64,000 nucleotides of DNA, from positions 186,001-250,000 of the forward strand of contig NZ_BLXX01000003.1 of the NCBI RefSeq assembly GCF_014193515.1, in the 5' to 3' direction. The notes under the pieces were generated by a model. It was given only the letters and a program-made list of their open reading frames with translations. It was not told the DNA's origin and made no database searches. This document shows, in pieces, positions 1 to 64,000 of this stretch. Numbering within the stretch: the stretch's first letter is position 1; each line of letters starts with the position of its first letter. This DNA comes from Geomonas silvestris (lineage in GTDB: Bacteria > Desulfobacterota > Desulfuromonadia > Geobacterales > Geobacteraceae). A program made the translations under genes and the position numbers.

Positions 1-554
1 CACCTCTGACAGCGACTTCCAGATCCGGCAGGCATTGATTCACCACAGTCGGGGCAAATTTTCTCTCCTATTTCTAGACAAGGTTTGCAAAGGCGTCTCC
101 CATTGGGGGTTATTTGAAGAGGGCGGTGCCGGCGACACGCAGCACAGGTGCCATGATGCTTCCGTGCACATTGAGGACAAACCGGGATATTGATTCCCGC
201 ACTCTTAGCAGTCGTTAGGCGACTTGAGGTCTTACCGCAAATCCCGCAGGGCTTGCCTTCTCGGAAATGAGGCGCACAGCTCGTGCAAGCCGGGCCGTAA
301 GGGGTTATTTTCCCAACCTCGTATTCTGTCTTTCCGCACCGAATGCATGGCTTGTCTCGTTCGCACTTTTTACAAATTGCATTCGTGTCATTATTGGGAA
401 GTCTTGCTATGTTGCCACACCTCGGGCAGAGGGCCCGCTTGAAGATGCGCTTGTAGCAGGTCGTACAATATCGGCGACCTTTACAGACCCGATGCGCTTT
501 TGCGATGCCTCGGCCACACTCATCGCAGGTAAACTTTACAGCGGGTTCTTTCAC
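1..554 (-). CDS. Multi-zinc-ribbon protein of the Tn7-like element (partial, runs off the left edge)
   Basis: An open frame starts with GTG at 554 and stays open to base 1, giving about 184 residues without a stop. A GAGGTGA ribosome site overlaps the tniQ stop codon, so it is probably translated with the tns operon. The protein has eleven CxxC pairs at residues 10/13, 30/33, 43/46, 61/64, 70/73, 90/93, 103/106, 126/129, 136/139, 156/159 and 167/170. Pairs alternate in a period of about 27-33 residues, so two CxxC pairs probably make one zinc ribbon, giving five units and the start of a sixth. Between them it is rich in Lys and Arg. This suggests a nucleic-acid or protein docking array. Any C-terminal domain lies outside the window and no function can be assigned. 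Seen: frame and motifs. Inferred: zinc binding and a role with the transposon. Confidence 0.75.
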   Translation of the reverse strand, partial: MKEPAVKFTCDECGRGIAKAHRVCKGRRYCTTCYKRIFKRALCPRCGNIARLPNNDTNAICKKCERDKPCIRCGKTEYEVGKITPYGPACTSCAPHFREGKPCGICGKTSSRLTTAKSAGINIPVCPQCARKHHGTCAACRRHRPLQITPNGRRLCKPCLEIGEKICPDCGESMPAGSGSRCQR

Positions 555-558
555 TAAG

Positions 559-1686
559 TCACCTCATCTTTCGTTGAAGCCTAGCCAATTTCCGCATAAT
601 GACCCCTTTGGGACAAGGTTTGATTCGCCTAAATGACGGTGTTTCCAGAATCTTTCGAAAAGTTTTGCTCGTAGTGGGGAGGCGGGAGAGGATGTGGTCA
701 ATGCTCGCAGGAGGACTTTGCTTAACATCGCAAAGAGAGGCCTTGGTAAGACCAACTGCGATTGCCGCTTCCAAAAAAACCGCTGGTCCTAAATTTAACA
801 ATTGAGAGGTCGCGGCCAGTAGGGAGTCCCTTTCGTGAGCTGGAAGGAGTTCTAGTGGCAATCCCGTGGCAGGAGTTGAAAGCTGTTCGATATCGACTCC
901 AAGGGTCGCTATGAGTTCTACCAACCTCAGGGGTCTAGAACGTAATGATTTTCTCAATAAAGTCAAAAAAAATCTACAGAGATTAAACCACTCTCGGGCA
1001 GTAAGTTGATCAGATCCATAACACACACCTACACCGCATAGCGCCTGATCCGCTAAGGTTTGAAAGGCGAGGGCTCTCGCCTTTGTCTGTGCCACATGAC
1101 CATCTCGAAGGTCGCTCTTACAACTCGCGCAGACTGCTAAGTCGCGGTCACCTGCGGATAATCGGTGCGGCTCGATTGGCCTCCGGCAAGTAGAGCATTT
1201 GTCTAATAAAAGAACACGATGTTTCTGACAGCCAGAGTGCCAGGCAAATCTCCAGTGAAGCCGGTAATAAGGAATCCTATCTTCGGCAAGGCACCTTGGA
1301 CAAAACTGCAGACCGCCGTGTCTAATCCTATTACGTGCTCCAACTGCTAAAATCCATGGCCACACAGCGTTAGGTTGTAGCGGTCTCTGGTTGAGCTCGC
1401 CAATGGTGGGCCCCAGCGTTGCCGCTGACAACCATTCCTCTCTAACTCCTGATAAAAAGGAGAGCTGCCCCAGTTTACCTTGCAGCCCACCACGATCGAA
1501 ATCAAGGGTCCACACCCTCCATTTTGGCCAGAGTGAACCGGTGAGCACCAGAGGATCACAGCCGTGATCTAGGGCAGCCCGGGTTAGCCACGACGACAGC
1601 AACTCATCTGGCAGCAATTGCACGGGCACAGCCCATCGTGGGACTACATCATTACTTCCCGGATGCCACGAGTAGGGTGTAGCCAT
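559..1686 (-). CDS. tniQ: TniQ/TnsD family target-selection protein
   Basis: TniQ proteins recognise the target site and recruit the TnsC ATPase in Tn7-like transposition. The frame is open further upstream, but the ATG at 1686 has a strong GGAGGGG site in front of it and gives 375 residues (MATPYSWHPG...). The N-terminal TniQ motif (VPVQLLPDELLSSWLTRAAL) is at residues 20-39. Zinc-binding cysteines follow: CPRC 129-132, C153/H156, CSTC 164-167 and CASC 186-189. The start lies 43 bases inside tnsC, in another frame. At 375 residues it is shorter than Tn7 TnsD (about 500) and longer than small CRISPR-associated TniQ. Because the element sits in comM, this protein is the likely comM site selector (inference). 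Confidence 0.85.
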   Translation of the reverse strand: MATPYSWHPGSNDVVPRWAVPVQLLPDELLSSWLTRAALDHGCDPLVLTGSLWPKWRVWTLDFDRGGLQGKLGQLSFLSGVREEWLSAATLGPTIGELNQRPLQPNAVWPWILAVGARNRIRHGGLQFCPRCLAEDRIPYYRLHWRFAWHSGCQKHRVLLLDKCSTCRRPIEPHRLSAGDRDLAVCASCKSDLRDGHVAQTKARALAFQTLADQALCGVGVCYGSDQLTAREWFNLCRFFLTLLRKSLRSRPLRLVELIATLGVDIEQLSTPATGLPLELLPAHERDSLLAATSQLLNLGPAVFLEAAIAVGLTKASLCDVKQSPPASIDHILSRLPTTSKTFRKILETPSFRRIKPCPKGVIMRKLARLQRKMR

Positions 1687-2540
1687 GATTTCCCCTCCAC
1701 AATGGACTTGTCTATCTGCTCCTTGCCAGTTCTGATTGCTTCGACTGAACATTCAACGAGTAACCGGTGAAGATTGCCGATATTCCCTTCGCAAATGGCA
1801 TGCAGCAGAGTAGCTAGATTTGGGTCGGAGAGTTTCGATGGCCTTCTTAGTGGAAGGACCGTTTCAAATCCTGCAAGTAAACGCTGGAAATCAGCATCAA
1901 GGGACCATAGTGGAAGCGAAACAACATCAAACCGACTGGCATGTTGTGGGTCAGAGTGTAGGACTCGAACCGCCTCACGTGTTCCGACTCCAACTATCGG
2001 TATTCCCAACTCGTTACACAGAAGCTTCAACGCGTTCATCACTTCTCTCTGCTTCACTGCAGTACCCGTCAGCAGTGAATGAAATTCGTCGATGATAAGG
2101 ATTTTGGTGTGACATAGCCTTAAAAGGTGGATTACCTGGTAACGTAGTTTATAAACCGGATCGGTCGCTCTATATGGAGTAAAGAAGCGTTCGAGAATGG
2201 AAATGTAGAGGCTTTTTTCGTCGGCGCTGGGTGGTGCTTCCGCTAATATGACGGGTTTAACAGGCTCAGAGTCATCGTTAACGTAGCCATTGCCGCAAGT
2301 CTCACGGAAGCGTCGTACTATCGTCGTCTTGCCGTTATTCGGATCACCTACAATAAGCAGATTCGGCATCCGTGGGCGGGTAGGCTTCAACATAAGCCCC
2401 AGCAGGGTGTCCGTAATCTGTTTAGCATGTTTGTAGCCTATCCATCGCGGTTGATCTAGAAACGCGATTCGTTCAATGCCAGATAAACCCATCACGTGTC
2501 GAAAGTCAGGGTGGATGTGATCGTAACTGCAAGTGGTCAT
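1644..2540 (-). CDS. tnsC: TnsC/TniB family AAA+ transposition ATPase
   Basis: TnsC-type ATPases connect the target selector to the transposase and polymerise on target DNA. The 298-residue protein has Walker A GDPNNGKTT at residues 65-73 and Walker B ILIIDEFH at 146-153, in the TniB/TnsC arrangement. Its length is nearer TniB of Tn5053-like elements than Tn7 TnsC (about 555). The ATG overlaps the tnsB stop as ATGA and follows a GGAG site, so translation is probably coupled. The 3' end overlaps tniQ. Confidence 0.9.
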   Translation of the reverse strand: MTTCSYDHIHPDFRHVMGLSGIERIAFLDQPRWIGYKHAKQITDTLLGLMLKPTRPRMPNLLIVGDPNNGKTTIVRRFRETCGNGYVNDDSEPVKPVILAEAPPSADEKSLYISILERFFTPYRATDPVYKLRYQVIHLLRLCHTKILIIDEFHSLLTGTAVKQREVMNALKLLCNELGIPIVGVGTREAVRVLHSDPQHASRFDVVSLPLWSLDADFQRLLAGFETVLPLRRPSKLSDPNLATLLHAICEGNIGNLHRLLVECSVEAIRTGKEQIDKSIVEGKSWLHPTRGIREVMM

Positions 2541-4459
2541 TCGACATCTCCGAATGGGTTGAAATCGTCGCCAAGGTCAGAAAGAGTGGTCATCGAATTT
2601 GTCGCGTTTTGTACCGGTGCGACAGCTAAAACAGGAGTGGCTGGGGAAATATTTTTCTCATGTTCCTTGCGCCGTTGTGCCTGGCGACGCGCTTTCTTGG
2701 TTTTCTCTTGTGCGGCGTCTACCTTTGAGCGTAGTTCTGTTATCGCCAGGAGGATCTGGTGCTGATTAACACTTTTCACGCCTTCACGTTTTAACTTTTC
2801 ACGCGCCTGCTTGTATTCCCAAATGCTCATCGATGGCATTGATTGGTCGGCAAAGGGAATTTTAGAATAGTGCTTCAGGTCTGGGTCAAAGAACCAGATC
2901 GCGCTGATGTCTCTTGGATCGCGGCGAAATACAAGTTCACGTTTTTTTGCAGGATTGTCGGGTGCTGACGCATTAATCCACGGCCGGAGAGCATCGGCAT
3001 AGTAGGATATATCGTCGATGGTTACCCCGAAGGTCTGAACGGTTCGCCGAAAAGCAGGGAGAAAGTCAAGGAGTACGGTAAGCCTATCTTGCGGACGTGG
3101 AGGAATTCCTATCCCATGTAGATCTCCGTTGCCGAAGATTCCAACTTCCCATTTGCGCAGAGGCGACATTCCAATACCAGAATGCATCCGCTGATGGTAG
3201 ACCTTGCATATGAGGGTAACCAACCACTCCTCAAATTCAGACTTCGTCAACGCTGCATGCTTCTCAGAATCATAGTCCGATCGTTCTTTGAGCGATGAGA
3301 AAGTTGTGCCGGGGAGGTCATGGATCTCTCTTAGCAGGGTCCCTAGCATCCGCTCGATGTGGCCACCGTACCTTGGAGTTTTGACAGGTCTGAACTCGAG
3401 AGTAATGCCATATGTCAAACATGATCTTTCGAAGTTATTGGACCTAAAGTCAGGTCCATTATCGACAAAGATTTTCTGAGGGATGCCCCAGACGGGCCAA
3501 TCCGCATCAACCTTGTGTAGCGCAAGCCAATCCTCTTTAGGGAGCATGGAATGCGAAACGCACATTGCAACCGATGTCTCTGATGGAGGGTCAAACGACA
3601 GGTAGTATCCAGTGACGATCCGGGTGCAGACATCAATAGCCAATGTAATCCAGGGACGGCCGATCGGCTTTCTGAAAATATCATCTACGAGGATAATATC
3701 TGCAGGTGTGTGGTCGATTTGCACAACGGCTAAGGGGAAATTCGCATTCGGGAAACTACCTGGTGCCGGTTGAAACTTATTGATTGCTCGTTCCCTAAAT
3801 CCTCGCCCGCGGAGAATCTCCCTTTCCGACAACTTCCCTAGTCGATTCCTGATAGTACTGGGGCTGGGAACTTCAATTAACCTCTGCTGACAGCGTCGCT
3901 GCACCTCAATGATAACCTTTTGAACCTTCGGCCTCTGCGGAGTTAGGTAATAGTCGGTGATCACCTCCGAAATGACTTTGTCGGCAAATGCGGGGAGACG
4001 GTGTTTTCCGGATTTCCAGCCCCTCTTAAAGGGTATTAGAGCGGATACATCGCCATAGGCTTTGTAGCGTTTAAGCCAACGATAGAGGGTAGCGGTATTT
4101 ATCCCAACTTCATTGGCTCGCTGCTCGACCTCCTGGCGGCTGTGTTGCGGCATATGGATGAGTGGTTTAATTGCGGCAAACCGTTCCTCGGCTATCCGCC
4201 AATCGGCGTCAGCGATTTCTGCCAGGTCTTCAGAGCATAGTGCTATTCCATCTTGGTCAATAGAACGCATGTCCGCTATCAAGAGCGGGCAACTTCGTCC
4301 ATTTTCAACGTTTATACCTATTGCTGATTCGAAATTTAAAATCTGGGTCACTCGGTAGACGTCTTGTCCGCATCGGACAAAGCGGCCGACCTGTACATCA
4401 ACGCTCTTTCGAATGGGTTCGAAGGCCTCATTGGAGACATCATTATCATTCTGAGTCAT
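2537..4459 (-). CDS. tnsB: TnsB/TniA family DDE transposase
   Basis: This is the strand-transfer transposase of the element (640 residues). The sequence shows an N-terminal helix-turn-helix region around residues 105-135 (NEVGINTATLYRWLKRY), then an integrase catalytic core with D249 (QIDH), D333 (FVDNG) and E369 (HIERMLGTL), followed by a Mu-type C-terminal beta-barrel and a basic, charged tail. In Tn7 the tail of TnsB contacts TnsC. The start overlaps the end of tnsA by 14 bases. Codon use is visibly less GC-rich than in host genes from 5.3 kb onwards, in line with horizontal acquisition. Confidence 0.93.
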   Translation of the reverse strand: MTQNDNDVSNEAFEPIRKSVDVQVGRFVRCGQDVYRVTQILNFESAIGINVENGRSCPLLIADMRSIDQDGIALCSEDLAEIADADWRIAEERFAAIKPLIHMPQHSRQEVEQRANEVGINTATLYRWLKRYKAYGDVSALIPFKRGWKSGKHRLPAFADKVISEVITDYYLTPQRPKVQKVIIEVQRRCQQRLIEVPSPSTIRNRLGKLSEREILRGRGFRERAINKFQPAPGSFPNANFPLAVVQIDHTPADIILVDDIFRKPIGRPWITLAIDVCTRIVTGYYLSFDPPSETSVAMCVSHSMLPKEDWLALHKVDADWPVWGIPQKIFVDNGPDFRSNNFERSCLTYGITLEFRPVKTPRYGGHIERMLGTLLREIHDLPGTTFSSLKERSDYDSEKHAALTKSEFEEWLVTLICKVYHQRMHSGIGMSPLRKWEVGIFGNGDLHGIGIPPRPQDRLTVLLDFLPAFRRTVQTFGVTIDDISYYADALRPWINASAPDNPAKKRELVFRRDPRDISAIWFFDPDLKHYSKIPFADQSMPSMSIWEYKQAREKLKREGVKSVNQHQILLAITELRSKVDAAQEKTKKARRQAQRRKEHEKNISPATPVLAVAPVQNATNSMTTLSDLGDDFNPFGDVE

Positions 4460-5144
4460 GTTCGGGTATCCAGAGTTCGGTGAAATCGTTCAGGGGCAGG
4501 GTTATATCGCAGTCAAGTTGCCGTAACGCAAGTAAATGCCAAAGGTGAGCTATGCCCTGGCCTCTATATATGCCCATGAAGTGGCGGGCCAGGAGGTAGT
4601 GGAAGGGAGCGGACCCCATTTCCTGAACGGTTTTCAGAATATATTCGCTCTCTTCGTGTGAGAATTGCATCCTTTTATAGCGCTCAAGAAAGGTAATATT
4701 CAAAAATGCGACGTCACGGATTCGTGATTCGTCGTGGATGCGAAAAATCCAACCCTGCTGTTTAGCATAGGCATAGGCCGCTTTCCATTTAGGGAGCCAC
4801 TTTCGCCAATTTTTGCGCCACTCTTGAGCTGGTTTAACTTCGACCAGTAATGGCTTGGTGTAACCTGGGAAAGAAGCTGTGCCAAGTTTGTAGAAGACTA
4901 GAAAATCAGGGGTGTAATTGAAAGACTGTCCATTCAGGACGAAGGGGATTTGGCAAGGTTGCGGGATAACGTCCTGCACTGAAAGACTGAAATCCTTTCG
5001 GATAATAAAGTCGCGTTCGAGAGCAGATTCATACTGGATATGCTTCTCCAGGCGAAATGGGTAGTACCCTGACACGCTTCGGCGTGTGGGGCCAATCTTC
5101 CTAGTCTGCTGGGGGAGGGGGCTGTCGCAATTATTTCTTCGCAT
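4446..5144 (-). CDS. tnsA: TnsA family endonuclease
   Basis: TnsA nicks the 5' ends of the transposon so that, together with TnsB, the element moves by cut-and-paste. The 232-residue protein carries the nuclease signature: ESALERDF (residues 39-46), YTPDF with D80, and LLVEVKP with E102 and K104. These match the E-D-ExK layout of TnsA. It is first in the operon. No strong ribosome site precedes ATG 5144. TCGCA repeats resembling transposase-binding sites overlap the start codon (5139-5143) and the first codons (5125-5129), which suggests self-repression. Confidence 0.88.
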   Translation of the reverse strand: MRRNNCDSPLPQQTRKIGPTRRSVSGYYPFRLEKHIQYESALERDFIIRKDFSLSVQDVIPQPCQIPFVLNGQSFNYTPDFLVFYKLGTASFPGYTKPLLVEVKPAQEWRKNWRKWLPKWKAAYAYAKQQGWIFRIHDESRIRDVAFLNITFLERYKRMQFSHEESEYILKTVQEMGSAPFHYLLARHFMGIYRGQGIAHLWHLLALRQLDCDITLPLNDFTELWIPEHDSE

Positions 5145-5257
5145 TGTGAACTCAGTCGCAGCTAATTCAGGGTTTGGATCGCAATAATTTAGAAACTTTT
5201 CGGTTCAACTCGCTAAAACTTTAATACCAGTAGTCGCATCAAATGTCAAAAGTCACA
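5125..5257. repeat. Transposon end with TCGCA-type repeats (putative TnsB-binding sites)
   Basis: Six copies of TCGCA or TCGCT lie at 5125, 5139, 5156, 5179, 5210 and 5234, all in the same orientation. Most are followed within a few bases by an A/T-rich stretch such as taatt, ataatt or aaat. The outermost copy is about 20 bases inside the terminal ACA. Tn7-like ends carry several directly repeated, roughly 20-bp TnsB sites, so this arrangement is expected. The left-end sites that would confirm it are not in the window. Confidence 0.6.
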
Positions 5258-5931
5258 GCAGCAATACCCCGAAGCCAGGCGAGGTCTCGCTCTCGCACAA
5301 CGGCGTCCTTTTCCTGGACGAGCTTCCCGAGTTCAAGAAGCATGTCCTCGAGGTGCTGCGCCAGCCCATGGAGGACGGCCGGGTCACCATCTCCCGCGCC
5401 CTCTCCAGCGTCACCTACCCGTCGCGAATCATGCTCGTTGCCGCCATGAATCCGTGCCCCTGCGGCTACCAGGGGGATCCCGTACACCTCTGCTCCTGCA
5501 CGCCGCTCATGATCCAGCGCTACCGTTCGCGCATCTCGGGTCCGCTTTTGGATCGCATCGACATCCACATCGAAGTCCCGGCGGTGAAGTTCCGTGACTT
5601 GGCCGACCGCGGCGAGGGGGAAACCTCGGAAGCCATCGCGGCGCGGGTGGCCCGTTCCCGTGAGGTGCAGAAGGAGCGCTTCAGGGGGACCCGGGTGCAC
5701 TGCAACGCCCAGATGTCGGCGCGCATGATCCGCAAGTTCTGCGAGCCCGACGCGGCGGGGAACCGGATGCTCGAGATGGTCACCGACCGCCTGGGCCTCT
5801 CCGCCAGGAGCTACACCAGGATCCTCAAGGTCGCCCGCACCATAGCCGACCTCGAGCTTGCCGAGCAGATCAGGGAAACCCACATCTCCGAGGCGATCCA
5901 GTACCGCAGCCTGGACCGCAAAACCGGATAG
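5258..5931 (+). pseudogene. comM: comM (yifB) 3' fragment, Mg-chelatase-like AAA+ ATPase, interrupted by transposon
   Basis: ComM is a hexameric branch-migration helicase that helps integrate DNA during natural transformation. About 224 codons remain. The frame opens at the transposon junction with S-N-T-P-K-P-G-E, then Walker [11 protein letters not shown], the MNPCPCGY zinc-like motif, the [17 protein letters not shown] sensor region and the C-terminal Mg-chelatase domain, ending at TAG 5929-5931. The N-terminal half with Walker A is missing, so this piece cannot be active alone. No start codon with a ribosome site precedes it. If the insertion is exact, the five bases 5258-5262 (gcagc) should be duplicated at the far end. 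Confidence 0.9.
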
Positions 5932-5995
5932 GAGAAAAAAAGATCGCACCGGCGAAACTGCCCGGTGCGATGATGGATTGCCATGGAAATTAATG

Positions 5996-6022
5996 GCCGG
6001 GCCGGTAATGGCCCGGCTTTTT
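5996..6022 (+). terminator. Rho-independent terminator after comM
   Basis: An 8-bp GC stem (gccgggcc / ggcccggc) with a short loop is followed by five T. A second hairpin, with 10-bp arms atcgcaccgg and ccggtgcgat, lies just upstream at 5943-5971. The pair ends comM transcription and also separates it from the convergent metalloprotease gene. Confidence 0.8.
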
Positions 6023-6024
6023 CG

Positions 6025-8220
6025 TTAGGGGAGCACCTTCACGAGGACTGACTTGCTGACCGAGACGTTTCCGGCCGCGTCCTTCACCCACGCGTACATG
6101 GCCTTGGTGCCGGTGGTCGAAAGCGTGAAGCTGGTCGGGACGGTCGTGCTCCACCCGGAGGCTGCGGCGGTCGGTGCGGTGGAGTTCTCGGTGATCAGGT
6201 AGGCCTTTACCCCAGAGTTGTCGTCCGTGCCGGCGAAGGTGACTGCCACGGTGCGCGTGGCGGATTGCGCCGGGGCGCTGAAGCTTGCGACCACGGGCTT
6301 GGTGGTGTCGACGTTGACCGTCGCGCTGGTCGAGGCGGAGACGTTGCCGGCGGTATCCTTCACCCAGGCGTAGAGGGTCTTGGAGCCCGAACCGGAGACC
6401 AGCACGCTTACCGGCTTGGTGGCACTCCAGGTGGTGGGCGCGGTGTTGCTGGTGGTGACGGCATAGCCGGCGATGCTGACGTTGTCGCTCGCGGTGAAGG
6501 AGCTGATCGGGATGGTGAGCGAAGCCGAGATCGCGGGGACCGTGAAGGCGCTGATGCTCGCTGCGGTGGTGTCGATGGTGACGGCTGCGCTCTTGGCGAG
6601 CGAGACGTTGCCCGAGCTGTCCAGCGCCCAGGCGTACAGGGTCTTCGCGCCGTCAGCGGTGTTGCTCGCGAAGGTGTAGCTTTTCGGCGCAGTAGCGGAC
6701 CAGCCAGTGCTCGCCGACGGAGCGGTCGAGCTCGCGGTGACCTGGAAGCCGACGACCTTGACGTTGTCGGTGGCGGTAAAGGTGGTGATGGGCACGGTCA
6801 GGCTCTTCACCGGGGTGCTGGGGAGGGCGAAGACCGAAACCGCCGGTTTCGTCAGGTCGACGATGCAGGGGGCACTCTTCAGCACGGAGACGTTACCGGC
6901 TGCGTCTTTGGCCCAGGCGTAGAGCGTCTTGGCGCCGGCGGCGCTCACGGTGTAGCTGGTCGGGGCGCTGGAGAGCCAAGCTGCGCTGGCAGTCGGCACG
7001 GTCCCGGTTTCGGTTATCAGGTATCCGGCGACGCCGCTGTTGTCGTCGCTGGCGGCGACAGTGACCGGGACGCTGAGCGAACCGTACTGGGCGGGGACCG
7101 TGAAGGTCCCGACCACCGGCTTGGTCAGGTCCACGTTGACGGTGGCGCTCGCCGAGGCGGAGACGTTGCCCGCTGCGTCTTTCACCCAGGCGTAGAGGGT
7201 CTTGGAACCGGCGCCGGTAACGATGAAGCTGACCGGCTTCGTTGCGCTCCAGACGGTCGGCGCGGTGTTGGTCGCGGTGATGGCGTAGCCGGTAATGGTG
7301 CCGTTGTCACTTGCGGTGAAGGAGCTGATGCGGACCGTGGCCGACGCCGAGAGGGCGGGGACCGTGAAGGCGCTGATGGCCGGTGCCGTGGTGTCGATCG
7401 CGACGGCGGCACTCTTGGCAAGCGAGACGTTCCCCACGGTGTCTACGGCCCAGGCGTACAAGGTCTTCACACCGTCGGCGGTGTTGCTGGCGAAGGAGTA
7501 GGTCTTGGGGGCCGTACTGCTCCACCCGGTGCTCGGCGAAGGGGCGCTCGCGCTCTCGGTGACCTGGTAGCCGGCAACCTTGACGTTGTCGGTGGCGGTG
7601 AAGGTGGGAATGGTCACGGTCAGGCTCTTCACCACGGTGGTGGGGAGGGTGAAGGCCGAGACTACCGGCTTCGTCAGGTCGACGACACAGGGGGCCGATT
7701 TGGCGACGGAGACGTTGCCGGCGGCATCCTTGGCCCAGGCGTAGAGCGTCTTGGCGCCGGCGGTGCTCACGGTGTAGCTGGTCGGCGCGCTGGCAAGCCA
7801 GGTGCTAGCGCCGGCGGCGGGGACCGTGGCGCTCTCGGTTACCAGGTAGCCGGTTATCACGCTGCTGTTGTCGCTGGCGGCGATGGTGACCGGCACGGTG
7901 AGCGAGCCGTACTGTGCCGGAACCGTGAAGGTGCCCACCACCGGCTTCGCCAGGTCGATGGCGACCGTGGCCGAGGCCGGGCTGGATACGTTGTTGAGCG
8001 CGTCTTTGACCCAGGCGTAGAAGGTGTAAGAGCCGCTGGTAGCGCCGGTGGCGACTACTGCGGTGGGGGGCGCGGCGAGCCAGCCGGTGGCGCTGACCAG
8101 CGGCGCCGTTGAGGTTGTGGTGATCTTGTAGCCGGTGATCTTGTTGTCGCCCGCGCCGCTGAAGGCGGTAACCGGTATGGTGAGCGAATTCACGTTGGGC
8201 TTCATGGCGAAGCTGGCCAC
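6025..8220 (-). repeat. Eight in-gene repeats of about 270 bp, arranged as a duplicated triplet
   Basis: Within the protease gene, repeat units R1 to R8 each encode about 87-95 residues. R2-R3-R4 and R5-R6-R7 match each other unit by unit: GTFTVPAQYGSL opens R2 and R5, KSLTV marks R3 and R6, and ISAFTVPA opens R4 and R7. This points to one duplication of a three-unit block after the three types had diverged. R1 and R8 are more distant edge units. Confidence 0.85.
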
Positions 8221-9870
8221 CGAGAGGGCCGTGCTCGTCTTGAGGTCCGCCGTCATGCTGGTTCCGCGCGCCGAGATGTTGGTCACCGAGAAATTGCTGG
8301 CGGTGCCGTCGTAGTACGCCGAGTTCACCAGGGAACCGGGGGTGAAGGCGGCGTTGTTGCCGGAGTAGAAGGTGGTGGCGGCGCTGCCACGGCAACCGCT
8401 GGTCAGCATGTTGCACACGGCGGTGCTGGCCTGCGTCGGAACCACACCCTGGTGTGCGCCGGCATGGTACGCGTTGAGGTCGTTGGCGCCCAGAGTGCCC
8501 ACGGTCAGGTCGATGTGGGTGATCAAGAGCCCCCCGGCATATCCGCTGGTAAGTCCGGTGATGCCGGCATCCCAGCCGGTGGGGGGGCGGTTTTCCGCGA
8601 GCCAGTACTCGGTGGGGCGCTCGGGGCGTGCCAGCTTGAGGGCGGAGTCGTTGGCCGACAGTGCGCTCGCGATGGTCACCGAACCTGCGCTGGGGGCGAC
8701 CGGGGTGGTCCAGCCCAGGAACTCGCGGGACCAGGCGTCCATAGCCACCGGGGTGGAACCGACGGCCTGGTTAGGGAGCGTACCCCAGCTGCCGCCGGCC
8801 ATGACCGAGAAGTTACCCAGTCCGGCGTTGAAATTGGTGGTGTCGTAGAGGTCGGGAAGGCCGGTCATCAGGTGCCCAAGTTCGTGGACGATGACACCCA
8901 CCGGATGCTGCTGATCACTGTTGTTCAGTTCGCCGCACAGTGCCCAGCCGGTGATGGTCTTGCTCCCCATGGGGATCGAGCCGCTCCAGGCATGGGCCCA
9001 GATCTTCGGCGTCTTGGAGCTCCCCGAGTTCTCGTAGCCGGCGTAGACCAGGAACACCTCGTCGTTGGACGGATCGAAAGAGCTCAGGTCGACGGCGCTC
9101 ACCGCCTGGGCGAGAGCATGGCCGATGACGGTGGTCTCCAAGGTGTAGTTGTAGGAGTTGCCGGAGTTGGGATGGCTGTCGGGGATGGTCACCGCCACCA
9201 CGCCGGGGTGCGTTCCCCCCGTGAAGGCAGGTGCCACGGTGAGGGTGCCGAAGGAGTTGTCCTTGTAGAAGTTGGCCACGGATTTGGCGCCGGGTGTGCT
9301 GTCGAAAACCTCGCTGTACCAGGCGTCGGGGGTGGTGACCAGCGTGCGGTTGGCGAAGTTCACCAGGACGATCAGGAGCTTCTTGGTTCCCGAAACCGGC
9401 ACCGGTGTCCAGTCGCCCGCGGCGCCGTACACCACCCCGGCCGGAGTGCCCGCCCCGGTGGAGCCGTCCAGGGAGACGGAACCGGCGGGAAGCCGCTGCT
9501 GCAACTTCCGTTTCAGGTGATCCTTCTGGCGCTTCTCACCTGCGGTGTCCCGGACCGGTTTGACCCCCTTGGGTAAGAAGGAGGGCGCGAACTTGCCGGC
9601 GGGCTCAACCTTGACTCCGGAAGCCTTCAGCGACCCGTCTGGCAGCTGCTCGGCGTATTCCCAGTGTTGGGTCGTCGGGTTCTTCACCACGGTGTGCCCG
9701 CTCTCTGTCGATTCAATCCAGTTCTGGAACTCGTCGCCGTGGACCTTACCTTTGAAGGTGGAGCCGTCCGGCTGCTGGAGATCGATGCTGTCCGGCATGG
9801 CAGGCCCGGCATAGGCTATGGTTGACATAGCGAGCATCAACGTCGTGGCAAGCACAAGCAATCTGGTCAT
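6025..9870 (-). CDS. Secreted M6 family metalloprotease with eight C-terminal repeats
   Basis: This is an extracellular zinc protease of the immune-inhibitor-A type, 1281 residues. ATG 9870 is chosen because GGAGGG precedes it and it begins a clear signal peptide (MTRLLVLATTLMLAMSTIAYA). The M6 catalytic motif HELGH is at about residue 330, followed by the family's GLPDLYD. The catalytic part covers about the first 550 residues. The rest is eight repeats of about 90 residues, each ending in a variant of YAWxKDAAGNVS, like bacterial Ig-like or adhesion modules. There is no obvious sorting signal or membrane anchor at the C-terminus (KVLP). Substrate unknown. It is monocistronic, convergent with comM and preceded by a long leader. 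Confidence 0.9.
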   Translation of the reverse strand: MTRLLVLATTLMLAMSTIAYAGPAMPDSIDLQQPDGSTFKGKVHGDEFQNWIESTESGHTVVKNPTTQHWEYAEQLPDGSLKASGVKVEPAGKFAPSFLPKGVKPVRDTAGEKRQKDHLKRKLQQRLPAGSVSLDGSTGAGTPAGVVYGAAGDWTPVPVSGTKKLLIVLVNFANRTLVTTPDAWYSEVFDSTPGAKSVANFYKDNSFGTLTVAPAFTGGTHPGVVAVTIPDSHPNSGNSYNYTLETTVIGHALAQAVSAVDLSSFDPSNDEVFLVYAGYENSGSSKTPKIWAHAWSGSIPMGSKTITGWALCGELNNSDQQHPVGVIVHELGHLMTGLPDLYDTTNFNAGLGNFSVMAGGSWGTLPNQAVGSTPVAMDAWSREFLGWTTPVAPSAGSVTIASALSANDSALKLARPERPTEYWLAENRPPTGWDAGITGLTSGYAGGLLITHIDLTVGTLGANDLNAYHAGAHQGVVPTQASTAVCNMLTSGCRGSAATTFYSGNNAAFTPGSLVNSAYYDGTASNFSVTNISARGTSMTADLKTSTALSVASFAMKPNVNSLTIPVTAFSGAGDNKITGYKITTTSTAPLVSATGWLAAPPTAVVATGATSGSYTFYAWVKDALNNVSSPASATVAIDLAKPVVGTFTVPAQYGSLTVPVTIAASDNSSVITGYLVTESATVPAAGASTWLASAPTSYTVSTAGAKTLYAWAKDAAGNVSVAKSAPCVVDLTKPVVSAFTLPTTVVKSLTVTIPTFTATDNVKVAGYQVTESASAPSPSTGWSSTAPKTYSFASNTADGVKTLYAWAVDTVGNVSLAKSAAVAIDTTAPAISAFTVPALSASATVRISSFTASDNGTITGYAITATNTAPTVWSATKPVSFIVTGAGSKTLYAWVKDAAGNVSASASATVNVDLTKPVVGTFTVPAQYGSLSVPVTVAASDDNSGVAGYLITETGTVPTASAAWLSSAPTSYTVSAAGAKTLYAWAKDAAGNVSVLKSAPCIVDLTKPAVSVFALPSTPVKSLTVPITTFTATDNVKVVGFQVTASSTAPSASTGWSATAPKSYTFASNTADGAKTLYAWALDSSGNVSLAKSAAVTIDTTAASISAFTVPAISASLTIPISSFTASDNVSIAGYAVTTSNTAPTTWSATKPVSVLVSGSGSKTLYAWVKDTAGNVSASTSATVNVDTTKPVVASFSAPAQSATRTVAVTFAGTDDNSGVKAYLITENSTAPTAAASGWSTTVPTSFTLSTTGTKAMYAWVKDAAGNVSVSKSVLVKVLP

Positions 9871-10222
9871 AACTGTTCCCTCCGGGACAAAAGTGTCTAG
9901 CCTGTGCGAGCTTAAACCGTGCCAGCGGGCCACCTAAGAGAAGTGACTAAAAAACAGGTGGATAAAGAGGGGGGCTGCCCGCCGGAGCTGCTTCGGGCAG
10001 TTCAAATTTTGCATGCTGTAAAAGTTTCGAACAGCAACGGGATAGGAAAAGGGGCGCTGTGCTCTCGATAAGGGTGTTCTGGCCGCACAACCGTCGACTG
10101 CGCGGAGAGGCGTCTCGTGACCATCCGGGGTTTCGCTGGCTGGTGCCTTTTGCCGGTACACAAAAGGCCGTGACGGGATCAGTTTCCCGCACGGCCTTTG
10201 GGCATCTTCGTGGTGAATTTTT
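9871..10222. other. Intergenic region upstream of the metalloprotease gene
   Basis: The 352 bases hold the alcohol dehydrogenase terminator (10163-10199) and then about 290 bases that must contain the protease promoter and leader on the minus strand. The stretch 10050-10160 is GC-rich with several short self-complementary parts and could fold, but I could not match it to a known riboswitch. Minus-strand open frames here look like chance frames. Confidence 0.5.
10163..10199 (-). terminator. Terminator after the alcohol dehydrogenase gene
   Basis: Long GC-rich arms (aaaggccgtgacggg and cccgcacggccttt) form a near-perfect hairpin. Read on the minus strand it ends in TTTTG. It lies 24 bases past the dehydrogenase stop codon. 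Confidence 0.8.
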
Positions 10223-11212
10223 TTACGGGGAAACGACCAGCACGCCGGCCCCTTTGACCCGTCCGGCCTTGAGGTCGGCCAGAGCTTCATTGGCGGCTTC
10301 CAGCGGGTAGAGCTGCACTTCGGTGCGGACCGGCACGCGGGGGGCGATCTCCAGGAACTCCTCGCCGTCCCTGCGGGTAAGGTTCGCGACGGAGCGCAGC
10401 ACGCGCTCGCCCCAGAGGAGGCGGTACGGGAAACTCGGGATGTCGCTCATGTGGATCCCCGCGCAGACCACCGTCCCCCCCTTACGTACCGCTTCAAGCG
10501 AGGCGGGAACAAGCTCTCCCGCCGGGGCGAAGATGATGGCGGCGTCCAGGGCGTCGGGCGGGAGCTGATCCGCGGCGCCGACCCAGACGGCGCCCAGCTG
10601 GCGGGCGAACTGTTGTCCTTCGTGGTCACCCGCACGGGTGAAGGCATAGACTTCGCACCCCTGCCAGCGCGCCACCTGGATGATGATGTGGGCCGCGGCG
10701 CCGAAGCCGTAGATCCCGAGCCGGCGGGCATCACCGGTCATGCGCAGCGAGCGGTAACCGATCAGGCCGGCGCAGAGCAGCGGCGCCGCCTGCAGATCTC
10801 CGAAGCCTTCGGGAAGGGCGAAGCAAAAACGCTGGTCGGCGACGGCGTACTCGGCGTAGCCGCCGTCCAGGTGGTAGCCGGTGAAGCGCGCCCTATCGCA
10901 GAGATTCTCTCTTCCTTCGTTGCAGTCCGGGCAGCAGCCGCAGGTGGAGCCGAGCCACGGCACGCCGACCCGGTCTCCCGGTTTGAACTGCGTGACGCCG
11001 CTCCCCGAGGTCACCACCCGCCCAACGATCTGGTGTCCCGGCACCAGCGGCAGCTTGGGTTCAGTCAGCTCTCCGTCCAGGATGTGCAGATCGGTGCGGC
11101 AGATGGCGCAGGCGGCCACCTTGATAAGCAGCTGCCCCGGGCCGGGTGCAGGTATCGGCAGGTCCCTCAACTGCAGGGGAGTGCCCGGTTTCAGAAGTAC
11201 CATCGCTCTCAT
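10223..11212 (-). CDS. Zinc-dependent alcohol dehydrogenase
   Basis: This is a medium-chain NAD(P)-dependent alcohol dehydrogenase that interconverts alcohols and aldehydes, 329 residues. It shows the catalytic zinc region CAICRTDLHI, the GHQIVGRV motif, the structural zinc cluster CGCCPDCNEGRENLC and the Rossmann nucleotide-binding segment (LGIYGFGAAAHI). ATG 11212 (MRAMVLLKPG) is preferred because GGAG lies 8 bases upstream and family members start this way; the frame is open 15 bases further. It is a single gene and its substrate cannot be told from sequence. Confidence 0.88.
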   Translation of the reverse strand: MRAMVLLKPGTPLQLRDLPIPAPGPGQLLIKVAACAICRTDLHILDGELTEPKLPLVPGHQIVGRVVTSGSGVTQFKPGDRVGVPWLGSTCGCCPDCNEGRENLCDRARFTGYHLDGGYAEYAVADQRFCFALPEGFGDLQAAPLLCAGLIGYRSLRMTGDARRLGIYGFGAAAHIIIQVARWQGCEVYAFTRAGDHEGQQFARQLGAVWVGAADQLPPDALDAAIIFAPAGELVPASLEAVRKGGTVVCAGIHMSDIPSFPYRLLWGERVLRSVANLTRRDGEEFLEIAPRVPVRTEVQLYPLEAANEALADLKAGRVKGAGVLVVSP

Positions 11213-11446
11213 CAGTGCCATCTCCACTGAATGTAGAATGTTCCACTAAGTTCATGTCTGTCGGCCAAGCCTAATACTACACACACTTCAGTCATTATCC
11301 AAGTGCGAGCAGGCCGTCTCCCGTTGGCAGAAGATGAGCTGCAGTGGAGTCTTGCGCCTTAGCTCAAAGCTGTGCCAGCAAATTCTGGAAGAGATTCAGT
11401 GCACCCCGAAAGGGGAAGGCTGATCAGCACTCTAACGCCTGGGTTC

Positions 11447-12160
11447 TCAGCGGGATACGGCAGAGACGAGGTGGGCGAGCAGCGGGGCGCTGAGGACGTT
11501 GAGCAGGCCGACCAGGACCATGACCAGGCCGGCGATGGCACCTACCTCGCTGTCGATCTGATGCGCCTTTGCTGTGCCGGCACCGTGGGCCCCCATGCCG
11601 AGCAGCGCCCCACGGGCCAGCGCCGAACGAAAGGGGAGGCAGCTCAGCAGGAGTTCGCCGATGGTTGCACCGAGAACGCCGGTGATGACCACGAAGACGG
11701 AGGTGAGCGCCGGAACGCCGCCGATATCGCCGGAAACCACCATGGCAAACGGAGTGCTCATGGAGCGCGGCAAGAGGCTCAGGCACACGGTGGCGTCGAG
11801 GCCGAAGAGCTCGGAAAGGAACCAGGAAGAGATGACGGCAGTGCAACTGCCCGCGACGACCCCCACCAACAGGAGCATCCAGTGCCGGCGAATCAGCGCG
11901 CGCTGCTCGTAAATCGGGATCGCGAAGGCGACGGTAGCAGGACCAAGCAGCATCATGAGCCAGTGCGTCCCGCGGATATACTCGGCATACCGGACGTGGC
12001 CGATCAGGGCGGCCGCGATAAGGAGAACCGGGGTGAAGACGAGCGGCGAGGTGAAAAGGCTCGGGCGGCGCGCGTTCAGGTATTTTCCCAGGGCGTAGAG
12101 GGCCACGGTCAAAAAAGACCAGAAAACCGCGTGAACAAGCAGCTGCTCATCACACCACAT
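11447..12160 (-). CDS. lrgB: LrgB/CidB family membrane protein
   Basis: This is the partner of the holin-like LrgA/CidA protein, 237 residues with several hydrophobic segments. The conserved family stretch (SLLPRSMSTPFAMVVSGDIGG) and the later GMGAHGAGTAKA motif are visible. Start ATG 12160 follows a GGGGAG site and overlaps the lrgA end by 11 bases, so the two are co-translated. In other bacteria the pair affects autolysis and export of small organic acids such as pyruvate. Confidence 0.85.
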   Translation of the reverse strand: MWCDEQLLVHAVFWSFLTVALYALGKYLNARRPSLFTSPLVFTPVLLIAAALIGHVRYAEYIRGTHWLMMLLGPATVAFAIPIYEQRALIRRHWMLLLVGVVAGSCTAVISSWFLSELFGLDATVCLSLLPRSMSTPFAMVVSGDIGGVPALTSVFVVITGVLGATIGELLLSCLPFRSALARGALLGMGAHGAGTAKAHQIDSEVGAIAGLVMVLVGLLNVLSAPLLAHLVSAVSR

Positions 12161-12563
12161 CGCAGTTCTCCCCACGGTTCACCCACCGATAGCACAGATC
12201 GATGGCCGCACCCGTCACCACCATGATGGCGATCGTCCCGAAGAGGATCACCGCCAGGATCTTCAATCCCAGCATGCCGAGCAGTTCGGGATGATCGAGC
12301 ACCGCGAGGACCGCAGGGATGAAGAAAAGGAGCATCTCGGCCAGAAACCACTGGGCCCCGCGGCGAACCGTCAGGATGTTCAGTCGCCGGGTGATCAGCA
12401 GCAACAGCACGATGAACAGGCCGAGCACCGAGCCCGGGATCATCAGGTGAGTGGTGCGCGCGATTCCTTCGCCTGCCGCCCAGAACAGCAGGATCAGCAC
12501 AATTTGGAAGAAGCGGCTGGAGCGCAAGGGTCTCCAGAGCGAGGTGCGTAGATAACTGGTCAT
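12150..12563 (-). CDS. lrgA: CidA/LrgA family holin-like protein
   Basis: This is a small inner-membrane protein (137 residues) with four predicted hydrophobic helices and the conserved IPGSVLGLFIVLLLL segment. ATG 12563 is chosen for the GGGAGAG site just upstream. It is first gene of an lrgAB-like pair, divergent from a LysR regulator; that layout resembles cidR-cidAB of Gram-positives, so the regulator probably controls the pair. Confidence 0.85.
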   Translation of the reverse strand: MTSYLRTSLWRPLRSSRFFQIVLILLFWAAGEGIARTTHLMIPGSVLGLFIVLLLLITRRLNILTVRRGAQWFLAEMLLFFIPAVLAVLDHPELLGMLGLKILAVILFGTIAIMVVTGAAIDLCYRWVNRGENCDVV

Positions 12564-12662
12564 CTGTCTCTCCCGTGTTTCCGATGTTTGAATCATAGGT
12601 TGTTCTGTGGTATTCGTAAAATGAAGATTTCGACTCGAACCGATTCTGATCAGGAATAGTAT

Positions 12663-13535
12663 ATGGAGATGCGGACCTTACGGACCTTCGTCGAGGTGGT
12701 GCGGCAGGGTGGATTTTCCCGTGCGGCCAAGACGGTCTTTGTCACCCAGTCCACGGTGAGCAAGGCGGTCAAGCAGCTGGAAGACGAGCTGGGGCTGCAG
12801 CTATTGGACCGGATCGGCGCGAACGTGAAGCTCACCGCCGCCGGAGAGATCGTCTACCGCCGTGCACTCGCGATTCTGGCCCAGGGGGACGACCTGAAAG
12901 CGGAGCTCGAGGAGCTGCGCGGGCTTAAGGGGGGCGTACTGCGCCTTGGGGTGCCGCTCATCGGCAGCAACACGCTCTTTGCCCACCGCTTCGCCGCCTA
13001 TCGAAACCGCTACCCCGGGATCGAGCTGCAGCTCATGGAACACGGCAGCAAGCGGCTCGAGGAGTTGGTGCTGGCAGGGGAGCTGGACCTGGCGGCGACG
13101 CTGTTGCCGGTCGGTGAGGAGTTCGAGTGGCAGGAGGTCTGGCGCGAGCCGATCGACGTGCTGCTTCCGGCGGAGCACCCGCTGGCCGCCTCAGAGAAAC
13201 TCTCGTTCCGGCAGCTTAAGGACCTCCCCTTCATCCTCTACGGTCCGGGCTTCGCGCTGAACCAGATGATCCTCGATGCCTGCCGGGAGAGCGGCTTCAC
13301 GCCGAAGGTCTCGGCGCAGTCGAGCCAGGTTGATTTCGTGATCGAGCTGGTCGCCACGCGGTTAGGGGTGGCGCTATTGCCGCGCATGATCGCCGAGCAG
13401 CGGCCGCATCCCCTGACCCGGCGGGTTCCGGTCGAGCAGCCGGCGCTCTTTTGGCACCTGGCGCTCATCTGGCGGCGCGGCGGCTACCTCTCCCCTGCGG
13501 CTCAAGCCTGGCTTGCCTTGGCTGCGGAAACCTGA
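12663..13535 (+). CDS. LysR family transcriptional regulator (CidR-like position)
   Basis: A 290-residue regulator has an N-terminal winged helix-turn-helix (TFVEVVRQGGFSRAAKTVF, then TQSTVSKAVKQLEDELGLQL) and a C-terminal periplasmic-binding-like effector domain. It is divergent from lrgAB with 99 bases between the starts, the usual position for a LysR protein acting on its neighbour. The effector is unknown. Confidence 0.88.
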   Translation: MEMRTLRTFVEVVRQGGFSRAAKTVFVTQSTVSKAVKQLEDELGLQLLDRIGANVKLTAAGEIVYRRALAILAQGDDLKAELEELRGLKGGVLRLGVPLIGSNTLFAHRFAAYRNRYPGIELQLMEHGSKRLEELVLAGELDLAATLLPVGEEFEWQEVWREPIDVLLPAEHPLAASEKLSFRQLKDLPFILYGPGFALNQMILDACRESGFTPKVSAQSSQVDFVIELVATRLGVALLPRMIAEQRPHPLTRRVPVEQPALFWHLALIWRRGGYLSPAAQAWLALAAET

Positions 13536-13553
13536 GCAACGGCCGAAAATGCA

Positions 13554-13583
13554 GGGGACTGGGCTCCGTGGGTGCCTGTCCCC
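13554..13583. repeat. REP-like palindrome, copy A
   Basis: The imperfect palindrome ggggactgggctcc...ggtgcctgtcccc lies in the gap between the LysR gene and the DUF3124 gene. It is the inverse orientation of the copies at 14258-14290 and 62632-62661. Confidence 0.75.
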
Positions 13584-13620
13584 TTGGAATTCGAACAAGA
13601 CCATAAAAGGAGGCTCAACA

Positions 13621-14106
13621 ATGAAACAGAAACTCCCGGTGCTGCTGGCTCTTATTCTGTTGTTTGCAGTTTCGTTCACCGTTACCGCCACTCCGGCCGC
13701 CGCGGCGCCGGAATACCGGCTCTCCAAAGGGCAGACTGTGTACGTGCCGGTCTACTCCAACGTCTTCAGCGGTCCCAGAAAGCGCCCGTTCCAACTGGCC
13801 GCTACCTTGAGCGTGCGGAACACCGACCCTGCTGGCTCGCTTAAGATAACCGCCATCGACTACTACGACACCAACGGAAAGCTGGTGCGCCGCTACCGCA
13901 CCGGTGCGCTTTCTTTGGGCCCCCTGGCCTCGGCGGATTTTCACATCGACGAGAAGGACGTAGCTGGCGGCTTCGGTGCCAACTTTATCGTGAGGTGGGA
14001 AGCGGACCGCGCCATAAACGCCCCGATCATCGAGTGCGTCATGATCGGAACCGCGTCGGGGCAGGGGATCTCGTTTGTGAGTCCGGGGCAGGAGATCAAG
14101 GAGTAG
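13621..14106 (+). CDS. DUF3124 family exported protein
   Basis: The 161-residue protein has an N-terminal signal peptide (MKQKLPVLLALILLFAVSFT...AAAA) and a beta-rich mature part containing YVPVYSNVF and the ATLSVRNTD stretch typical of DUF3124. ATG 13621 follows AAAAGGAGG. It should be periplasmic or exported; the function of the family is not known. It lies between REP-like elements. Confidence 0.8.
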   Translation: MKQKLPVLLALILLFAVSFTVTATPAAAAPEYRLSKGQTVYVPVYSNVFSGPRKRPFQLAATLSVRNTDPAGSLKITAIDYYDTNGKLVRRYRTGALSLGPLASADFHIDEKDVAGGFGANFIVRWEADRAINAPIIECVMIGTASGQGISFVSPGQEIKE

Positions 14107-14147
14107 CGAGCAGAGGGAAGGGGATGATGGCAGCAGGGGAAGATCGA

Positions 14148-14290
14148 GGGGGACAGGCACCAATTAATAATGGCCTGTCAAATGTTGGCCGCTTGACAGG
14201 TCGGATCTCCACAAAGAGCAGATGTTGTACAACGAGTGGATGAGCGGTTGTCAAAAAGGGGGACTGGCACTTTGCGGAGCCAGTCCCCCT
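14148..14290. repeat. REP-like repeats, copies B (half) and C (full)
   Basis: A half copy (gggggacaggcacc at 14148-14161) and a full palindrome (gggggactggcac...gccagtccccct at 14258-14290) lie in the 252-base gap between the DUF3124 gene and lon. On the minus strand copy C is followed by five T, so it can serve as the lon terminator. The rest of the gap shows nothing else. Confidence 0.7.
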
Positions 14291-14358
14291 CGACGTTTTC
14301 AGGTACCTGAGATGCGTTTCTCTTCTCGTCAGGCCGCTTTCGGTTTTTCCTTCACCTT

Positions 14359-16767
14359 CTACACCGGCTCGCCAAAGGCCACCTTGTACACGTCCTTGTA
14401 CTCGCTGGCGAAATGCACCTCGATTCCTTCCTGCAGGTAATCCGGCAACTCGGCGAAGTCCTTGCGGTTGGCCTCGGGGAAGATGAGCACCGTAAGTCCG
14501 GCGCGGCGGGCGGCGATGGTCTTCTCCTTGACCCCGCCGATCGGGAGCACCCGCCCGGTAAGCGTCAGCTCTCCGGTCATGCCGAGCTTCGCGCGCACCG
14601 GCTTCCCGCGCATCATGGAGATGAGCGCGGTAGCCATGGTGACGCCGGCGGAGGGGCCGTCCTTCGGGGTCGCGCCGGCCGGCACGTGCAGGTGCACGAA
14701 GTGGGTGTCGAAGAAATCTTCGGCCACACCGTACTCCTTCAGGTGCGCCATGACGTACGAGTAGGCGATCTCGGAGCTCTCCACCATGACGTTGCCGAGT
14801 TGCCCGGTCTGGCGGAACCCTTTCCCCTTGCTGGGCATGGCCGCCGCCTCGATGGGTAAGGTCGCTCCCCCCATGCTGGTCCAGGCAAGCCCGGTCACCA
14901 CACCGGCCACGTTCTCGAAAACCTCCTCGGTCACGAACACCGGCTGCCCCAGGTAGTCGACCAGGTCCTTCTTGCTGATCACGACGGGCTCGATGCGCCC
15001 GGAGGCGAACTCGAGCGCCGCCTTGCGCATCAGCTTCTTGATCCGGTTCTCCAGGTTCCTGACGCCAGCCTCGCGCGCCCAACCGTCGATGAGCGCGGCG
15101 AGCGCCTCTTTCTTGATGGTCACCTGCCCCGACTTCAAGCCCGCGTTCTTGAGCGCCTTGGGGATCAGGTAGCGCTTGGCGATCTCCATCTTCTCCTCGA
15201 GCACGTACCCCGAGAGCCGGATGATCTCCATACGATCCAGAAGCGGCGCCGGGATGGTGTCCAGCTGGTTCGCCGTTGCGATGAAGAGCACGTTGGAGAG
15301 GTCGAAGGGGACGTCCAGGTAGTGATCCCGGAAGGTCGCGTTCTGTTCGGGGTCGAGCACCTCGAGAAGCGCCGAGGCGGGATCGCCTTGGAATGAGGCG
15401 CCGACCTTGTCGATCTCGTCCAGCATGAGCACCGGGTTCGCGGTCGCGGCGCTCTTCATGGCCTGGATGAACTTGCCGGGCATGGCACCGATGTAGGTGC
15501 GCCGGTGCCCCTTGATTTCGGCCTCGTCGCGCATACCGCCCAGCGAGAAGCGGTAGAAGCTCCGCCCCAAGGCGTCGGCGATGCTCCGCCCGATCGAGGT
15601 CTTACCGACACCCGGCGGCCCCACCAAACAGAGGATGGATCCCGAAATGTTCCCCTTCAGCTTGCCAACAGCGATGAACTCGGTGATGCGGTCCTTCACG
15701 TCGCTAAGCCCGTGGTGGTCGCGGTCCAGGATGCGCCGCGCCTTGTCCAGGTTATAGGAATCCTTGCTGAAGCTCCCCCAGGGGAGCACCGTGAGCCAGT
15801 CCAGGTAGTTGCGGGTCACGTGGTACTCGGGGGAGGAGGGCTCCAAAAGCCGGAACTTCTCGATTTCCTCCGTGACCGTGCGCTGCGCCTCGGGGTTCAA
15901 GGTGAGCTTTTTCAGGCGCTCCTCGAACTTCTCGATCTCCGAGGTCTTTCCTTCCTTTTCCAGCCCCAGCTCTTTCTTGATCGCCTTTAACTGCTCGCGC
16001 AGGAAGAACTCGCGCTGCTGCTCGCTGATCTTCTCCTCGATCTGCTTGGTGATCTTGGTCTGCAGCCGGGAGACCTCGAGCTCCTTCTTCAAAAGCACCA
16101 GCACGATGTCGATCCGCTTGCGCACGTCCAGCGCCTCGAGCACCTGCTGCAGCTCCTGCCCGTCGGCCGAAGTGAGGTTCGCCGCAAAATCGGCCAGGCG
16201 CCCGGGATCGTCCAGGCTGGAGCGGCTTAAAAAGAGCTTGATCTCCTCGGTGTAGAGCGGGTTGATCTGCACCAGCTCCTTGATGGTGGAGAGGACCGCC
16301 ATCGAGTAGGCCTTCAGCTCCTCGTTCACCGAGAGCTCGGGCGCGTATTCGTAGCTGACCCGCGCGAAGTAGGCCCCGGAAATATCGGTCAACTCATCGA
16401 TGGAGAAACGCTCCAGCGTGTTGACCAGGAAGTGGATATTCTCCTCGTCCTGGTGGATCACCTTGACCACTTTCCCCACCACCCCTACGCGGTGCATGTT
16501 CTCCAAACCATCGGGTCGGGCGGGATCGCGCACCAGCACGAGACCCAGGGCGTGGGCGGGGTTGTCGAGGGCGCGCTGCACCGCCGCTTTCTGATGCGGA
16601 TCGCTGACCGCCATCGGGAAGAGGAGGTTCGGAAAGGCCGGGCGCGGCTTGATCGGGATGATGGGAAGACTCGGCGGCAGCACCTCGGAGGCGAGCACCA
16701 GCCCTCCGGATTCGTCACTCTCAGGCTTGCCGTTGTATTCGACATCTATGGTGGGCTGTTCACTCAT
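14359..16767 (-). CDS. lon: ATP-dependent protease Lon
   Basis: Lon is the cytoplasmic AAA+ serine protease that degrades misfolded and regulatory proteins. It has 802 residues, close to the 784 of E. coli. ATG 16767 ([13 protein letters not shown]) is preceded by GGGAG. The N-terminal substrate domain is followed by Walker [10 protein letters not shown], Walker B ([12 protein letters not shown]) and the protease domain with catalytic Ser in [10 protein letters not shown] and catalytic Lys in [10 protein letters not shown]. It is a stand-alone gene with its own promoter. Confidence 0.96.
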
Positions 16768-16795
16768 GGTAAGGCTCCCGTAGTTGTTTTTATGA

Positions 16796-16824
16796 AACCT
16801 AAGCATCCACCCCCTTGTTGTCAA
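16796..16824 (-). promoter_or_regulatory. Sigma-70-type promoter for lon
   Basis: On the minus strand TTGACA is followed after 17 bases by TAGGTT, about 30 bases before the lon start codon. No heat-shock element was identified with confidence. Confidence 0.6.
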
Positions 16825-17011
16825 CCTGCCCGATCCTTAACCTGCTGCTCCCGCGGAACCCCTCGGCATTATTGTGGAAAACTGGCGCGAGAGGCGCACG
16901 GACTGCGGCTTGGCAGGGTCCCGAGACTACTTAAAGCTTCTTTACAACTCTTAACAGTCGCACGCAGGAGGTTGGGCTATACTCGCCGAAAAAATCAGTT
17001 GGGAGATTGCC

Positions 17012-17719
17012 GTGTCGAAAAAGATCCTGCTTGTAGATGACGATGCCGGCCTGTGTCAGCTGCTTCAAAGCTACCTGGGTGGCGAGGAGTTCGAGGTGGT
17101 TACGGTTCATGAGGGGAAGGCGGGAGCTGCAGCTGCACTCGAAGGGGATTATGCGGCGGTGATCCTCGATGTGATGCTGCCGGGGCTGAACGGCTTCGAG
17201 GTGCTGCGCAAGCTGCGCCAGGTCTCTGAGGTGCCGGTGCTCATGCTGACGGCGCGGGGCGAGGAGGTGGACAGGATCGTGGGGCTGGAGCTTGGGGCTG
17301 ACGATTACCTCTGCAAACCGTTCAACCCGCGCGAGCTGATCGCCCGGCTGCGCGCCATCCAGCGGCGCAGCGGGATCCTGCCGCACGAGGGACGCCCCGG
17401 GACGCTGGTGGTTGGGGATGTCGCCATGAACCTGGGGACCCGCACCCTGTACTGTTCGGGGGAGTCCATCGACCTGACCTCATCCGAGTTCTCGGTGCTG
17501 GAGGTGTTGCTGCGGCTGGCCGGAACCGTGGTGACCCGCGAGGAGCTGACCCGGCAGGCGCTGGGGCGCGAGTTCCGCAGCTTCGACAGGAGCGTCGATG
17601 TCCATGTAAGCGGGCTGCGCAAAAAGCTCGGCACAGGGCTGGACGGCGGTGACAGGATCAAGTCGGTGCGCGGGGTGGGGTACCTCTATGGGTACTCGCC
17701 TGAGTGGCAAAACCAGTAA
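17012..17719 (+). CDS. OmpR/PhoB family response regulator
   Basis: A 235-residue two-domain regulator. The receiver domain has acidic DDD at residues 9-11, phospho-acceptor D53 (VILDVMLPG) and K102 (CKPFN). The C-terminal winged helix binds DNA (SFDRSVDVHVSGLRKKL). It starts with GTG behind GGGAG. It stands just before macA-macB-NodT in the same direction, so it probably controls them. The kinase gene that usually follows such a regulator is absent; only 106 bases separate it from macA. Confidence 0.9.
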   Translation: MSKKILLVDDDAGLCQLLQSYLGGEEFEVVTVHEGKAGAAAALEGDYAAVILDVMLPGLNGFEVLRKLRQVSEVPVLMLTARGEEVDRIVGLELGADDYLCKPFNPRELIARLRAIQRRSGILPHEGRPGTLVVGDVAMNLGTRTLYCSGESIDLTSSEFSVLEVLLRLAGTVVTREELTRQALGREFRSFDRSVDVHVSGLRKKLGTGLDGGDRIKSVRGVGYLYGYSPEWQNQ

Positions 17720-17825
17720 CACCCTTTCACAGGAACACAGAGGGGAAAACCGAGGAAGGGCAGGAGAAAATCTGGAAACTGGAAAACCTTCGAATGCGGA
17801 ACGCAGTCACAGATCAGGAGAATCA

Positions 17826-19028
17826 ATGAAGTTTTCAGGCAGGAAGGTAGCTGTTGCAGTATTGGTTTTGCTGGTCCTGGGGGGCGCAGGGCTGGCGGCA
17901 CAGAAGGGATTCAGCAAGCCTAAGCCGACCTACGTCACGGCTCAGGCGACAACGATGGACCTGGAGGAAAGTGTCCTCGCAAGCGGCACGTTGAAGGCGT
18001 TCAAAACGGTTGCGGTCGGTGCCCAGGTTTCCGGGCAGTTAAAGACGCTGCACGTGGCGCTGGGCGACAAGGTGAAGAAAGGACAGCTGCTCGCCGAAAT
18101 CGACCCGGTGCTGCAGCAGAACACGCTGAAAGACGCCGAGGCCCAGGTGGAGAACCTGAAGGCCCAGCGCCGCTCCAAGGAGGAGCTCTTAAAACAGTAC
18201 CGGCTCGCCTTCCAGCGCCAAAGTCAGCTGGTGGCGAAAGATGCCGGTTCCCGCGCCGATCTGGAAAGCGCCCAGGCACAGCTGGAGAGCACGCGTTACG
18301 ACATCGCGGCGCTGGATGCCCAGTTGAAGAAGGCGGTCATCGCCGTGGACACCGCCCGGGCCAACCTGGGCTACACCCGGATCAACGCCCCCATCGACGG
18401 GGTGGTGATCTCCATCGACACCGAAGAGGGGCAGACGGTGGTCTCCACCCAGTCCGCCACCACCATCCTCACCCTGGCAAACCTGGACACCATGACGGTG
18501 AAGGCCAAGATATCCGAGGCCGACGTCACCAAGGTCAGGCCGGGCCTCACCACCTATTTCACCCTCTTGGGGGATGCCGACAAACGCTACTACGGAAAAC
18601 TGCGGGCCATCGAGCCGGGGCCGGTTTCTTCGAGCACCAGCAGCACCTCGAGTGCCAGCTCCAGCACGACTTCCGGCAGTTCCGCCATCTACTACTACGG
18701 GCTCTTCGAGGTCCCCAACGCCGACAACCGGCTCAAGGTCTCCATGACGGCGCAGGTCGCCATCGTCCTTAACCAGGCGAAGCAGGCACTCTGCATCCCT
18801 GTCGCAGCGCTCGCCGACAAACGCGCCGACGGACAGGCGACGGTCCAGGTGCTCAGGGGCGAGCAGGTGGAGCGCCGCAGCATCCGTACCGGCATCGGCA
18901 ACAACGTCCAGGTGCAGGTGCTGGAGGGGCTCAAGGCCGGCGAGAAGGTCGTGGTGGGGGACAGTACCAGCGTCCCGGAAACCACCACGAGTTCCGGCCA
19001 CATGCCGCCTCCGGGCGGGAGGCGCTAG
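17826..19028 (+). CDS. macA: MacA-like periplasmic adaptor of ABC efflux pump
   Basis: This 400-residue membrane-fusion protein links the MacB transporter to an outer-membrane channel. It has one N-terminal membrane anchor (residues 8-25), a lipoyl/barrel-sandwich part (VGAQVSGQLKTLHVALGDKV), a long alpha-hairpin (about 95-175) and a beta-barrel. A Ser/Thr-rich insert near residues 263-283 is unusual and may be a flexible loop. ATG 17826 follows AGGAG. macB starts 2 bases after the stop. Confidence 0.92.
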   Translation: MKFSGRKVAVAVLVLLVLGGAGLAAQKGFSKPKPTYVTAQATTMDLEESVLASGTLKAFKTVAVGAQVSGQLKTLHVALGDKVKKGQLLAEIDPVLQQNTLKDAEAQVENLKAQRRSKEELLKQYRLAFQRQSQLVAKDAGSRADLESAQAQLESTRYDIAALDAQLKKAVIAVDTARANLGYTRINAPIDGVVISIDTEEGQTVVSTQSATTILTLANLDTMTVKAKISEADVTKVRPGLTTYFTLLGDADKRYYGKLRAIEPGPVSSSTSSTSSASSSTTSGSSAIYYYGLFEVPNADNRLKVSMTAQVAIVLNQAKQALCIPVAALADKRADGQATVQVLRGEQVERRSIRTGIGNNVQVQVLEGLKAGEKVVVGDSTSVPETTTSSGHMPPPGGRR

Positions 19029-19030
19029 CC

Positions 19031-20989
19031 ATGGATCGGCCGCTTTTGGAACTCTGCGGGCTGGGACGGCACTTCGTCACCGGCGAGCAGGAGATCGCCG
19101 TCCTCAAGGACGTGAACCTCACCATCAACGCCGGCGAGCTGGTCGCCATCATCGGCGCCTCTGGCTCCGGCAAGTCCACCCTGATGAACATCCTGGGGTG
19201 CCTGGACCGCCCCAGCGAGGGGAGTTACCTGATCAACGGCGAGGAGACCGGTACGCTTTCCGGGGACGAGCTGGCACGCCTCAGGCGCGAGTACTTCGGT
19301 TTCATCTTCCAGCGTTACCACCTGATGCCGCACCTCTCCGCCACCCAGAACGCCGAGATCCCGGCGGTGTACGCGGGGGTACGCAAGGAGGAGCGCCGGG
19401 CGCGGGCTCGCGAGATCCTCTGCCGGCTCGGGCTCGAGGAGCGCTGCGAGCACCGACCCAACCAGCTCTCCGGTGGCCAGCAGCAGCGCGTCAGTATCGC
19501 CCGCGCCCTCATGAACGGCGGCGAGGTGATCCTGGCGGACGAGCCAACCGGGGCCCTGGACAGCAAGAGCGGCCAGGAGATGATGGCGCTGCTTCATGAG
19601 CTGCACGACGCGGGGCACACCATCATCCTGGTGACCCACGACGCCCAGGTGGCAAGGCACGCCGAGCGGATCATCGAAATCAGCGACGGCCGGATCGTGT
19701 CCGATCGGGTGAACCCGGCGGCCCCGCCCCGGCAGCGTCGCCAGCGACTGGAAAAGGGCCCGGTGCAAAACGAGTCCTCCCTTCTTGCCGCCGCCTGGGG
19801 GCGCTTTGCCGAGGCCTTCAAGATGGCGCTCATTGCCATGGCCAGCCACCGGATGCGTACCCTCTTGACCATGCTGGGTATCGTGATCGGCATCACTTCG
19901 GTTGTCTCCGTGGTGGCCTTGGGGCAGGGGGCACGCCAGAAGGTGATCAACGACATCTCCGCCATGGGGACCAACGTGATCGACATAAGTCCCGGCAAAG
20001 ACTGGGGCGATGAGGACGCCGCGGGCATCCAGACCCTGGTTCAGGCGGATCTGGAGGCGCTGAAGGCGCAGGTCTACGTGGACAGCGCGACCCCCACGGT
20101 AAGCGACAGCGAACTCCTGCGTTACCGCAACGTGACGGCGAACGCCCAGGTGAAGGGGGTAGGGGAGCAGTACTTCCGGGTGCGCGGCTACGAGTTCGAG
20201 AAAGGGTCCGGCTTCGGCGCGGAGGACGTCCGGCTCCAGGCCCAGGTGGTGGTCATCGACAAGAACACCAGCAAGAAGTTCTTCGCCCAAGAGGACCCGA
20301 TCGGCAAGGTGCTCCTGGTCGGCTCGCTCCCCTGCCGTGTCATCGGGGTGACCAAGGAAAAGGAAGGCCCCTTCGGCAACAACCAGAACCTGGAGGTGTG
20401 GATCCCTTCCAGCGCTGCCATGGCGCGGCTTTTAGGGCAGCAGTACCTGAACTCCATCACGGTGCGGGTGCGCGACGGAGTCTCGAACCAGATCGCCGAG
20501 CAGAGCATCATCAAGCTTCTGACCCAGCGCCACGGGCGCAAGGACTTTTTCACCAGCAGTTCGGATACCATCATGAAAACCGTGAACAAGACCACCCAGA
20601 CCCTGGCGCTGATGATCTCGGCGATCGCACTGATCTCACTCGTCGTCGGCGGAATCGGGGTGATGAACATCATGCTGGTCTCGGTTACCGAAAGGACCCA
20701 CGAGATCGGCATCCGGATGGCGGTAGGGGCGCGGCAGGAAGACATCATGCAGCAGTTTCTCATCGAGTCGGTGCTGGTCTGCCTGGTGGGCGGGATGATC
20801 GGCATCCTGCTCTCCTACGGGGTCGGCACGGTCTTCTCAATCTTCGTGAAGAGCTTCGCCATGAAGTTCTCCCTGGTGTCGGTGGTCTCCGCCTTCCTCT
20901 GTTCGACGTTAATCGGTGTCGTGTTCGGATTTCTGCCGGCGCGTAACGCGGCCCGCCTCGACCCCATCGACGCGCTGGCCAGGGAGTAG
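19031..20989 (+). CDS. macB: MacB-like ABC transporter, fused ATPase and permease
   Basis: The 652-residue protein combines an ABC ATPase domain (Walker [10 protein letters not shown] at 42-50, signature [15 protein letters not shown], Walker [13 protein letters not shown]) with a MacB permease of four membrane helices and a large periplasmic domain. The family uses ATP to drive export of macrolides, peptides or lipid-linked compounds through a TolC-like channel. The cargo here is unknown. Confidence 0.94.
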
Positions 20990-20998
20990 GTGAGTTTT

Positions 20999-22582
20999 AT
21001 GAAGAGAACGCACGAGATGAGCACATCGACAGCATGGATCCCACAGCATTCCCACACCTTAAAAACGCTCCTTTTCCCCCTGCGGGAGAGGGGTGAGGCG
21101 AGGGGGAGGCTGGATCTGGGCAAGGCTGTTTCCGGTAGCGGACGTGAGGCTTTCGTCGCCCTTCTGCTTTCCGTCGCCCTGCTGTTTTCCGGCTGCGCCG
21201 GCCTCCTGCCGCGCAGCCAGTACAGCACCCCCGCGGCGGCCCTGCCGCAAACCTGGCAAGAGCAGACGCTGACCGGCAGCGCAGTCGCCCTGAAGGACGG
21301 CTGGTGGCGCGACTTCAACGACCCGCAGTTAAGCGGACTCATCGAGGGCGCCCTCACGAGCAATAACGACCTGGCGGCCGCGGCGATCAAGGTGCGCCGG
21401 GCCCAGCTGAACGCAAGCCTCACCGACACCAACCGCACCCCGTCGGTCAGCGCCTCGGGGAACTCGAGCCTGAACCACGACTTCAAGAGCGGCCGGGACA
21501 CTAGATCGAGCGGCGTGACCGGCACGGTGAGCTACGAGCTCGACCTCTGGGGCAAGCTGGCGAGCGCCCGGGACGCCGGCCGGTTCGAGGCGGCGGCCAC
21601 CGAATTCGATCGCCAGGCGAGTGCGCTGTCGCTCATCGGAACCACCGCTGCCGACTACTGGCAGCTCGGCTACCTGAACGAGCGGATCGCCACCGCGCAG
21701 GCGAGTATCGGGTACGCCGAGAAGATCCTCGACCTTGTGAACGTGAAGTACGCCGCCGGTGCGGTCTCCGCGCAGGACCAGGTCCAGGCGCGCCAGACGC
21801 TGGCGACGCAGCGCGCCGAACTGAGCCAGCTGCTGCAGCAGCGCACCGAGGCGCGCAACGCGCTGGCGCTCCTCTTCGACCAGGCTCCGGAGCATGCGGT
21901 CGCGGAGCCGACGAAGCTGCCGGATGGTGTGCTCCCTCAAATGGCTGCCGGTCTCCCGGCGAGCGTGCTGGCCCAGCGCCCGGACCTGAAGGCAGCCGAA
22001 CAGCGGCTCAGGAAGTACCTCGCCACTATCGATTCCACCCGCGCCAGCTTTTATCCAAGCTTCACCCTGACCGGCTCCCTGGGGACCGCGAGTGCTTCGC
22101 TTTTGAGCGTGCTGCAAAACCCCTACGGAACGCTGGGTGCCGGGATCACGCTTCCCTTCGTGCAGTGGAACACCATGCAGCTCAACGTTGAGATCGCAAA
22201 GACCGACTACGAGGAAGCGGTCGTCAACTTCCGGCAGTCGCTTTATACCGCGCTGGGGGACGTGGAAAACGCCCTGTCGGCACGCGAACGCTACGCCGAA
22301 CAGAACCGCGAATTGGAGGAATCGCTCGCCCTGGCCAAGCGAGCCGAGGAACTGGCGGAGATCCGCTACCGTGCCGGCTCCACTGCACTGCAGGCCTGGC
22401 TCGACACCCAGGAGAGCCGGCGCAGCGCCGAGAAGTCCCTGGCAGAAAACCGCCTGAATCGCCTTAAGAACCTGATGACGCTCTACCAAGCCTTAGGCGG
22501 GCCGGTGCCCAAGGAGAAGCAGGTTGAGGTTAAGGTTGAGGTTGAGAAAGAGGCACGGGCCTTCCCGGTTCCTGCCCGATAA
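20999..22582 (+). CDS. NodT/TolC-like outer-membrane efflux lipoprotein
   Basis: This is the outer-membrane channel subunit for the preceding MacAB pair, with two OEP repeats and a lipobox (LLFSGCAG) after a hydrophobic stretch. The start is uncertain: GTG 20990, ATG 20999 and ATG 21017 are all in frame, and all give about 50 extra residues before the lipoprotein signal. That extension contains a GC-rich palindromic stretch (about 21070-21110) like the repeats in nearby intergenic regions, so a repeat may have been captured in the reading frame. The tail is rich in alternating Val, Glu and Lys. Confidence 0.88.
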   Translation: MKRTHEMSTSTAWIPQHSHTLKTLLFPLRERGEARGRLDLGKAVSGSGREAFVALLLSVALLFSGCAGLLPRSQYSTPAAALPQTWQEQTLTGSAVALKDGWWRDFNDPQLSGLIEGALTSNNDLAAAAIKVRRAQLNASLTDTNRTPSVSASGNSSLNHDFKSGRDTRSSGVTGTVSYELDLWGKLASARDAGRFEAAATEFDRQASALSLIGTTAADYWQLGYLNERIATAQASIGYAEKILDLVNVKYAAGAVSAQDQVQARQTLATQRAELSQLLQQRTEARNALALLFDQAPEHAVAEPTKLPDGVLPQMAAGLPASVLAQRPDLKAAEQRLRKYLATIDSTRASFYPSFTLTGSLGTASASLLSVLQNPYGTLGAGITLPFVQWNTMQLNVEIAKTDYEEAVVNFRQSLYTALGDVENALSARERYAEQNRELEESLALAKRAEELAEIRYRAGSTALQAWLDTQESRRSAEKSLAENRLNRLKNLMTLYQALGGPVPKEKQVEVKVEVEKEARAFPVPAR

Positions 22583-22806
22583 GCAGGTGGCCCCCCCGCG
22601 CTTAAATTTCAGCCCGGGACCCGGCTGGAGGGGGCGGCTTGGCGGTCCGGTCGGCCCATTATTCTGCGCCAACGCTGGTGGCAAAGGGGATATGATAAAG
22701 AAAAAAAGGTCGCCACGAGGAAGGCCAGTGCCGGGGAAAGCCGACTGGTCGGCCCGTCCTGCGCAGCATCACCCCCGGCATTCTGCCAGGACGAAGGGGA
22801 TGAAAC

Positions 22807-23076
22807 ATGTGCAGCAACTACCTGGATGAGCTGTACGACAACACGTTCGAATCGGTCTACGAGGCGCTGGTGGAGTTGGTTCGCAAGGACCCCCGGAGGG
22901 CGCTGCAACAGATACGCGGCATCCTGAAGAGCCTTTATGTCAGGCAGGGCAATGACTGGAGCGGGCGCGGCGTGGTAGGCGACACCGGCATCGACGCCTC
23001 CATAGCCGCGCATGAGTCGGTGCTGGCGGACCTCGCGTCACGCCGGACTTCGAGAGATGAAAAGGAGTCGCCATGA
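22807..23076 (+). CDS. Conserved-looking small protein upstream of a phasin-like gene
   Basis: An 89-residue, mostly helical and charged protein (MCSNYLDELYDNTFESVYEA...) that I do not recognise. AAGGGG precedes the ATG and its end overlaps the next gene by four bases (ATGA), so the two are translated together. There is no signal peptide or membrane segment. Confidence 0.65.
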   Translation: MCSNYLDELYDNTFESVYEALVELVRKDPRRALQQIRGILKSLYVRQGNDWSGRGVVGDTGIDASIAAHESVLADLASRRTSRDEKESP

Positions 23077-23378
23077 AAGACACACTAGAGCAGCTTTTCT
23101 ACTTCGGAGTGGGGAGCATCCTGTTGGCCAAGGAGAAGTTGGACAAGGCCACCGATATGAGCCGCAGCTTCAAGGAGCAGGGGGACCAGAAGGCGCGGGA
23201 GTTTTACGATGAGGCAGTTGCCAAGGGGAGCAGCGAGCGGAGCCAGTTCAAGGGGATGGTCAAGGATCTCTTGAAGGAAGTGGTGGGCGACCTCGGTCTG
23301 GCCACCCACGCCGACATCGCCGCGCTCCGCGAAGAGATCGCCCTCTTGCGCCGGGAACAGGTGAAATACGGCGATTGA
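23073..23378 (+). CDS. Phasin-like small protein
   Basis: A 101-residue protein with a short hydrophobic N-terminal helix (FYFGVGSILLAKEKLDK), an acidic/basic middle and a C-terminal coiled-coil-like heptad stretch (ADIAALREEIALLRREQ). This layout is like the phasin or polyhydroxyalkanoate-granule family found in Geobacter relatives. No PHA synthase gene is nearby, so a granule role is not shown. Confidence 0.7.
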   Translation: MKDTLEQLFYFGVGSILLAKEKLDKATDMSRSFKEQGDQKAREFYDEAVAKGSSERSQFKGMVKDLLKEVVGDLGLATHADIAALREEIALLRREQVKYGD

Positions 23379-23404
23379 GCGGTTGATGAGCAGGTGCCAC
23401 CGCG

Positions 23405-23434
23405 GAGCCCTTGCCGAGCAGAGAGCAAGGGCTC
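23405..23434 (+). terminator. Rho-independent terminator after the phasin-like gene
   Basis: The arms gagcccttgc and gcaagggctc form a perfect 10-bp stem with a 10-base loop, followed by a weak T-rich tail. Confidence 0.75.
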
Positions 23435-23560
23435 TTCGCTTATCACAATGAATTACTCCCAACGATCGAATTCATGATATAAGAACTGACTGGTACGCCA
23501 GTACCGATAACTGCATCTCCTTTATGGTATTGCCCGGTCACCTGCAGTTCATGTAGTTTG

Positions 23561-25696
23561 ATGCGGCCCCCAACCCTCCGCTTTTGCCATGGGGTCCGCA
23601 GGGGGAGAACTACCATCCAACCTCTCGACCTCGACCCGATCGCATCCATCCGCAATTTCGGCATTGTTTCCCACATCGACGCTGGCAAGACTACCGTTTC
23701 GGAGCGCATCCTCTTCTACTCGGGCGAGACCCACAAGATGGGGGAGGTGCACGACGGCCTGGCGGTCATGGACTGGATGCCCCAAGAACAAGAACGCGGT
23801 ATCACCATTACCGCGAGCACCACGACCTGCCACTGGAGCGACTGCCGCCTTAACCTGATCGACACCCCGGGACATATCGATTTCACCATCGAGGTGGAGC
23901 GCAGCATGCGGGTCCTGGACGGCGCCATCGCCATCTTCAGCGCCGTCGAAGGGGTGCAGCCCCAAAGCGAGCTGGTCTGGCGCCAGGCGGACCGCTACCG
24001 GGTGCCGCGGATCTGCTTCATCAACAAGATCGACCGCATCGGAGCGGACTACCAGCAGGCCCTGCAGCAGGTGGTGGAAAGGCTCCAGGCCCGCCCGGTC
24101 CTGCTGCAGCTGCCGGTGGGGGTGGAGACGAGCTTTGCCGGGGTGATAGACCTGCTTGCCGAGGAGCTGGTGAGCTTCGAGGAGAGCGACCTGGGGAGGA
24201 CGGTGCGGAGATCTCCTGTGCCGGAGGAATTGAAGCCCGAGGTCCAGGAGGCGCGCCTGAGGCTTACCGAAGTGGCAGCCGACTTCGACGACGAGGTGAT
24301 GGCTGATTTCCTGGAGGGGAGGGCGATCCCCGCGGAGCGGCTGCGCGCGGCGCTTAGGCGCGGCACGCTTTCCTGCGCGATCTTTCCGGTGTTCCTTGGC
24401 TCGGCACTACGCAACAAGGGGATCCAGCCGCTCATGGACGCGGTCTGCGACTTTCTCCCCTCCCCACTGGAGCTCCCCGGGCTGGTGGGGCGCCACCCGG
24501 AAACCGGTACCGGTCAGACGCTCACCTGCGATCCCGCGGCGCCGCTGCAGGCGCTTGCCTTCAAGGTGATGGCCGAGGAGGGGCGCCGGCTCACCTACCT
24601 CAGGGTGTACAGCGGCACGCTGAAGCCGGGGGCGGCCCTTTTGAACAGCGCCCGGCGCACCACCGAGCGGATCAAGCACATCTTCCACATCCACGCCCAC
24701 AAGCGCGAGGAGATCCCCGAGGGGCGTGCGGGCGACATCGTGGCGGTCACCGGCTGCCAGGTTACCCTCACCGGTGACACCCTGAGCGACCCGGCCCAGC
24801 CGCTCGTGCTGGAAGGGCTCGAGGTTCCGGAGCCGGTGGTTTCCCTGGCGGTGGAGGCGAAGGCCGCCCACGATCGCGAGAACCTGTTGAGCTCGCTGGA
24901 GAAGTTCGGCTGGGAGGATCCCACCTTCAAGGTCCACGAGGACCCCGAGACCGGCCAGACCATCCTCACCGGGATGGGGGAACTGCACCTGGAGATCATC
25001 CTGGACCGGCTTTCCCGTGAGTACGGCGTGCAGGTGAAAACCGGCCGTCCGCGGGTCGTCTACCGGGAGACCCTGCGCCACCAGGTGGAGCGGCGCGAGG
25101 TGTTCCACCGCGAGGCGGGTGACCGGCGCCCGGAGAACGCGGAACTCTTGTTGCGGGTAGGGCCTCTGCCACGCGGCAAGGGGGTGCGGATCCAGGTCCC
25201 GCCGCCTTTGGCGCCGTTGACCTCCGAACTCATGAGCGCGGTGCGCCGCAGCCTGCAGCAGGGATGCGAGGCCGGCTGCCGCACCGGATACCCGCTTACC
25301 GACGTGAAAGTGGACGTGCTGGAAATCCCGGTTGAAGGCGGGGTGCCGAGCGAGACGGCGCTTTGGGGGGCTGCCCAGCGCGGGGTCATCCTGGCAGCCC
25401 GCGAGGCGGGGCCCTTCCTTTTGGAGCCGATCATGTCGCTCGAGCTGGAGCTTCCCGCGGAGCACCTGGGCAAGGTGCTCGGCTCGCTGCAGCAAAAACA
25501 TGGGCGTGTCGAGGGGATGGAGGAGCGGGGGGCGGTGCAGGTGGTGCGGGCCACGGTTCCCCTGGCAGAGATGTTCGGCTACATGACCGAACTGCGCAGC
25601 GCGACCAAGGGGCGCGGCAGTTACACCATGGAGTTCAAAGGGTTCGAGGTGGCACCTGCCGAGGTCCAGGAGCGTCACGGCCTGCTCCCGTGCTGA
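23561..25696 (+). CDS. fusA: Elongation factor G, second type (EF-G2-like)
   Basis: A translational GTPase that moves tRNA and mRNA through the ribosome or helps recycling. G motifs [22 protein letters not shown] and NKID are present, as are domains II to V, ending in [14 protein letters not shown]. The gene stands alone, not in the str operon with rpsL, rpsG and tuf, which suggests a paralogue. The start is a puzzle: ATG 23561 gives 711 residues and an unusual Arg-rich lead without a good ribosome site, whereas ATC 23615, behind GGGGGAG at the right distance, would give the usual length of about 693. Confidence 0.93.
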
Positions 25697-25890
25697 CCAC
25701 GCTGTCCTCGCGTTCTTCATGAAGAAGCCGCTGTAGGAACCTCGGCAGCACCTTTCTCACCCGTTTCTCTCAAGAACGATCTGCCGCTGGCAATGGTTGT
25801 CGCAGTGTTGTAGGAGTAATCGCATTAGTTACTCAGAAAATGTGCCTGAACCTCGTGTGATCGTCAGGATGCTCAAAGTATATTTTTGTG

Positions 25891-25919
25891 TTGATGTAGC
25901 ACCTGACAAAACATACAAT
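25891..25919 (+). promoter_or_regulatory. Sigma-70-type promoter for the CsbD-like gene
   Basis: TTGATG, 17 bases, TACAAT, in an A/T-rich stretch. The -10 region overlaps a palindrome (acatacaatatgtatgt), a possible operator. The start codon is 45 bases downstream. Confidence 0.65.
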
Positions 25920-25963
25920 ATGTATGTAGCTGACGGATCACTCCAAAACTGGAGGTGTGACTC

Positions 25964-26143
25964 ATGAGAGACAGCACGAAAGACAAAGCAGAAGGTAAAT
26001 TTCACGAAATAAAAGGTAAAGTAAAAGAGTCTACTGGTAAAGCAATCAACAACCCGAAGGTGGCTATTGAAGGACATAGCGAAAAAGTAGCAGGAAAAAT
26101 CCAGAAAAAAGTAGGCGATACTGAGAAAGTTCTAGAGAAATAG
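25964..26143 (+). CDS. CsbD family stress-response protein
   Basis: A 59-residue, highly charged, lysine-rich protein. It shows the CsbD layout: KDKAEGKFHEIKGKVKESTG, then KVAGKIQKKVGD. GGAGGTG precedes the ATG. CsbD-like proteins are induced by general stress and are thought to be disordered or helical; their molecular job is not known. Codons are A/T-rich (AAA, GTA, GGT, ATA), quite unlike neighbours, suggesting transfer or high-expression bias. It stands alone with its own promoter and terminator. Confidence 0.85.
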   Translation: MRDSTKDKAEGKFHEIKGKVKESTGKAINNPKVAIEGHSEKVAGKIQKKVGDTEKVLEK

Positions 26144-26170
26144 TGTCAATGGGACACGCTACTGACAAAA

Positions 26171-26203
26171 AACAAGCCGCTTCTCACAAGGAGGCGGCTT
26201 GTT
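26171..26203. terminator. Bidirectional terminator between the CsbD-like and BON genes
   Basis: The arms aacaagccgc and gcggcttgtt form a perfect 10-bp stem, with A-rich sequence on the left and T-rich sequence on the right, so it can act in both directions. Confidence 0.85.
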
Positions 26204-26302
26204 TTGTTTCTGGTCCTCACGCGGTACTCACAATTTTGCGCCTAAACGGCATGGTGCAGCTGCACTGAGCGGCGAGCACCTGGTCTGCTTGTAGACATAT
26301 GG

Positions 26303-26755
26303 TTATTTTTCCAGCTGTTTATCCACTTTGTCAGACTTCTTCTCCGATTTTTTCTCTTTCTTGTGGGCGATTGTCAGCTCGTTCTTCACGTTCTCCTTGC
26401 CAGCGACTTCGACTGCCGCTTTCTCCACCGCCTGTTTCTCTTTTTCGCTGCGCACCGGCCCCTTGAGCGTCACCGCACCGGCGCGGGTGATGATCTTCAC
26501 GTTGTGCGCGTACTGGGAAAGCGATTTGTCCTTCACGATGGCCTGGCGGATCTGCTGGGTAATCTTGCGGTCCGCCGGTGTCTCGGCCTGCTGGTCCGCC
26601 GTCAGTTCTTGGGCGTGCTGCCTGTTTTGCTTCGTGTTGTCGGCACTGCTCGCCGCATCGGACGTGCTCTTCTTAGCCTCCGCCGCCTGTGCGGGTACCG
26701 ACAGGCCGAGGGTTGCCGCCAGGGCGAGCGCCATAAGCAGGTAATTCGTCTTCAT
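26303..26755 (-). CDS. BON-domain periplasmic protein
   Basis: A 150-residue protein with signal peptide (MKTNYLLMALALAATLGLSVPAQA), a linker rich in Ser, Gln and Asp, one BON domain (about residues 62-130, with VKIITRAGAVTLKGPVRSEKEK) and a very lysine-rich tail. BON domains, as in OsmY, bind membranes or phospholipids and are linked to osmotic and envelope stress. GGAGGGATCG precedes the ATG. Its convergent CsbD-like neighbour is also a stress family. Confidence 0.85.
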   Translation of the reverse strand: MKTNYLLMALALAATLGLSVPAQAAEAKKSTSDAASSADNTKQNRQHAQELTADQQAETPADRKITQQIRQAIVKDKSLSQYAHNVKIITRAGAVTLKGPVRSEKEKQAVEKAAVEVAGKENVKNELTIAHKKEKKSEKKSDKVDKQLEK

Positions 26756-27136
26756 CGATCCCTCCTTGGGTGCAGTGCCTCGGGCCCGGTGCGGACCCTT
26801 GGCTGTAAATTTTGTTAAAGAACATTAATCACTATTTTTTATTTGTCAACTGCCGAGCGTCCCGGAAATCTCCGCATCTTCGCCTCTTCGGCCTAAAGCG
26901 CGGTTTTAGAGCCTCCTCCCCATGAGAACCCCTCCGCACCTCCACTCTCTCCAGCCGTGGCGCGGCTTCGCAGCATCATGAGCTTTGACATCAGGGTGAA
27001 GTCCGATAGCATTATGCGTTGTTAATAGAACGCGTTCTTACTCCCCGCGAGGGGGGGGCACCGCTCTCTCATGATCCACGAGGTGCTGGACCTGCCGGAA
27101 TCGGCTCGTTTCGTACCGGGCAGGCAAGGAGGTACT
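26756..27136 (+). other. Intergenic region upstream of the formate dehydrogenase operon
   Basis: It must hold the promoters of the BON gene (minus) and the fdh operon (plus). A candidate plus-strand promoter, TTGACA (26985-26990), 16 bases, TAGCAT (27007-27012), lies about 125 bases before the fdnG start. A frame starting at 27071 is open into fdnG but has no better ribosome site than ATG 27137. No other structure was recognised. Confidence 0.45.
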
Positions 27137-30100
27137 ATGGCAGGGGACAGGCCGAAACCGGGCTGGCCGGCATGGCGACAACTGGTGAGCGGGGATCCGG
27201 TGGGGTTGGGCGAATCGGCATTTTCGCCGCGCAGCGACTCGCTCAAGGCGCGCATCAGCGAGGCCGACCGGACGGTCGGTTCCATCTGCCCCTACTGCGG
27301 CGTGGGGTGCGGCCAAAAGGTGTACGTGCAGGACGAGAAGATCCTCGGCATCGAGGGGGACTACGACTCGCCGATCTCCCGGGGCTGCCTCTGCCCCAAG
27401 GGGGCCGCCACCATGCAGCTGGTGACCGGCACCCACCGCGTCAAGACGGTCCTCTACCGCCGTCCCTACGGCACCAGGTGGGAGGAGATCCCGCTGGAGC
27501 GCGCCATGGACCTGGTGGCGCGCCGGGTCCAGAAGACCCGCGACGAGACCTGGGAAGACCAGCATGAGAAGGGGCACCCGCTGCGGCGCAACCTGGGGAT
27601 CGCCCACCTGGGCGGCGCCACCCTCGACAATGAGGAGAACTACCTGATCAAGAAGCTCTTCTCGAGCCTGGGGATGGTCCAGGTGGAAAACCAGGCCCGA
27701 ATATGACACTCCTCCACGGTCCCCGGTCTGGGGATCTCGTTCGGAAGGGGGGGCGCCACCACCTTTCAGCAGGACCTGCAGTTCAGTGACTGCATCGTCA
27801 TCCAGGGCTCGAACATGGCGGAGTGCCACCCGGTCGGCTTCCAGTGGGTCATGAAGGCCAAAAGGCGCGGTGCGACCATCATCCACGTCGACCCTCGCTT
27901 CACGCGCACCAGCGCCGTCGCCGATATCCACGTCCCGATCCGCGCCGGCAGCGACATCGCCTTTCTGGGCGCGCTCGTCAACTACATCATCTCCAACGAC
28001 TGCCGGTTCAGGGAGTACGTGGTCAACTACACCAACGCCTCCGCCCTCATCTCGGAAGACTTTCAGGACACCGAGGACCTGGACGGGCTCTTCAGCGGCT
28101 GGGACCCCGAGAAGGGGCAGTACGATCCCAAGAGCTGGCAGTACCGCGGCGTCGAGGTCTCCCCGGCGGCCGGGCACCGCGAGATGTTCTCCGGCGAGCC
28201 GCGCTCGGAGCGGGGCGCGGGCATCGCGGCCGAGGAGCACGATCCCACCCTGACCGATCCCAAGTGCGTGTTCCAGATCGTGAAACGGCACTACGCGCGC
28301 TATACCCCCGAGGTGGTGCAAGAGGTCTGCGGCGTCGCCCCCGAGCTCTTTTTAAAGGTGGCGCGGGCCCTGTGCGACAACTCCGGACCCGAGCGGACCG
28401 GCGCCTTTTGCTACGCCGTGGGGTGGACCCAGCACACTGTCGGGGTCCAGTTCATCAGGACCGCGGCGATCGTGCAGCTCCTTCTGGGGAACATCGGGCG
28501 CCCCGGCGGCGGCATCATGGCCCTGCGCGGCCACTCCTCCATCCAGGGCTCAACCGACATCCCGACCCTCTACAACATGCTGCCGGGCTACCTCCCCATG
28601 CCCAAGGCCTCCTACGACATCGACCTCGCGAAGTACATCGAGTTCAACAAGTCGGCCAGCGGTTGGTGGAGCGAGTTCCCCAAGTACATCGTCTCGCTGC
28701 TGAAGGCCTGGTACGGCAACAACGCGAGCGCCGCCAACGACTACTGCTATCACTACCTCCCCCACATAAGCGGCGACCACTCGCACATGGTCACCGTCGC
28801 CGCCATGGCGGACGGCCTGGTCAAGGGGTACTTCGTCATGGGGGAAAACCCCGCCGTGGGGTCGATGAATGCCTCGCTGCAGCGCAAGGGGCTCAGAAAG
28901 CTGGAGTGGCTGGTGGTGCGCGACTTCGCCCCGACCGAGACCGCGGAGTTCTGGCGCTCGGCTCCCGAGGTGGTGGCCGGGGACGTGAAGCCCGAGGAGA
29001 TCGCCACCGAGGTCTTCTTCTTCCCCTGTTCCGCCCACACCGAAAAGGACGGCAGCTTCACCAATACCCAGAGGCTTTTGCAGTGGCACCACAAGGCGAT
29101 CGAGCCACCCGGCGATTGCCGCAGCGAGCTGCACTTCGTCTACCACCTGGGCAAGCGCCTGAAGGAGCTCTACCGGGACTCCCTGGACGCGAAGGATCAC
29201 CCGATCCGCGACCTCGCCTGGAACTACCGGGAGCTGGGGGAAATGCAGGAGCTGGACGCCGAGGAGGTGCTGGCGGAGATCAACGGGCACTCGCTTCCCG
29301 ATGAGAAGCCGCTTTCCGCCTACACCGAGCTCAAGGACGACGGGAGCACCGCCTGCGGCTGTTGGATCTACTGCGGTTGCCGCAAGGACGGGGTGAACCA
29401 GGCGGCGCGCCGCAAGCCCAAGGACGAGCAGGACTGGGTGGCGCTCGAGTGGGGCTGGGCCTGGCCCGCCAACCGGCGCATGCTCTACAACCGCGCCTCG
29501 GCGGACCCGGACGGAAATCCCTGGTCGCAGCGCAAGAAGTACGTCTGGTGGGATCCGGAAGAAAAGAAGTGGACCGGCTACGACAACCCGGACTGCATCG
29601 CCACGCGCCCCCCCGGACTACCGCCCTCTCGAGGGGGCCCAGGGGATCGATACCCTCTCCGGCATCGATCCGTTCATCATGCAGGCCGAAGGGAAGGGGT
29701 GGCTCTACGACCCGAGCGGCCTATTGGACGGCCCGCTTCCGACCCACTACGAGCCGCAGGAGTCGGTCTTGAAGAACCCGCTCTACGGGCAGCAGTGCAA
29801 CCCGGCGCGCCTTGAATGGATACGCCGCGACAACCCCTACCACAAGGCCTGGGGCGACCCGCGCTACCCCTTCATCGCCACCACCTACCGGGTCACCGAG
29901 CACCACACCGCGGGGGGGATGAGCCGCTGGCTCCCCTGGTTAAACGAGCTGCAACCCGAGATGTTCGTCGAGGTCTCGCCGGAACTCGCCGGGCTGCGCG
30001 GGCTGGAAAACGGCGGCTGGGCCACGGTGAGCACCATCCGCGGCGAGATCGAGGCGCGCGTCTTGGTGACCGAGCGCCTGCACCCCTTGGTGGTGCAGGG

Positions 30101-30419
30101 ACAGGTGCTGCACCAGGTGGGAATCCCCTACCACTGGAGCTACGTGGGGCGCAGCACCGGGGACGCCGCCAACGAGCTCACCGCCTTCGTCGCCGATCCC
30201 AACGTGAGTATCGAGGAGTCCAAGGCCTTTTCGGTGCAGGTCGTGGCGGGGCGGCGGGCGAGCCGCAGGCGCGCCGCTGCCGTCGGACCGCTCGCCGAGC
30301 CGGAACCGGGGCAGGAGCAGGGAGGAGAGCCGAGCCGCGACCTGCCGCAGGTGCAGGCCAAGAAGCCGGCTCCCCACGGCGAGCGTTCGGGGCGGCAGCA
30401 ACAGACCGAGGAGGCTTGA
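27137..30419 (+). CDS. fdnG: Formate dehydrogenase alpha subunit, selenocysteine-containing, with a frameshift
   Basis: A molybdopterin enzyme that oxidises formate to CO2, or the reverse. ATG 27137 follows AAGGAGG. The N-terminal [4Fe-4S] cluster is CPYCGVGC...GCLCPKG. Codon 190 is UGA (27704-27706) in the family's selenocysteine position (QARI-U-HSSTVPGL), followed by a SECIS-like hairpin; the frame continues through the molybdopterin domains. In the run of seven C at about 29608-29614 the frame shifts: the alpha-subunit sequence continues in another frame (DYRPLEGAQGIDTLSG...) to TGA 30419. Six C would restore one frame of about 1093 codons. No Tat signal is seen, unlike E. coli FdnG, so the enzyme may face the cytoplasm. 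The C-terminal tail is rich in Arg, Glu and Gln and unlike the family. Confidence 0.9.
27718..27736 (+). promoter_or_regulatory. Bacterial SECIS element in fdnG
   Basis: Eleven bases after the UGA, a 7-bp stem (ggtcccc / ggggatc) carries the five-base loop GGTCT. An apical GGU/GGUCU loop close behind the UGA is what the SelB elongation factor binds in E. coli formate dehydrogenase mRNAs. Confidence 0.8.
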
Positions 30420-30422
30420 GCT

Positions 30423-31211
30423 ATGGAACCGCACGGCTTTTTCACCGACACCTCGGTCTGCATCGGCTGCAAGGCCTGCGAGGTCGCCTGCAAGCAGTGG
30501 AACCAGCTCCCCGCCGACGGGGCCTACTTCAGCGGCCGCTCCTACGACAACACCCTGCACCTGGAGTCGACCACCTGGCGCCACGTGGCGTTTCTGGAGC
30601 ACAGCCGCCAGCTCTCGGGGCAGACCACGGCGCGCCCCTTTTCCTGGCTCTTTCTCTCCGACGTCTGCAAGCACTGCAACCGGGCCGGCTGCCTGGAGGC
30701 GTGCCCGACGGGAGCCCTGGTGCGCACCGAGTTCGCCAGCGTCTACCTGCAGCCCGACGTCTGCAACGGCTGCGGCTACTGCGTGGTGGCCTGCCCCTTC
30801 GGGGTGATCAACCGCCGCGAGGACGACGGCCGGGCCTGGAAGTGCACCCTGTGCTACGACCGGCAGAAGGTGGGGCTGGAGCCGGCCTGCGCCAAGACCT
30901 GTCCAACCGACTCGATCTTCTTCGGCCCGGTCGAGGAGCTCAAGGTCCGGGCCCAGGCGCGCCTTTTGGAGCTGCACCGCAAAGGGGTGCACGAGGCGCG
31001 GCTCTACGGCATGACGGAGCTGGACCAGCCGGGGACCGAGGGGCTCAACGCCTTTTTCCTGCTCCTCGACCGCCCCGAGGCCTACAACCTCCCTCCCGAG
31101 CCGCGGGTACCGACCAAGGAGGCGGGAAGGGCGTGGGGGATGATGGGGTTGGCCGCGCTGGGAATGGTAGCAGCGGCCATTGCCGCGGTCCGGGCGGGAG
31201 GTGAAGAATGA
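30423..31211 (+). CDS. Formate dehydrogenase iron-sulfur subunit
   Basis: A 262-residue electron-transfer subunit with four [4Fe-4S] cysteine groups: CIGCKACEVAC, CKHCNRAGCLEACP, CNGCGYCVVACP and the CTLC...CAKTCP pair. It passes electrons between the alpha subunit and the membrane partner. A single C-terminal hydrophobic helix (about residues 238-257) anchors it, as in FdnH. It starts 3 bases after fdnG and overlaps the NrfD gene by four bases. Confidence 0.93.
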   Translation: MEPHGFFTDTSVCIGCKACEVACKQWNQLPADGAYFSGRSYDNTLHLESTTWRHVAFLEHSRQLSGQTTARPFSWLFLSDVCKHCNRAGCLEACPTGALVRTEFASVYLQPDVCNGCGYCVVACPFGVINRREDDGRAWKCTLCYDRQKVGLEPACAKTCPTDSIFFGPVEELKVRAQARLLELHRKGVHEARLYGMTELDQPGTEGLNAFFLLLDRPEAYNLPPEPRVPTKEAGRAWGMMGLAALGMVAAAIAAVRAGGEE

Positions 31212-32251
31212 CCGAGCTTTTTGCAAGGAGACAGGCAACGGCGGAACGCGAGCTCGACCCGCAGCTGGCCGTACTTTCCGGGGAGGCCGCCGGGCAACGG
31301 ATCCGGCACCCCGCGGCGCAGCAGGGGATGCCCCCGATACCCCTCTGGCAGAAAGTGCCGTCGCAGCCCGGGGAAGAGGCGCAAAAGGACTACTACCGCC
31401 TGCCGCTTTTAAAGGAGCCGGTCTGGATCTGGTCGGTCCCGGCGTACTTCTACCTCGGGGGGGTCGCGGGCGGCAGCGCGCTCCTCGCCACCCTGGCGCA
31501 CGGCAAGCGCGGGCTCAAAAAGTTGGCGGCGCTCTGCCGCGGGCTCGCCTTTGCGGGGACCACGGTGGGGCCGGCCCTGCTCACCTACGACCTGGGGAAG
31601 ATGGGGCGTTTCCTCAACATGCTCCGGGTGTTCAGGCCGAGCTCCCCCATGAGCGTCGGCTCCTGGTCGCTCGCGGGCTCCGGAGCGCTCGCCACGCTGG
31701 CGCTTGTCCAGGGGGACCACCCGGCAGCCAAACCGACCACCCGGGCGCTGGCCGGCGGCGGGCTGGTGGTCTCCGGCTACACCGGGGTCTTGTTGGGCAA
31801 CAGCGCGAACCCGCTCTGGCAGGGGACCCGGCTTACCCTGCCGCTGCTCTTCACCGCCTCCGCAATCGCGAGCACCTCGGCACTTCTTGAGTTGTTCACG
31901 CTGAACCGGCGGGAGGAGCGGGTGGTGCGGCGCTTCGGCACCATCGGCAAGATCGCCGAGGCCGGGAGCATGGCGCTCTTCGAACTGGAGGCGGCGCAGA
32001 ACCCGGAGGCGGCCCGGGCGCTCGATCGCGGCAAGGCGGGGGTACTCTGGAAAGGGGCGAAGGGATTTCTGGCCGCGGGGATCGCGCTGAGCCTGCTGCC
32101 GGGGGATTCGGTGGGGAAAAGGCGCGCGGCGGGCACGCTCACCACCATCGGGGCGCTCTGCCTGCGCTTCGGGCTTCTGGAGGCGGGGAAGGAGGCGGTG
32201 CGCGACCCCCAGGCGGTGATCACGCCACAGTTGAAGGGCCTCGCTCGATAG
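31208..32251 (+). CDS. NrfD family quinone-reactive membrane subunit
   Basis: A 347-residue polytopic membrane protein of the NrfD/PsrC type, which exchanges electrons with menaquinone and has no haem. About 65 hydrophilic residues precede the first helix (VWIWSVPAYFYLGGVAGG). It replaces the cytochrome b subunit FdnI of the E. coli complex. The gene overlaps the iron-sulfur subunit gene as ATGA, completing a three-subunit membrane formate dehydrogenase. Confidence 0.9.
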   Translation: MTELFARRQATAERELDPQLAVLSGEAAGQRIRHPAAQQGMPPIPLWQKVPSQPGEEAQKDYYRLPLLKEPVWIWSVPAYFYLGGVAGGSALLATLAHGKRGLKKLAALCRGLAFAGTTVGPALLTYDLGKMGRFLNMLRVFRPSSPMSVGSWSLAGSGALATLALVQGDHPAAKPTTRALAGGGLVVSGYTGVLLGNSANPLWQGTRLTLPLLFTASAIASTSALLELFTLNRREERVVRRFGTIGKIAEAGSMALFELEAAQNPEAARALDRGKAGVLWKGAKGFLAAGIALSLLPGDSVGKRRAAGTLTTIGALCLRFGLLEAGKEAVRDPQAVITPQLKGLAR

Positions 32252-32392
32252 CCGGTGATCCGCGATTTTGGCGACTGGCCTTAGCTCCTGCAGGTTGACG
32301 GGAAGGCGAGGAAGGCGGCTCGCCCGTACCACAGAGCCATCTCCCTGCTCACGCTTTCATGCGGCAGGGCCTCCTACGACCAAGAAGAAATC

Positions 32393-33304
32393 CTACTCCG
32401 GCAGTTCTCCGGCGGGAGGCAACTCCGCTCCCGCCGACTCCTGCAGCACCTCATCAGCCCCCTCTCTCAGAAAACGCTCGATTATCAGGTAGGTCTCCCG
32501 CGCCTTCTCCTCCTGCGGGTTGTGCCCGCACTCCTCGAGGACCACCAGCCGCGCGCCCGGCACGTCCTGCACCAGGCGCTCCCCCTGCGACAGCGGCACG
32601 ATCAGGTCGTGCCTCCCCCACAGAAGCAGCATCGAGGTTTCGATGTCCCGGTACCTCTCGGGGATGCGCGCCACGTCGGGCGGCACCAGCTGCTGGCAGG
32701 TCGCCACCAGGGCGCGCCGGGCGTCCCGGTCCTGGTAGCAGGGGGCATAGCGCTCGATGTGTTCCCGGTTCACCAGGCGCTGGTCGTAGTAGGCCGCCTT
32801 GAGGCCCACCTTAACCCAGGCCCGAGGGGCGTAGAGGTTGATGAAGAGCGGGCCGACTAAGGGGTAGCGGAAGACCCGGGCTATCAGGGGGAGCCCCTGC
32901 AGGTACCCCGGCCCCGCCAGGATCACCACTTTGCGGAGCAGGTGCTGCCGGCCCTGCTCCTTTGCCAGGAGGGTGGCGAGGAGCACCACCGCTCCGCCCA
33001 GCGAGTGGCCGACGACCATGGCCTGAGTAAGGCCGAGCCGCTCCAGGAAATCGAGCAATCGGCGCGCGTGCCCGCGGATCGAATAGTCGGCGTCCTTAGG
33101 TTTGGCGGACTCGCCGGAACCGAGCAGGTCGACGAGGTAGAGCGTGTAGCTTTCGGGAGAGAAGAGCGGGACCAGGTCGGTCCAGCATTGGGAACGGGAG
33201 GCCAAGCCGTGCAGGAGGACCAGGGCGCGGGGGCCGCGGCCGACCACCCGGTAGCTCAAAAGTTCCATTTCGGAGAGGTCGCAGGTAAAAAGAGGGGTGT
33301 CCAT
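32393..33304 (-). CDS. Alpha/beta hydrolase
   Basis: A 303-residue alpha/beta hydrolase with oxyanion region LLHGLAS, nucleophile elbow GHSLGG, acid in WGRHDLIVP and catalytic His in EECGHNPQEEK. ATG 33304 (MDTPLFTCDLS) is the first plausible start; the longer frame upstream crosses a palindromic repeat. The substrate is unknown; it could be an esterase, lipase or C-C hydrolase. The C-terminus has a Pro/Glu-rich tail. It is transcribed towards the formate dehydrogenase operon. Confidence 0.87.
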   Translation of the reverse strand: MDTPLFTCDLSEMELLSYRVVGRGPRALVLLHGLASRSQCWTDLVPLFSPESYTLYLVDLLGSGESAKPKDADYSIRGHARRLLDFLERLGLTQAMVVGHSLGGAVVLLATLLAKEQGRQHLLRKVVILAGPGYLQGLPLIARVFRYPLVGPLFINLYAPRAWVKVGLKAAYYDQRLVNREHIERYAPCYQDRDARRALVATCQQLVPPDVARIPERYRDIETSMLLLWGRHDLIVPLSQGERLVQDVPGARLVVLEECGHNPQEEKARETYLIIERFLREGADEVLQESAGAELPPAGELPE

Positions 33305-33350
33305 GCGGTCAGTGTAGCAGAAACCAGAGGGATTTAAGAGAGGTGGTTCG

Positions 33351-33424
33351 CCGCGGAAGGCACGGAGGTCCGCGAGGAACGGCTTATCCAAAAGCCCTTC
33401 TCCGTCTCCTCCGTGCCTCCGTGG
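33351..33424. repeat. Inverted repeat of the CCACGGAGGCACGGAGG family
   Basis: The arms ccgcggaaggcacggagg and ctcctccgtgcctccgtgg flank about 38 bases between the hydrolase and Tim44-like genes. A related element with the core CACAGAGG lies at 49877-49963. Confidence 0.65.
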
Positions 33425-33452
33425 CACATGTTTTTAAGAACCGGTCTGTCGG

Positions 33453-34430
33453 CTACTTCTGCTGGATGGCAGACAGGCGCCAGGGGTTGTTGCCGACCGG
33501 GCGCGTGAAGGTCCAGTACTCCTCGAACTTCACCGGATCGGTCTTGCTCCCGGAGAGGACGGTGCCGGTCTCGTCGGTGGTGTAGTCGAGCAGGTTCGCC
33601 TGGATGAGGGCGGTGGCAAAGTCCTGGCCGGACTCCTGCCACACCTCGGCGAGCTCCACCTTGCGCACCGCGATGTTCTCCAACCGGTTCACCTGGCGCT
33701 CGCGCAGGAGCCGGCTCACGTCCTCCTGCAGGATTCCGCGCATCTCCTCGGTGAGCAGAGCGCCGACCGGCGCCAGGTCGCGGTTCATCCAGGCACCCTG
33801 GATCTTGAAGAAGAGGTCCATGGCGTTGTCGCCGAAGCGCTGCTCGTCGAAGGACGGGTCCATCTGGCGCAGGTGGGCGATCCCGGTTTCCAGGTCATGG
33901 GCGGCAGGATTTTCCACCTGCTGGTAGGAGGACGGCGGCAGGGTCACATCCTGGTACCCCTGCTGGTAGCCGCCCGGCTGGTATCCCGCCTGGCTGTAGC
34001 TCGACTGGGTCGCCGGTTCCCTGCGGCTCTTCACGAACCGGTAGATCAGGTAGCCGATACCGGCCAAAAGGACGATCTCGAAGAGGCCGATGCCGCCGCC
34101 CCCCATGCCCCCCATGCCGCCGGCCATCCCCATGCTCCTGAAGAGCATGCCGCCCAGCATGCCGCCGACCAGGCCGCCTGCCATGCTCCTTAAGAATCCG
34201 CCGCCGGCGGGCTGCTGGTAGCTGTTGGGGATGGGCGCGGCCTGCTGGCGCGGCTGGCTCGGCTGGGTGTACGGGCTCGAGGGGGCGGGGCGCGAGTAGC
34301 TGCGCGTGCCGCGGCTTCCCATGGAACGGCTGGAACCGGCACGCGCCTCGGCGTTCAGCTCCATGACGGTCACGCTCATCATGAGGACCGCGGCAAGAAT
34401 TGCGAAGAGTTTGGCTCCCTTGTTTTTCAT
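33453..34430 (-). CDS. Tim44-like domain membrane protein
   Basis: A 325-residue protein with a signal-like N-terminal helix (residues 5-24), a low-complexity Ser/Pro/Gln/Gly/Met region with a GMGGMGGGG run, one membrane helix (FEIVLLAGIGYLIYRFV), a Gln/Tyr-rich linker and a C-terminal Tim44-like domain (about 180-325). Bacterial Tim44-like proteins are envelope-associated and of unknown function. AAGGAG precedes ATG 34430. Confidence 0.82.
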   Translation of the reverse strand: MKNKGAKLFAILAAVLMMSVTVMELNAEARAGSSRSMGSRGTRSYSRPAPSSPYTQPSQPRQQAAPIPNSYQQPAGGGFLRSMAGGLVGGMLGGMLFRSMGMAGGMGGMGGGGIGLFEIVLLAGIGYLIYRFVKSRREPATQSSYSQAGYQPGGYQQGYQDVTLPPSSYQQVENPAAHDLETGIAHLRQMDPSFDEQRFGDNAMDLFFKIQGAWMNRDLAPVGALLTEEMRGILQEDVSRLLRERQVNRLENIAVRKVELAEVWQESGQDFATALIQANLLDYTTDETGTVLSGSKTDPVKFEEYWTFTRPVGNNPWRLSAIQQK

Positions 34431-34485
34431 CGTTGTTAGCTCCTTGAAGATCGGTTGTATTTTCGGAAATGGCTGCCGGCGCCTG

Positions 34486-34704
34486 CTACGGCTCCAGGCA
34501 GATCCCCTTGCGGGTGGTGAGCCAGAAGCTGAGGGCTTCGCGCACCACGTCGGAGAGGTTTGTGTGGGTGGCCTCGCTGATCCGGTCCAGCACCCGTTTT
34601 TCCCGGTCGCTGATGCGCAGCGATACCACGTTGTTGAGTCCCTTGCGCTCCTTCTTCCTTGCGGTTCTCCTGGTTGGCGTAAGAGCCAAGTGTTGATACT
34701 GCAT
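34486..34704 (-). CDS. Ribbon-helix-helix DNA-binding protein
   Basis: A 72-residue basic protein whose middle (NNVVSLRISDREKRVLDRIS) and following helix (TNLSDVVREALSFWL) fit the CopG/Arc ribbon-helix-helix fold. ATG 34704 follows AAAGGAGG. No toxin gene is next to it, so a small transcriptional regulator is more likely than an antitoxin. It lies 55 bases upstream of the Tim44-like gene on the same strand. Confidence 0.75.
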   Translation of the reverse strand: MQYQHLALTPTRRTARKKERKGLNNVVSLRISDREKRVLDRISEATHTNLSDVVREALSFWLTTRKGICLEP

Positions 34705-34816
34705 ATGTCTGCCTCCTTTGAATGCACGATGAAGCCGTTGCCCGTGGGGCAACCTTGGTAGGGGGACCCCTAAAGGTCCCGTGTACAACCGGGTGCCGGC
34801 AGCCCGCTGCCGCCTG

Positions 34817-35062
34817 CTACCGGTTCAGATCCGAATGCTCTCTCCCCTTCTTCCAACGCTCCAGGCGGCTGCGCACCAACTCCAGCAGCTTGCGCGCCCA
34901 GAGAAATTCGCTCGCCAGGATGGCGAGTCCCACCGGGATCACCACAAAGGCCGGTCCCGGCAGGACCACCAGGGCGATACCGATCGCCAGCACGGTACCG
35001 CCCACGATGGCGATCACCGCCCGTTTGGCCTGTCCCAGCGTTCCCCTCAAAAGTCGTTGCAT
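34817..35062 (-). CDS. Small PGPGW-type membrane protein
   Basis: An 81-residue protein starting at ATG 35062 behind a GAGGGAAC site. It has one or two hydrophobic helices around VLPGPAFVVIPVGLAILASEF, the signature of the putative transmembrane PGPGW family, and a basic C-terminus. Function unknown. Confidence 0.75.
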   Translation of the reverse strand: MQRLLRGTLGQAKRAVIAIVGGTVLAIGIALVVLPGPAFVVIPVGLAILASEFLWARKLLELVRSRLERWKKGREHSDLNR

Positions 35063-35187
35063 GTTCCCTCTCGTCGTACCAACCGCGGGGGACCCACCCG
35101 CGGGCCGGGGCAGGTGTGCCAGGGGCTTCAGGCACTGCCTATTAGGGAAGCCGCCACAGAGAAGACGGTCCGTTACCTCGGTGGCAA

Positions 35188-35231
35188 CCTCCCCCACCCC
35201 CCGACCCCCTCCCGCAAGGGGCGGGGGAGGC
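35188..35231. repeat. GC-rich palindromic repeat (half element)
   Basis: A run of CCTCCCCC followed by the palindrome ccctcccgcaaggggcggggg. It belongs to the same family as the larger inverted repeats at 51493, 52886 and 54503. Confidence 0.55.
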
Positions 35232-35254
35232 TCTGACTTACGGCCGCAGCGCCG

Positions 35255-36031
35255 TCAGGAGGTGTGGCGCTGGCCGGGGCCCTGCCCCTCTTGCGCCGCG
35301 GCGAGGTGCGGCTCGTGAAGTTTCACCGGCTGGCCGCGCTGCATGCGCAGGTTCAGCATCTCGACCAAGACCGAGAAGGCCATGGCGAAGTAGAGGTACC
35401 CCTTGGGGATGTGCATGTCGAGCCCGTCGCCGATGAGCGCCACGCCGATCAAAAGCAGAAAGCTCAGGGCCAGCATCTTCAGGGTCGGGTGCTTCTCCAC
35501 GAAGGCGCTGATCCTGCCCGAGAAGAGCATCATGAAGCCGACTGCGATCACCACCGCGGCGACCATCACCGCAAGCTGGCTCGCCATCCCCAGTGCCGTG
35601 ATGATGGAGTCGAGCGAGAACACCACGTCCAGCATGAGGATCTGGCCGATCACCGCCGCAAAGCCCGCACGGCTGCCGGTCGAAACCAGGGTCTCGTCCC
35701 CCTCGAGCTTCTCGTGGATCTCGTGGGTGCTCTTCCAGATCAGGAACAGGCCGCCGGAGATGAGGATCAGGTCCCGCCCCGAGATCTCGTTCCCCAGCAC
35801 CGTGAAGAGCGGGGCGGTAAGCCCCATGAGCCAGCTCAGCGAGAAAAGGAGCGCCACCCTGATGAACATCGCCAGCCCCAGGCCGAGCAGTCGGGCCTTT
35901 TCGCGCTGCTCCACCGGGAGCTTCCCGGCCTGGATCGAGATGAAGATGATGTTGTCGATGCCGAGCACGATCTCAAGCGCGCTCAAGGTCACCAGTGCCA
36001 GCCAAACCTGCGGGTCCGTAAGCCATGTCAT
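35255..36031 (-). CDS. TerC family membrane protein, probable manganese exporter
   Basis: A 258-residue integral membrane protein with about seven helices and the TerC motifs EIVLGIDNIIFI and MLDVVFSLDSIITALGM, whose paired Asp residues are typical of the family. Some members (Alx, YkoY, MeeF) export Mn2+. The yybP-ykoY riboswitch upstream supports that role. GGAGGTTTAACCC precedes ATG 36031. The C-terminus ends in a hydrophilic Gln/Gly/His tail. Confidence 0.9.
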   Translation of the reverse strand: MTWLTDPQVWLALVTLSALEIVLGIDNIIFISIQAGKLPVEQREKARLLGLGLAMFIRVALLFSLSWLMGLTAPLFTVLGNEISGRDLILISGGLFLIWKSTHEIHEKLEGDETLVSTGSRAGFAAVIGQILMLDVVFSLDSIITALGMASQLAVMVAAVVIAVGFMMLFSGRISAFVEKHPTLKMLALSFLLLIGVALIGDGLDMHIPKGYLYFAMAFSVLVEMLNLRMQRGQPVKLHEPHLAAAQEGQGPGQRHTS

Positions 36032-36051
36032 GGGTTAAACCTCCAGAGTGA

Positions 36052-36303
36052 TCAATAGCGATCACTGTAATAGATATCAATGTGGACGCAAGGTTCCAGG
36101 CGCTCAATGTGGTGGCCGTGTCGGCGCTGTGCGGGACGCGACTCGGCCGCAAGAGGCGGCGGCACGCCGCAAAGCACGTGGCCGTAGCCAAGCCAGGAGA
36201 GGTGCGCAAACCGCTTCTCGAGGCTGCTGCCACGGGGCGCGTTGCGGTAACAACGGGATAGGTGCTGAACAGGAGAGGGTGGGGTACTGGCGGGTTTGTG
36301 CAT
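36052..36303 (-). CDS. Small ORF between the Mn riboswitch and the TerC family gene
   Basis: An 83-codon frame starts at ATG 36303 behind a strong GGAGGTAATGCC site and ends 20 bases before the TerC start. The predicted product (MHKPASTPPSPVQHLSRCYR...HIDIYYSDRY) matches no family I know and has no membrane segment. It could be a leader peptide, a small gene in the Mn regulon or a chance frame. Its position in the riboswitch transcript and good ribosome site favour translation. Confidence 0.4.
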   Translation of the reverse strand: MHKPASTPPSPVQHLSRCYRNAPRGSSLEKRFAHLSWLGYGHVLCGVPPPLAAESRPAQRRHGHHIERLEPCVHIDIYYSDRY

Positions 36304-36344
36304 GGCATTACCTCCGACTGTTCAGCGCCTGGCGGCCCTGGTTT

Positions 36345-36499
36345 TACGCCGAAGGTAATAAAAAAAGACCATTACCCTCGGCATGACTGCCTGGATAAAG
36401 GTCTTGTTGACAGAAGATTCTGCCCCGGGTCCGGGTCTTGCGACCGTATTGACGAAGTCCGGGTCGGCCTTTTCTCTGGCCGATAACTACTCCCCTTTA
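36345..36499 (-). promoter_or_regulatory. yybP-ykoY manganese riboswitch
   Basis: Read on the minus strand from 36499, the sequence has the family marks in order: AAAGGGGAGTAG, a paired GGCC...GGCC arm, GTCAATACGG, CCCGGGGCAG, CTGTCAACAAGACC, then the long hairpin CCGAGGGTAAT ... ATTACCTTCGG with GGTCTTTTTTT between the arms. In this class Mn2+ binding usually raises expression of Mn exporters. The TerC family gene follows on the same strand, as expected. Confidence 0.9.
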
Positions 36500-36680
36500 G
36501 AAGTTATGCCAAAAATAATGGCTCTCCGGCCTGTTGTCAAGGGGAAAACGCACATGAGGGTGGGAGCATGCCCTGTCTCATGGCAAATTTCCGGAAGGTG
36601 GAGGTATAATCTCCTTATCCGCCAGGGGGTTGGCAGTGTCTCTTTCAGCCCCTCGTCAGTCTCATGTGAAAGGCTACCTC

Positions 36681-37430
36681 ATGGACCACAGCGACTCTTC
36701 GTTTACCATCGTGACCTACAACGTGCACCGGTTGATCGGCAACGACCGGCACACCTCGGCGCTGCGCATCGCACAGGTGATCGAGGAGCACCAGCCGGAT
36801 ATCGTGGCGCTCCAGGAACTGCCGGGAGGGCGCTACCGTCCCGAGGTGGGGGGGACCGCCCAGGACCTGGCGCGGGAGCTCGCAGAGCTCGAGTCGGCGC
36901 AGGGGCTCAGCTTCATGGAACGCGAGCGCAACGGCAACGTCACCTTCAGCCGCTTTCCCATGCGCCTGGTCCGGGCCGGCGGGCTGCATCCCGAGACCCG
37001 GAGGCGCTCCATCGTGCCGCGCGGGGCGCTCTGGGTCGAGATCGAAATGTACGGCAGGCGCCTGCAGGTGATCAACACCCACCTGGGACTCACCCCGCCG
37101 GAGCGCTCGTCGCAGGTGAAGGTGCTCTGCGGCCCCGAGTGGCTGGGGGACCCCGAGTGCCACCACCCGGTGATCCTGTGCGGCGACTTCAATACCCTGC
37201 CAAGCTCGTCGCTCCACAAGAAGTTGAAGGACGCCCTCTACGACGAGCAGGAGCGGCTCAAACTCGGGCACAGCGAACGGACTTTTCCCAGCCATTACCC
37301 GGTGGTGCGTTTCGACCACCTTTTCGTCTCTCCCGACCTCGCCGTGGAGAGCCTCCATATCCCCCGTACCACACTCACCAAGGTGGCCTCGGACCATCTG
37401 CCGCTGGTGGTAAAACTGCGGCTTTCTTGA
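36681..37430 (+). CDS. Endonuclease/exonuclease/phosphatase family protein
   Basis: A 249-residue protein with the metal-dependent EEP fold: TYNVHR near the N-terminus, DIVALQELPG (catalytic Glu), NTHLGL, CGDFNTLPSS (Asp/Asn) and SDHLPLVV (catalytic Asp-His) near the end. Members cleave DNA, RNA or phospho-lipids, and the substrate cannot be told. No signal peptide is seen. ATG 36681 is chosen over upstream frames. Confidence 0.88.
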   Translation: MDHSDSSFTIVTYNVHRLIGNDRHTSALRIAQVIEEHQPDIVALQELPGGRYRPEVGGTAQDLARELAELESAQGLSFMERERNGNVTFSRFPMRLVRAGGLHPETRRRSIVPRGALWVEIEMYGRRLQVINTHLGLTPPERSSQVKVLCGPEWLGDPECHHPVILCGDFNTLPSSSLHKKLKDALYDEQERLKLGHSERTFPSHYPVVRFDHLFVSPDLAVESLHIPRTTLTKVASDHLPLVVKLRLS

Positions 37431-37622
37431 GCCTGAGATGGCGTGTCGGCCTGCGCTTACCTGCGGGGGGGGATCCCGCTGGGTGGGGCTCGGGCCGGCT
37501 CCTACACCGATCCGATTGCTTGCGGTCTTGCCAAATATTGCTAAAGTTGGTGCCGTGTTTGCCGACGAGAGAAGTGATCGGTTTGGTAGCCTCCCGTGAC
37601 GGGAACAATGGAGAGAGCAGCT

Positions 37623-37964
37623 ATGAGTGTATACACGGAAATGCCGAAGGATATGGAGGTCGTGGAGCTGATCCTCGAGCGGGTACTGCAGAATACCGGT
37701 GCTCTCCTGGAGATCTGCGTGGTGAAGCACGGTAGGCAGTACGAGGCTGCCGTGTTTCTCGAGAAGAAGTACAAGCCAGGCCCCCCCCTGCCGCGCCCCC
37801 TGGAGACTCCGGCCGGACAGGCGACCCACTGGATGGGTGTGCGCCCGAAGGTCGGCCTGAGCGAGGAGGAGACCGAGGCGATCCTCTACGAGGTGAACGG
37901 GTTGAACGCCCTGCACCGCATCCAGATGAAGGACACCTGGGGTCACCTGCTGGACACCCTCTAG
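37623..37964 (+). CDS. Hypothetical protein
   Basis: A 113-residue soluble protein starting MSVYTEMPKDMEVVELILER, behind a GGAGAG site at slightly long spacing. It is acidic, without membrane segments or recognised motifs. Composition and third-position GC fit a real gene. The downstream hairpin at 38031-38062 ends its transcript. Confidence 0.6.
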   Translation: MSVYTEMPKDMEVVELILERVLQNTGALLEICVVKHGRQYEAAVFLEKKYKPGPPLPRPLETPAGQATHWMGVRPKVGLSEEETEAILYEVNGLNALHRIQMKDTWGHLLDTL

Positions 37965-38030
37965 CCCCCGCTGCGCTCTCCGGCGCTGTGGCGCACCGCT
38001 CCCGGCGGCGTCATGCCCCCCAAAAACAAA

Positions 38031-38062
38031 AGAGGCCGCTTCCCGGAATGGGGGCGGCCTCT
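38031..38062. terminator. Bidirectional terminator between the hypothetical gene and kup
   Basis: The arms agaggccgc and gcggcctct form a strong stem. On the minus strand it is followed by TTTTGTTTTT, ending kup. On the plus strand the T tail is weaker. Confidence 0.85.
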
Positions 38063-38089
38063 TCGTGTTGCTGCGATTCTGGCCCCTTC

Positions 38090-39907
38090 CTACATCTCGA
38101 CCCGGGTCAAGACACCCTGCAGCTTGCTGGCGGGGAGCTTGTTGAACTGCACGAAGTTCGGGGTGAGCTTCTTGATGGTCGAGAAGACGCTCCAGGCCGG
38201 GTTGTTGGTCGCGATATCCTCCACGCCGTAGAAGATGACCTTCTCGATGATGCCGTTTTTCTTCAAGAGCCCCTCGATGTCGATCACCTCCATGTAGCCC
38301 GCGAAGATCTCGAAGGAATCGAGACCCGTGCCGCGCCCGGTGGTCAGCTTCGAGCCGATGCCGAAGGGCTCGTCGGTCCTCATGATGGAGATGAACACGT
38401 TGCGCTCATAGATGATGTTCGAGCGGATCATGCAGTGCACCACGTAGGGCGGCACCACGTTCCATTCGCGGGTGAAGAAGAGTCCGGTGCCGGGGATGTT
38501 CTTTCCCTTGGCGTAGATCTGCTCGTAGGAGAGCAGGAAGGTCTCGGCGTCCAGCGGCTTGAGTGCCCGGTACAGGGCGCGCTGTCCCTTGGTCCAGATC
38601 AGGATGGTGCCGAAGGGGACTCCGGCCAGGATGAGCGACCAGTAGCCGCCGTGCGGCAGCTTGTTCAGGTTGGCGATCAGGAAGACGAAATCGACCACCG
38701 TGATGAGCGCCGCGATGGGGGCTTTCCACTTCTTGGTGGTGTTGGCGAAGATGATGGTCATCATGATGCCGGTGATCGCCATGGTCCCGGTCACCGCCAG
38801 GCCGTAGGCCGCCGCCAGGTTCTCCGACTTCTGGAACAGCAGCATGATGAAGAGGACCAGGATCATCAGGAACCAGTTGACGCTTCCGATGTAGATCTGC
38901 GATTTGAGATGACTCGAGGTGTAGTCCACCTTCATAAGCGGCATGATGCGGGTGGTGATCCCCTGGTAGACGATGGAGAACACCCCGCTGATCAGGGCCT
39001 GGGAGGCGATGATGGTGGCGAGCACGGTCAGCACCAGGAACGGGATGTAGAGGTAGGGGGACTGGCTCTGCACCATGCCGAACAGGGTGTTCTTGGTTTC
39101 CGGGTGCGCCATCAGGAAGACGCCCTGGCCCAGATAGTTGATGATGAGCGCGGCAAAGACGAAGTACCAGGCCCTGAGGATCGGCTTTCTCCCCAGGTGC
39201 CCCATGTCGGCGTAGAGCGCCTCGCCGCCGGTGGCGCACAGGATCACCTCGGAAAGGACGAAGAAGCCGGACCAGCCGTTTTCCAGGAAGAACTTGATGG
39301 CGTACCACGGCGAGATGGCACGGACGATGCCGGGGTCGCGGACGATCTCGACTGCGCCCGAGAGCGAGAGCGCGGCGAACCAGAGTACCATCAACGGCCC
39401 GAAGGCGCGGGCTACCTTGTCGGTCCCCTTGAACTGGAACACGAACAGGGTGATCGCGATGACCCCCGCGAAGAGGATCAAGAGGTGCTGGGGGATGTTC
39501 GCGCAGGCCGGGATCAGCACCAGACCTTCAACCGCGGAAAGGATGGAGATGGCGGGGGTGATGACGCCGTCGCCCAGAAGCAGCGAGACCCCGATGAAAG
39601 AGAGGAAGCTGACCACCCCGAGGTAGCGGCCGCCCTTTAAAAGGCGCACCAGGATCTCTTTCAAGACGATGGTGCCGCCTTCGCCCTTGCGCCCCAGGCT
39701 CATGGCGAGCCAGGCGTATTCGACAGTTACCAGGATGAAGAGGGTCCAGACGATGAGCGACAGGATGCCGTAGATGTTGTCCGGGGTCGGCTTGGTGATG
39801 GCGAAGATGACGGTGAGGGTATATATCGGGCTGGTTCCGATGTCGCCGAAGACCAGTCCCATGGACTTGACGATACCGCCCCAGAAGGAATCCACCTGTT
39901 TACTCAT
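38090..39907 (-). CDS. kup: Kup/Trk-type potassium uptake transporter
   Basis: A 605-residue low-affinity K+ importer of the KUP/HAK/KT family. The N-terminal signature GLVFGDIGTSPIYTL is followed by about 12 membrane helices (GGEALYADMGHLG and the LLLGDGVITPAISILSAVEG stretch are typical) and a C-terminal cytoplasmic domain of about 150 residues. It is a single gene, divergent from ileS. Confidence 0.95.
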   Translation of the reverse strand: MSKQVDSFWGGIVKSMGLVFGDIGTSPIYTLTVIFAITKPTPDNIYGILSLIVWTLFILVTVEYAWLAMSLGRKGEGGTIVLKEILVRLLKGGRYLGVVSFLSFIGVSLLLGDGVITPAISILSAVEGLVLIPACANIPQHLLILFAGVIAITLFVFQFKGTDKVARAFGPLMVLWFAALSLSGAVEIVRDPGIVRAISPWYAIKFFLENGWSGFFVLSEVILCATGGEALYADMGHLGRKPILRAWYFVFAALIINYLGQGVFLMAHPETKNTLFGMVQSQSPYLYIPFLVLTVLATIIASQALISGVFSIVYQGITTRIMPLMKVDYTSSHLKSQIYIGSVNWFLMILVLFIMLLFQKSENLAAAYGLAVTGTMAITGIMMTIIFANTTKKWKAPIAALITVVDFVFLIANLNKLPHGGYWSLILAGVPFGTILIWTKGQRALYRALKPLDAETFLLSYEQIYAKGKNIPGTGLFFTREWNVVPPYVVHCMIRSNIIYERNVFISIMRTDEPFGIGSKLTTGRGTGLDSFEIFAGYMEVIDIEGLLKKNGIIEKVIFYGVEDIATNNPAWSVFSTIKKLTPNFVQFNKLPASKLQGVLTRVEM

Positions 39908-39986
39908 GGCTTTAAGGCCCTCCCAATTAACAGCGCCCTTATAGCATCTGGCCTTCGTTAATACAACCGAAAATACCCGTTTAAGC

Positions 39987-40015
39987 TTGACATTACAAAG
40001 GTTTCCTTGTAGTTT
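39987..40015 (+). promoter_or_regulatory. Sigma-70-type promoter for ileS
   Basis: TTGACA (39987-39992), 17 bases, TAGTTT (40010-40015). The remaining leader of about 40 bases is too short for a T-box. Confidence 0.65.
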
Positions 40016-40059
40016 TAGGCGTTTCTCTCAAGCATTAACCGACAGCGGAGGCCGCTATA

Positions 40060-42837
40060 ATGGATTACAAGGATACCCTCAATCTCCCCCAGACCAATTT
40101 CCCCATGAAAGGGAATCTTCCCCAGCGCGAGCCCGAGATGCTGAAGCAGTGGGAGGAATCCAACCTCTACGGCAAGATCGAAGAGGCAGGGAAGGGGAGG
40201 CCGCGCTACATCCTGCACGACGGCCCTCCCTACGCGAACGGCCACATCCACATCGGCCACGCCCTCAACAAGATCCTCAAGGACATCGTCCTCAAGAACA
40301 AGCGGATGAGCGGCTTTGCAGCACCGTACGTACCGGGCTGGGACTGCCACGGCCTCCCCATCGAACTGCAGGTCGAGAAGAACCTGGGCTCAAAGAAGCA
40401 CGAACTCTCGAAACTCGAGATGCGCAAGCTCTGCCGCGAGTACGCCCACAAGTTCGTCGCCATCCAGCGCGCCGAGTTCGAGCGCCTGGGGATCCTCGGT
40501 GAGTGGGGCGATCCCTACCTGACGCTCGCCAACAGCTACGAAGGCGCCATCGCCCGCGAACTGGCCCGCTTCGCCGAGAACGGCGGCCTCTACAAGGGGA
40601 AAAAGCCGGTGCACTGGTGCTCCTCCTGCGGTACGGCGCTCGCCGAGGCCGAGGTCGAGTACGCCGACCACAAGTCCCCCTCCATCTTCGTGAAGTTTGC
40701 GATGAAGGACGACCTGGGCGCCGTCATTCCGGAGCTTGCCGGCAAGAAGGCCTCCGTGGTGATCTGGACCACCACCCCGTGGACGCTCCCCGCGAACCTC
40801 GCCGTCGCGCTGCACCCGGAGCTCGAGTACGTGGGGCTCGAGGTGAACGGCGAGGTGCTCATCGTCGCCGACGGCCTGAAGGAGAGCTTCCTCTCCCAGA
40901 TCGGCGCCGAAGGTAAGGTGGTCGCCACGTTCTCCTCGAAGCTTTTGGAGCGCAAGCTCGCCCGTCACCCGTTCCTGGACCAGGATTCCGTGATCCTCCT
41001 GGGCGAGCACGTCACCCTCGAGGCCGGCACCGGCGCGGTTCACACCGCCCCCGGCCACGGCCAGGAAGACTACGAGCTGGGCCTTAAGGAAGGGCTCGAG
41101 ATCTACAACCCGGTCGACAACCGCGGCCGCTTCTTCGAGAACATCCCCTTCTTTGCCGGACAGTTCGTTTTCGACGCCAACAAAAACGTCATCGAGAAGC
41201 TGATCGAGGTGGGCGCGCTTCTGAAAACCGCCGAGATCTCGCACTCCTACCCGCACTGCTGGCGCTGCAAGAAGCCGATCATCTTCCGGGCCACCGAGCA
41301 GTGGTTCATCTCCATGGAGAAGAACGACCTGAGGGGCAAGGCGCTTGCCGAGATCAACAACGTCGCCTGGATCCCGAAGTGGGGCCGCGAGCGCATCTAC
41401 GGCATGATCGAGAACCGCCCGGACTGGTGTGTCTCGCGCCAGCGCTCCTGGGGCGTCCCCATCACCGCCTTCTACTGCACGTCCTGCGGCGAGGTCCTGG
41501 CCGACGGCAAGATCATGCACCAGGTGGCCGACCTCTTCTCCGAGCACAGCTCGGACATCTGGTACGACTGGGAAGCCGCCAAGTTCCTCCCCGAAGGGAC
41601 CACCTGCAAGGCCTGCGGCAAGGGTGACTTCGAGAAGGAGATGGACATCCTCGACGTCTGGTTCGACTCCGGCGTCTCGCACGCGGCCGTACTCGAGCTG
41701 CGCGACAACCTGGAGAGCCCGGCGGACATGTACCTCGAGGGGAGCGACCAGCATCGCGGCTGGTTCCACTCGTCCTTGCTCGCCTCGGTGGGCACCCGCG
41801 GCCGCGCCCCCTACAAGAGCGTCCTGACCCACGGCTTCGTCATGGACGGCGCCGGGCGCAAGATGAGCAAGTCGGTGGGTAACGTGGTGGCGCCCGAGGA
41901 CGTCATCAAGAAGTTCGGCGCCGACGTGCTGCGCCTCTGGGTGGCGGCGCAGGACTACCGCGACGACCTGAGGATCTCCCAGGAGATCCTGACCCGGCTC
42001 TCCGAGAGCTACCGCCGCATCCGGAACACCTTCCGCTACATCCTGGGGAACATCCACGACTTCGATCCGGCCACCGACCTGGTGCCGGTCAAGGAAATGC
42101 CCGAGATCGACCGCTGGGCGATGCACCAGCTGGAGCTTCTGAAGGAAAAGGTGCTCACCGCCTACAACGAGAGCGAGTTCCACATCCTCTACCACGCGGT
42201 GAACGGCTTCTGCACCGTCGAGATGAGCGCCTTCTATCTCGACATCCTGAAGGATAGGGTCTACACCTCGAAGAGCAGCTCGCTGGCCCGCCGCAGTGCG
42301 CAGACCGTCATGTACACCATCCTGGACAACCTGGTGCGCATGGTGGCGCCGGTCCTCTCCTTCACCGCCGACGAGGTCTGGGCGGAGCTTCCGGGCAAGC
42401 GCGAGGCGAGCGTGCACACCGCGCTCTTCCCGGCGCTCACCCCCGAGTACCTTGACGTGGCGCTGGAAGGGCGCTGGGAAAAGATCATCAAGGTGCGCGG
42501 CGAGGTATCCAAGGCCCTGGAGCTGGCGCGCGTGAAGAAGGTGATCGGTCACTCCCTGGATGCCGCCGTGGCCATCAAGGCAAGCGGCGAGACCGCGGAG
42601 CTCTTGAAGGAGTTTGGCGGCGAACTGGCCAGCATCTTCATCGTCTCCAAGGCCGAGCTGGTCGAGGAGCTTTCCGGCGAGGACGTCTACCGTGCCGAAG
42701 GGGGCGAGGCGCTCGAGGTACTGGTGACCGCGGCTCCCGGCGAGAAGTGCGAGCGCTGCTGGTGCTACGACGAGACCATCGGCGAGAATACCGAGCACCC
42801 GACGCTCTGCCCGAAGTGCCTGGCTGCGGTGCAGTAG
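40060..42837 (+). CDS. ileS: Isoleucyl-tRNA synthetase
   Basis: A 925-residue class I enzyme that charges tRNA-Ile. HIGH is at residues 64-67, KMSKS near 601-605, the CP1 editing domain lies between, and a C-terminal zinc finger ([12 protein letters not shown]...CPKC) closes the protein. AGCGGAGG precedes the ATG. lspA follows, the common ileS-lspA pairing. Confidence 0.97.
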
Positions 42838-42883
42838 CGGCGTCCGGGCATAATTTCAGAACATGGAAATGGAAACGACCTTA

Positions 42884-43372
42884 ATGGCCTTCAGATATCG
42901 GATACTGCTCATCGTCTCGTTCCTGGTGCTGGTGTTGGACCAGGCGAGCAAGATATTCATCGACCGCAGCATGATGCTGCACAGCTCGATCCCGGTCATC
43001 CCCAACTTCTTCAGCATCACCTACCTGAGGAACAGGGGGGCGGCGTTCGGGATTCTGGCCAACTCGGCCTACCGTCTGCCGTTTTTCCTGCTGGTTTCGG
43101 CCGTGGCGATCTGCGTCATCGTGGTGGTGATCAAGAAGCTGCGCGAGGACCAGAAACTGGCGGCGGCCTCCCTGTCGCTCATCTTCTCCGGTGCGCTGGG
43201 GAACGTGATCGACCGGATCAGGCTGGGCGAGGTGATCGACTTCCTGGACGCCCACTGGTACAACCACCACTGGCCCGCCTTCAACATCGCCGACTCCGCG
43301 ATCTGCGTGGGGGTCTTCCTGCTGGCGATCGACATGTACCTCGAGGAGAAGAGGGCCAAGGGGAAAGAGTAG
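42884..43372 (+). CDS. lspA: Lipoprotein signal peptidase (signal peptidase II)
   Basis: An inner-membrane aspartyl protease that cuts the signal peptide from prolipoproteins. It has 162 residues and four membrane helices. The two catalytic Asp lie in GNVIDRIRLGEVIDF and FNIADSAICVG. The ATG at 42884 (MAFRYRILL) is preferred; in-frame ATGs at 42863 and 42869 would add up to seven residues. It is co-transcribed with ileS. Confidence 0.94.
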   Translation: MAFRYRILLIVSFLVLVLDQASKIFIDRSMMLHSSIPVIPNFFSITYLRNRGAAFGILANSAYRLPFFLLVSAVAICVIVVVIKKLREDQKLAAASLSLIFSGALGNVIDRIRLGEVIDFLDAHWYNHHWPAFNIADSAICVGVFLLAIDMYLEEKRAKGKE

Positions 43373-43408
43373 GGGAGGCGTTTAGCGCCTAGCACCGCTT
43401 AAATAATG

Positions 43409-43440
43409 AAAGGGGATGCCCGTAAGGAGCATCCCCTTTT
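43409..43440 (+). terminator. Terminator of the ileS-lspA operon
   Basis: The arms aaaggggatgc and gcatcccctttt form a strong hairpin ending in a T run, 37 bases after the lspA stop. Confidence 0.85.
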
Positions 43441-43519
43441 CTTTTGTACGTTTCTGCCAGAGTTCCCAGCTAAAGCTCTGAGTGCATCACCACGAAGCTT
43501 TGCTGCCGGTCTCTACGTT

Positions 43520-43625
43520 CCCCCCTTTGCGAAGGGGGGGCAGGGGGGATTTAGCACTGTGGCAAACGTGGACTGGGTAGCAACCTTGTCCAAATCCCCT
43601 CTGTCTCCCCTTCGCAAAGGGGAGG
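43520..43625. repeat. MITE-like inverted repeat in the lspA-ybgC gap
   Basis: Two long arms in opposite orientation, cccccctttgcgaagggg followed by caggggggattt at 43520-43552, and aaatcccct then ccccttcgcaaaggggagg at 43592-43625. Each arm is itself palindromic. The spacer is about 39 bases. A single-arm relative lies at 55984-56020. The rest of the 365-base gap shows only the upstream terminator. Confidence 0.75.
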
Positions 43626-43737
43626 ACGTGGAAGCAGCTGCCGTGCCTCAGGAAAGAGGTTACTCGCTGCCCAGGATTCCCGAAGATCTGTCGGCTGAGA
43701 TCATCACTAGATCAAACCCGATGAAGCCTAAAATTAC

Positions 43738-44136
43738 TCACTCCGCCACGGTCTGCGAAGCGAGCAGCTCCCTTAGTTCCACCGGGAGCCTCCTGGCGCG
43801 CAGCCCTTCCCCCACGCAGGCCAGCGTAACCTTCGCCTCCACCAAAAGCTTGTGGTCCGCCTTGCGCAGCACCTTCTGCCCCAACACGAAGCTGCTGTTC
43901 TTCACCGCGAAAACCACCGTCTCCAGTTCCAGCAGGTCGTCCAGCTTGGCCGGCGCCCGATAGTTGATCTCGATCGCAACCACGGGGAAGATGATCCCCG
44001 CGTCGTGCATCTCCTGCACGGAAAGGCCGTAGCCGCGCAGGTACTCGCTGCGGGCGCGTTCCATGTAGCGCAGGTAGTTGGCGTGGTACACCACCCCGCC
44101 GGCATCGGTATCTTCGTAGTAGATCCGCACTTCCAT
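43738..44136 (-). CDS. ybgC: YbgC/Tol-Pal-type acyl-CoA thioesterase
   Basis: A 132-residue hotdog-fold thioesterase. The N-terminal catalytic motif YYEDTDAGGVVYHANYLRYMERAR, with the conserved Asp, is visible as two joined short blocks (YYEDTDAGG and VVYHANYL). The ATG overlaps the last base of the glnE stop codon. tolQRAB genes, its usual neighbours, are not next to it. Confidence 0.88.
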   Translation of the reverse strand: MEVRIYYEDTDAGGVVYHANYLRYMERARSEYLRGYGLSVQEMHDAGIIFPVVAIEINYRAPAKLDDLLELETVVFAVKNSSFVLGQKVLRKADHKLLVEAKVTLACVGEGLRARRLPVELRELLASQTVAE

Positions 44137-47100
44137 CAGTTCGCCTCCTCCTGGACCAGCACCTTCTGGTACACGGCGCGCACCGCAGAGGTGACCCGCT
44201 CGTAGTCGGCCATCAGCACCTCGCCCGGATTCTTCAAAAGCGGGTCGTAGCCCAGGCGGCGCGCCAGCTTGTTCAGGTAGCGCAAAGGCCCCCCCAGGTC
44301 GTTCATGGAGTAGTCGTGAATGAGCCGCAGCCGGTTCTCGAGACGGCGCAGGAAACGGTACCCATCGCCTAACGCAGCGTGATCGGCGTCGCTGACGATC
44401 CCCAGCCGATGCATGGCATCGAGGGCCGCCAGGGTGTTGCAGTTGCGGATGTCGGTGTGCCCGCTGCCGTGACTGAGCTGCAGGTACTGCACGGTGAACT
44501 CGACGTCCACCATCCCCCCGCGCCCGGTCTTGATGTTGTAGCTGCCGGTGGTCTCCTTGGCGAGCTCGTTCTCCATGCGCATGCGCAGCCGGTGGATCTC
44601 CCTGCGCACCGAATCGTCGGCGCCGCTGCCGTACACCGTCCCCTCGACCACGCGCCCGATGGCCGCGCGCAGGGCCGGCGTGCCGTAGATGGCGCGGGCC
44701 TTGGTGAGCGCCTGGCGCTCCCAGATCTGTGCTTCGCTGCCGTGGTAGCTCTGGAACGATTCCAGCGAGGTGACCAGCGGGCCTGCGTTTCCGGAGGGGC
44801 GCAGCCGGGTGTCGATCTTGTACACGAACCCCTCGCGGGTCTGGGTGGTCAGGATCATGATGATCTTCTGCCCGAGTTTGGCGAAGTACTCCCGGTTGGT
44901 GATGCTCTTCTCGCCGTCGGTCATCCCCTGGCCGTCGTAGATGTAGATGATGTCCAGGTCCGAGTGGTAATTGAGCTCGTTGCCGCCCAGTTTTCCCATC
45001 CCCAGAATGGCGAAAGAGGCCTCGCGGCTGCTGCCGTCTTCTCCTTGAACCCGCGGCCTCCCAAAGCGCGCCAGCTCCCGGGTCGCCATGCGGCATGCGG
45101 CGGAGAGGCAGACCTCGGCCAGGTGGGTGAGCTGCAGCGCGACCTCAGGCTGGGCCATCTTGCCGTGGATGTCGTTCATCCCGATGCGCAGGAACTCCTC
45201 GTTGCGGTAGCGGCGCATGGCGTCCAGCTGCTCCTCGAAATCGACGGCCTGGGTGAGCAGGGAGTCGATTTCGGCGGCCATGGCGTCGCGCTCCTTCTGC
45301 AGGTAGGCGTAGCCGCGGGTGATCATGCTGTCCAGCAGTTCCGGGTGCCCGATCAGGATCTTCGAGAGAAACTCGGACATGCCGAACATCGAGGTGAGCA
45401 GCTTCAGGATGTCACGGTTTTCCGCCAAGAGCGCGTAGAGCGAGGAGCGGGTCCTCAGGCTGGTGAGGAAACGCTCCAGGTTGGCGAGCGCCAGGTCGGG
45501 GTCGGGCGCCGCGAAGACCTCCTGCAAGAAGAGCGGTGCGATCTTTTCGAGCAGCCGCCGGCCGCGCTCGGTGAGGTTCAGCTTGGGCGGCCCGTCGCGC
45601 AGGATGACCAGGTTGTCGTAGGCGACGTCGACGTTCTCCAGGCGGCGCTCGGCCAGCATGTCCTTGATGAGGTCGGAGTCGGCCTTCGGGTCGAAGAAGA
45701 AGTAGATCTCGGGAGAGACTTCCTCCTTGATCCGCTCGTCGCGCGAAAGGAACAGGTCCCCGTAGATGGCGGAGACGCTGGAGCGGTGCGCCTCGAGGGC
45801 CTCGGCGAAGCGCTCCGTGCCGTCCTGGCGCATAAAGCCGCAGCGCCGGGCAAGCGCGCGCATCTCATCTTCCTTGCGGGGGAGCGAGTGGGTCTGGCGC
45901 TCCTGGACGACCTGGATCCGGTGCTCGACGGTGCGCAGGAACCGGTAGGCCTCGGCCAGCGCGGTGCAGTCGGCCTCCTTGATGATGCGCGAGTCGCGCA
46001 GGGTGGCCAGCGCCTTCAGGGAGTTCCTCTCGCGCAGCTTGGGGTTCTTCCCGGCGTAGACCAGCTGCAGCGCCTGGATGAAGAACTCGATCTCCCGGAT
46101 GCCGCCGCGGCCGAGCTTGATGTTGATCTCGCCTTCCTGGGAGCGGGCCAGCGAGGCGTCGATCTTCTTCTTCATCGACATCATGTCCTCGATCAGGTTG
46201 TAGTCGAGGTAGCGCCGGTAGATGAAGGGATCGAGAGCGGCGAGGATCCGCTCGCCCAGTTCCAGGGAGCCGGCAACCGGGCGGGCCTTGAGCATCGCGG
46301 AGCGCTCCCAGGACTGGCCCCAGGACTCGTAGTAGACCTCGGCGGAGCGCATGGAGCAGGCGAGGTCGCCACCCTTGCCGTCGGGCCGCAGGCCCATGTC
46401 GACGCGGAACACGAAGCCGTCGGCGGTGACCTGGGAGATGGCGCGGCTCACCATCTCGGCGAGCTTCACGAAGAAGGCGTGCAGCGAGATGACCCCTTTC
46501 ATGCCGCCGCGGCCGTCGGCGACGCCGGTGGTCTCGCCGTTGTCCGAGGAGTAGAAATAGATGAGGTCGATGTCCGAGGAGAAGTTGAGTTCGCGCCCCC
46601 CCAGTTTTCCCATCCCGAAGATGGTGAACTCCGCCTCGACCGGATCCCCGGGGCCGCGCTCCATCGGAAGGCCGTGCTCCTTGACCAGTTCGCGGTGTGC
46701 CGTCTCGTAGGCGAGCTGCAGCGTGGCCGCGGCGAGGGCGGCCAGTTCGGCGGTGACCTCTTCGAGCGTCGCCAGGCCGTTCAGGTCGCGGGCGGCGATG
46801 CGCAGGATCTCGGCATACTTGAATCGGCGCAGGAGGGGGAAGATCTCCTGGTAGCCGGTGTCGGCGGGAACCTGGCTGCGCAGGGCATCGAGCATGTCCG
46901 CTTCGCTGCGCGAGTGCATGATGTCGTGCGCCAGCAAAAGGTGCGGCAGGTAGCTTGAATCCTTGCAGATGATGTTGGTGAGGAAAGGGGAGGAGCCGCA
47001 GATGTTCATCAACTGGGCGACCCGCGAGCGTTTGGAGAGGATCTCGAGGACGTCGCTGCGTTGGGCGACCTGGCTGACCCGCTCGATGCCGTTTAAGGCC

Positions 47101-47303
47101 ATGTCGGGGAGCGGGGCGGCCAGGGCGGCCAAGGCCAGCTCGGTCGCCTGCTCAGCAGAGAGGACCTCCGTGAGCAGGCGCAGGTTTTCGGTGGAACGGG
47201 AGCCGTAGCTGAAGCCGTTTTGTTCCAGCAGTTCGGGGAGGCCGACGCACCCGGCTTTCAGGCAGGCCAGCAGCGTACTGGCGAAGTCGGCCAGGCGGTT
47301 CAT
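44136..47303 (-). CDS. glnE: Glutamine synthetase adenylyltransferase/adenylyl-removing enzyme
   Basis: GlnE attaches AMP to glutamine synthetase and takes it off again, under PII control. The 1055-residue protein has the two nucleotidyltransferase halves: [19 protein letters not shown] with DIDL, and [19 protein letters not shown] with DLDI. It is longer than E. coli GlnE (946). Its start overlaps the mtnA end by four bases, so mtnA-glnE-ybgC form one unit. Confidence 0.95.
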
Positions 47304-48340
47304 TGTCCCACCAGTGCCTTCAATCCCTGTTCGTAGTCGCCGCGGACCACCCCTTTTTCGGTGATGATCCCGGTTATGTAGCGGGCGGGGGTCACGTCGA
47401 AGGCCGGGTTGCGCACCTTCACCCCTTCGGGCGCGATCGCCACCCCCTGGATCTTGGTGACCTCGGTGGGGGTGCGTTCCTCGATGGGGATCTCGTCCCC
47501 GCTGGAGAGTTTCAGGTCCAGGGTCGAGATGGGGGCCGCCACGTAGAACGGGATGCGGTTCTCCTTGGCCAGGACCGCAACGCTGTAGGTGCCGATCTTG
47601 TTGGCGGTGTCGCCGTTGGCGGCGATGCGGTCGGCGCCCACCACGCAGCAGTCGATCTCGCCGTTGCGCATCAGCCAGCCGGCCATGTTGTCGGAGATGA
47701 GGGTGACCGGGATCGAGTCCTTCATGAGCTCCCAGGCGGTGAGCCGGGCCCCCTGCAGCCAGGGGCGGGTCTCGTCGGCGATGACCCGGATCCCCTTGCC
47801 TGCCTCGTGAGCGGCGCGAATGACGCCGAGTGCGGTGCCGTACCCCGCGGTGGCGAGGCCGCCGGCGTTGCAGTGGGTGAGGATGGTCGCGCCTTCCTTG
47901 ATGAGCGCCGCGCCGTGCCTGCCGATTTCGCGGCAGATCTTCAGGTCTTCGGTCTCGATGCTGATCGCCTCGGCCTTCAGCATTTCGCGGATCGAGTTGA
48001 GGTTCAGGTCGCGGTGCTGCTGCGCCACGCGCTTCATGCGCTCCAGTGCCCAGAAGAGGTTGACCGCGGTGGGCCGGGTGCGTCCCAGGACGTCGCAGAC
48101 GTTTTCCAGCTGGCGGTAAAAGGAGTCGAAGTTATCGGCGATGATGTCCCGTGCGCCCAGGGCGACACCCATGGCGGCGGCAACGCCGATGGCCGGGGCC
48201 CCCCTGATGATCATGCCGCGGATCGCCTCGGCGACACCCTGGAAGTCGGTGTACTCGTTGTAGACCTCCTCGGCGGGGAGCCGGGTCTGGTCGATCATGA
48301 TCACCTTGTTGTCGCGCCACTCGATGGTTCTGAAGGACAT
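47300..48340 (-). CDS. mtnA: Methylthioribose-1-phosphate isomerase
   Basis: MtnA converts 5-methylthioribose-1-phosphate to the ribulose form in methionine salvage. 346 residues with [26 protein letters not shown] and [18 protein letters not shown], the eIF2B-like fold motifs with the catalytic Cys and Asp. No other mtn gene is in the window, so the rest of the pathway must be elsewhere, or the enzyme serves another aldose phosphate. Confidence 0.93.
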
Positions 48341-48394
48341 TGCGTGGTTACCTCTGGTGCTGCGTGTTGTTTTCCATCGGACCGATCTGGGAAA

Positions 48395-49834
<1,440 letters not shown>

Positions 49835-49876
49835 AGATGAACTCCAGGATTTAAATGCAAAAGCTACAAAAGCGCT

Positions 49877-49963
49877 CACCACAGAGGACACAGAGGGTTA
49901 CTGAGGAAAACCAAAAAAGCTTAGGATTTAAGTCTTTGCCTTTCCTCTGTGCGCCTCTGTGGT
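49877..49963. repeat. Inverted repeat of the CACAGAGG family between gatA and gatB
   Basis: The arms caccacagaggacacagagg and cctctgtgcgcctctgtggt lie 47 bases apart. Related arms lie at 33351-33424, and a half copy (acacagagggg) occurs just upstream of macA near 17738. Confidence 0.65.
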
Positions 49964-49974
49964 TCGGGCTTTTT

Positions 49975-51432
<1,458 letters not shown>

Positions 51433-51492
51433 TGATAACACTCCGGAAGGATAACGGTTCTAACGATTTGTCGCCGCCCTGCAGCAGGGGGA

Positions 51493-51607
51493 TTTTCCCC
51501 TCGCCCACCGGGAGAGGGGCAGGGGTGAGGGCGTTGCCACGGAGCAGCTCAGTCGGCACAACCGGCCCCCTCACCCCAGCCCTCTCCCAAAGGGCGAGGG
51601 GAGTTTC
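51493..51607. repeat. GC-rich inverted repeat between gatC and gatA
   Basis: The left arm (cccctcgcccaccgggagag with aggggtgaggg) and the right arm (cccctcaccccagccctctc with gggcgagggga) are inverted copies about 40 bases apart. Relatives lie at 52886-53014 and 54503-54613. Confidence 0.7.
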
Positions 51608-51642
51608 AGGGAGCGGGGTCAAGCCGCTACAGCCGGCTCGGG

Positions 51643-51930
51643 CTACTCGATCACCTTGGGCACCCGGAAGAAGCTCTCGGCGTGCTTCGGGGCGTTGGCG
51701 ACGGCGTTTTCCACGCCGATGGAATCCTTAAGGGTGTCCTCCCGGAAGGCGTTCTCCATGGGAACGGCGTGGGAGGTCGGGACGATGCCGTCGGTGTTCA
51801 AGGTGTTCAGCTTGTCGACGTAGGCGAGGATGCCGTCCATCTGGACGGTGAAGGTATCCAGCTCGGACTCGGAGAGCTCCAGTCGGGCGAGCCGGGCTAC
51901 GTGCTCCACTTCAGCTCTGGTGATCTTCAT
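51643..51930 (-). CDS. gatC: Asp/Glu-tRNA amidotransferase subunit C
   Basis: A 95-residue small subunit that stabilises GatA and GatB. It begins MKITRAEVEHVARLARLELS and contains DTFTVQMDGILAYVDKLNTL, typical of GatC. It is first in the gatCAB order, but gatA starts 210 bases later, after a long repeat. Confidence 0.93.
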   Translation of the reverse strand: MKITRAEVEHVARLARLELSESELDTFTVQMDGILAYVDKLNTLNTDGIVPTSHAVPMENAFREDTLKDSIGVENAVANAPKHAESFFRVPKVIE

Positions 51931-52015
51931 GCAGGCTCCAAGAACGCAAAGCGTCCTGATAATTAAACTAGATAGCGATATCTATCATGAAAGGCTGGAA
52001 AAGGCAAGGTGAGGG

Positions 52016-52786
52016 CTAGTCCCGCTCCTGCAGGGATCCCTCGGCGACATTGGAGGGTGCGCTCTCCACGGTCTCGCCGCCGGGAAGCAGCGCGACGCTG
52101 CGGACCGAGTAGCTGTAGGTGACGCCGATCTGCGGGGTCTTGTCTTCGTAGACGTTGGCGCTGACCGGTGTTGCATTGAGCGGGCTGAGCGGCAACCCCT
52201 TGCCGGCCTCGCCGCGGTAGATGTTGTATCCGGCGAGCTTCCCCTGCTCGGGCGGAATGGCCACGAAGGAGAGCACCACCGCGCTCGGTGACGACGCCGC
52301 TTCGAGCACCGGCGGGAGGGGGGGGACCACAACCCTGCGGCGGGTCCGGTTGGAGTCGCGGCTCTCGGTTCCCTCGGTACTGACGGAGCGGATCTTGTAC
52401 TGGTAGGTCTGGTCGGCCTTCAGGTCGTAGTCGTCGAAGAGGTAGCGGTTGCCGGCCCGGGTGACGTCCTTCAGGTAGTCCAACCCGACGCGGGCGCGCT
52501 CGGTGTAGGCTTCCGGGCAGGTGTCGCAGTCCTGGCTCGAGGGGAGCACCACGCGCCGGAACAGGACGAAGCCGGCGAGGTCCTTCAGGCGGGCGCCTCC
52601 CTCCTCCTTGGTGGGCGCGGACCAGCTCACCTGCAGGAAGTTGCCGCGCTGGGTGGCCGCGAGATCGGTAATGGGAGCCGGGACCAGCGCCTCGGGGCGG
52701 ATCAGCGCCCCGCGCTTGCCGCAACCGGCAGCGGCGAGGAACAGACAAAAAAGGAGCGGGAGTACGGTGATGCGGGTAAGTGTCAT
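52016..52786 (-). CDS. Fibronectin-type-III-like outer-membrane lipoprotein
   Basis: A 256-residue lipoprotein with lipobox LAAAGC near residue 22, then two fibronectin-III-like modules (the first around PAPITDLAATQRGNFLQVSW, the second around YNIYRGEAG...TYSYSVRSV). ATG 52786 follows AAAGGAGAGG. Function unknown. A lipoprotein in this place after argH occurs in relatives, as far as I know. Confidence 0.75.
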   Translation of the reverse strand: MTLTRITVLPLLFCLFLAAAGCGKRGALIRPEALVPAPITDLAATQRGNFLQVSWSAPTKEEGGARLKDLAGFVLFRRVVLPSSQDCDTCPEAYTERARVGLDYLKDVTRAGNRYLFDDYDLKADQTYQYKIRSVSTEGTESRDSNRTRRRVVVPPLPPVLEAASSPSAVVLSFVAIPPEQGKLAGYNIYRGEAGKGLPLSPLNATPVSANVYEDKTPQIGVTYSYSVRSVALLPGGETVESAPSNVAEGSLQERD

Positions 52787-52885
52787 GATAAGCCCTCTCC
52801 TTTCAGTGCAGGCTCTCGTTCCCCCGCTCCGGCGTGGGATAACGCCGGGAGTGTTGGTCTGTCCTACCGTTCCCGGCAGGTCCCA

Positions 52886-53014
52886 ACTCTTCCCCTCCCT
52901 TGACGGGAGGGGAAGAGGGGTGGGTGAGGCTGCCACCACGTGACGTCGTCAGTACCTGGGGCTTCACCCTCACCGCGGCCCTCCCCGCCAGGGTGGAGGG
53001 CCGCGGTGAGGAGG
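52886..53014. repeat. GC-rich double palindrome after argH
   Basis: Two palindromes (cccctcccttgacgggaggg at the left and ggccctccccgccagggtgg at the right) joined by about 60 bases containing gtgggtgaggctgccacca. Almost the same arrangement follows the nitrilase-like gene at 54503-54613. Confidence 0.7.
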
Positions 53015-53023
53015 AATCAGGAG

Positions 53024-54400
<1,377 letters not shown>

Positions 54401-54502
54401 GGTTCAATCTCCTGCTGGATGTGATCTCAAACTGCGAGGTGTTGTGTTTGCTCTGCTGTCCTGCCACCGCGGTACCTGGGGCGCGTGCGGCTGGGGTAGC
54501 TC

Positions 54503-54613
54503 TCTCCCCCCCTCCCTTGACGGGAGGGGGGCGGGGGGTGGGTGACGCTGCCATCTGGTGATGAGGTGGCGCTTTCCCCCTCACCCTGGCCCTCTCCCGC
54601 CAGGGGAGAGGGG
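54503..54613. repeat. GC-rich double palindrome between the nitrilase-like gene and argH
   Basis: The left palindrome (ccctcccttgacgggagggg) and the right one (ccctctcccgccaggggaga) are joined by a spacer with gtgggtgacgctgccatc, parallel to the 52886-53014 element. The pair of elements flanks argH on both sides. Confidence 0.7.
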
Positions 54614-54682
54614 ACGTACCTCGATGGCTGTCCCGAAAATTACGAAAGTACCTCCGAAAAGGAGGGTTTTGCTGCTGCTCAT

Positions 54683-55840
54683 TTACGCGTGCGGGAACTC
54701 CAAGGGCGCTACCCCGCTCAACCTGTGCCACCCCTCCTCGGGGCTCCACTGCAAAATGGAGTGCACCTTGAGCGGGATGCGCGAGCTGCGCGGGTCGAGC
54801 TCGTGGTGCAGCGGCAGGTTGAAATAGTAAAGCCGCGTGCCGGTGCCAAAACGGAGCCGGCAGACCGGCGCGCCGCCGAAATCGTCGCTGGAGAACTCGG
54901 CCTCCTGGACCTTGTGCAGCTTGTGCCGCGCGCTGATCGCCACAAAGGAGACACCGAAGCACCCCTGCGTAGCGCACTGCGCCCCCTCGAGTTCGGTCTC
55001 CTCAGAGCAGTTGCCGAAGACGGTCACCGTCTCGCGCACCCCGGGCGTGTCCTCCAGGTACTCGCCGTAGAAACCGGTCAACACCTCACGGTAGGCGTGG
55101 TGTTCCGGCTTCGGGTTGCACTGGATCACGAAGAGCGCGTCCAGCGACTGGCGCATGGTGAAAAAAAGCCGGTCCGCGTGGTCGATGATCTGCCGGATGT
55201 TGGAGGAGTAGAGGTCCCGGTACAGGTAATCCAGGCAGATGAGCGTCATGAAGTTGAAACAGGCCGGTTCGCCGCGGAACAGGTAGAAGTGGCGCCCCCG
55301 GTACAGGTCGTGATCCTTGTCCAGAAACTCCTCGCCGCGGAACGGGTGCGTCTTCGCTTCTAAAAAGACCCGTAGCCTGCCGGTCGCCTCCTTCACCACG
55401 ATCGCGCACCAGTTGACCGGCATCCCCTGGATATCGCCGGAATCGAGGTCGTGCTCCACGCACGATAGCGCCTCGGCATTGTCCGCGTGGAAGCGGATCA
55501 GCATGCGCCGGTACACCTCGAGCGGGATCTGCTCCAGGCCGAACATGGTGACCGTGTTGTGCAGGAACCCCTTCTCGATGATCTGCAACATCTCGTCGAA
55601 GTGCGCCACCGGAATGGAGCACTCCGGGAACATCAGGAAGTGCAGGCGCTTCAGGTTCCCCTCGGCGGCCACCACCAGGTCCAGGATCCCCTTGATCTGG
55701 CGCCACTTCTCCTCGGCATCCGTGAGCTCGTACAGGTGCCCGTTCCGCCTGAGCCGGTTCGGGATCTGGGCGACCATGCAGTGCAGGTGGTGCCCCAGGG
55801 GGAACTCGAGATGGACGTGCTGCTCGATGATCTTGACCAT
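54683..55840 (-). CDS. Nitrilase-superfamily-like protein of unknown function
   Basis: A 385-residue soluble protein without a strong match that I can name. The nitrilase triad appears in the right order and spacing: E73 (LMFPECSIP), K163 (EAKTHPFRGEEF) and C202 (LICLDYLY). The loops around them differ from standard nitrilases, and about 180 residues follow the Cys with a second half containing VIQCNPKPEHHAYREVL. It may cleave or form a C-N bond. It is transcribed towards argH within the arginine cluster, but GC-rich repeats separate the two genes, so a functional link is only a guess. Confidence 0.6.
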   Translation of the reverse strand: MVKIIEQHVHLEFPLGHHLHCMVAQIPNRLRRNGHLYELTDAEEKWRQIKGILDLVVAAEGNLKRLHFLMFPECSIPVAHFDEMLQIIEKGFLHNTVTMFGLEQIPLEVYRRMLIRFHADNAEALSCVEHDLDSGDIQGMPVNWCAIVVKEATGRLRVFLEAKTHPFRGEEFLDKDHDLYRGRHFYLFRGEPACFNFMTLICLDYLYRDLYSSNIRQIIDHADRLFFTMRQSLDALFVIQCNPKPEHHAYREVLTGFYGEYLEDTPGVRETVTVFGNCSEETELEGAQCATQGCFGVSFVAISARHKLHKVQEAEFSSDDFGGAPVCRLRFGTGTRLYYFNLPLHHELDPRSSRIPLKVHSILQWSPEEGWHRLSGVAPLEFPHA

Positions 55841-55983
55841 AAGCCGGGCGGGTCTCCTCCGGAGAAGGTGGCGTCGCTACAGCGCAAGGTGCCGCTTGGG
55901 CAGAGCCCACGAATTTTCAAAAATCAGTTAGTACAGCTCGTTTCGGGGTGGTCACGGCCTTTAGCCGGTAAAGGGCCGAAACG

Positions 55984-56020
55984 CTCCCCCCTGTGCGAAG
56001 GGGGGGCAGGGGGGATTTAA
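55984..56020. repeat. Single-arm copy of the CCCCCTTTGCGAAGGGGGG repeat
   Basis: The palindrome ctcccccctgtgcgaagggg with the tail caggggggatttaa lies between the nitrilase-like and Nudix genes. It matches the left arm of 43520-43625. Confidence 0.65.
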
Positions 56021-56046
56021 GCCTCGGGAAACCCTGGTCCCGCCCG

Positions 56047-56487
56047 TTATTCCCCGCCCGTTGACCCCGCGAACAGTTTCCCCAAGATGAACCGCGCGCC
56101 GTCGGGCATCTTGTACTGTCCCAGTTCGCCTTTCGGCACCCAGCGCGCTTCCGCCACCTCGTCGCGGTTGTGGTTCACGTCGCAGTAAAGCGGCGCGCAC
56201 TGGTAATAGATGATGACGAAGTGGTAGTTGTCGGCGCCGGGCGTTACGTGCTCGAAGACGTCGATCAATTTCCCCACCTCGACCTCGAGCCCCACTTCCT
56301 CCCAGACCTCGCGCTTCAAGGCCTCGACGATCGGCTCGCCCAGATCGATCTTGCCGCCCGGCATGACCCATTCGCCCTTAAAGGGGGGGACGTTGCGCTT
56401 GGTTAAGAGCACCTGCTCGTCCTGATCAACGATGACCGCGACGACCGAGGTGACGATGTGGCTGGCTTTGAAGCCGACGGGTTCCAT
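56047..56487 (-). CDS. Nudix hydrolase
   Basis: A 146-residue pyrophosphohydrolase with a complete Nudix box (GGKIDLGEPIVEALKREVWE then EVGLE: G-x5-E-x7-REUxEExGU). ATG 56487 (MEPVGFKASHIV) is preferred over a GTG inside the neighbouring palindrome. The substrate is unknown, perhaps an oxidised nucleotide or a nucleotide sugar. Confidence 0.85.
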   Translation of the reverse strand: MEPVGFKASHIVTSVVAVIVDQDEQVLLTKRNVPPFKGEWVMPGGKIDLGEPIVEALKREVWEEVGLEVEVGKLIDVFEHVTPGADNYHFVIIYYQCAPLYCDVNHNRDEVAEARWVPKGELGQYKMPDGARFILGKLFAGSTGGE

Positions 56488-56496
56488 ATAAGCGGA

Positions 56497-56523
56497 TAGG
56501 GGCACGAGTGACTCGTGCCCCTA
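56497..56523. repeat. Perfect 27-base palindrome between argG and the Nudix gene
   Basis: Two 13-base arms (taggggcacgagt and actcgtgccccta) around one central G. It has no T run, so it is more likely a repeat or mRNA-stabilising hairpin than a classical terminator. It overlaps the leader of the Nudix gene. Confidence 0.7.
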
Positions 56524-56553
56524 TTTCCTCCCTTAAAAACGTAGCGGGTACGG

Positions 56554-57768
56554 TTACTTCTTGTTCTGCATCAGCGAGCGGATGCGCAGCCTGAGCGAGT
56601 TCAGCTTGATGAAGCCCTCGGCGTCGGCCTGGTTGTAGACCTGGTCCTTCTCGAAGGTCGCGAAGTCGAGGTTGAACAGCGAGTTGGTCTCGGACTTGCG
56701 GCCCACGGTGCGGCAGTGGCCCTTGTAGAGCTTCACGCGGGCGACGCCGTTCACGGTCTTCTGCGACTCGTCGATCAGGGTCTGCAGCATCTCGCGCTCC
56801 GGCGCGAACCAGTAGCCGTTGTAGACCATCTCGGCGTAGCGCGGGATCAGGCCGTCTCTGAGGTGCATGACTTCGCGGTCCATGGTGATCTGCTCGACCG
56901 CCATGTGCGCCTCGCGCAGGATGGTGCCGCCCGGGGTCTCGTAGACGCCGCGGGACTTCATGCCGACCGAGCGGTTCTCCAGGAGGTCGACGCGGCCGAT
57001 GCCGTGCTCGCCGCCCAGGGTGTTCAGGTGGGCCAGAAGCTCGGCCGGGCTCATGCGCACGCCGTCCACGGCTACCGCGTTACCCTTCTCGAACTCGATC
57101 TCGATGTACTGCGGCTTGTTGGGCGCCTTCTCCGGGGACTTGGTCAGGACGTACATGTTCTCCGGGGCTTCCATCCAGGTGTCTTCCAGGATGCCCCCCT
57201 CGAAGGAGATGTGCAAAAGGTTACGGTCCGAGGACCAGGGGCGCTTCTTGGTGATCGGGATCGGGATGTCGTTTTTCTTCGCGTAGTTGATGAGCGCCTG
57301 GCGCGAGTTCAGCTTCCACTCCCTCCACGGGGCGACCACGGTGATGGCCGGGTTGAAGTGGTAGTAGGCCAGCTCGAAGCGGACCTGGTCGTTACCCTTG
57401 CCGGTGGCGCCGTGGGAGACCGCGTCGCACCCTTCGATCTGGGCGATTTCCATCTGGCGCTTGGCGATCAGCGGACGCGCGATCGAGGTGCCCAGGAGGT
57501 AGTGCCCTTCGTAGATGGCGTTGGCGCGGAACATGGGGAAGACGAAGTCGCGCACGAACTCTTCGCGCAGATCGTCGATGTACACCTTGTCGGCGCCGGT
57601 TTTGAACGCCTTCTCGCGGACCGGCTCGAGCTCGTCGCCCTGGCCGAGGTCAGCTGAGAAGGTGACCACTTCGCAGCCGTACTCGTTTTTGAGCCACTTG
57701 AGGATGATGGAGGTGTCCAGTCCGCCGGAGTAGGCGAGGACGATCTTTTTGACTTCTTTCTTGGCCAT
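56554..57768 (-). CDS. argG: Argininosuccinate synthase
   Basis: ArgG joins citrulline and aspartate with ATP. 404 residues with the ATP-binding loop [24 protein letters not shown]-type motif ([15 protein letters not shown]) and the [10 protein letters not shown] stretch. Its ATG follows AAGGAGGGCC. It lies between argF and the Nudix gene, all on the minus strand. Confidence 0.97.
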
Positions 57769-57909
57769 GTGGCCCTCCTTAGGTTTAAGTCAACGGCTAG
57801 CACACGGATACCTGCGGAAACAATGGCAAAAAAGCAAGGATCAGTTTTGATGTCTTTAACCCGGCCTTTTTGCCTGGGTTTCCGCGCCATCCGCGTGCCG
57901 GGTTGTATT

Positions 57910-58821
57910 TTACTTCATCAAGGTGGCCATGATGGCCTTCTGCACGTGCAGCCGGTTCTCGGCTTCGTCCCACACCACCGAGTGCCAGCCCTCGATCACC
58001 TCGTCGCTGATCTCCTCGCCGCGGTGGGCGGGGAGGCAGTGCAGCACGATCGCGTCTTCCTTGGCGACCGCCATCAGGGCGTTGTCCACCTGGTAGCCGG
58101 CGAAGGCCTTCTCGCGGATCTTCTGCTCCTCCTCCTGTCCCATGCTGGCCCAGACGTCGGTGTTCACCACGTCGGCCTCAAGCGCAGCCGCCTTGGGATC
58201 GCGCACCACCTCGATCTTCGAGGTGCCGTTCGTCTTGGCCCAGGCCATGACGGTCGGATCCGGGTCGTACCCTTCCGGGCAGGCCAGCGTCAGGTCGAAG
58301 CCGAAGATCGCTGCCGCCTCGATCCAGGTGTTGGCCATGTTGTTGCCGTCGCCGATCCAGGCGAACTTGAGCCCCTGGTAGCTCCCCTTGTGCTCGATCA
58401 CCGTGAAGAGGTCCGCCATGATCTGGCAGGGGTGGTGCAGGTCGGTGAGCCCGTTGATGACGGGGATCGAGGCGTACTTGGCGAACTCCTCGACGGTCTC
58501 CTGGGCGAAGGTGCGGATCATCACGCCGTCGCAGTAGCGGGCCATGACGCGGGCGGTGTCCTTGATCGGCTCGCCGCGCCCCATCTGGGAGTCCTTCGAG
58601 CTGATGAAGAGGGGGTGCCCGCCCAGCTGGTACATGCCGACCTCGAAGGAGATGCGGGTGCGGGTGGAGGACTTCTCGAAGATCATGGCGAGCGTCTTGC
58701 CTTTCAGAAGGTGATGCTCGACGCCGCTCTTCTGCTTTTGTTTCAGCTCTTTGGTGAGGGCGAAGATGGCGTCCAGTTCGGCCTTGGTGAACTGGCTCAG
58801 GGCGAGGAAGTCTCTTTTCAT
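57910..58821 (-). CDS. argF: Ornithine carbamoyltransferase
   Basis: ArgF makes citrulline from ornithine and carbamoyl phosphate. 303 residues with the carbamoyl-phosphate loop SSTRTRISFE, ITDLHHP-type motif (GLTDLHHPCQIMAD), and the ornithine-side HCLPAHRGEEI with catalytic Cys. 159 bases separate it from argD upstream. Confidence 0.97.
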   Translation of the reverse strand: MKRDFLALSQFTKAELDAIFALTKELKQKQKSGVEHHLLKGKTLAMIFEKSSTRTRISFEVGMYQLGGHPLFISSKDSQMGRGEPIKDTARVMARYCDGVMIRTFAQETVEEFAKYASIPVINGLTDLHHPCQIMADLFTVIEHKGSYQGLKFAWIGDGNNMANTWIEAAAIFGFDLTLACPEGYDPDPTVMAWAKTNGTSKIEVVRDPKAAALEADVVNTDVWASMGQEEEQKIREKAFAGYQVDNALMAVAKEDAIVLHCLPAHRGEEISDEVIEGWHSVVWDEAENRLHVQKAIMATLMK

Positions 58822-58980
58822 AGGTTGCGATCTCTCTTTGCGAAAGGCGCTAATCGCCTCATTAATATACCCGATGCGCCGTTTTTACCAGCGAATGGGG
58901 AGAAATACAGGTCAATCTCTGCACGGTGCACCTGGCGTTGTTACAACCCTCCCCCGCCAGGGGGGAGGGAGGAGAGGAGC

Positions 58981-60180
58981 CTACTTCGGCAGTTCCTCAA
59001 GGATCGCACTCAGCCCGGAGATCATCTCGTCCACTTCCTTCTTGCCGACGATCAGGGGGGGGACGAAGCGGAGCACCTTGTCCTGTGCGCAGTTTAAGAG
59101 CAGGCCGCGCTGAAGAGCGGTTTTCACGATGTCGCCGCCCGGCACCTTCAACTCGACGCCGATCATGAGGCCTATGCCGCGCACCTCGGCAATCACCTGC
59201 GGGAACTTGTGCATGAGGCCTTCCAGTTCGCCGGTCAGGTACTCGCCGATCTCCTCGCAGTGGTTCAGGATCCCGTCCTCCAGGATGGCGCGCACGGTAG
59301 CGACGCCGGCCGCGGTCACCAGCGGGTTGCCGCCGAAGGTGGAGCCGTGGGTGCCAGGCACGAAGGAGGCGGCCAGCTCGTCGGTTGCCAGCATGGTGCC
59401 GATCGGGGCGCCGCCGGCCAGGGCCTTGGCGAGCGTCATGATGTCCGGGGTGACCCCGAAGTGTTCGTGGGCAAAGAGCTTGCCGGTACGTCCCATGCCG
59501 ACCTGGACCTCGTCAAAGATCAGGATGAGCCCGTTCTCGTCGCAGATCTGGCGCACCTGCTGCAGGTACTCGCGGTCCGGCACCACGACGCCCCCCTCAC
59601 CCTGGATCGGCTCCAGCATGACGGCACAGGTCATCGGCGAGACGGCGGCCTTCAGGGCTGCAGCGTCGTTGAAGGGGACGTGACGGAAGCCGTGCAGGAG
59701 CGGATCGAAGAACTTCTGCACCTTCTCCTGGCCGGTGGCCGAGACGGTGGCCATGGTGCGGCCGTGGAAGGAGGCGAGCGCGGTGATGATCTCGTAGCGG
59801 TCCGGGCCGTACTTCTCGCGGCTGTAGCGGCGCGCGAGCTTGATGGCGGCCTCGTTGGCCTCCGCGCCCGAGTTGCAGAAGAAGGCCTTGTTGGCGAAGC
59901 TGTGGCTGCACAGAAGCTCGGCCAGCTCGATCTGCTGCGGGATGTGGTAGTAGTTCGAGCAGTGGATCAGCTCGCCGGCCTGCTTGGCGAGCGCCGCAGT
60001 GACCTTCGGGTGGCAGTGCCCCAGGTTGTTGACCGCGACTCCGGCCAGGAAGTCGAGGTACTTCTTGCCGTCGGCGTCCCAAAGGTAGCACCCCTCGCCC
60101 TTGACCGGCACCAGCGGGTAGCGGCCGTAGGTCCGCATGATGTACTTGTCGGCTTTCTCGATCCATTTTGCTGAATTCAT
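58981..60180 (-). CDS. argD: Acetylornithine aminotransferase
   Basis: A PLP-dependent class III aminotransferase, 399 residues, that makes N-acetylornithine. The PLP lysine lies in MTLAKALAGGAPIG, the Asp in ILIFDEVQVGMGRTG, and FCNSGAEANEAAIKLAR binds phosphate. It may also act on succinyldiaminopimelate in lysine synthesis. Confidence 0.95.
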   Translation of the reverse strand: MNSAKWIEKADKYIMRTYGRYPLVPVKGEGCYLWDADGKKYLDFLAGVAVNNLGHCHPKVTAALAKQAGELIHCSNYYHIPQQIELAELLCSHSFANKAFFCNSGAEANEAAIKLARRYSREKYGPDRYEIITALASFHGRTMATVSATGQEKVQKFFDPLLHGFRHVPFNDAAALKAAVSPMTCAVMLEPIQGEGGVVVPDREYLQQVRQICDENGLILIFDEVQVGMGRTGKLFAHEHFGVTPDIMTLAKALAGGAPIGTMLATDELAASFVPGTHGSTFGGNPLVTAAGVATVRAILEDGILNHCEEIGEYLTGELEGLMHKFPQVIAEVRGIGLMIGVELKVPGGDIVKTALQRGLLLNCAQDKVLRFVPPLIVGKKEVDEMISGLSAILEELPK

Positions 60181-60203
60181 AAAAACCTCGTAAACCAGTT
60201 CCA

Positions 60204-60369
60204 GGTTCTACGTTCTATGTTCTACGTTGGAACCAGGAACTCCTTCTATTTATGCTCGCACTCTCGAGGTACGAACCAGCGTGTAAATCAAAATCGTTCG
60301 GAGTTTTCACAGCAGCGCCTAAGGCGACACAGAGCGAAGATCCGGAACATAGAACGTAGAACGTAGAAC
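60204..60369. repeat. Inverted TTCTACG repeats between argB and argD
   Basis: ggttctacgttctatgttct (60204 onwards) and its inverse, gaacatagaacgtagaacgt (60345 onwards), flank about 115 bases. Each is built of an 8-9 base unit repeated two to three times. When paired they form a long stem in the argBD transcript. No gene is seen inside. Confidence 0.65.
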
Positions 60370-60382
60370 GGCTTCTGGTTTC

Positions 60383-61261
60383 CTACGCTTCGAACTCGGT
60401 TCCGATCCCCACGTTGGTGAAGATCTCCAACAGGATGGCGTGCTCGATCCGGCCGTCCACGATGTGCGCCTTCTTGACGCCGGCGGCGAGCGCGTCGGTG
60501 CAGCAGGTGACCTTCGGGATCATCCCCCCGGTGACGGTGCCGTTGTCGATGAGCTCTGCCACGTCGGCGAGCGGGATGCTGGAGAGGAGCTCTCCTTCCT
60601 TGTTCTTCACGCCGGAGACGTCGGTCAGGAGGATCAGCTTCTCGGCCCCCAGCGCCGCGGCCACGCGGCCGGCCACCAGGTCGGCGTTCACGTTGTAGCT
60701 CTCGCCGTCGCGCCCGACACCCACCGGCGCGATCACCGGGATGAAGCCCCCTTTCTCCAGGGCCTGGATGATGGAGGGGTTCACCTCGACGACGTCGCCC
60801 ACGTAGCCGATGTCGACCATCTCGGCCGTGCCGTCTTCGCCGCGCACTTCCTGCAGCATCTTCTCGCAAATGAGGAGGTTGCCGTCCTTGCCGGAGATGC
60901 CGGCGGCGCGGCCACCCTGCTGGTTCAGATAGCCCACCACCTCGCGGTTCACCTGGCCGGTCAGGACCATCTCGACCACGCCCATGGTCTCGGCGTCGGT
61001 AACGCGCATCCCCCTGACAAATTCGGAGACGATACCGTAGCGTTTCAGGGTTTCGTTGATCTGCGGACCACCGCCGTGCACTATCACGGTGTTGATGCCG
61101 ATGTATTTGAGCAGGATCACATCCAGTGCGAACGACTTACGCAGCTTCTCGTCCGCCATGGCGTGACCGCCGTACTTGATGACGATGGTCTTGCCGGAGA
61201 AACGCTTGATATACGGCAGCGCCTCCATGAGTGTACTGGCTTTCTCTATGAGTTTTTGCAT
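60383..61261 (-). CDS. argB: Acetylglutamate kinase
   Basis: ArgB phosphorylates N-acetylglutamate. 292 residues with [21 protein letters not shown] and the [24 protein letters not shown] region in parts. The N-terminal helix ([21 protein letters not shown]) is the type found in hexameric, arginine-inhibited enzymes, so feedback inhibition is likely. First gene of the arg cluster, with its own promoter. Confidence 0.96.
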
Positions 61262-61300
61262 GGGCGCCTCTATATAGCAATAGCTGCATGGAAAGCCGTT

Positions 61301-61328
61301 AATATAGCACGTAGGGGGAAATAATCAA
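61301..61328 (-). promoter_or_regulatory. Candidate sigma-70 promoter for argB
   Basis: On the minus strand TTGATT, 16 bases, TATATT lies about 40 bases before the argB start codon. It is one of few A/T-rich stretches nearby. No arginine-box was recognised with confidence. Confidence 0.5.
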
Positions 61329-61391
61329 CTTCAAAGAGGGGTTTTGCCCTGAAAAGGAGGGGTAAACGGCGGGGGGAAGCGAAGGGCCGCT

Positions 61392-62531
61392 TCAGGAGTC
61401 CTGGTGGCCCTTGTGGGGGATGGTGATGGTGACGCGGGTGCCGACTTCCGGCTCGCTCTCGATGCCGATGCTGCCGCCGTGCATCCGGATGAACTCCCGT
61501 GCGTAGAAGAGCCCCAGGCCGAAGCCGCGGACCTGTCCGGTCCGGTTCGCGTCCACCTGGTAGAACTTCTCGAAAACCTTGGGGAGCGCGTCCCTGGCGA
61601 TGCCGATCCCCTGGTCCTCGATGACGATCCGGTTGCTTTCGCCCTCGTCCTGCAGGGTCACGCGCACCATGCCGCTTTTCTTGGAGAACTTGATCGCGTT
61701 GTCGATCACCTGCTGCAGGGCGAAGCTGAACTTCTCCCGGTCCAGCATGACCTCCTGGCTCGGCTCCACCTGGACCTGCGGGGTCACGCCGTGCTTCTCG
61801 TTCCACTCCTTGGAACTGGTCACCAGTTTCGGGATGAGGGAACTCAGGTCGCAGGGTTCCAGGCGCAGCGCCCCTCCGGAGTCCATCACCGTTGAGAAGG
61901 AGAGCAGGTCGGAGACCAGTTGCCCCAGGTAGCAGGCCTCGTCGTAGATGAGTCCCGTGTGCTGGCGCACCGTCTCGTCGCAGGGATCGTAGACCCCGGC
62001 GGCCAGGTTCTGCAGAAACAGCGAGATGGTGGTGATCGGGGTGCGGAACTTGTGCGAGATGAGGGACAGGAAGTTGGTCTTCAGCCGGTCCAGGTTCTTC
62101 AAGTTGGCGATCTCTTCCTTCAGCGCCTTTTTGACCAGCGCCTTGTCGACGCCGCTTTTCAGCTGCAAAAGGTTGAGGGGCTTGGTGATGAAGTCGTCGG
62201 CGTCCGCCTTCAGCGCCTTGAGGATCAGCTCCTTGTCGGCGTAGCCGGTCATGATGATCACCACCATGGTCGGCTCCTTCTCCTTGATCCGCTTGAGCAG
62301 TTCCAGCCCGTCCACCCGGGGCATCATCACGTCGGTGAGGATGGCGTCGATGCCGCCGCGCTCGAAGATCTGGAGCGCCTCCTCGCCGTTGGCCGCTTCC
62401 ACGACGTGGTAATCGTGCAGAGCCCGCATGCAGAGGTCGCGGATGACCGCCTCGTCGTCGACGATGAGGATGGTCTTCTGCTCCTTGTCCTGCACAAGTG
62501 CCTGGTCGGAGTTCTGGGTGAGCTGGAACAT
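61392..62531 (-). CDS. Receiver-histidine kinase hybrid protein
   Basis: A 379-residue cytoplasmic protein with an N-terminal receiver domain (DDE at 25-27, phospho-acceptor D67 in LTDVMMPRVDG, K117 in ITKPLN) and a C-terminal kinase (H160 in LSLISHKFRTP, N box DNAIKFSKK, G boxes DQGIGIA and GFGLGLFYA). It has no sensor or membrane segment, so it probably receives phosphate or signals from another kinase. No partner regulator is adjacent. It lies between alaS and argB on the same strand. Confidence 0.92.
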   Translation of the reverse strand: MFQLTQNSDQALVQDKEQKTILIVDDEAVIRDLCMRALHDYHVVEAANGEEALQIFERGGIDAILTDVMMPRVDGLELLKRIKEKEPTMVVIIMTGYADKELILKALKADADDFITKPLNLLQLKSGVDKALVKKALKEEIANLKNLDRLKTNFLSLISHKFRTPITTISLFLQNLAAGVYDPCDETVRQHTGLIYDEACYLGQLVSDLLSFSTVMDSGGALRLEPCDLSSLIPKLVTSSKEWNEKHGVTPQVQVEPSQEVMLDREKFSFALQQVIDNAIKFSKKSGMVRVTLQDEGESNRIVIEDQGIGIARDALPKVFEKFYQVDANRTGQVRGFGLGLFYAREFIRMHGGSIGIESEPEVGTRVTITIPHKGHQDS

Positions 62532-62631
62532 GACGAATACCCGTAATAAAAGGACGACCCTAGATTAACAGTTCATAGCGGTACTGCAATGTATCAATGA
62601 AAGAAGGAGGAGGTGCTTAAGGTGGAGCAAA

Positions 62632-62661
62632 GGGGACAGGCACCTGGCGGAGCCAGTCCCC
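62632..62661. repeat. REP-like palindrome, copy D, after alaS
   Basis: ggggacaggcacc...ggagccagtcccc is the same family as copies A to C near lon. It lies 9 bases past the alaS stop and on the minus strand is followed by TTTG, so it may work as the alaS terminator. Confidence 0.75.
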
Positions 62662-62670
62662 CTCCACGAT

Positions 62671-64000
62671 TTAACCGACGATCTTGTAGACCGCCTCCAG
62701 CGCCTCGGCGAGGTTCTCGGGCTTCGAGCCGCCGGCCTGGGCCAGCTCCGGCTTGCCGCCGCCGTTGCCCCCCACGATCGGTGCGATCGCCTTGATGAGG
62801 TCGCCTGCCTTGAAGCGGGAGGTGAGGTCCGGGGTGACGGCAACCAGCAGGTTCGCCTTGACGCCGTCGGCGGTCCCCAGCACCAGGATGCCGGAACCGA
62901 GCTTCTCCTTCAGGGTGTCGGAGAGCTCGCGCAGCCCCTTGGGATCGCCGTCCACCTTCACGGAGAGGATCTTCACGCCGCCCACCTCGCGCACCTGCTG
63001 GATCAGGTCGGCGGACTTGGTCGCGTTCAGCCGTCCCTGCAGGGTCTCGATCTCGCGGGAGAGCTCGCGCTGGGCGGCGACCAGCTTGTCGACGCGGTCC
63101 ACCACGGCGCCGGCCTCGGCCTTCACCAGGGTGGCGATCACGCGCTGCTCGTCCTCGAGGGCATGCACCACGGCGAGCGCCCCCATGCCGGTCTGGGCCT
63201 CGATGCGGCGCACGCCGGCGGCGATGCCGGTCTCGGAGACGATCTTGAAGAGGCCGATCTCGCCGGCACCCTTCACGTGGGTGCCGCCGCAGAGCTCGGA
63301 GCTGATCTCGCCCACGCGCACCACGCGCACCACGTCGCCGTACTTCTCGCCGAAGAGTGCGGTGGCGCCCGAGGCCATCGCCTCGCTCGAGGCCATCTCG
63401 ACCGACTCGACGGCAGAGTTGGTGACGATGAAGCCGTTAACAAGGGTCTCCACCTCGCGCAATTCGCCCGGGGTCATCGCGGAGAAGTGGGTGAAGTCGA
63501 AGCGCAGCCGGTCCGGACCGACCAGGGAGCCGGCCTGCTTCACGTGGTCGCCCAGCACCTGGCGCAGCGCGGCCTGCAGGAGGTGGGTCGCGGTGTGGTT
63601 GCGGGCGGTCGCCGCGCGGGAGGGCTGGTCCACCTTCAGTTCGGCGGCCTCGCCCACCGCCATGGTGCCGGAAGTAACGGTGCCGCGGTGTACGATCAGG
63701 TCGGTGAAGGGGCGGGTGGTGTTGGTCACCTTCAGGTGTCCGCGCCCGGTGGAGACGGTGCCGGTGTCGCCCATCTGGCCGCCGGACTCGCCGTAGAACG
63801 GGGTGGAGACGGTGACGACCTCGACCTCTTCCCCTTCGTTCGCCTCCTCGACCAGGATGCCGTCCTTCAGGATCGCGCTCACCGGGGCGAAGGCGATCTG
63901 CTGGGTGTAGCCCACGAAGGTGCTCCGCACACCCGAGCCGTGCAGCTCCTTGTAGATGGCGGCGAGCCCCTGCTCGCCGGAGCCTTTCCAGTGTTCGCGG
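62671..64000 (-). CDS. alaS: Alanyl-tRNA synthetase (C-terminal half, runs off the right edge)
   Basis: The frame is open through base 64000, so only about 443 C-terminal residues are visible; the aminoacylation domain lies outside. Seen are the editing domain with zinc ligands [14 protein letters not shown] (HxxxH) and [11 protein letters not shown], the coiled coil ([19 protein letters not shown]) and the C-terminal DHHA1 domain with [16 protein letters not shown]. It edits Ser- or Gly-tRNA-Ala. Confidence 0.96.

Follow-up and report, generated by a model that had tools for sequence, protein, structure and literature searches.

In Geomonas silvestris, the gene comM, which helps bacteria recombine incoming DNA, is represented beside a cluster of transposition genes by its 3′ part only, raising the question of what broke the gene and how the intruder found this site. 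We analysed a 64,000-nt window of genome G000 (contig C3, positions 186001-250000), for which a sequence-only reading had proposed a Tn7-like element inside comM. Our analysis makes it highly probable that the locus holds a Tn7-like transposon, complete and of the Tn6022 (TnsF) type, inserted in comM, with both gene halves, the ends, the target duplication and the gene set all present.

The comM frame that opens at window position 5258 runs on the + strand to a stop at 5931 and covers the protein from Walker B to the C-terminus. The 5′ half, which the sequence-only reading had suggested looking for at the far end of the element, lies outside the window, 24.6 kb to the left of the 3′ part, at C3:165841-166689. 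Model TIGR00368 accordingly matched two same-strand pieces, positions 1-283 at C3:165841-166689 and positions 284-499 at C3:191263-191907. Joining the halves gives an open frame, and upstream of 5258 an intact comM frame is absent. The intervening element spans 24,568 bp, from C3:166690 to window position 5257, begins with TGT and ends with ACA. GCAGC stands on both sides of it as an exact 5-bp target duplication. The left copy (C3:166685-166689) closes the comM 5′ half and is directly followed by the terminal TGT, while the right copy occupies window positions 5258-5262; both the far duplicate and the far TGT had been named as things to seek. The right junction (5257/5258) reads ...AAAAGTCACA/GCAGCAATACCCCGAAGCCAGGCGAG, so that, as noted from the outset, the tnsA end stops with ACA and the comM frame resumes at once. 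Two details of the earlier reading did not survive. It had supposed that a GGC codon was lost before the resumed frame; none is lost, since the 5′ half ends ATC GGC GGC AGC and the 5-bp duplication makes the 3′ half start with a second GC AGC. It had also placed the cut beside a conserved GGG motif, but the motif in the host genus is Gly-Gly-Ser-Asn, as seen in all 13 intact comM genes read from this genus; elsewhere in the family, GGGN occurs in three and GGSN in one of four genes representing three genera. With Walker A and Walker B now on opposite sides of the insertion, ComM should be abolished. Chance is excluded by the combination of a split gene, an exact duplication, TGT/ACA ends and transposase genes.

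The right end of the element (5123-5257, − strand, with its terminal TGT, ACA on the + strand, at 5255-5257) contains TGCGAC-type repeats at 5232-5239, 5154-5161 and 5123-5130. With up to one mismatch allowed, about 0.24 such repeats are expected per 160 bp and strand, and these are probably TnsB sites; a 5-bp duplication and TGT/ACA ends with such candidate repeats are what characterizes Tn6022-type elements. Inwards follow, all on the − strand, tnsA (4446-5144, 232 aa; PF08722, PF08721), tnsB (2537-4459, 640 aa, a DDE transposase; PF09299), tnsC (1644-2540, 298 aa, a TniB-type ATPase; PF05621) and tniQ (559-1752; PF06527), which encodes up to 397 aa, its start codon not being settled and its frame overlapping tnsC. 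Each of the four products scored above the Pfam cut-off, and TnsA, TnsB and TnsC with a short TniQ form the Tn6022-type gene set; the Tn6022 TniQ has 369 aa according to the accessible text of PMC10293859. The TnsABC-TniQ component list drawn up initially thus named four genes that are indeed encoded, but missed TnsF and a probable TnsE. The latter is a 589-aa gene on the opposite strand, near the far end of the element; its homologues occur in plasmids and loci that carry TnsF. Neither Pfam nor a PDB profile search gave it support as TnsE; it is probably tnsE, which would serve a second, plasmid-directed route. The cargo comprises divergent Wadjet-like genes, an anti-phage dCTP deaminase and TcmP/DUF5131 genes and, judged from these genes, looks like defence.

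The candidate for target selection is the gene adjoining tniQ. The window includes its 5′ part, a cysteine-rich N-terminal region (1-554, − strand), and most of the gene lies outside (whole gene C3:185118-186554, 478 aa). TnsF was shown by experiment to be the comM selector of Tn6022, as described in the accessible text of PMC10293859. The protein encoded here follows TniQ, has a zinc-finger N-terminus and a tyrosine-recombinase-like part, and lacks the catalytic tail present in Tsy TnsF. Among the matches listed, its homology to Acinetobacter proteins extends over nearly the full length (34-36% identity), several of these being annotated beside TniQ, and it is 51% identical to a Methylobacter plasmid protein. 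A TnsF tree, from which L101, L119, L125, L127 and the Halomonas plasmid protein P0004 were left out, placed it with 31 other Tn7-associated TnsF rows (99/99); the Tn7-associated TnsF of L126, also in comM, fell on the Tsy side on a very long branch. The model of the L096 TnsF (51% identical) resembles Xer-type core-binding domains, with middling fold matches (best Z 7.8) and no Foldseek match at E ≤ 0.001. The structure alignment took in 24 of the 33 TnsF loci.

TnsF relatives abut comM, always in the same orientation, in 23 of the 33 loci found, mostly in Pseudomonadota. Exactly 17 nt separate the end of the element from the Pro-Gly-Glu codons in 20 of the 23, the same distance as we counted by eye in G000. 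At that same point ACA is replaced by AGA in L105 and by TCA in L126; in L115 the distance is 18 nt. The other ten loci gave no comM match; their upstream DNA measures 0.2-4.9 kb in L095, L098, L104, L124 and L127, and 8-10 kb in L101, L109, L110, L111 and L125. Two of the 20 loci are from Acinetobacter. An A. baumannii record (L025) was rejected as a junction example, having no comM motif in the stretch beside its TnsA end, and L122 and L123 served as the Acinetobacter loci in its place. The comparison with Tn6022-family insertions that the earlier reading had proposed placed our element at the same comM base as L122 and L123, and in the same orientation. Since the element has TnsF and TnsF relatives lie at the same comM nucleotide, the position is best explained by shared descent of TnsF targeting, which is now also the best answer to the choice between descent and independent choice that had been left undecided.

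Could the choice of site be independent, with comM found through TniQ on its own or some other selector and the position in common with Tn6022 reflecting convergence on a conserved motif? Two other genomes of the order, G025 and G032, carry Tn7-like elements in which no TnsF was detected; these sit at the G000 site or 3 bp away from it, and TnsF is therefore apparently not the only way there. Against this stand the tnsF gene next to tniQ in G000 and the base and orientation kept among TnsF relatives, which make independent choice improbable for the present element. That the split gene arose from the joining of unrelated contigs is still less probable: the genome sequence is a 36-contig draft, but both junctions lie within one 407-kb contig and carry the matching duplication, the assembly has no other near-full comM match, and relatives have the same arrangement. 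Least probable of all, to the point of being hardly credible, is an insertion by Tsy or another tyrosine recombinase instead of Tn7-type transposition. TnsF is common to Tsy, and Tsy-like elements do occur in the host order near residue 306; membership, however, would involve a TnsF with tail, a YRec-HTH operon and no Tn7 genes, and here the tail is missing, tnsABC-tniQ are present, and the element has a 5-bp duplication and TGT/ACA ends.

For the Tn7-like transposon of the Tn6022 kind, a mechanism can be suggested by analogy with experiments on A. johnsonii Tn6022. TnsF would bind to comM DNA in the region of the Walker B codons and be linked to TnsC by TniQ; TnsC would recruit TnsA and TnsB, which would bind the end repeats and then excise the element. 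The element would then be inserted 17 nt short of the Pro-Gly-Glu codons, its tnsA end facing the comM 3′ half, and 5 bp would be duplicated. What the sequence itself shows is the split gene, the ends, the duplication, the set of genes and, among relatives, an unchanged insertion base and orientation. The element would likely gain a landing site that is conserved yet dispensable, and perhaps also be removed less readily by transformation.

Breakage of comM extends beyond this element. A full-length comM match was present in 72 of the 141 genomes of the order, against 131 of 141 for radA, the single control gene. In 33 of the 141 genomes a comM break is occupied by an element; these elements fall into five classes and use about five sites. 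They include a Tn7-like lineage near codon 75 and the Tn7-like elements at the G000 site, or 3 bp from it, in which TnsF was not detected. As for the G032 element, its type of TnsC turned up in 2 members of a 395-genome sample of the phylum (E ≤ 1e-50), with best plasmid matches about 40% identical; a viral-contig scan for its TniQ returned nothing useful, and its 554-aa left-end protein had no plasmid match. These data led us to consider that comM serves the order as a general landing hub. Elements of five classes, with Tn7-like transposition, tyrosine recombination and serine recombination as their three chemistries, would have come separately to enter it, at some five sites lying in or close to conserved motifs of the ATPase; among them would be the lineage near codon 75 and the Tn7-like elements at the TnsF site or 3 bp beside it, in which no TnsF was detected and which may therefore use an undescribed selector. 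What is selected would then be the breaking of comM itself, not merely the use of a safe site. To this proposal as a whole we give slightly less than even credence.

Several element types are already known to target comM in Acinetobacter and some other gammaproteobacteria, according to the accessible texts of PMC4774983, PMC11472951 and PMC12904642, which limits any claim of novelty. The accessible text of PMC10293859 contains neither 'Geobacter' nor 'Deltaproteobacteria', and the terms sought for a printed duplication do not occur in the text of PMC7508600. Breakage of comM by several unrelated elements in the order is more novel than the TnsF element. The latter extends TnsF targeting, so far tested on one element from Acinetobacter and one from Zoogloea, to a host resembling Geobacter, with the insertion base kept in distant relatives. 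Because elements of differing chemistries lie at comM breaks in 33 of 141 genomes, whether inactivating ComM is the point becomes directly testable outside pathogens, and two Tn7-like lineages are on offer for seeking new target selectors.

Tn7 itself has a TnsABC core, makes a 5-bp duplication and spares glmS. The present element has the same core and duplication, but a short TniQ and TnsF replace the long TnsD, and its target gene is broken. With Tsy (YRec-HTH-TnsF) it has the TnsF family and the target gene in common, as described in the accessible text of PMC10293859. Among the matches listed, Tsy differs by a longer TnsF with tail, a tyrosine recombinase operon and a break near residue 306, and no Tn7 genes were seen there. 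The closest likeness is to the Tn6022 family (AjTn6022, the AbaR/AbGRI island backbones and Tn6929), with the gene order tnsA-tnsB-tnsC-tniQ-tnsF, a short TniQ, a TnsF devoid of catalytic tail, and the same duplication, ends, comM base and orientation. Acinetobacter plasmids carrying TnsF also have an opposite-strand homologue of the probable TnsE. Unlike that family, the G000 element resides in a Geobacter-like host, has a TnsF 34-36% identical to those of Acinetobacter, and carries defence-like cargo; the cargo genes searched showed no resistance island. The closest relatives examined were the TnsF elements of a Methylobacter sp. YRD-M1 plasmid (L024) and of the Deltaproteobacteria bin HGW-8 (L096), both 78% identical in TnsC, 67% in TnsB and 66% in TnsA. 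In L024, too, DUF5131 and TcmP genes adjoin tnsF, but the element is on a plasmid and not in comM; L096 uses the same comM base as G000.

Because the window corresponds to G000:C3:186001-250000, that is, contig C3 of the Geomonas silvestris genome (G000), the left end of the element that the sequence-only reading had placed in comM could also be read. The gene is split into two same-strand TIGR00368 pieces, covering model positions 1-283 at C3:165841-166689 and 284-499 at C3:191263-191907. The 5′ half is directly followed by TGTGACTTTT..., the 3′ half is directly preceded by ...AAAAGTCACA, and GCAGC flanks the element on both sides. The G+C content of the 24,568-bp element (C3:166690 to window position 5257) is 49%; the two measured flanks are at 61% and 64%. 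On its own, the 5′ half stays open for six codons of the element before a stop codon; joining both halves in silico with a single GCAGC gave an open frame whose motif is identical to that seen in this genus in all 13 of the intact comM genes that were read. Direct WTGCGACW-type repeats, allowing up to one mismatch, occur twice within 160 bp at one element end and three times at the other, against ∼0.24 expected from the interior. Right after comM, on the minus strand (window 6025-9933), lies a 1302-aa frame that by eye resembles a secreted metalloprotease with many repeated domains.

From the right end, the transposition genes run tnsA, tnsB, tnsC and tniQ, followed by a gene for a 478-aa protein whose 5′ part occupies window 1-554 and which we named tnsF by homology. 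Pfam and NCBIfam gave no match to this protein. Among the matches listed, it showed 34-36% identity over nearly its whole length to Acinetobacter proteins, several of which are annotated next to a protein of the TniQ family, and 51% identity, again over nearly the whole length, to a Methylobacter plasmid protein. According to the available text of PMC10293859, TnsF, formerly orf3 or tniE of Tn6022, has zinc fingers and, after them, an inactivated tyrosine recombinase. It binds TniQ, transposition into comM depends on it as well as on TnsA, B, C and TniQ, and it in turn needs a stretch of 10 bp within the Walker B codons of comM. Like Tn6022 TnsF, the G000 protein has a cysteine-rich N-terminus and lacks the ∼110-residue tail of two aligned TnsF proteins of Tsy-like (YRec-HTH-TnsF) elements. 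A structure model was built on the 51% identical homologue from a Deltaproteobacteria bin (L096) rather than on G000 TnsF (mean pLDDT 85.6, pTM 0.50). Its nearest solved chains were XerD, XerA, lambda integrase, integron integrase, archaeal Xer and XerH, with middling Z scores of 6.0 to 7.8 that mostly involve residues 303-391; Foldseek ranked XerH and Cre on top, none at E ≤ 0.001. The modelled Xer-like fold agrees with the published description of TnsF, and would be no proof alone.

A single scan of the genome collection with the TnsF alignment yielded 33 loci, mostly from Pseudomonadota, plus one Verrucomicrobiota genome (L103) and, going by their titles, a Riflebacteria bin (L095) and L096. 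In 23 of them, including L103 and L096, the TnsA end adjoins the comM 3′ half in the same orientation, and 20 of these 23 place the final base of ACA exactly 17 nt ahead of the Pro-Gly-Glu codons, the distance also counted by eye in G000. The L105 and L126 elements share this position, with ends that read AGA or TCA instead of ACA, and L115 ends at 18 nt. In L106 the duplication, read by eye from both comM halves, is GCGGC. The 20 loci include two from Acinetobacter (L122 and L123), where the junction is followed by GTGGC; on the opposite strand this reads GCCAC, the duplication given for Tn6929 (in the accessible part of PMC12904642). Of the other 10 loci, five have just 0.2-4.9 kb of upstream DNA; the remaining five, which include a plasmid, lack comM in 8-10 kb of upstream DNA. 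In the tree, G000 TnsF sits on a long branch and groups with 31 other Tn7-associated rows (support 99/99), and three Tsy-like proteins are set apart from Tn7-associated TnsF (100/99); the L126 protein, from a Tn7-associated locus in comM, falls on the Tsy side with a very long branch. Among the 141 genomes surveyed in the host's order, G000 TnsF found a full-length match in G000 only, and four other genomes matched over 230-290 N-terminal residues. The site kept among TnsF relatives and this restriction of the full-length match to G000 make it most likely that the element was acquired horizontally and reached comM through its own TnsF.

All cargo genes listed lie left of the window, in locus L006, where they occupy 1402-16656 and 17081-18793 (C3:167402-184793). 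They comprise a gene for an anti-phage dCTP deaminase (17081-18793), for which NF041025 scored above cut-off; two TcmP genes together with one for DUF5131 (13639-16656); a run of four genes with JetD as the last (5157-13026); and an XRE/ImmA-type regulator (3490-4590). Because JetD_C scored above the Pfam cut-off, we read the four genes as a putative divergent Wadjet set; its SMC-like gene scored below its cut-off and its first two genes had no family match. The 589-aa gene at 1573-3342, with homologues in TnsF-bearing loci and plasmids, is probably tnsE, with no support in Pfam or PDB searches. Defence genes, among them 34 cases of JetD, are known cargo of Tn7-like elements (PMC8649781, as far as its available text goes).

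We then surveyed comM across the order. By hand count among the matches listed, at least 72 of the 141 genomes hold an uninterrupted match; for the control gene radA (TIGR00416) the figure is 131, four genomes having no match and six partial matches only. Elements of five classes, whose adjacency was judged by eye from coordinates, lie directly at comM breaks in at least 33 genomes together, with comM hit twice in G036, G121 and G138. The remaining genomes without full-length comM represent contig ends, poor assemblies or unassigned cases.

Two classes are Tn7-like. Class 1, at the comM site of G000, comprises G000, G025 and G032. In G025 (C12 259363-282523; L059, L060) the same comM base is used, with duplication GCGGC; in G032 (C8/C13/C55; L057, L058, L148) the site is 3 bp downstream, with duplication GCAAC. 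TnsA, B and C of G025 are 33-38% identical to those of G000, and G032 TnsB is 45% identical to that of G025. Neither G025 nor G032 yielded a TnsF; their TniQ proteins have ∼345-366 aa. Because contig boundaries divide the G032 element, we only infer that its tnsABC-tniQ genes (C55) belong with the comM ends. Class 2 lies near comM codon 75 in G066 (L149, C11) and G121 (L150 and L160, C1:74751-92743), with a TniQ of ∼394-410 aa; by eye, the G121 element has TGT/ACA ends and duplication AAAGA.

The other classes carry recombinases. Class 3, Tsy-like, lies near residue 306 in G008, G096, G109 and G137 (L061-L064). In each of the first three, a single contig carries the comM 5′ half together with a long TnsF, a small gene and a recombinase-sized gene (Pfam-confirmed in G008 and G096); the G137 contig breaks off within TnsF. 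No GIY-YIG gene was confirmed in this class. Class 4 consists of large serine recombinases just before Walker A (∼residue 216), within ∼175 bp of the break, in G007, G031, G036, G041, G046, G123 and G138 (L066-L069, L154, L155, L156), that is, 7 of the 12 genomes holding the recombinase (E ≤ 1e-40) and 7 of 141 overall, among the matches listed. Class 5, a different serine recombinase, lies at the AMNPCPCG motif (∼residue 350; L070-L076 and others). Among the matches listed, 20 of the 24 genomes with it (E ≤ 1e-60; 20 of 141 overall) have it within ∼110 bp of the break (G019, G021, G023, G033, G036, G068, G075, G079, G087, G091, G093, G098, G103, G104, G108, G112, G116, G121, G125 and G138), and G074, G096, G107 and G122 do not. 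By eye, conjugation-like genes follow it in several genomes. On contig C1 of G116, an intact comM match (4086318-4087811) coexists with another copy that is interrupted at ∼residue 350 (18346-19443).

ComM is a helicase that aids transformation with heterologous DNA, and its loss lowers transformation in A. baumannii (available text of PMC11472951). Since comEC and dprA still match above cut-off in the host, an anti-transformation benefit of the comM insertion for the element is possible. A literature search, mostly of titles and abstract starts, turned up no publication on classes 2, 4 and 5 in this order. The accessible portions of PMC10293859, PMC4774983, PMC11472951 and PMC12904642 describe comM as a target of AbaR/Tn6022 and Tsy, of several element types in Acinetobacter, and of integrase-bearing elements in Aggregatibacter, Mannheimia, Francisella and Pseudomonas. 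Because comM targeting and the defence cargo of Tn7-like elements are already in print, the G000 element belongs to an already known kind, with a known target and a known type of cargo.
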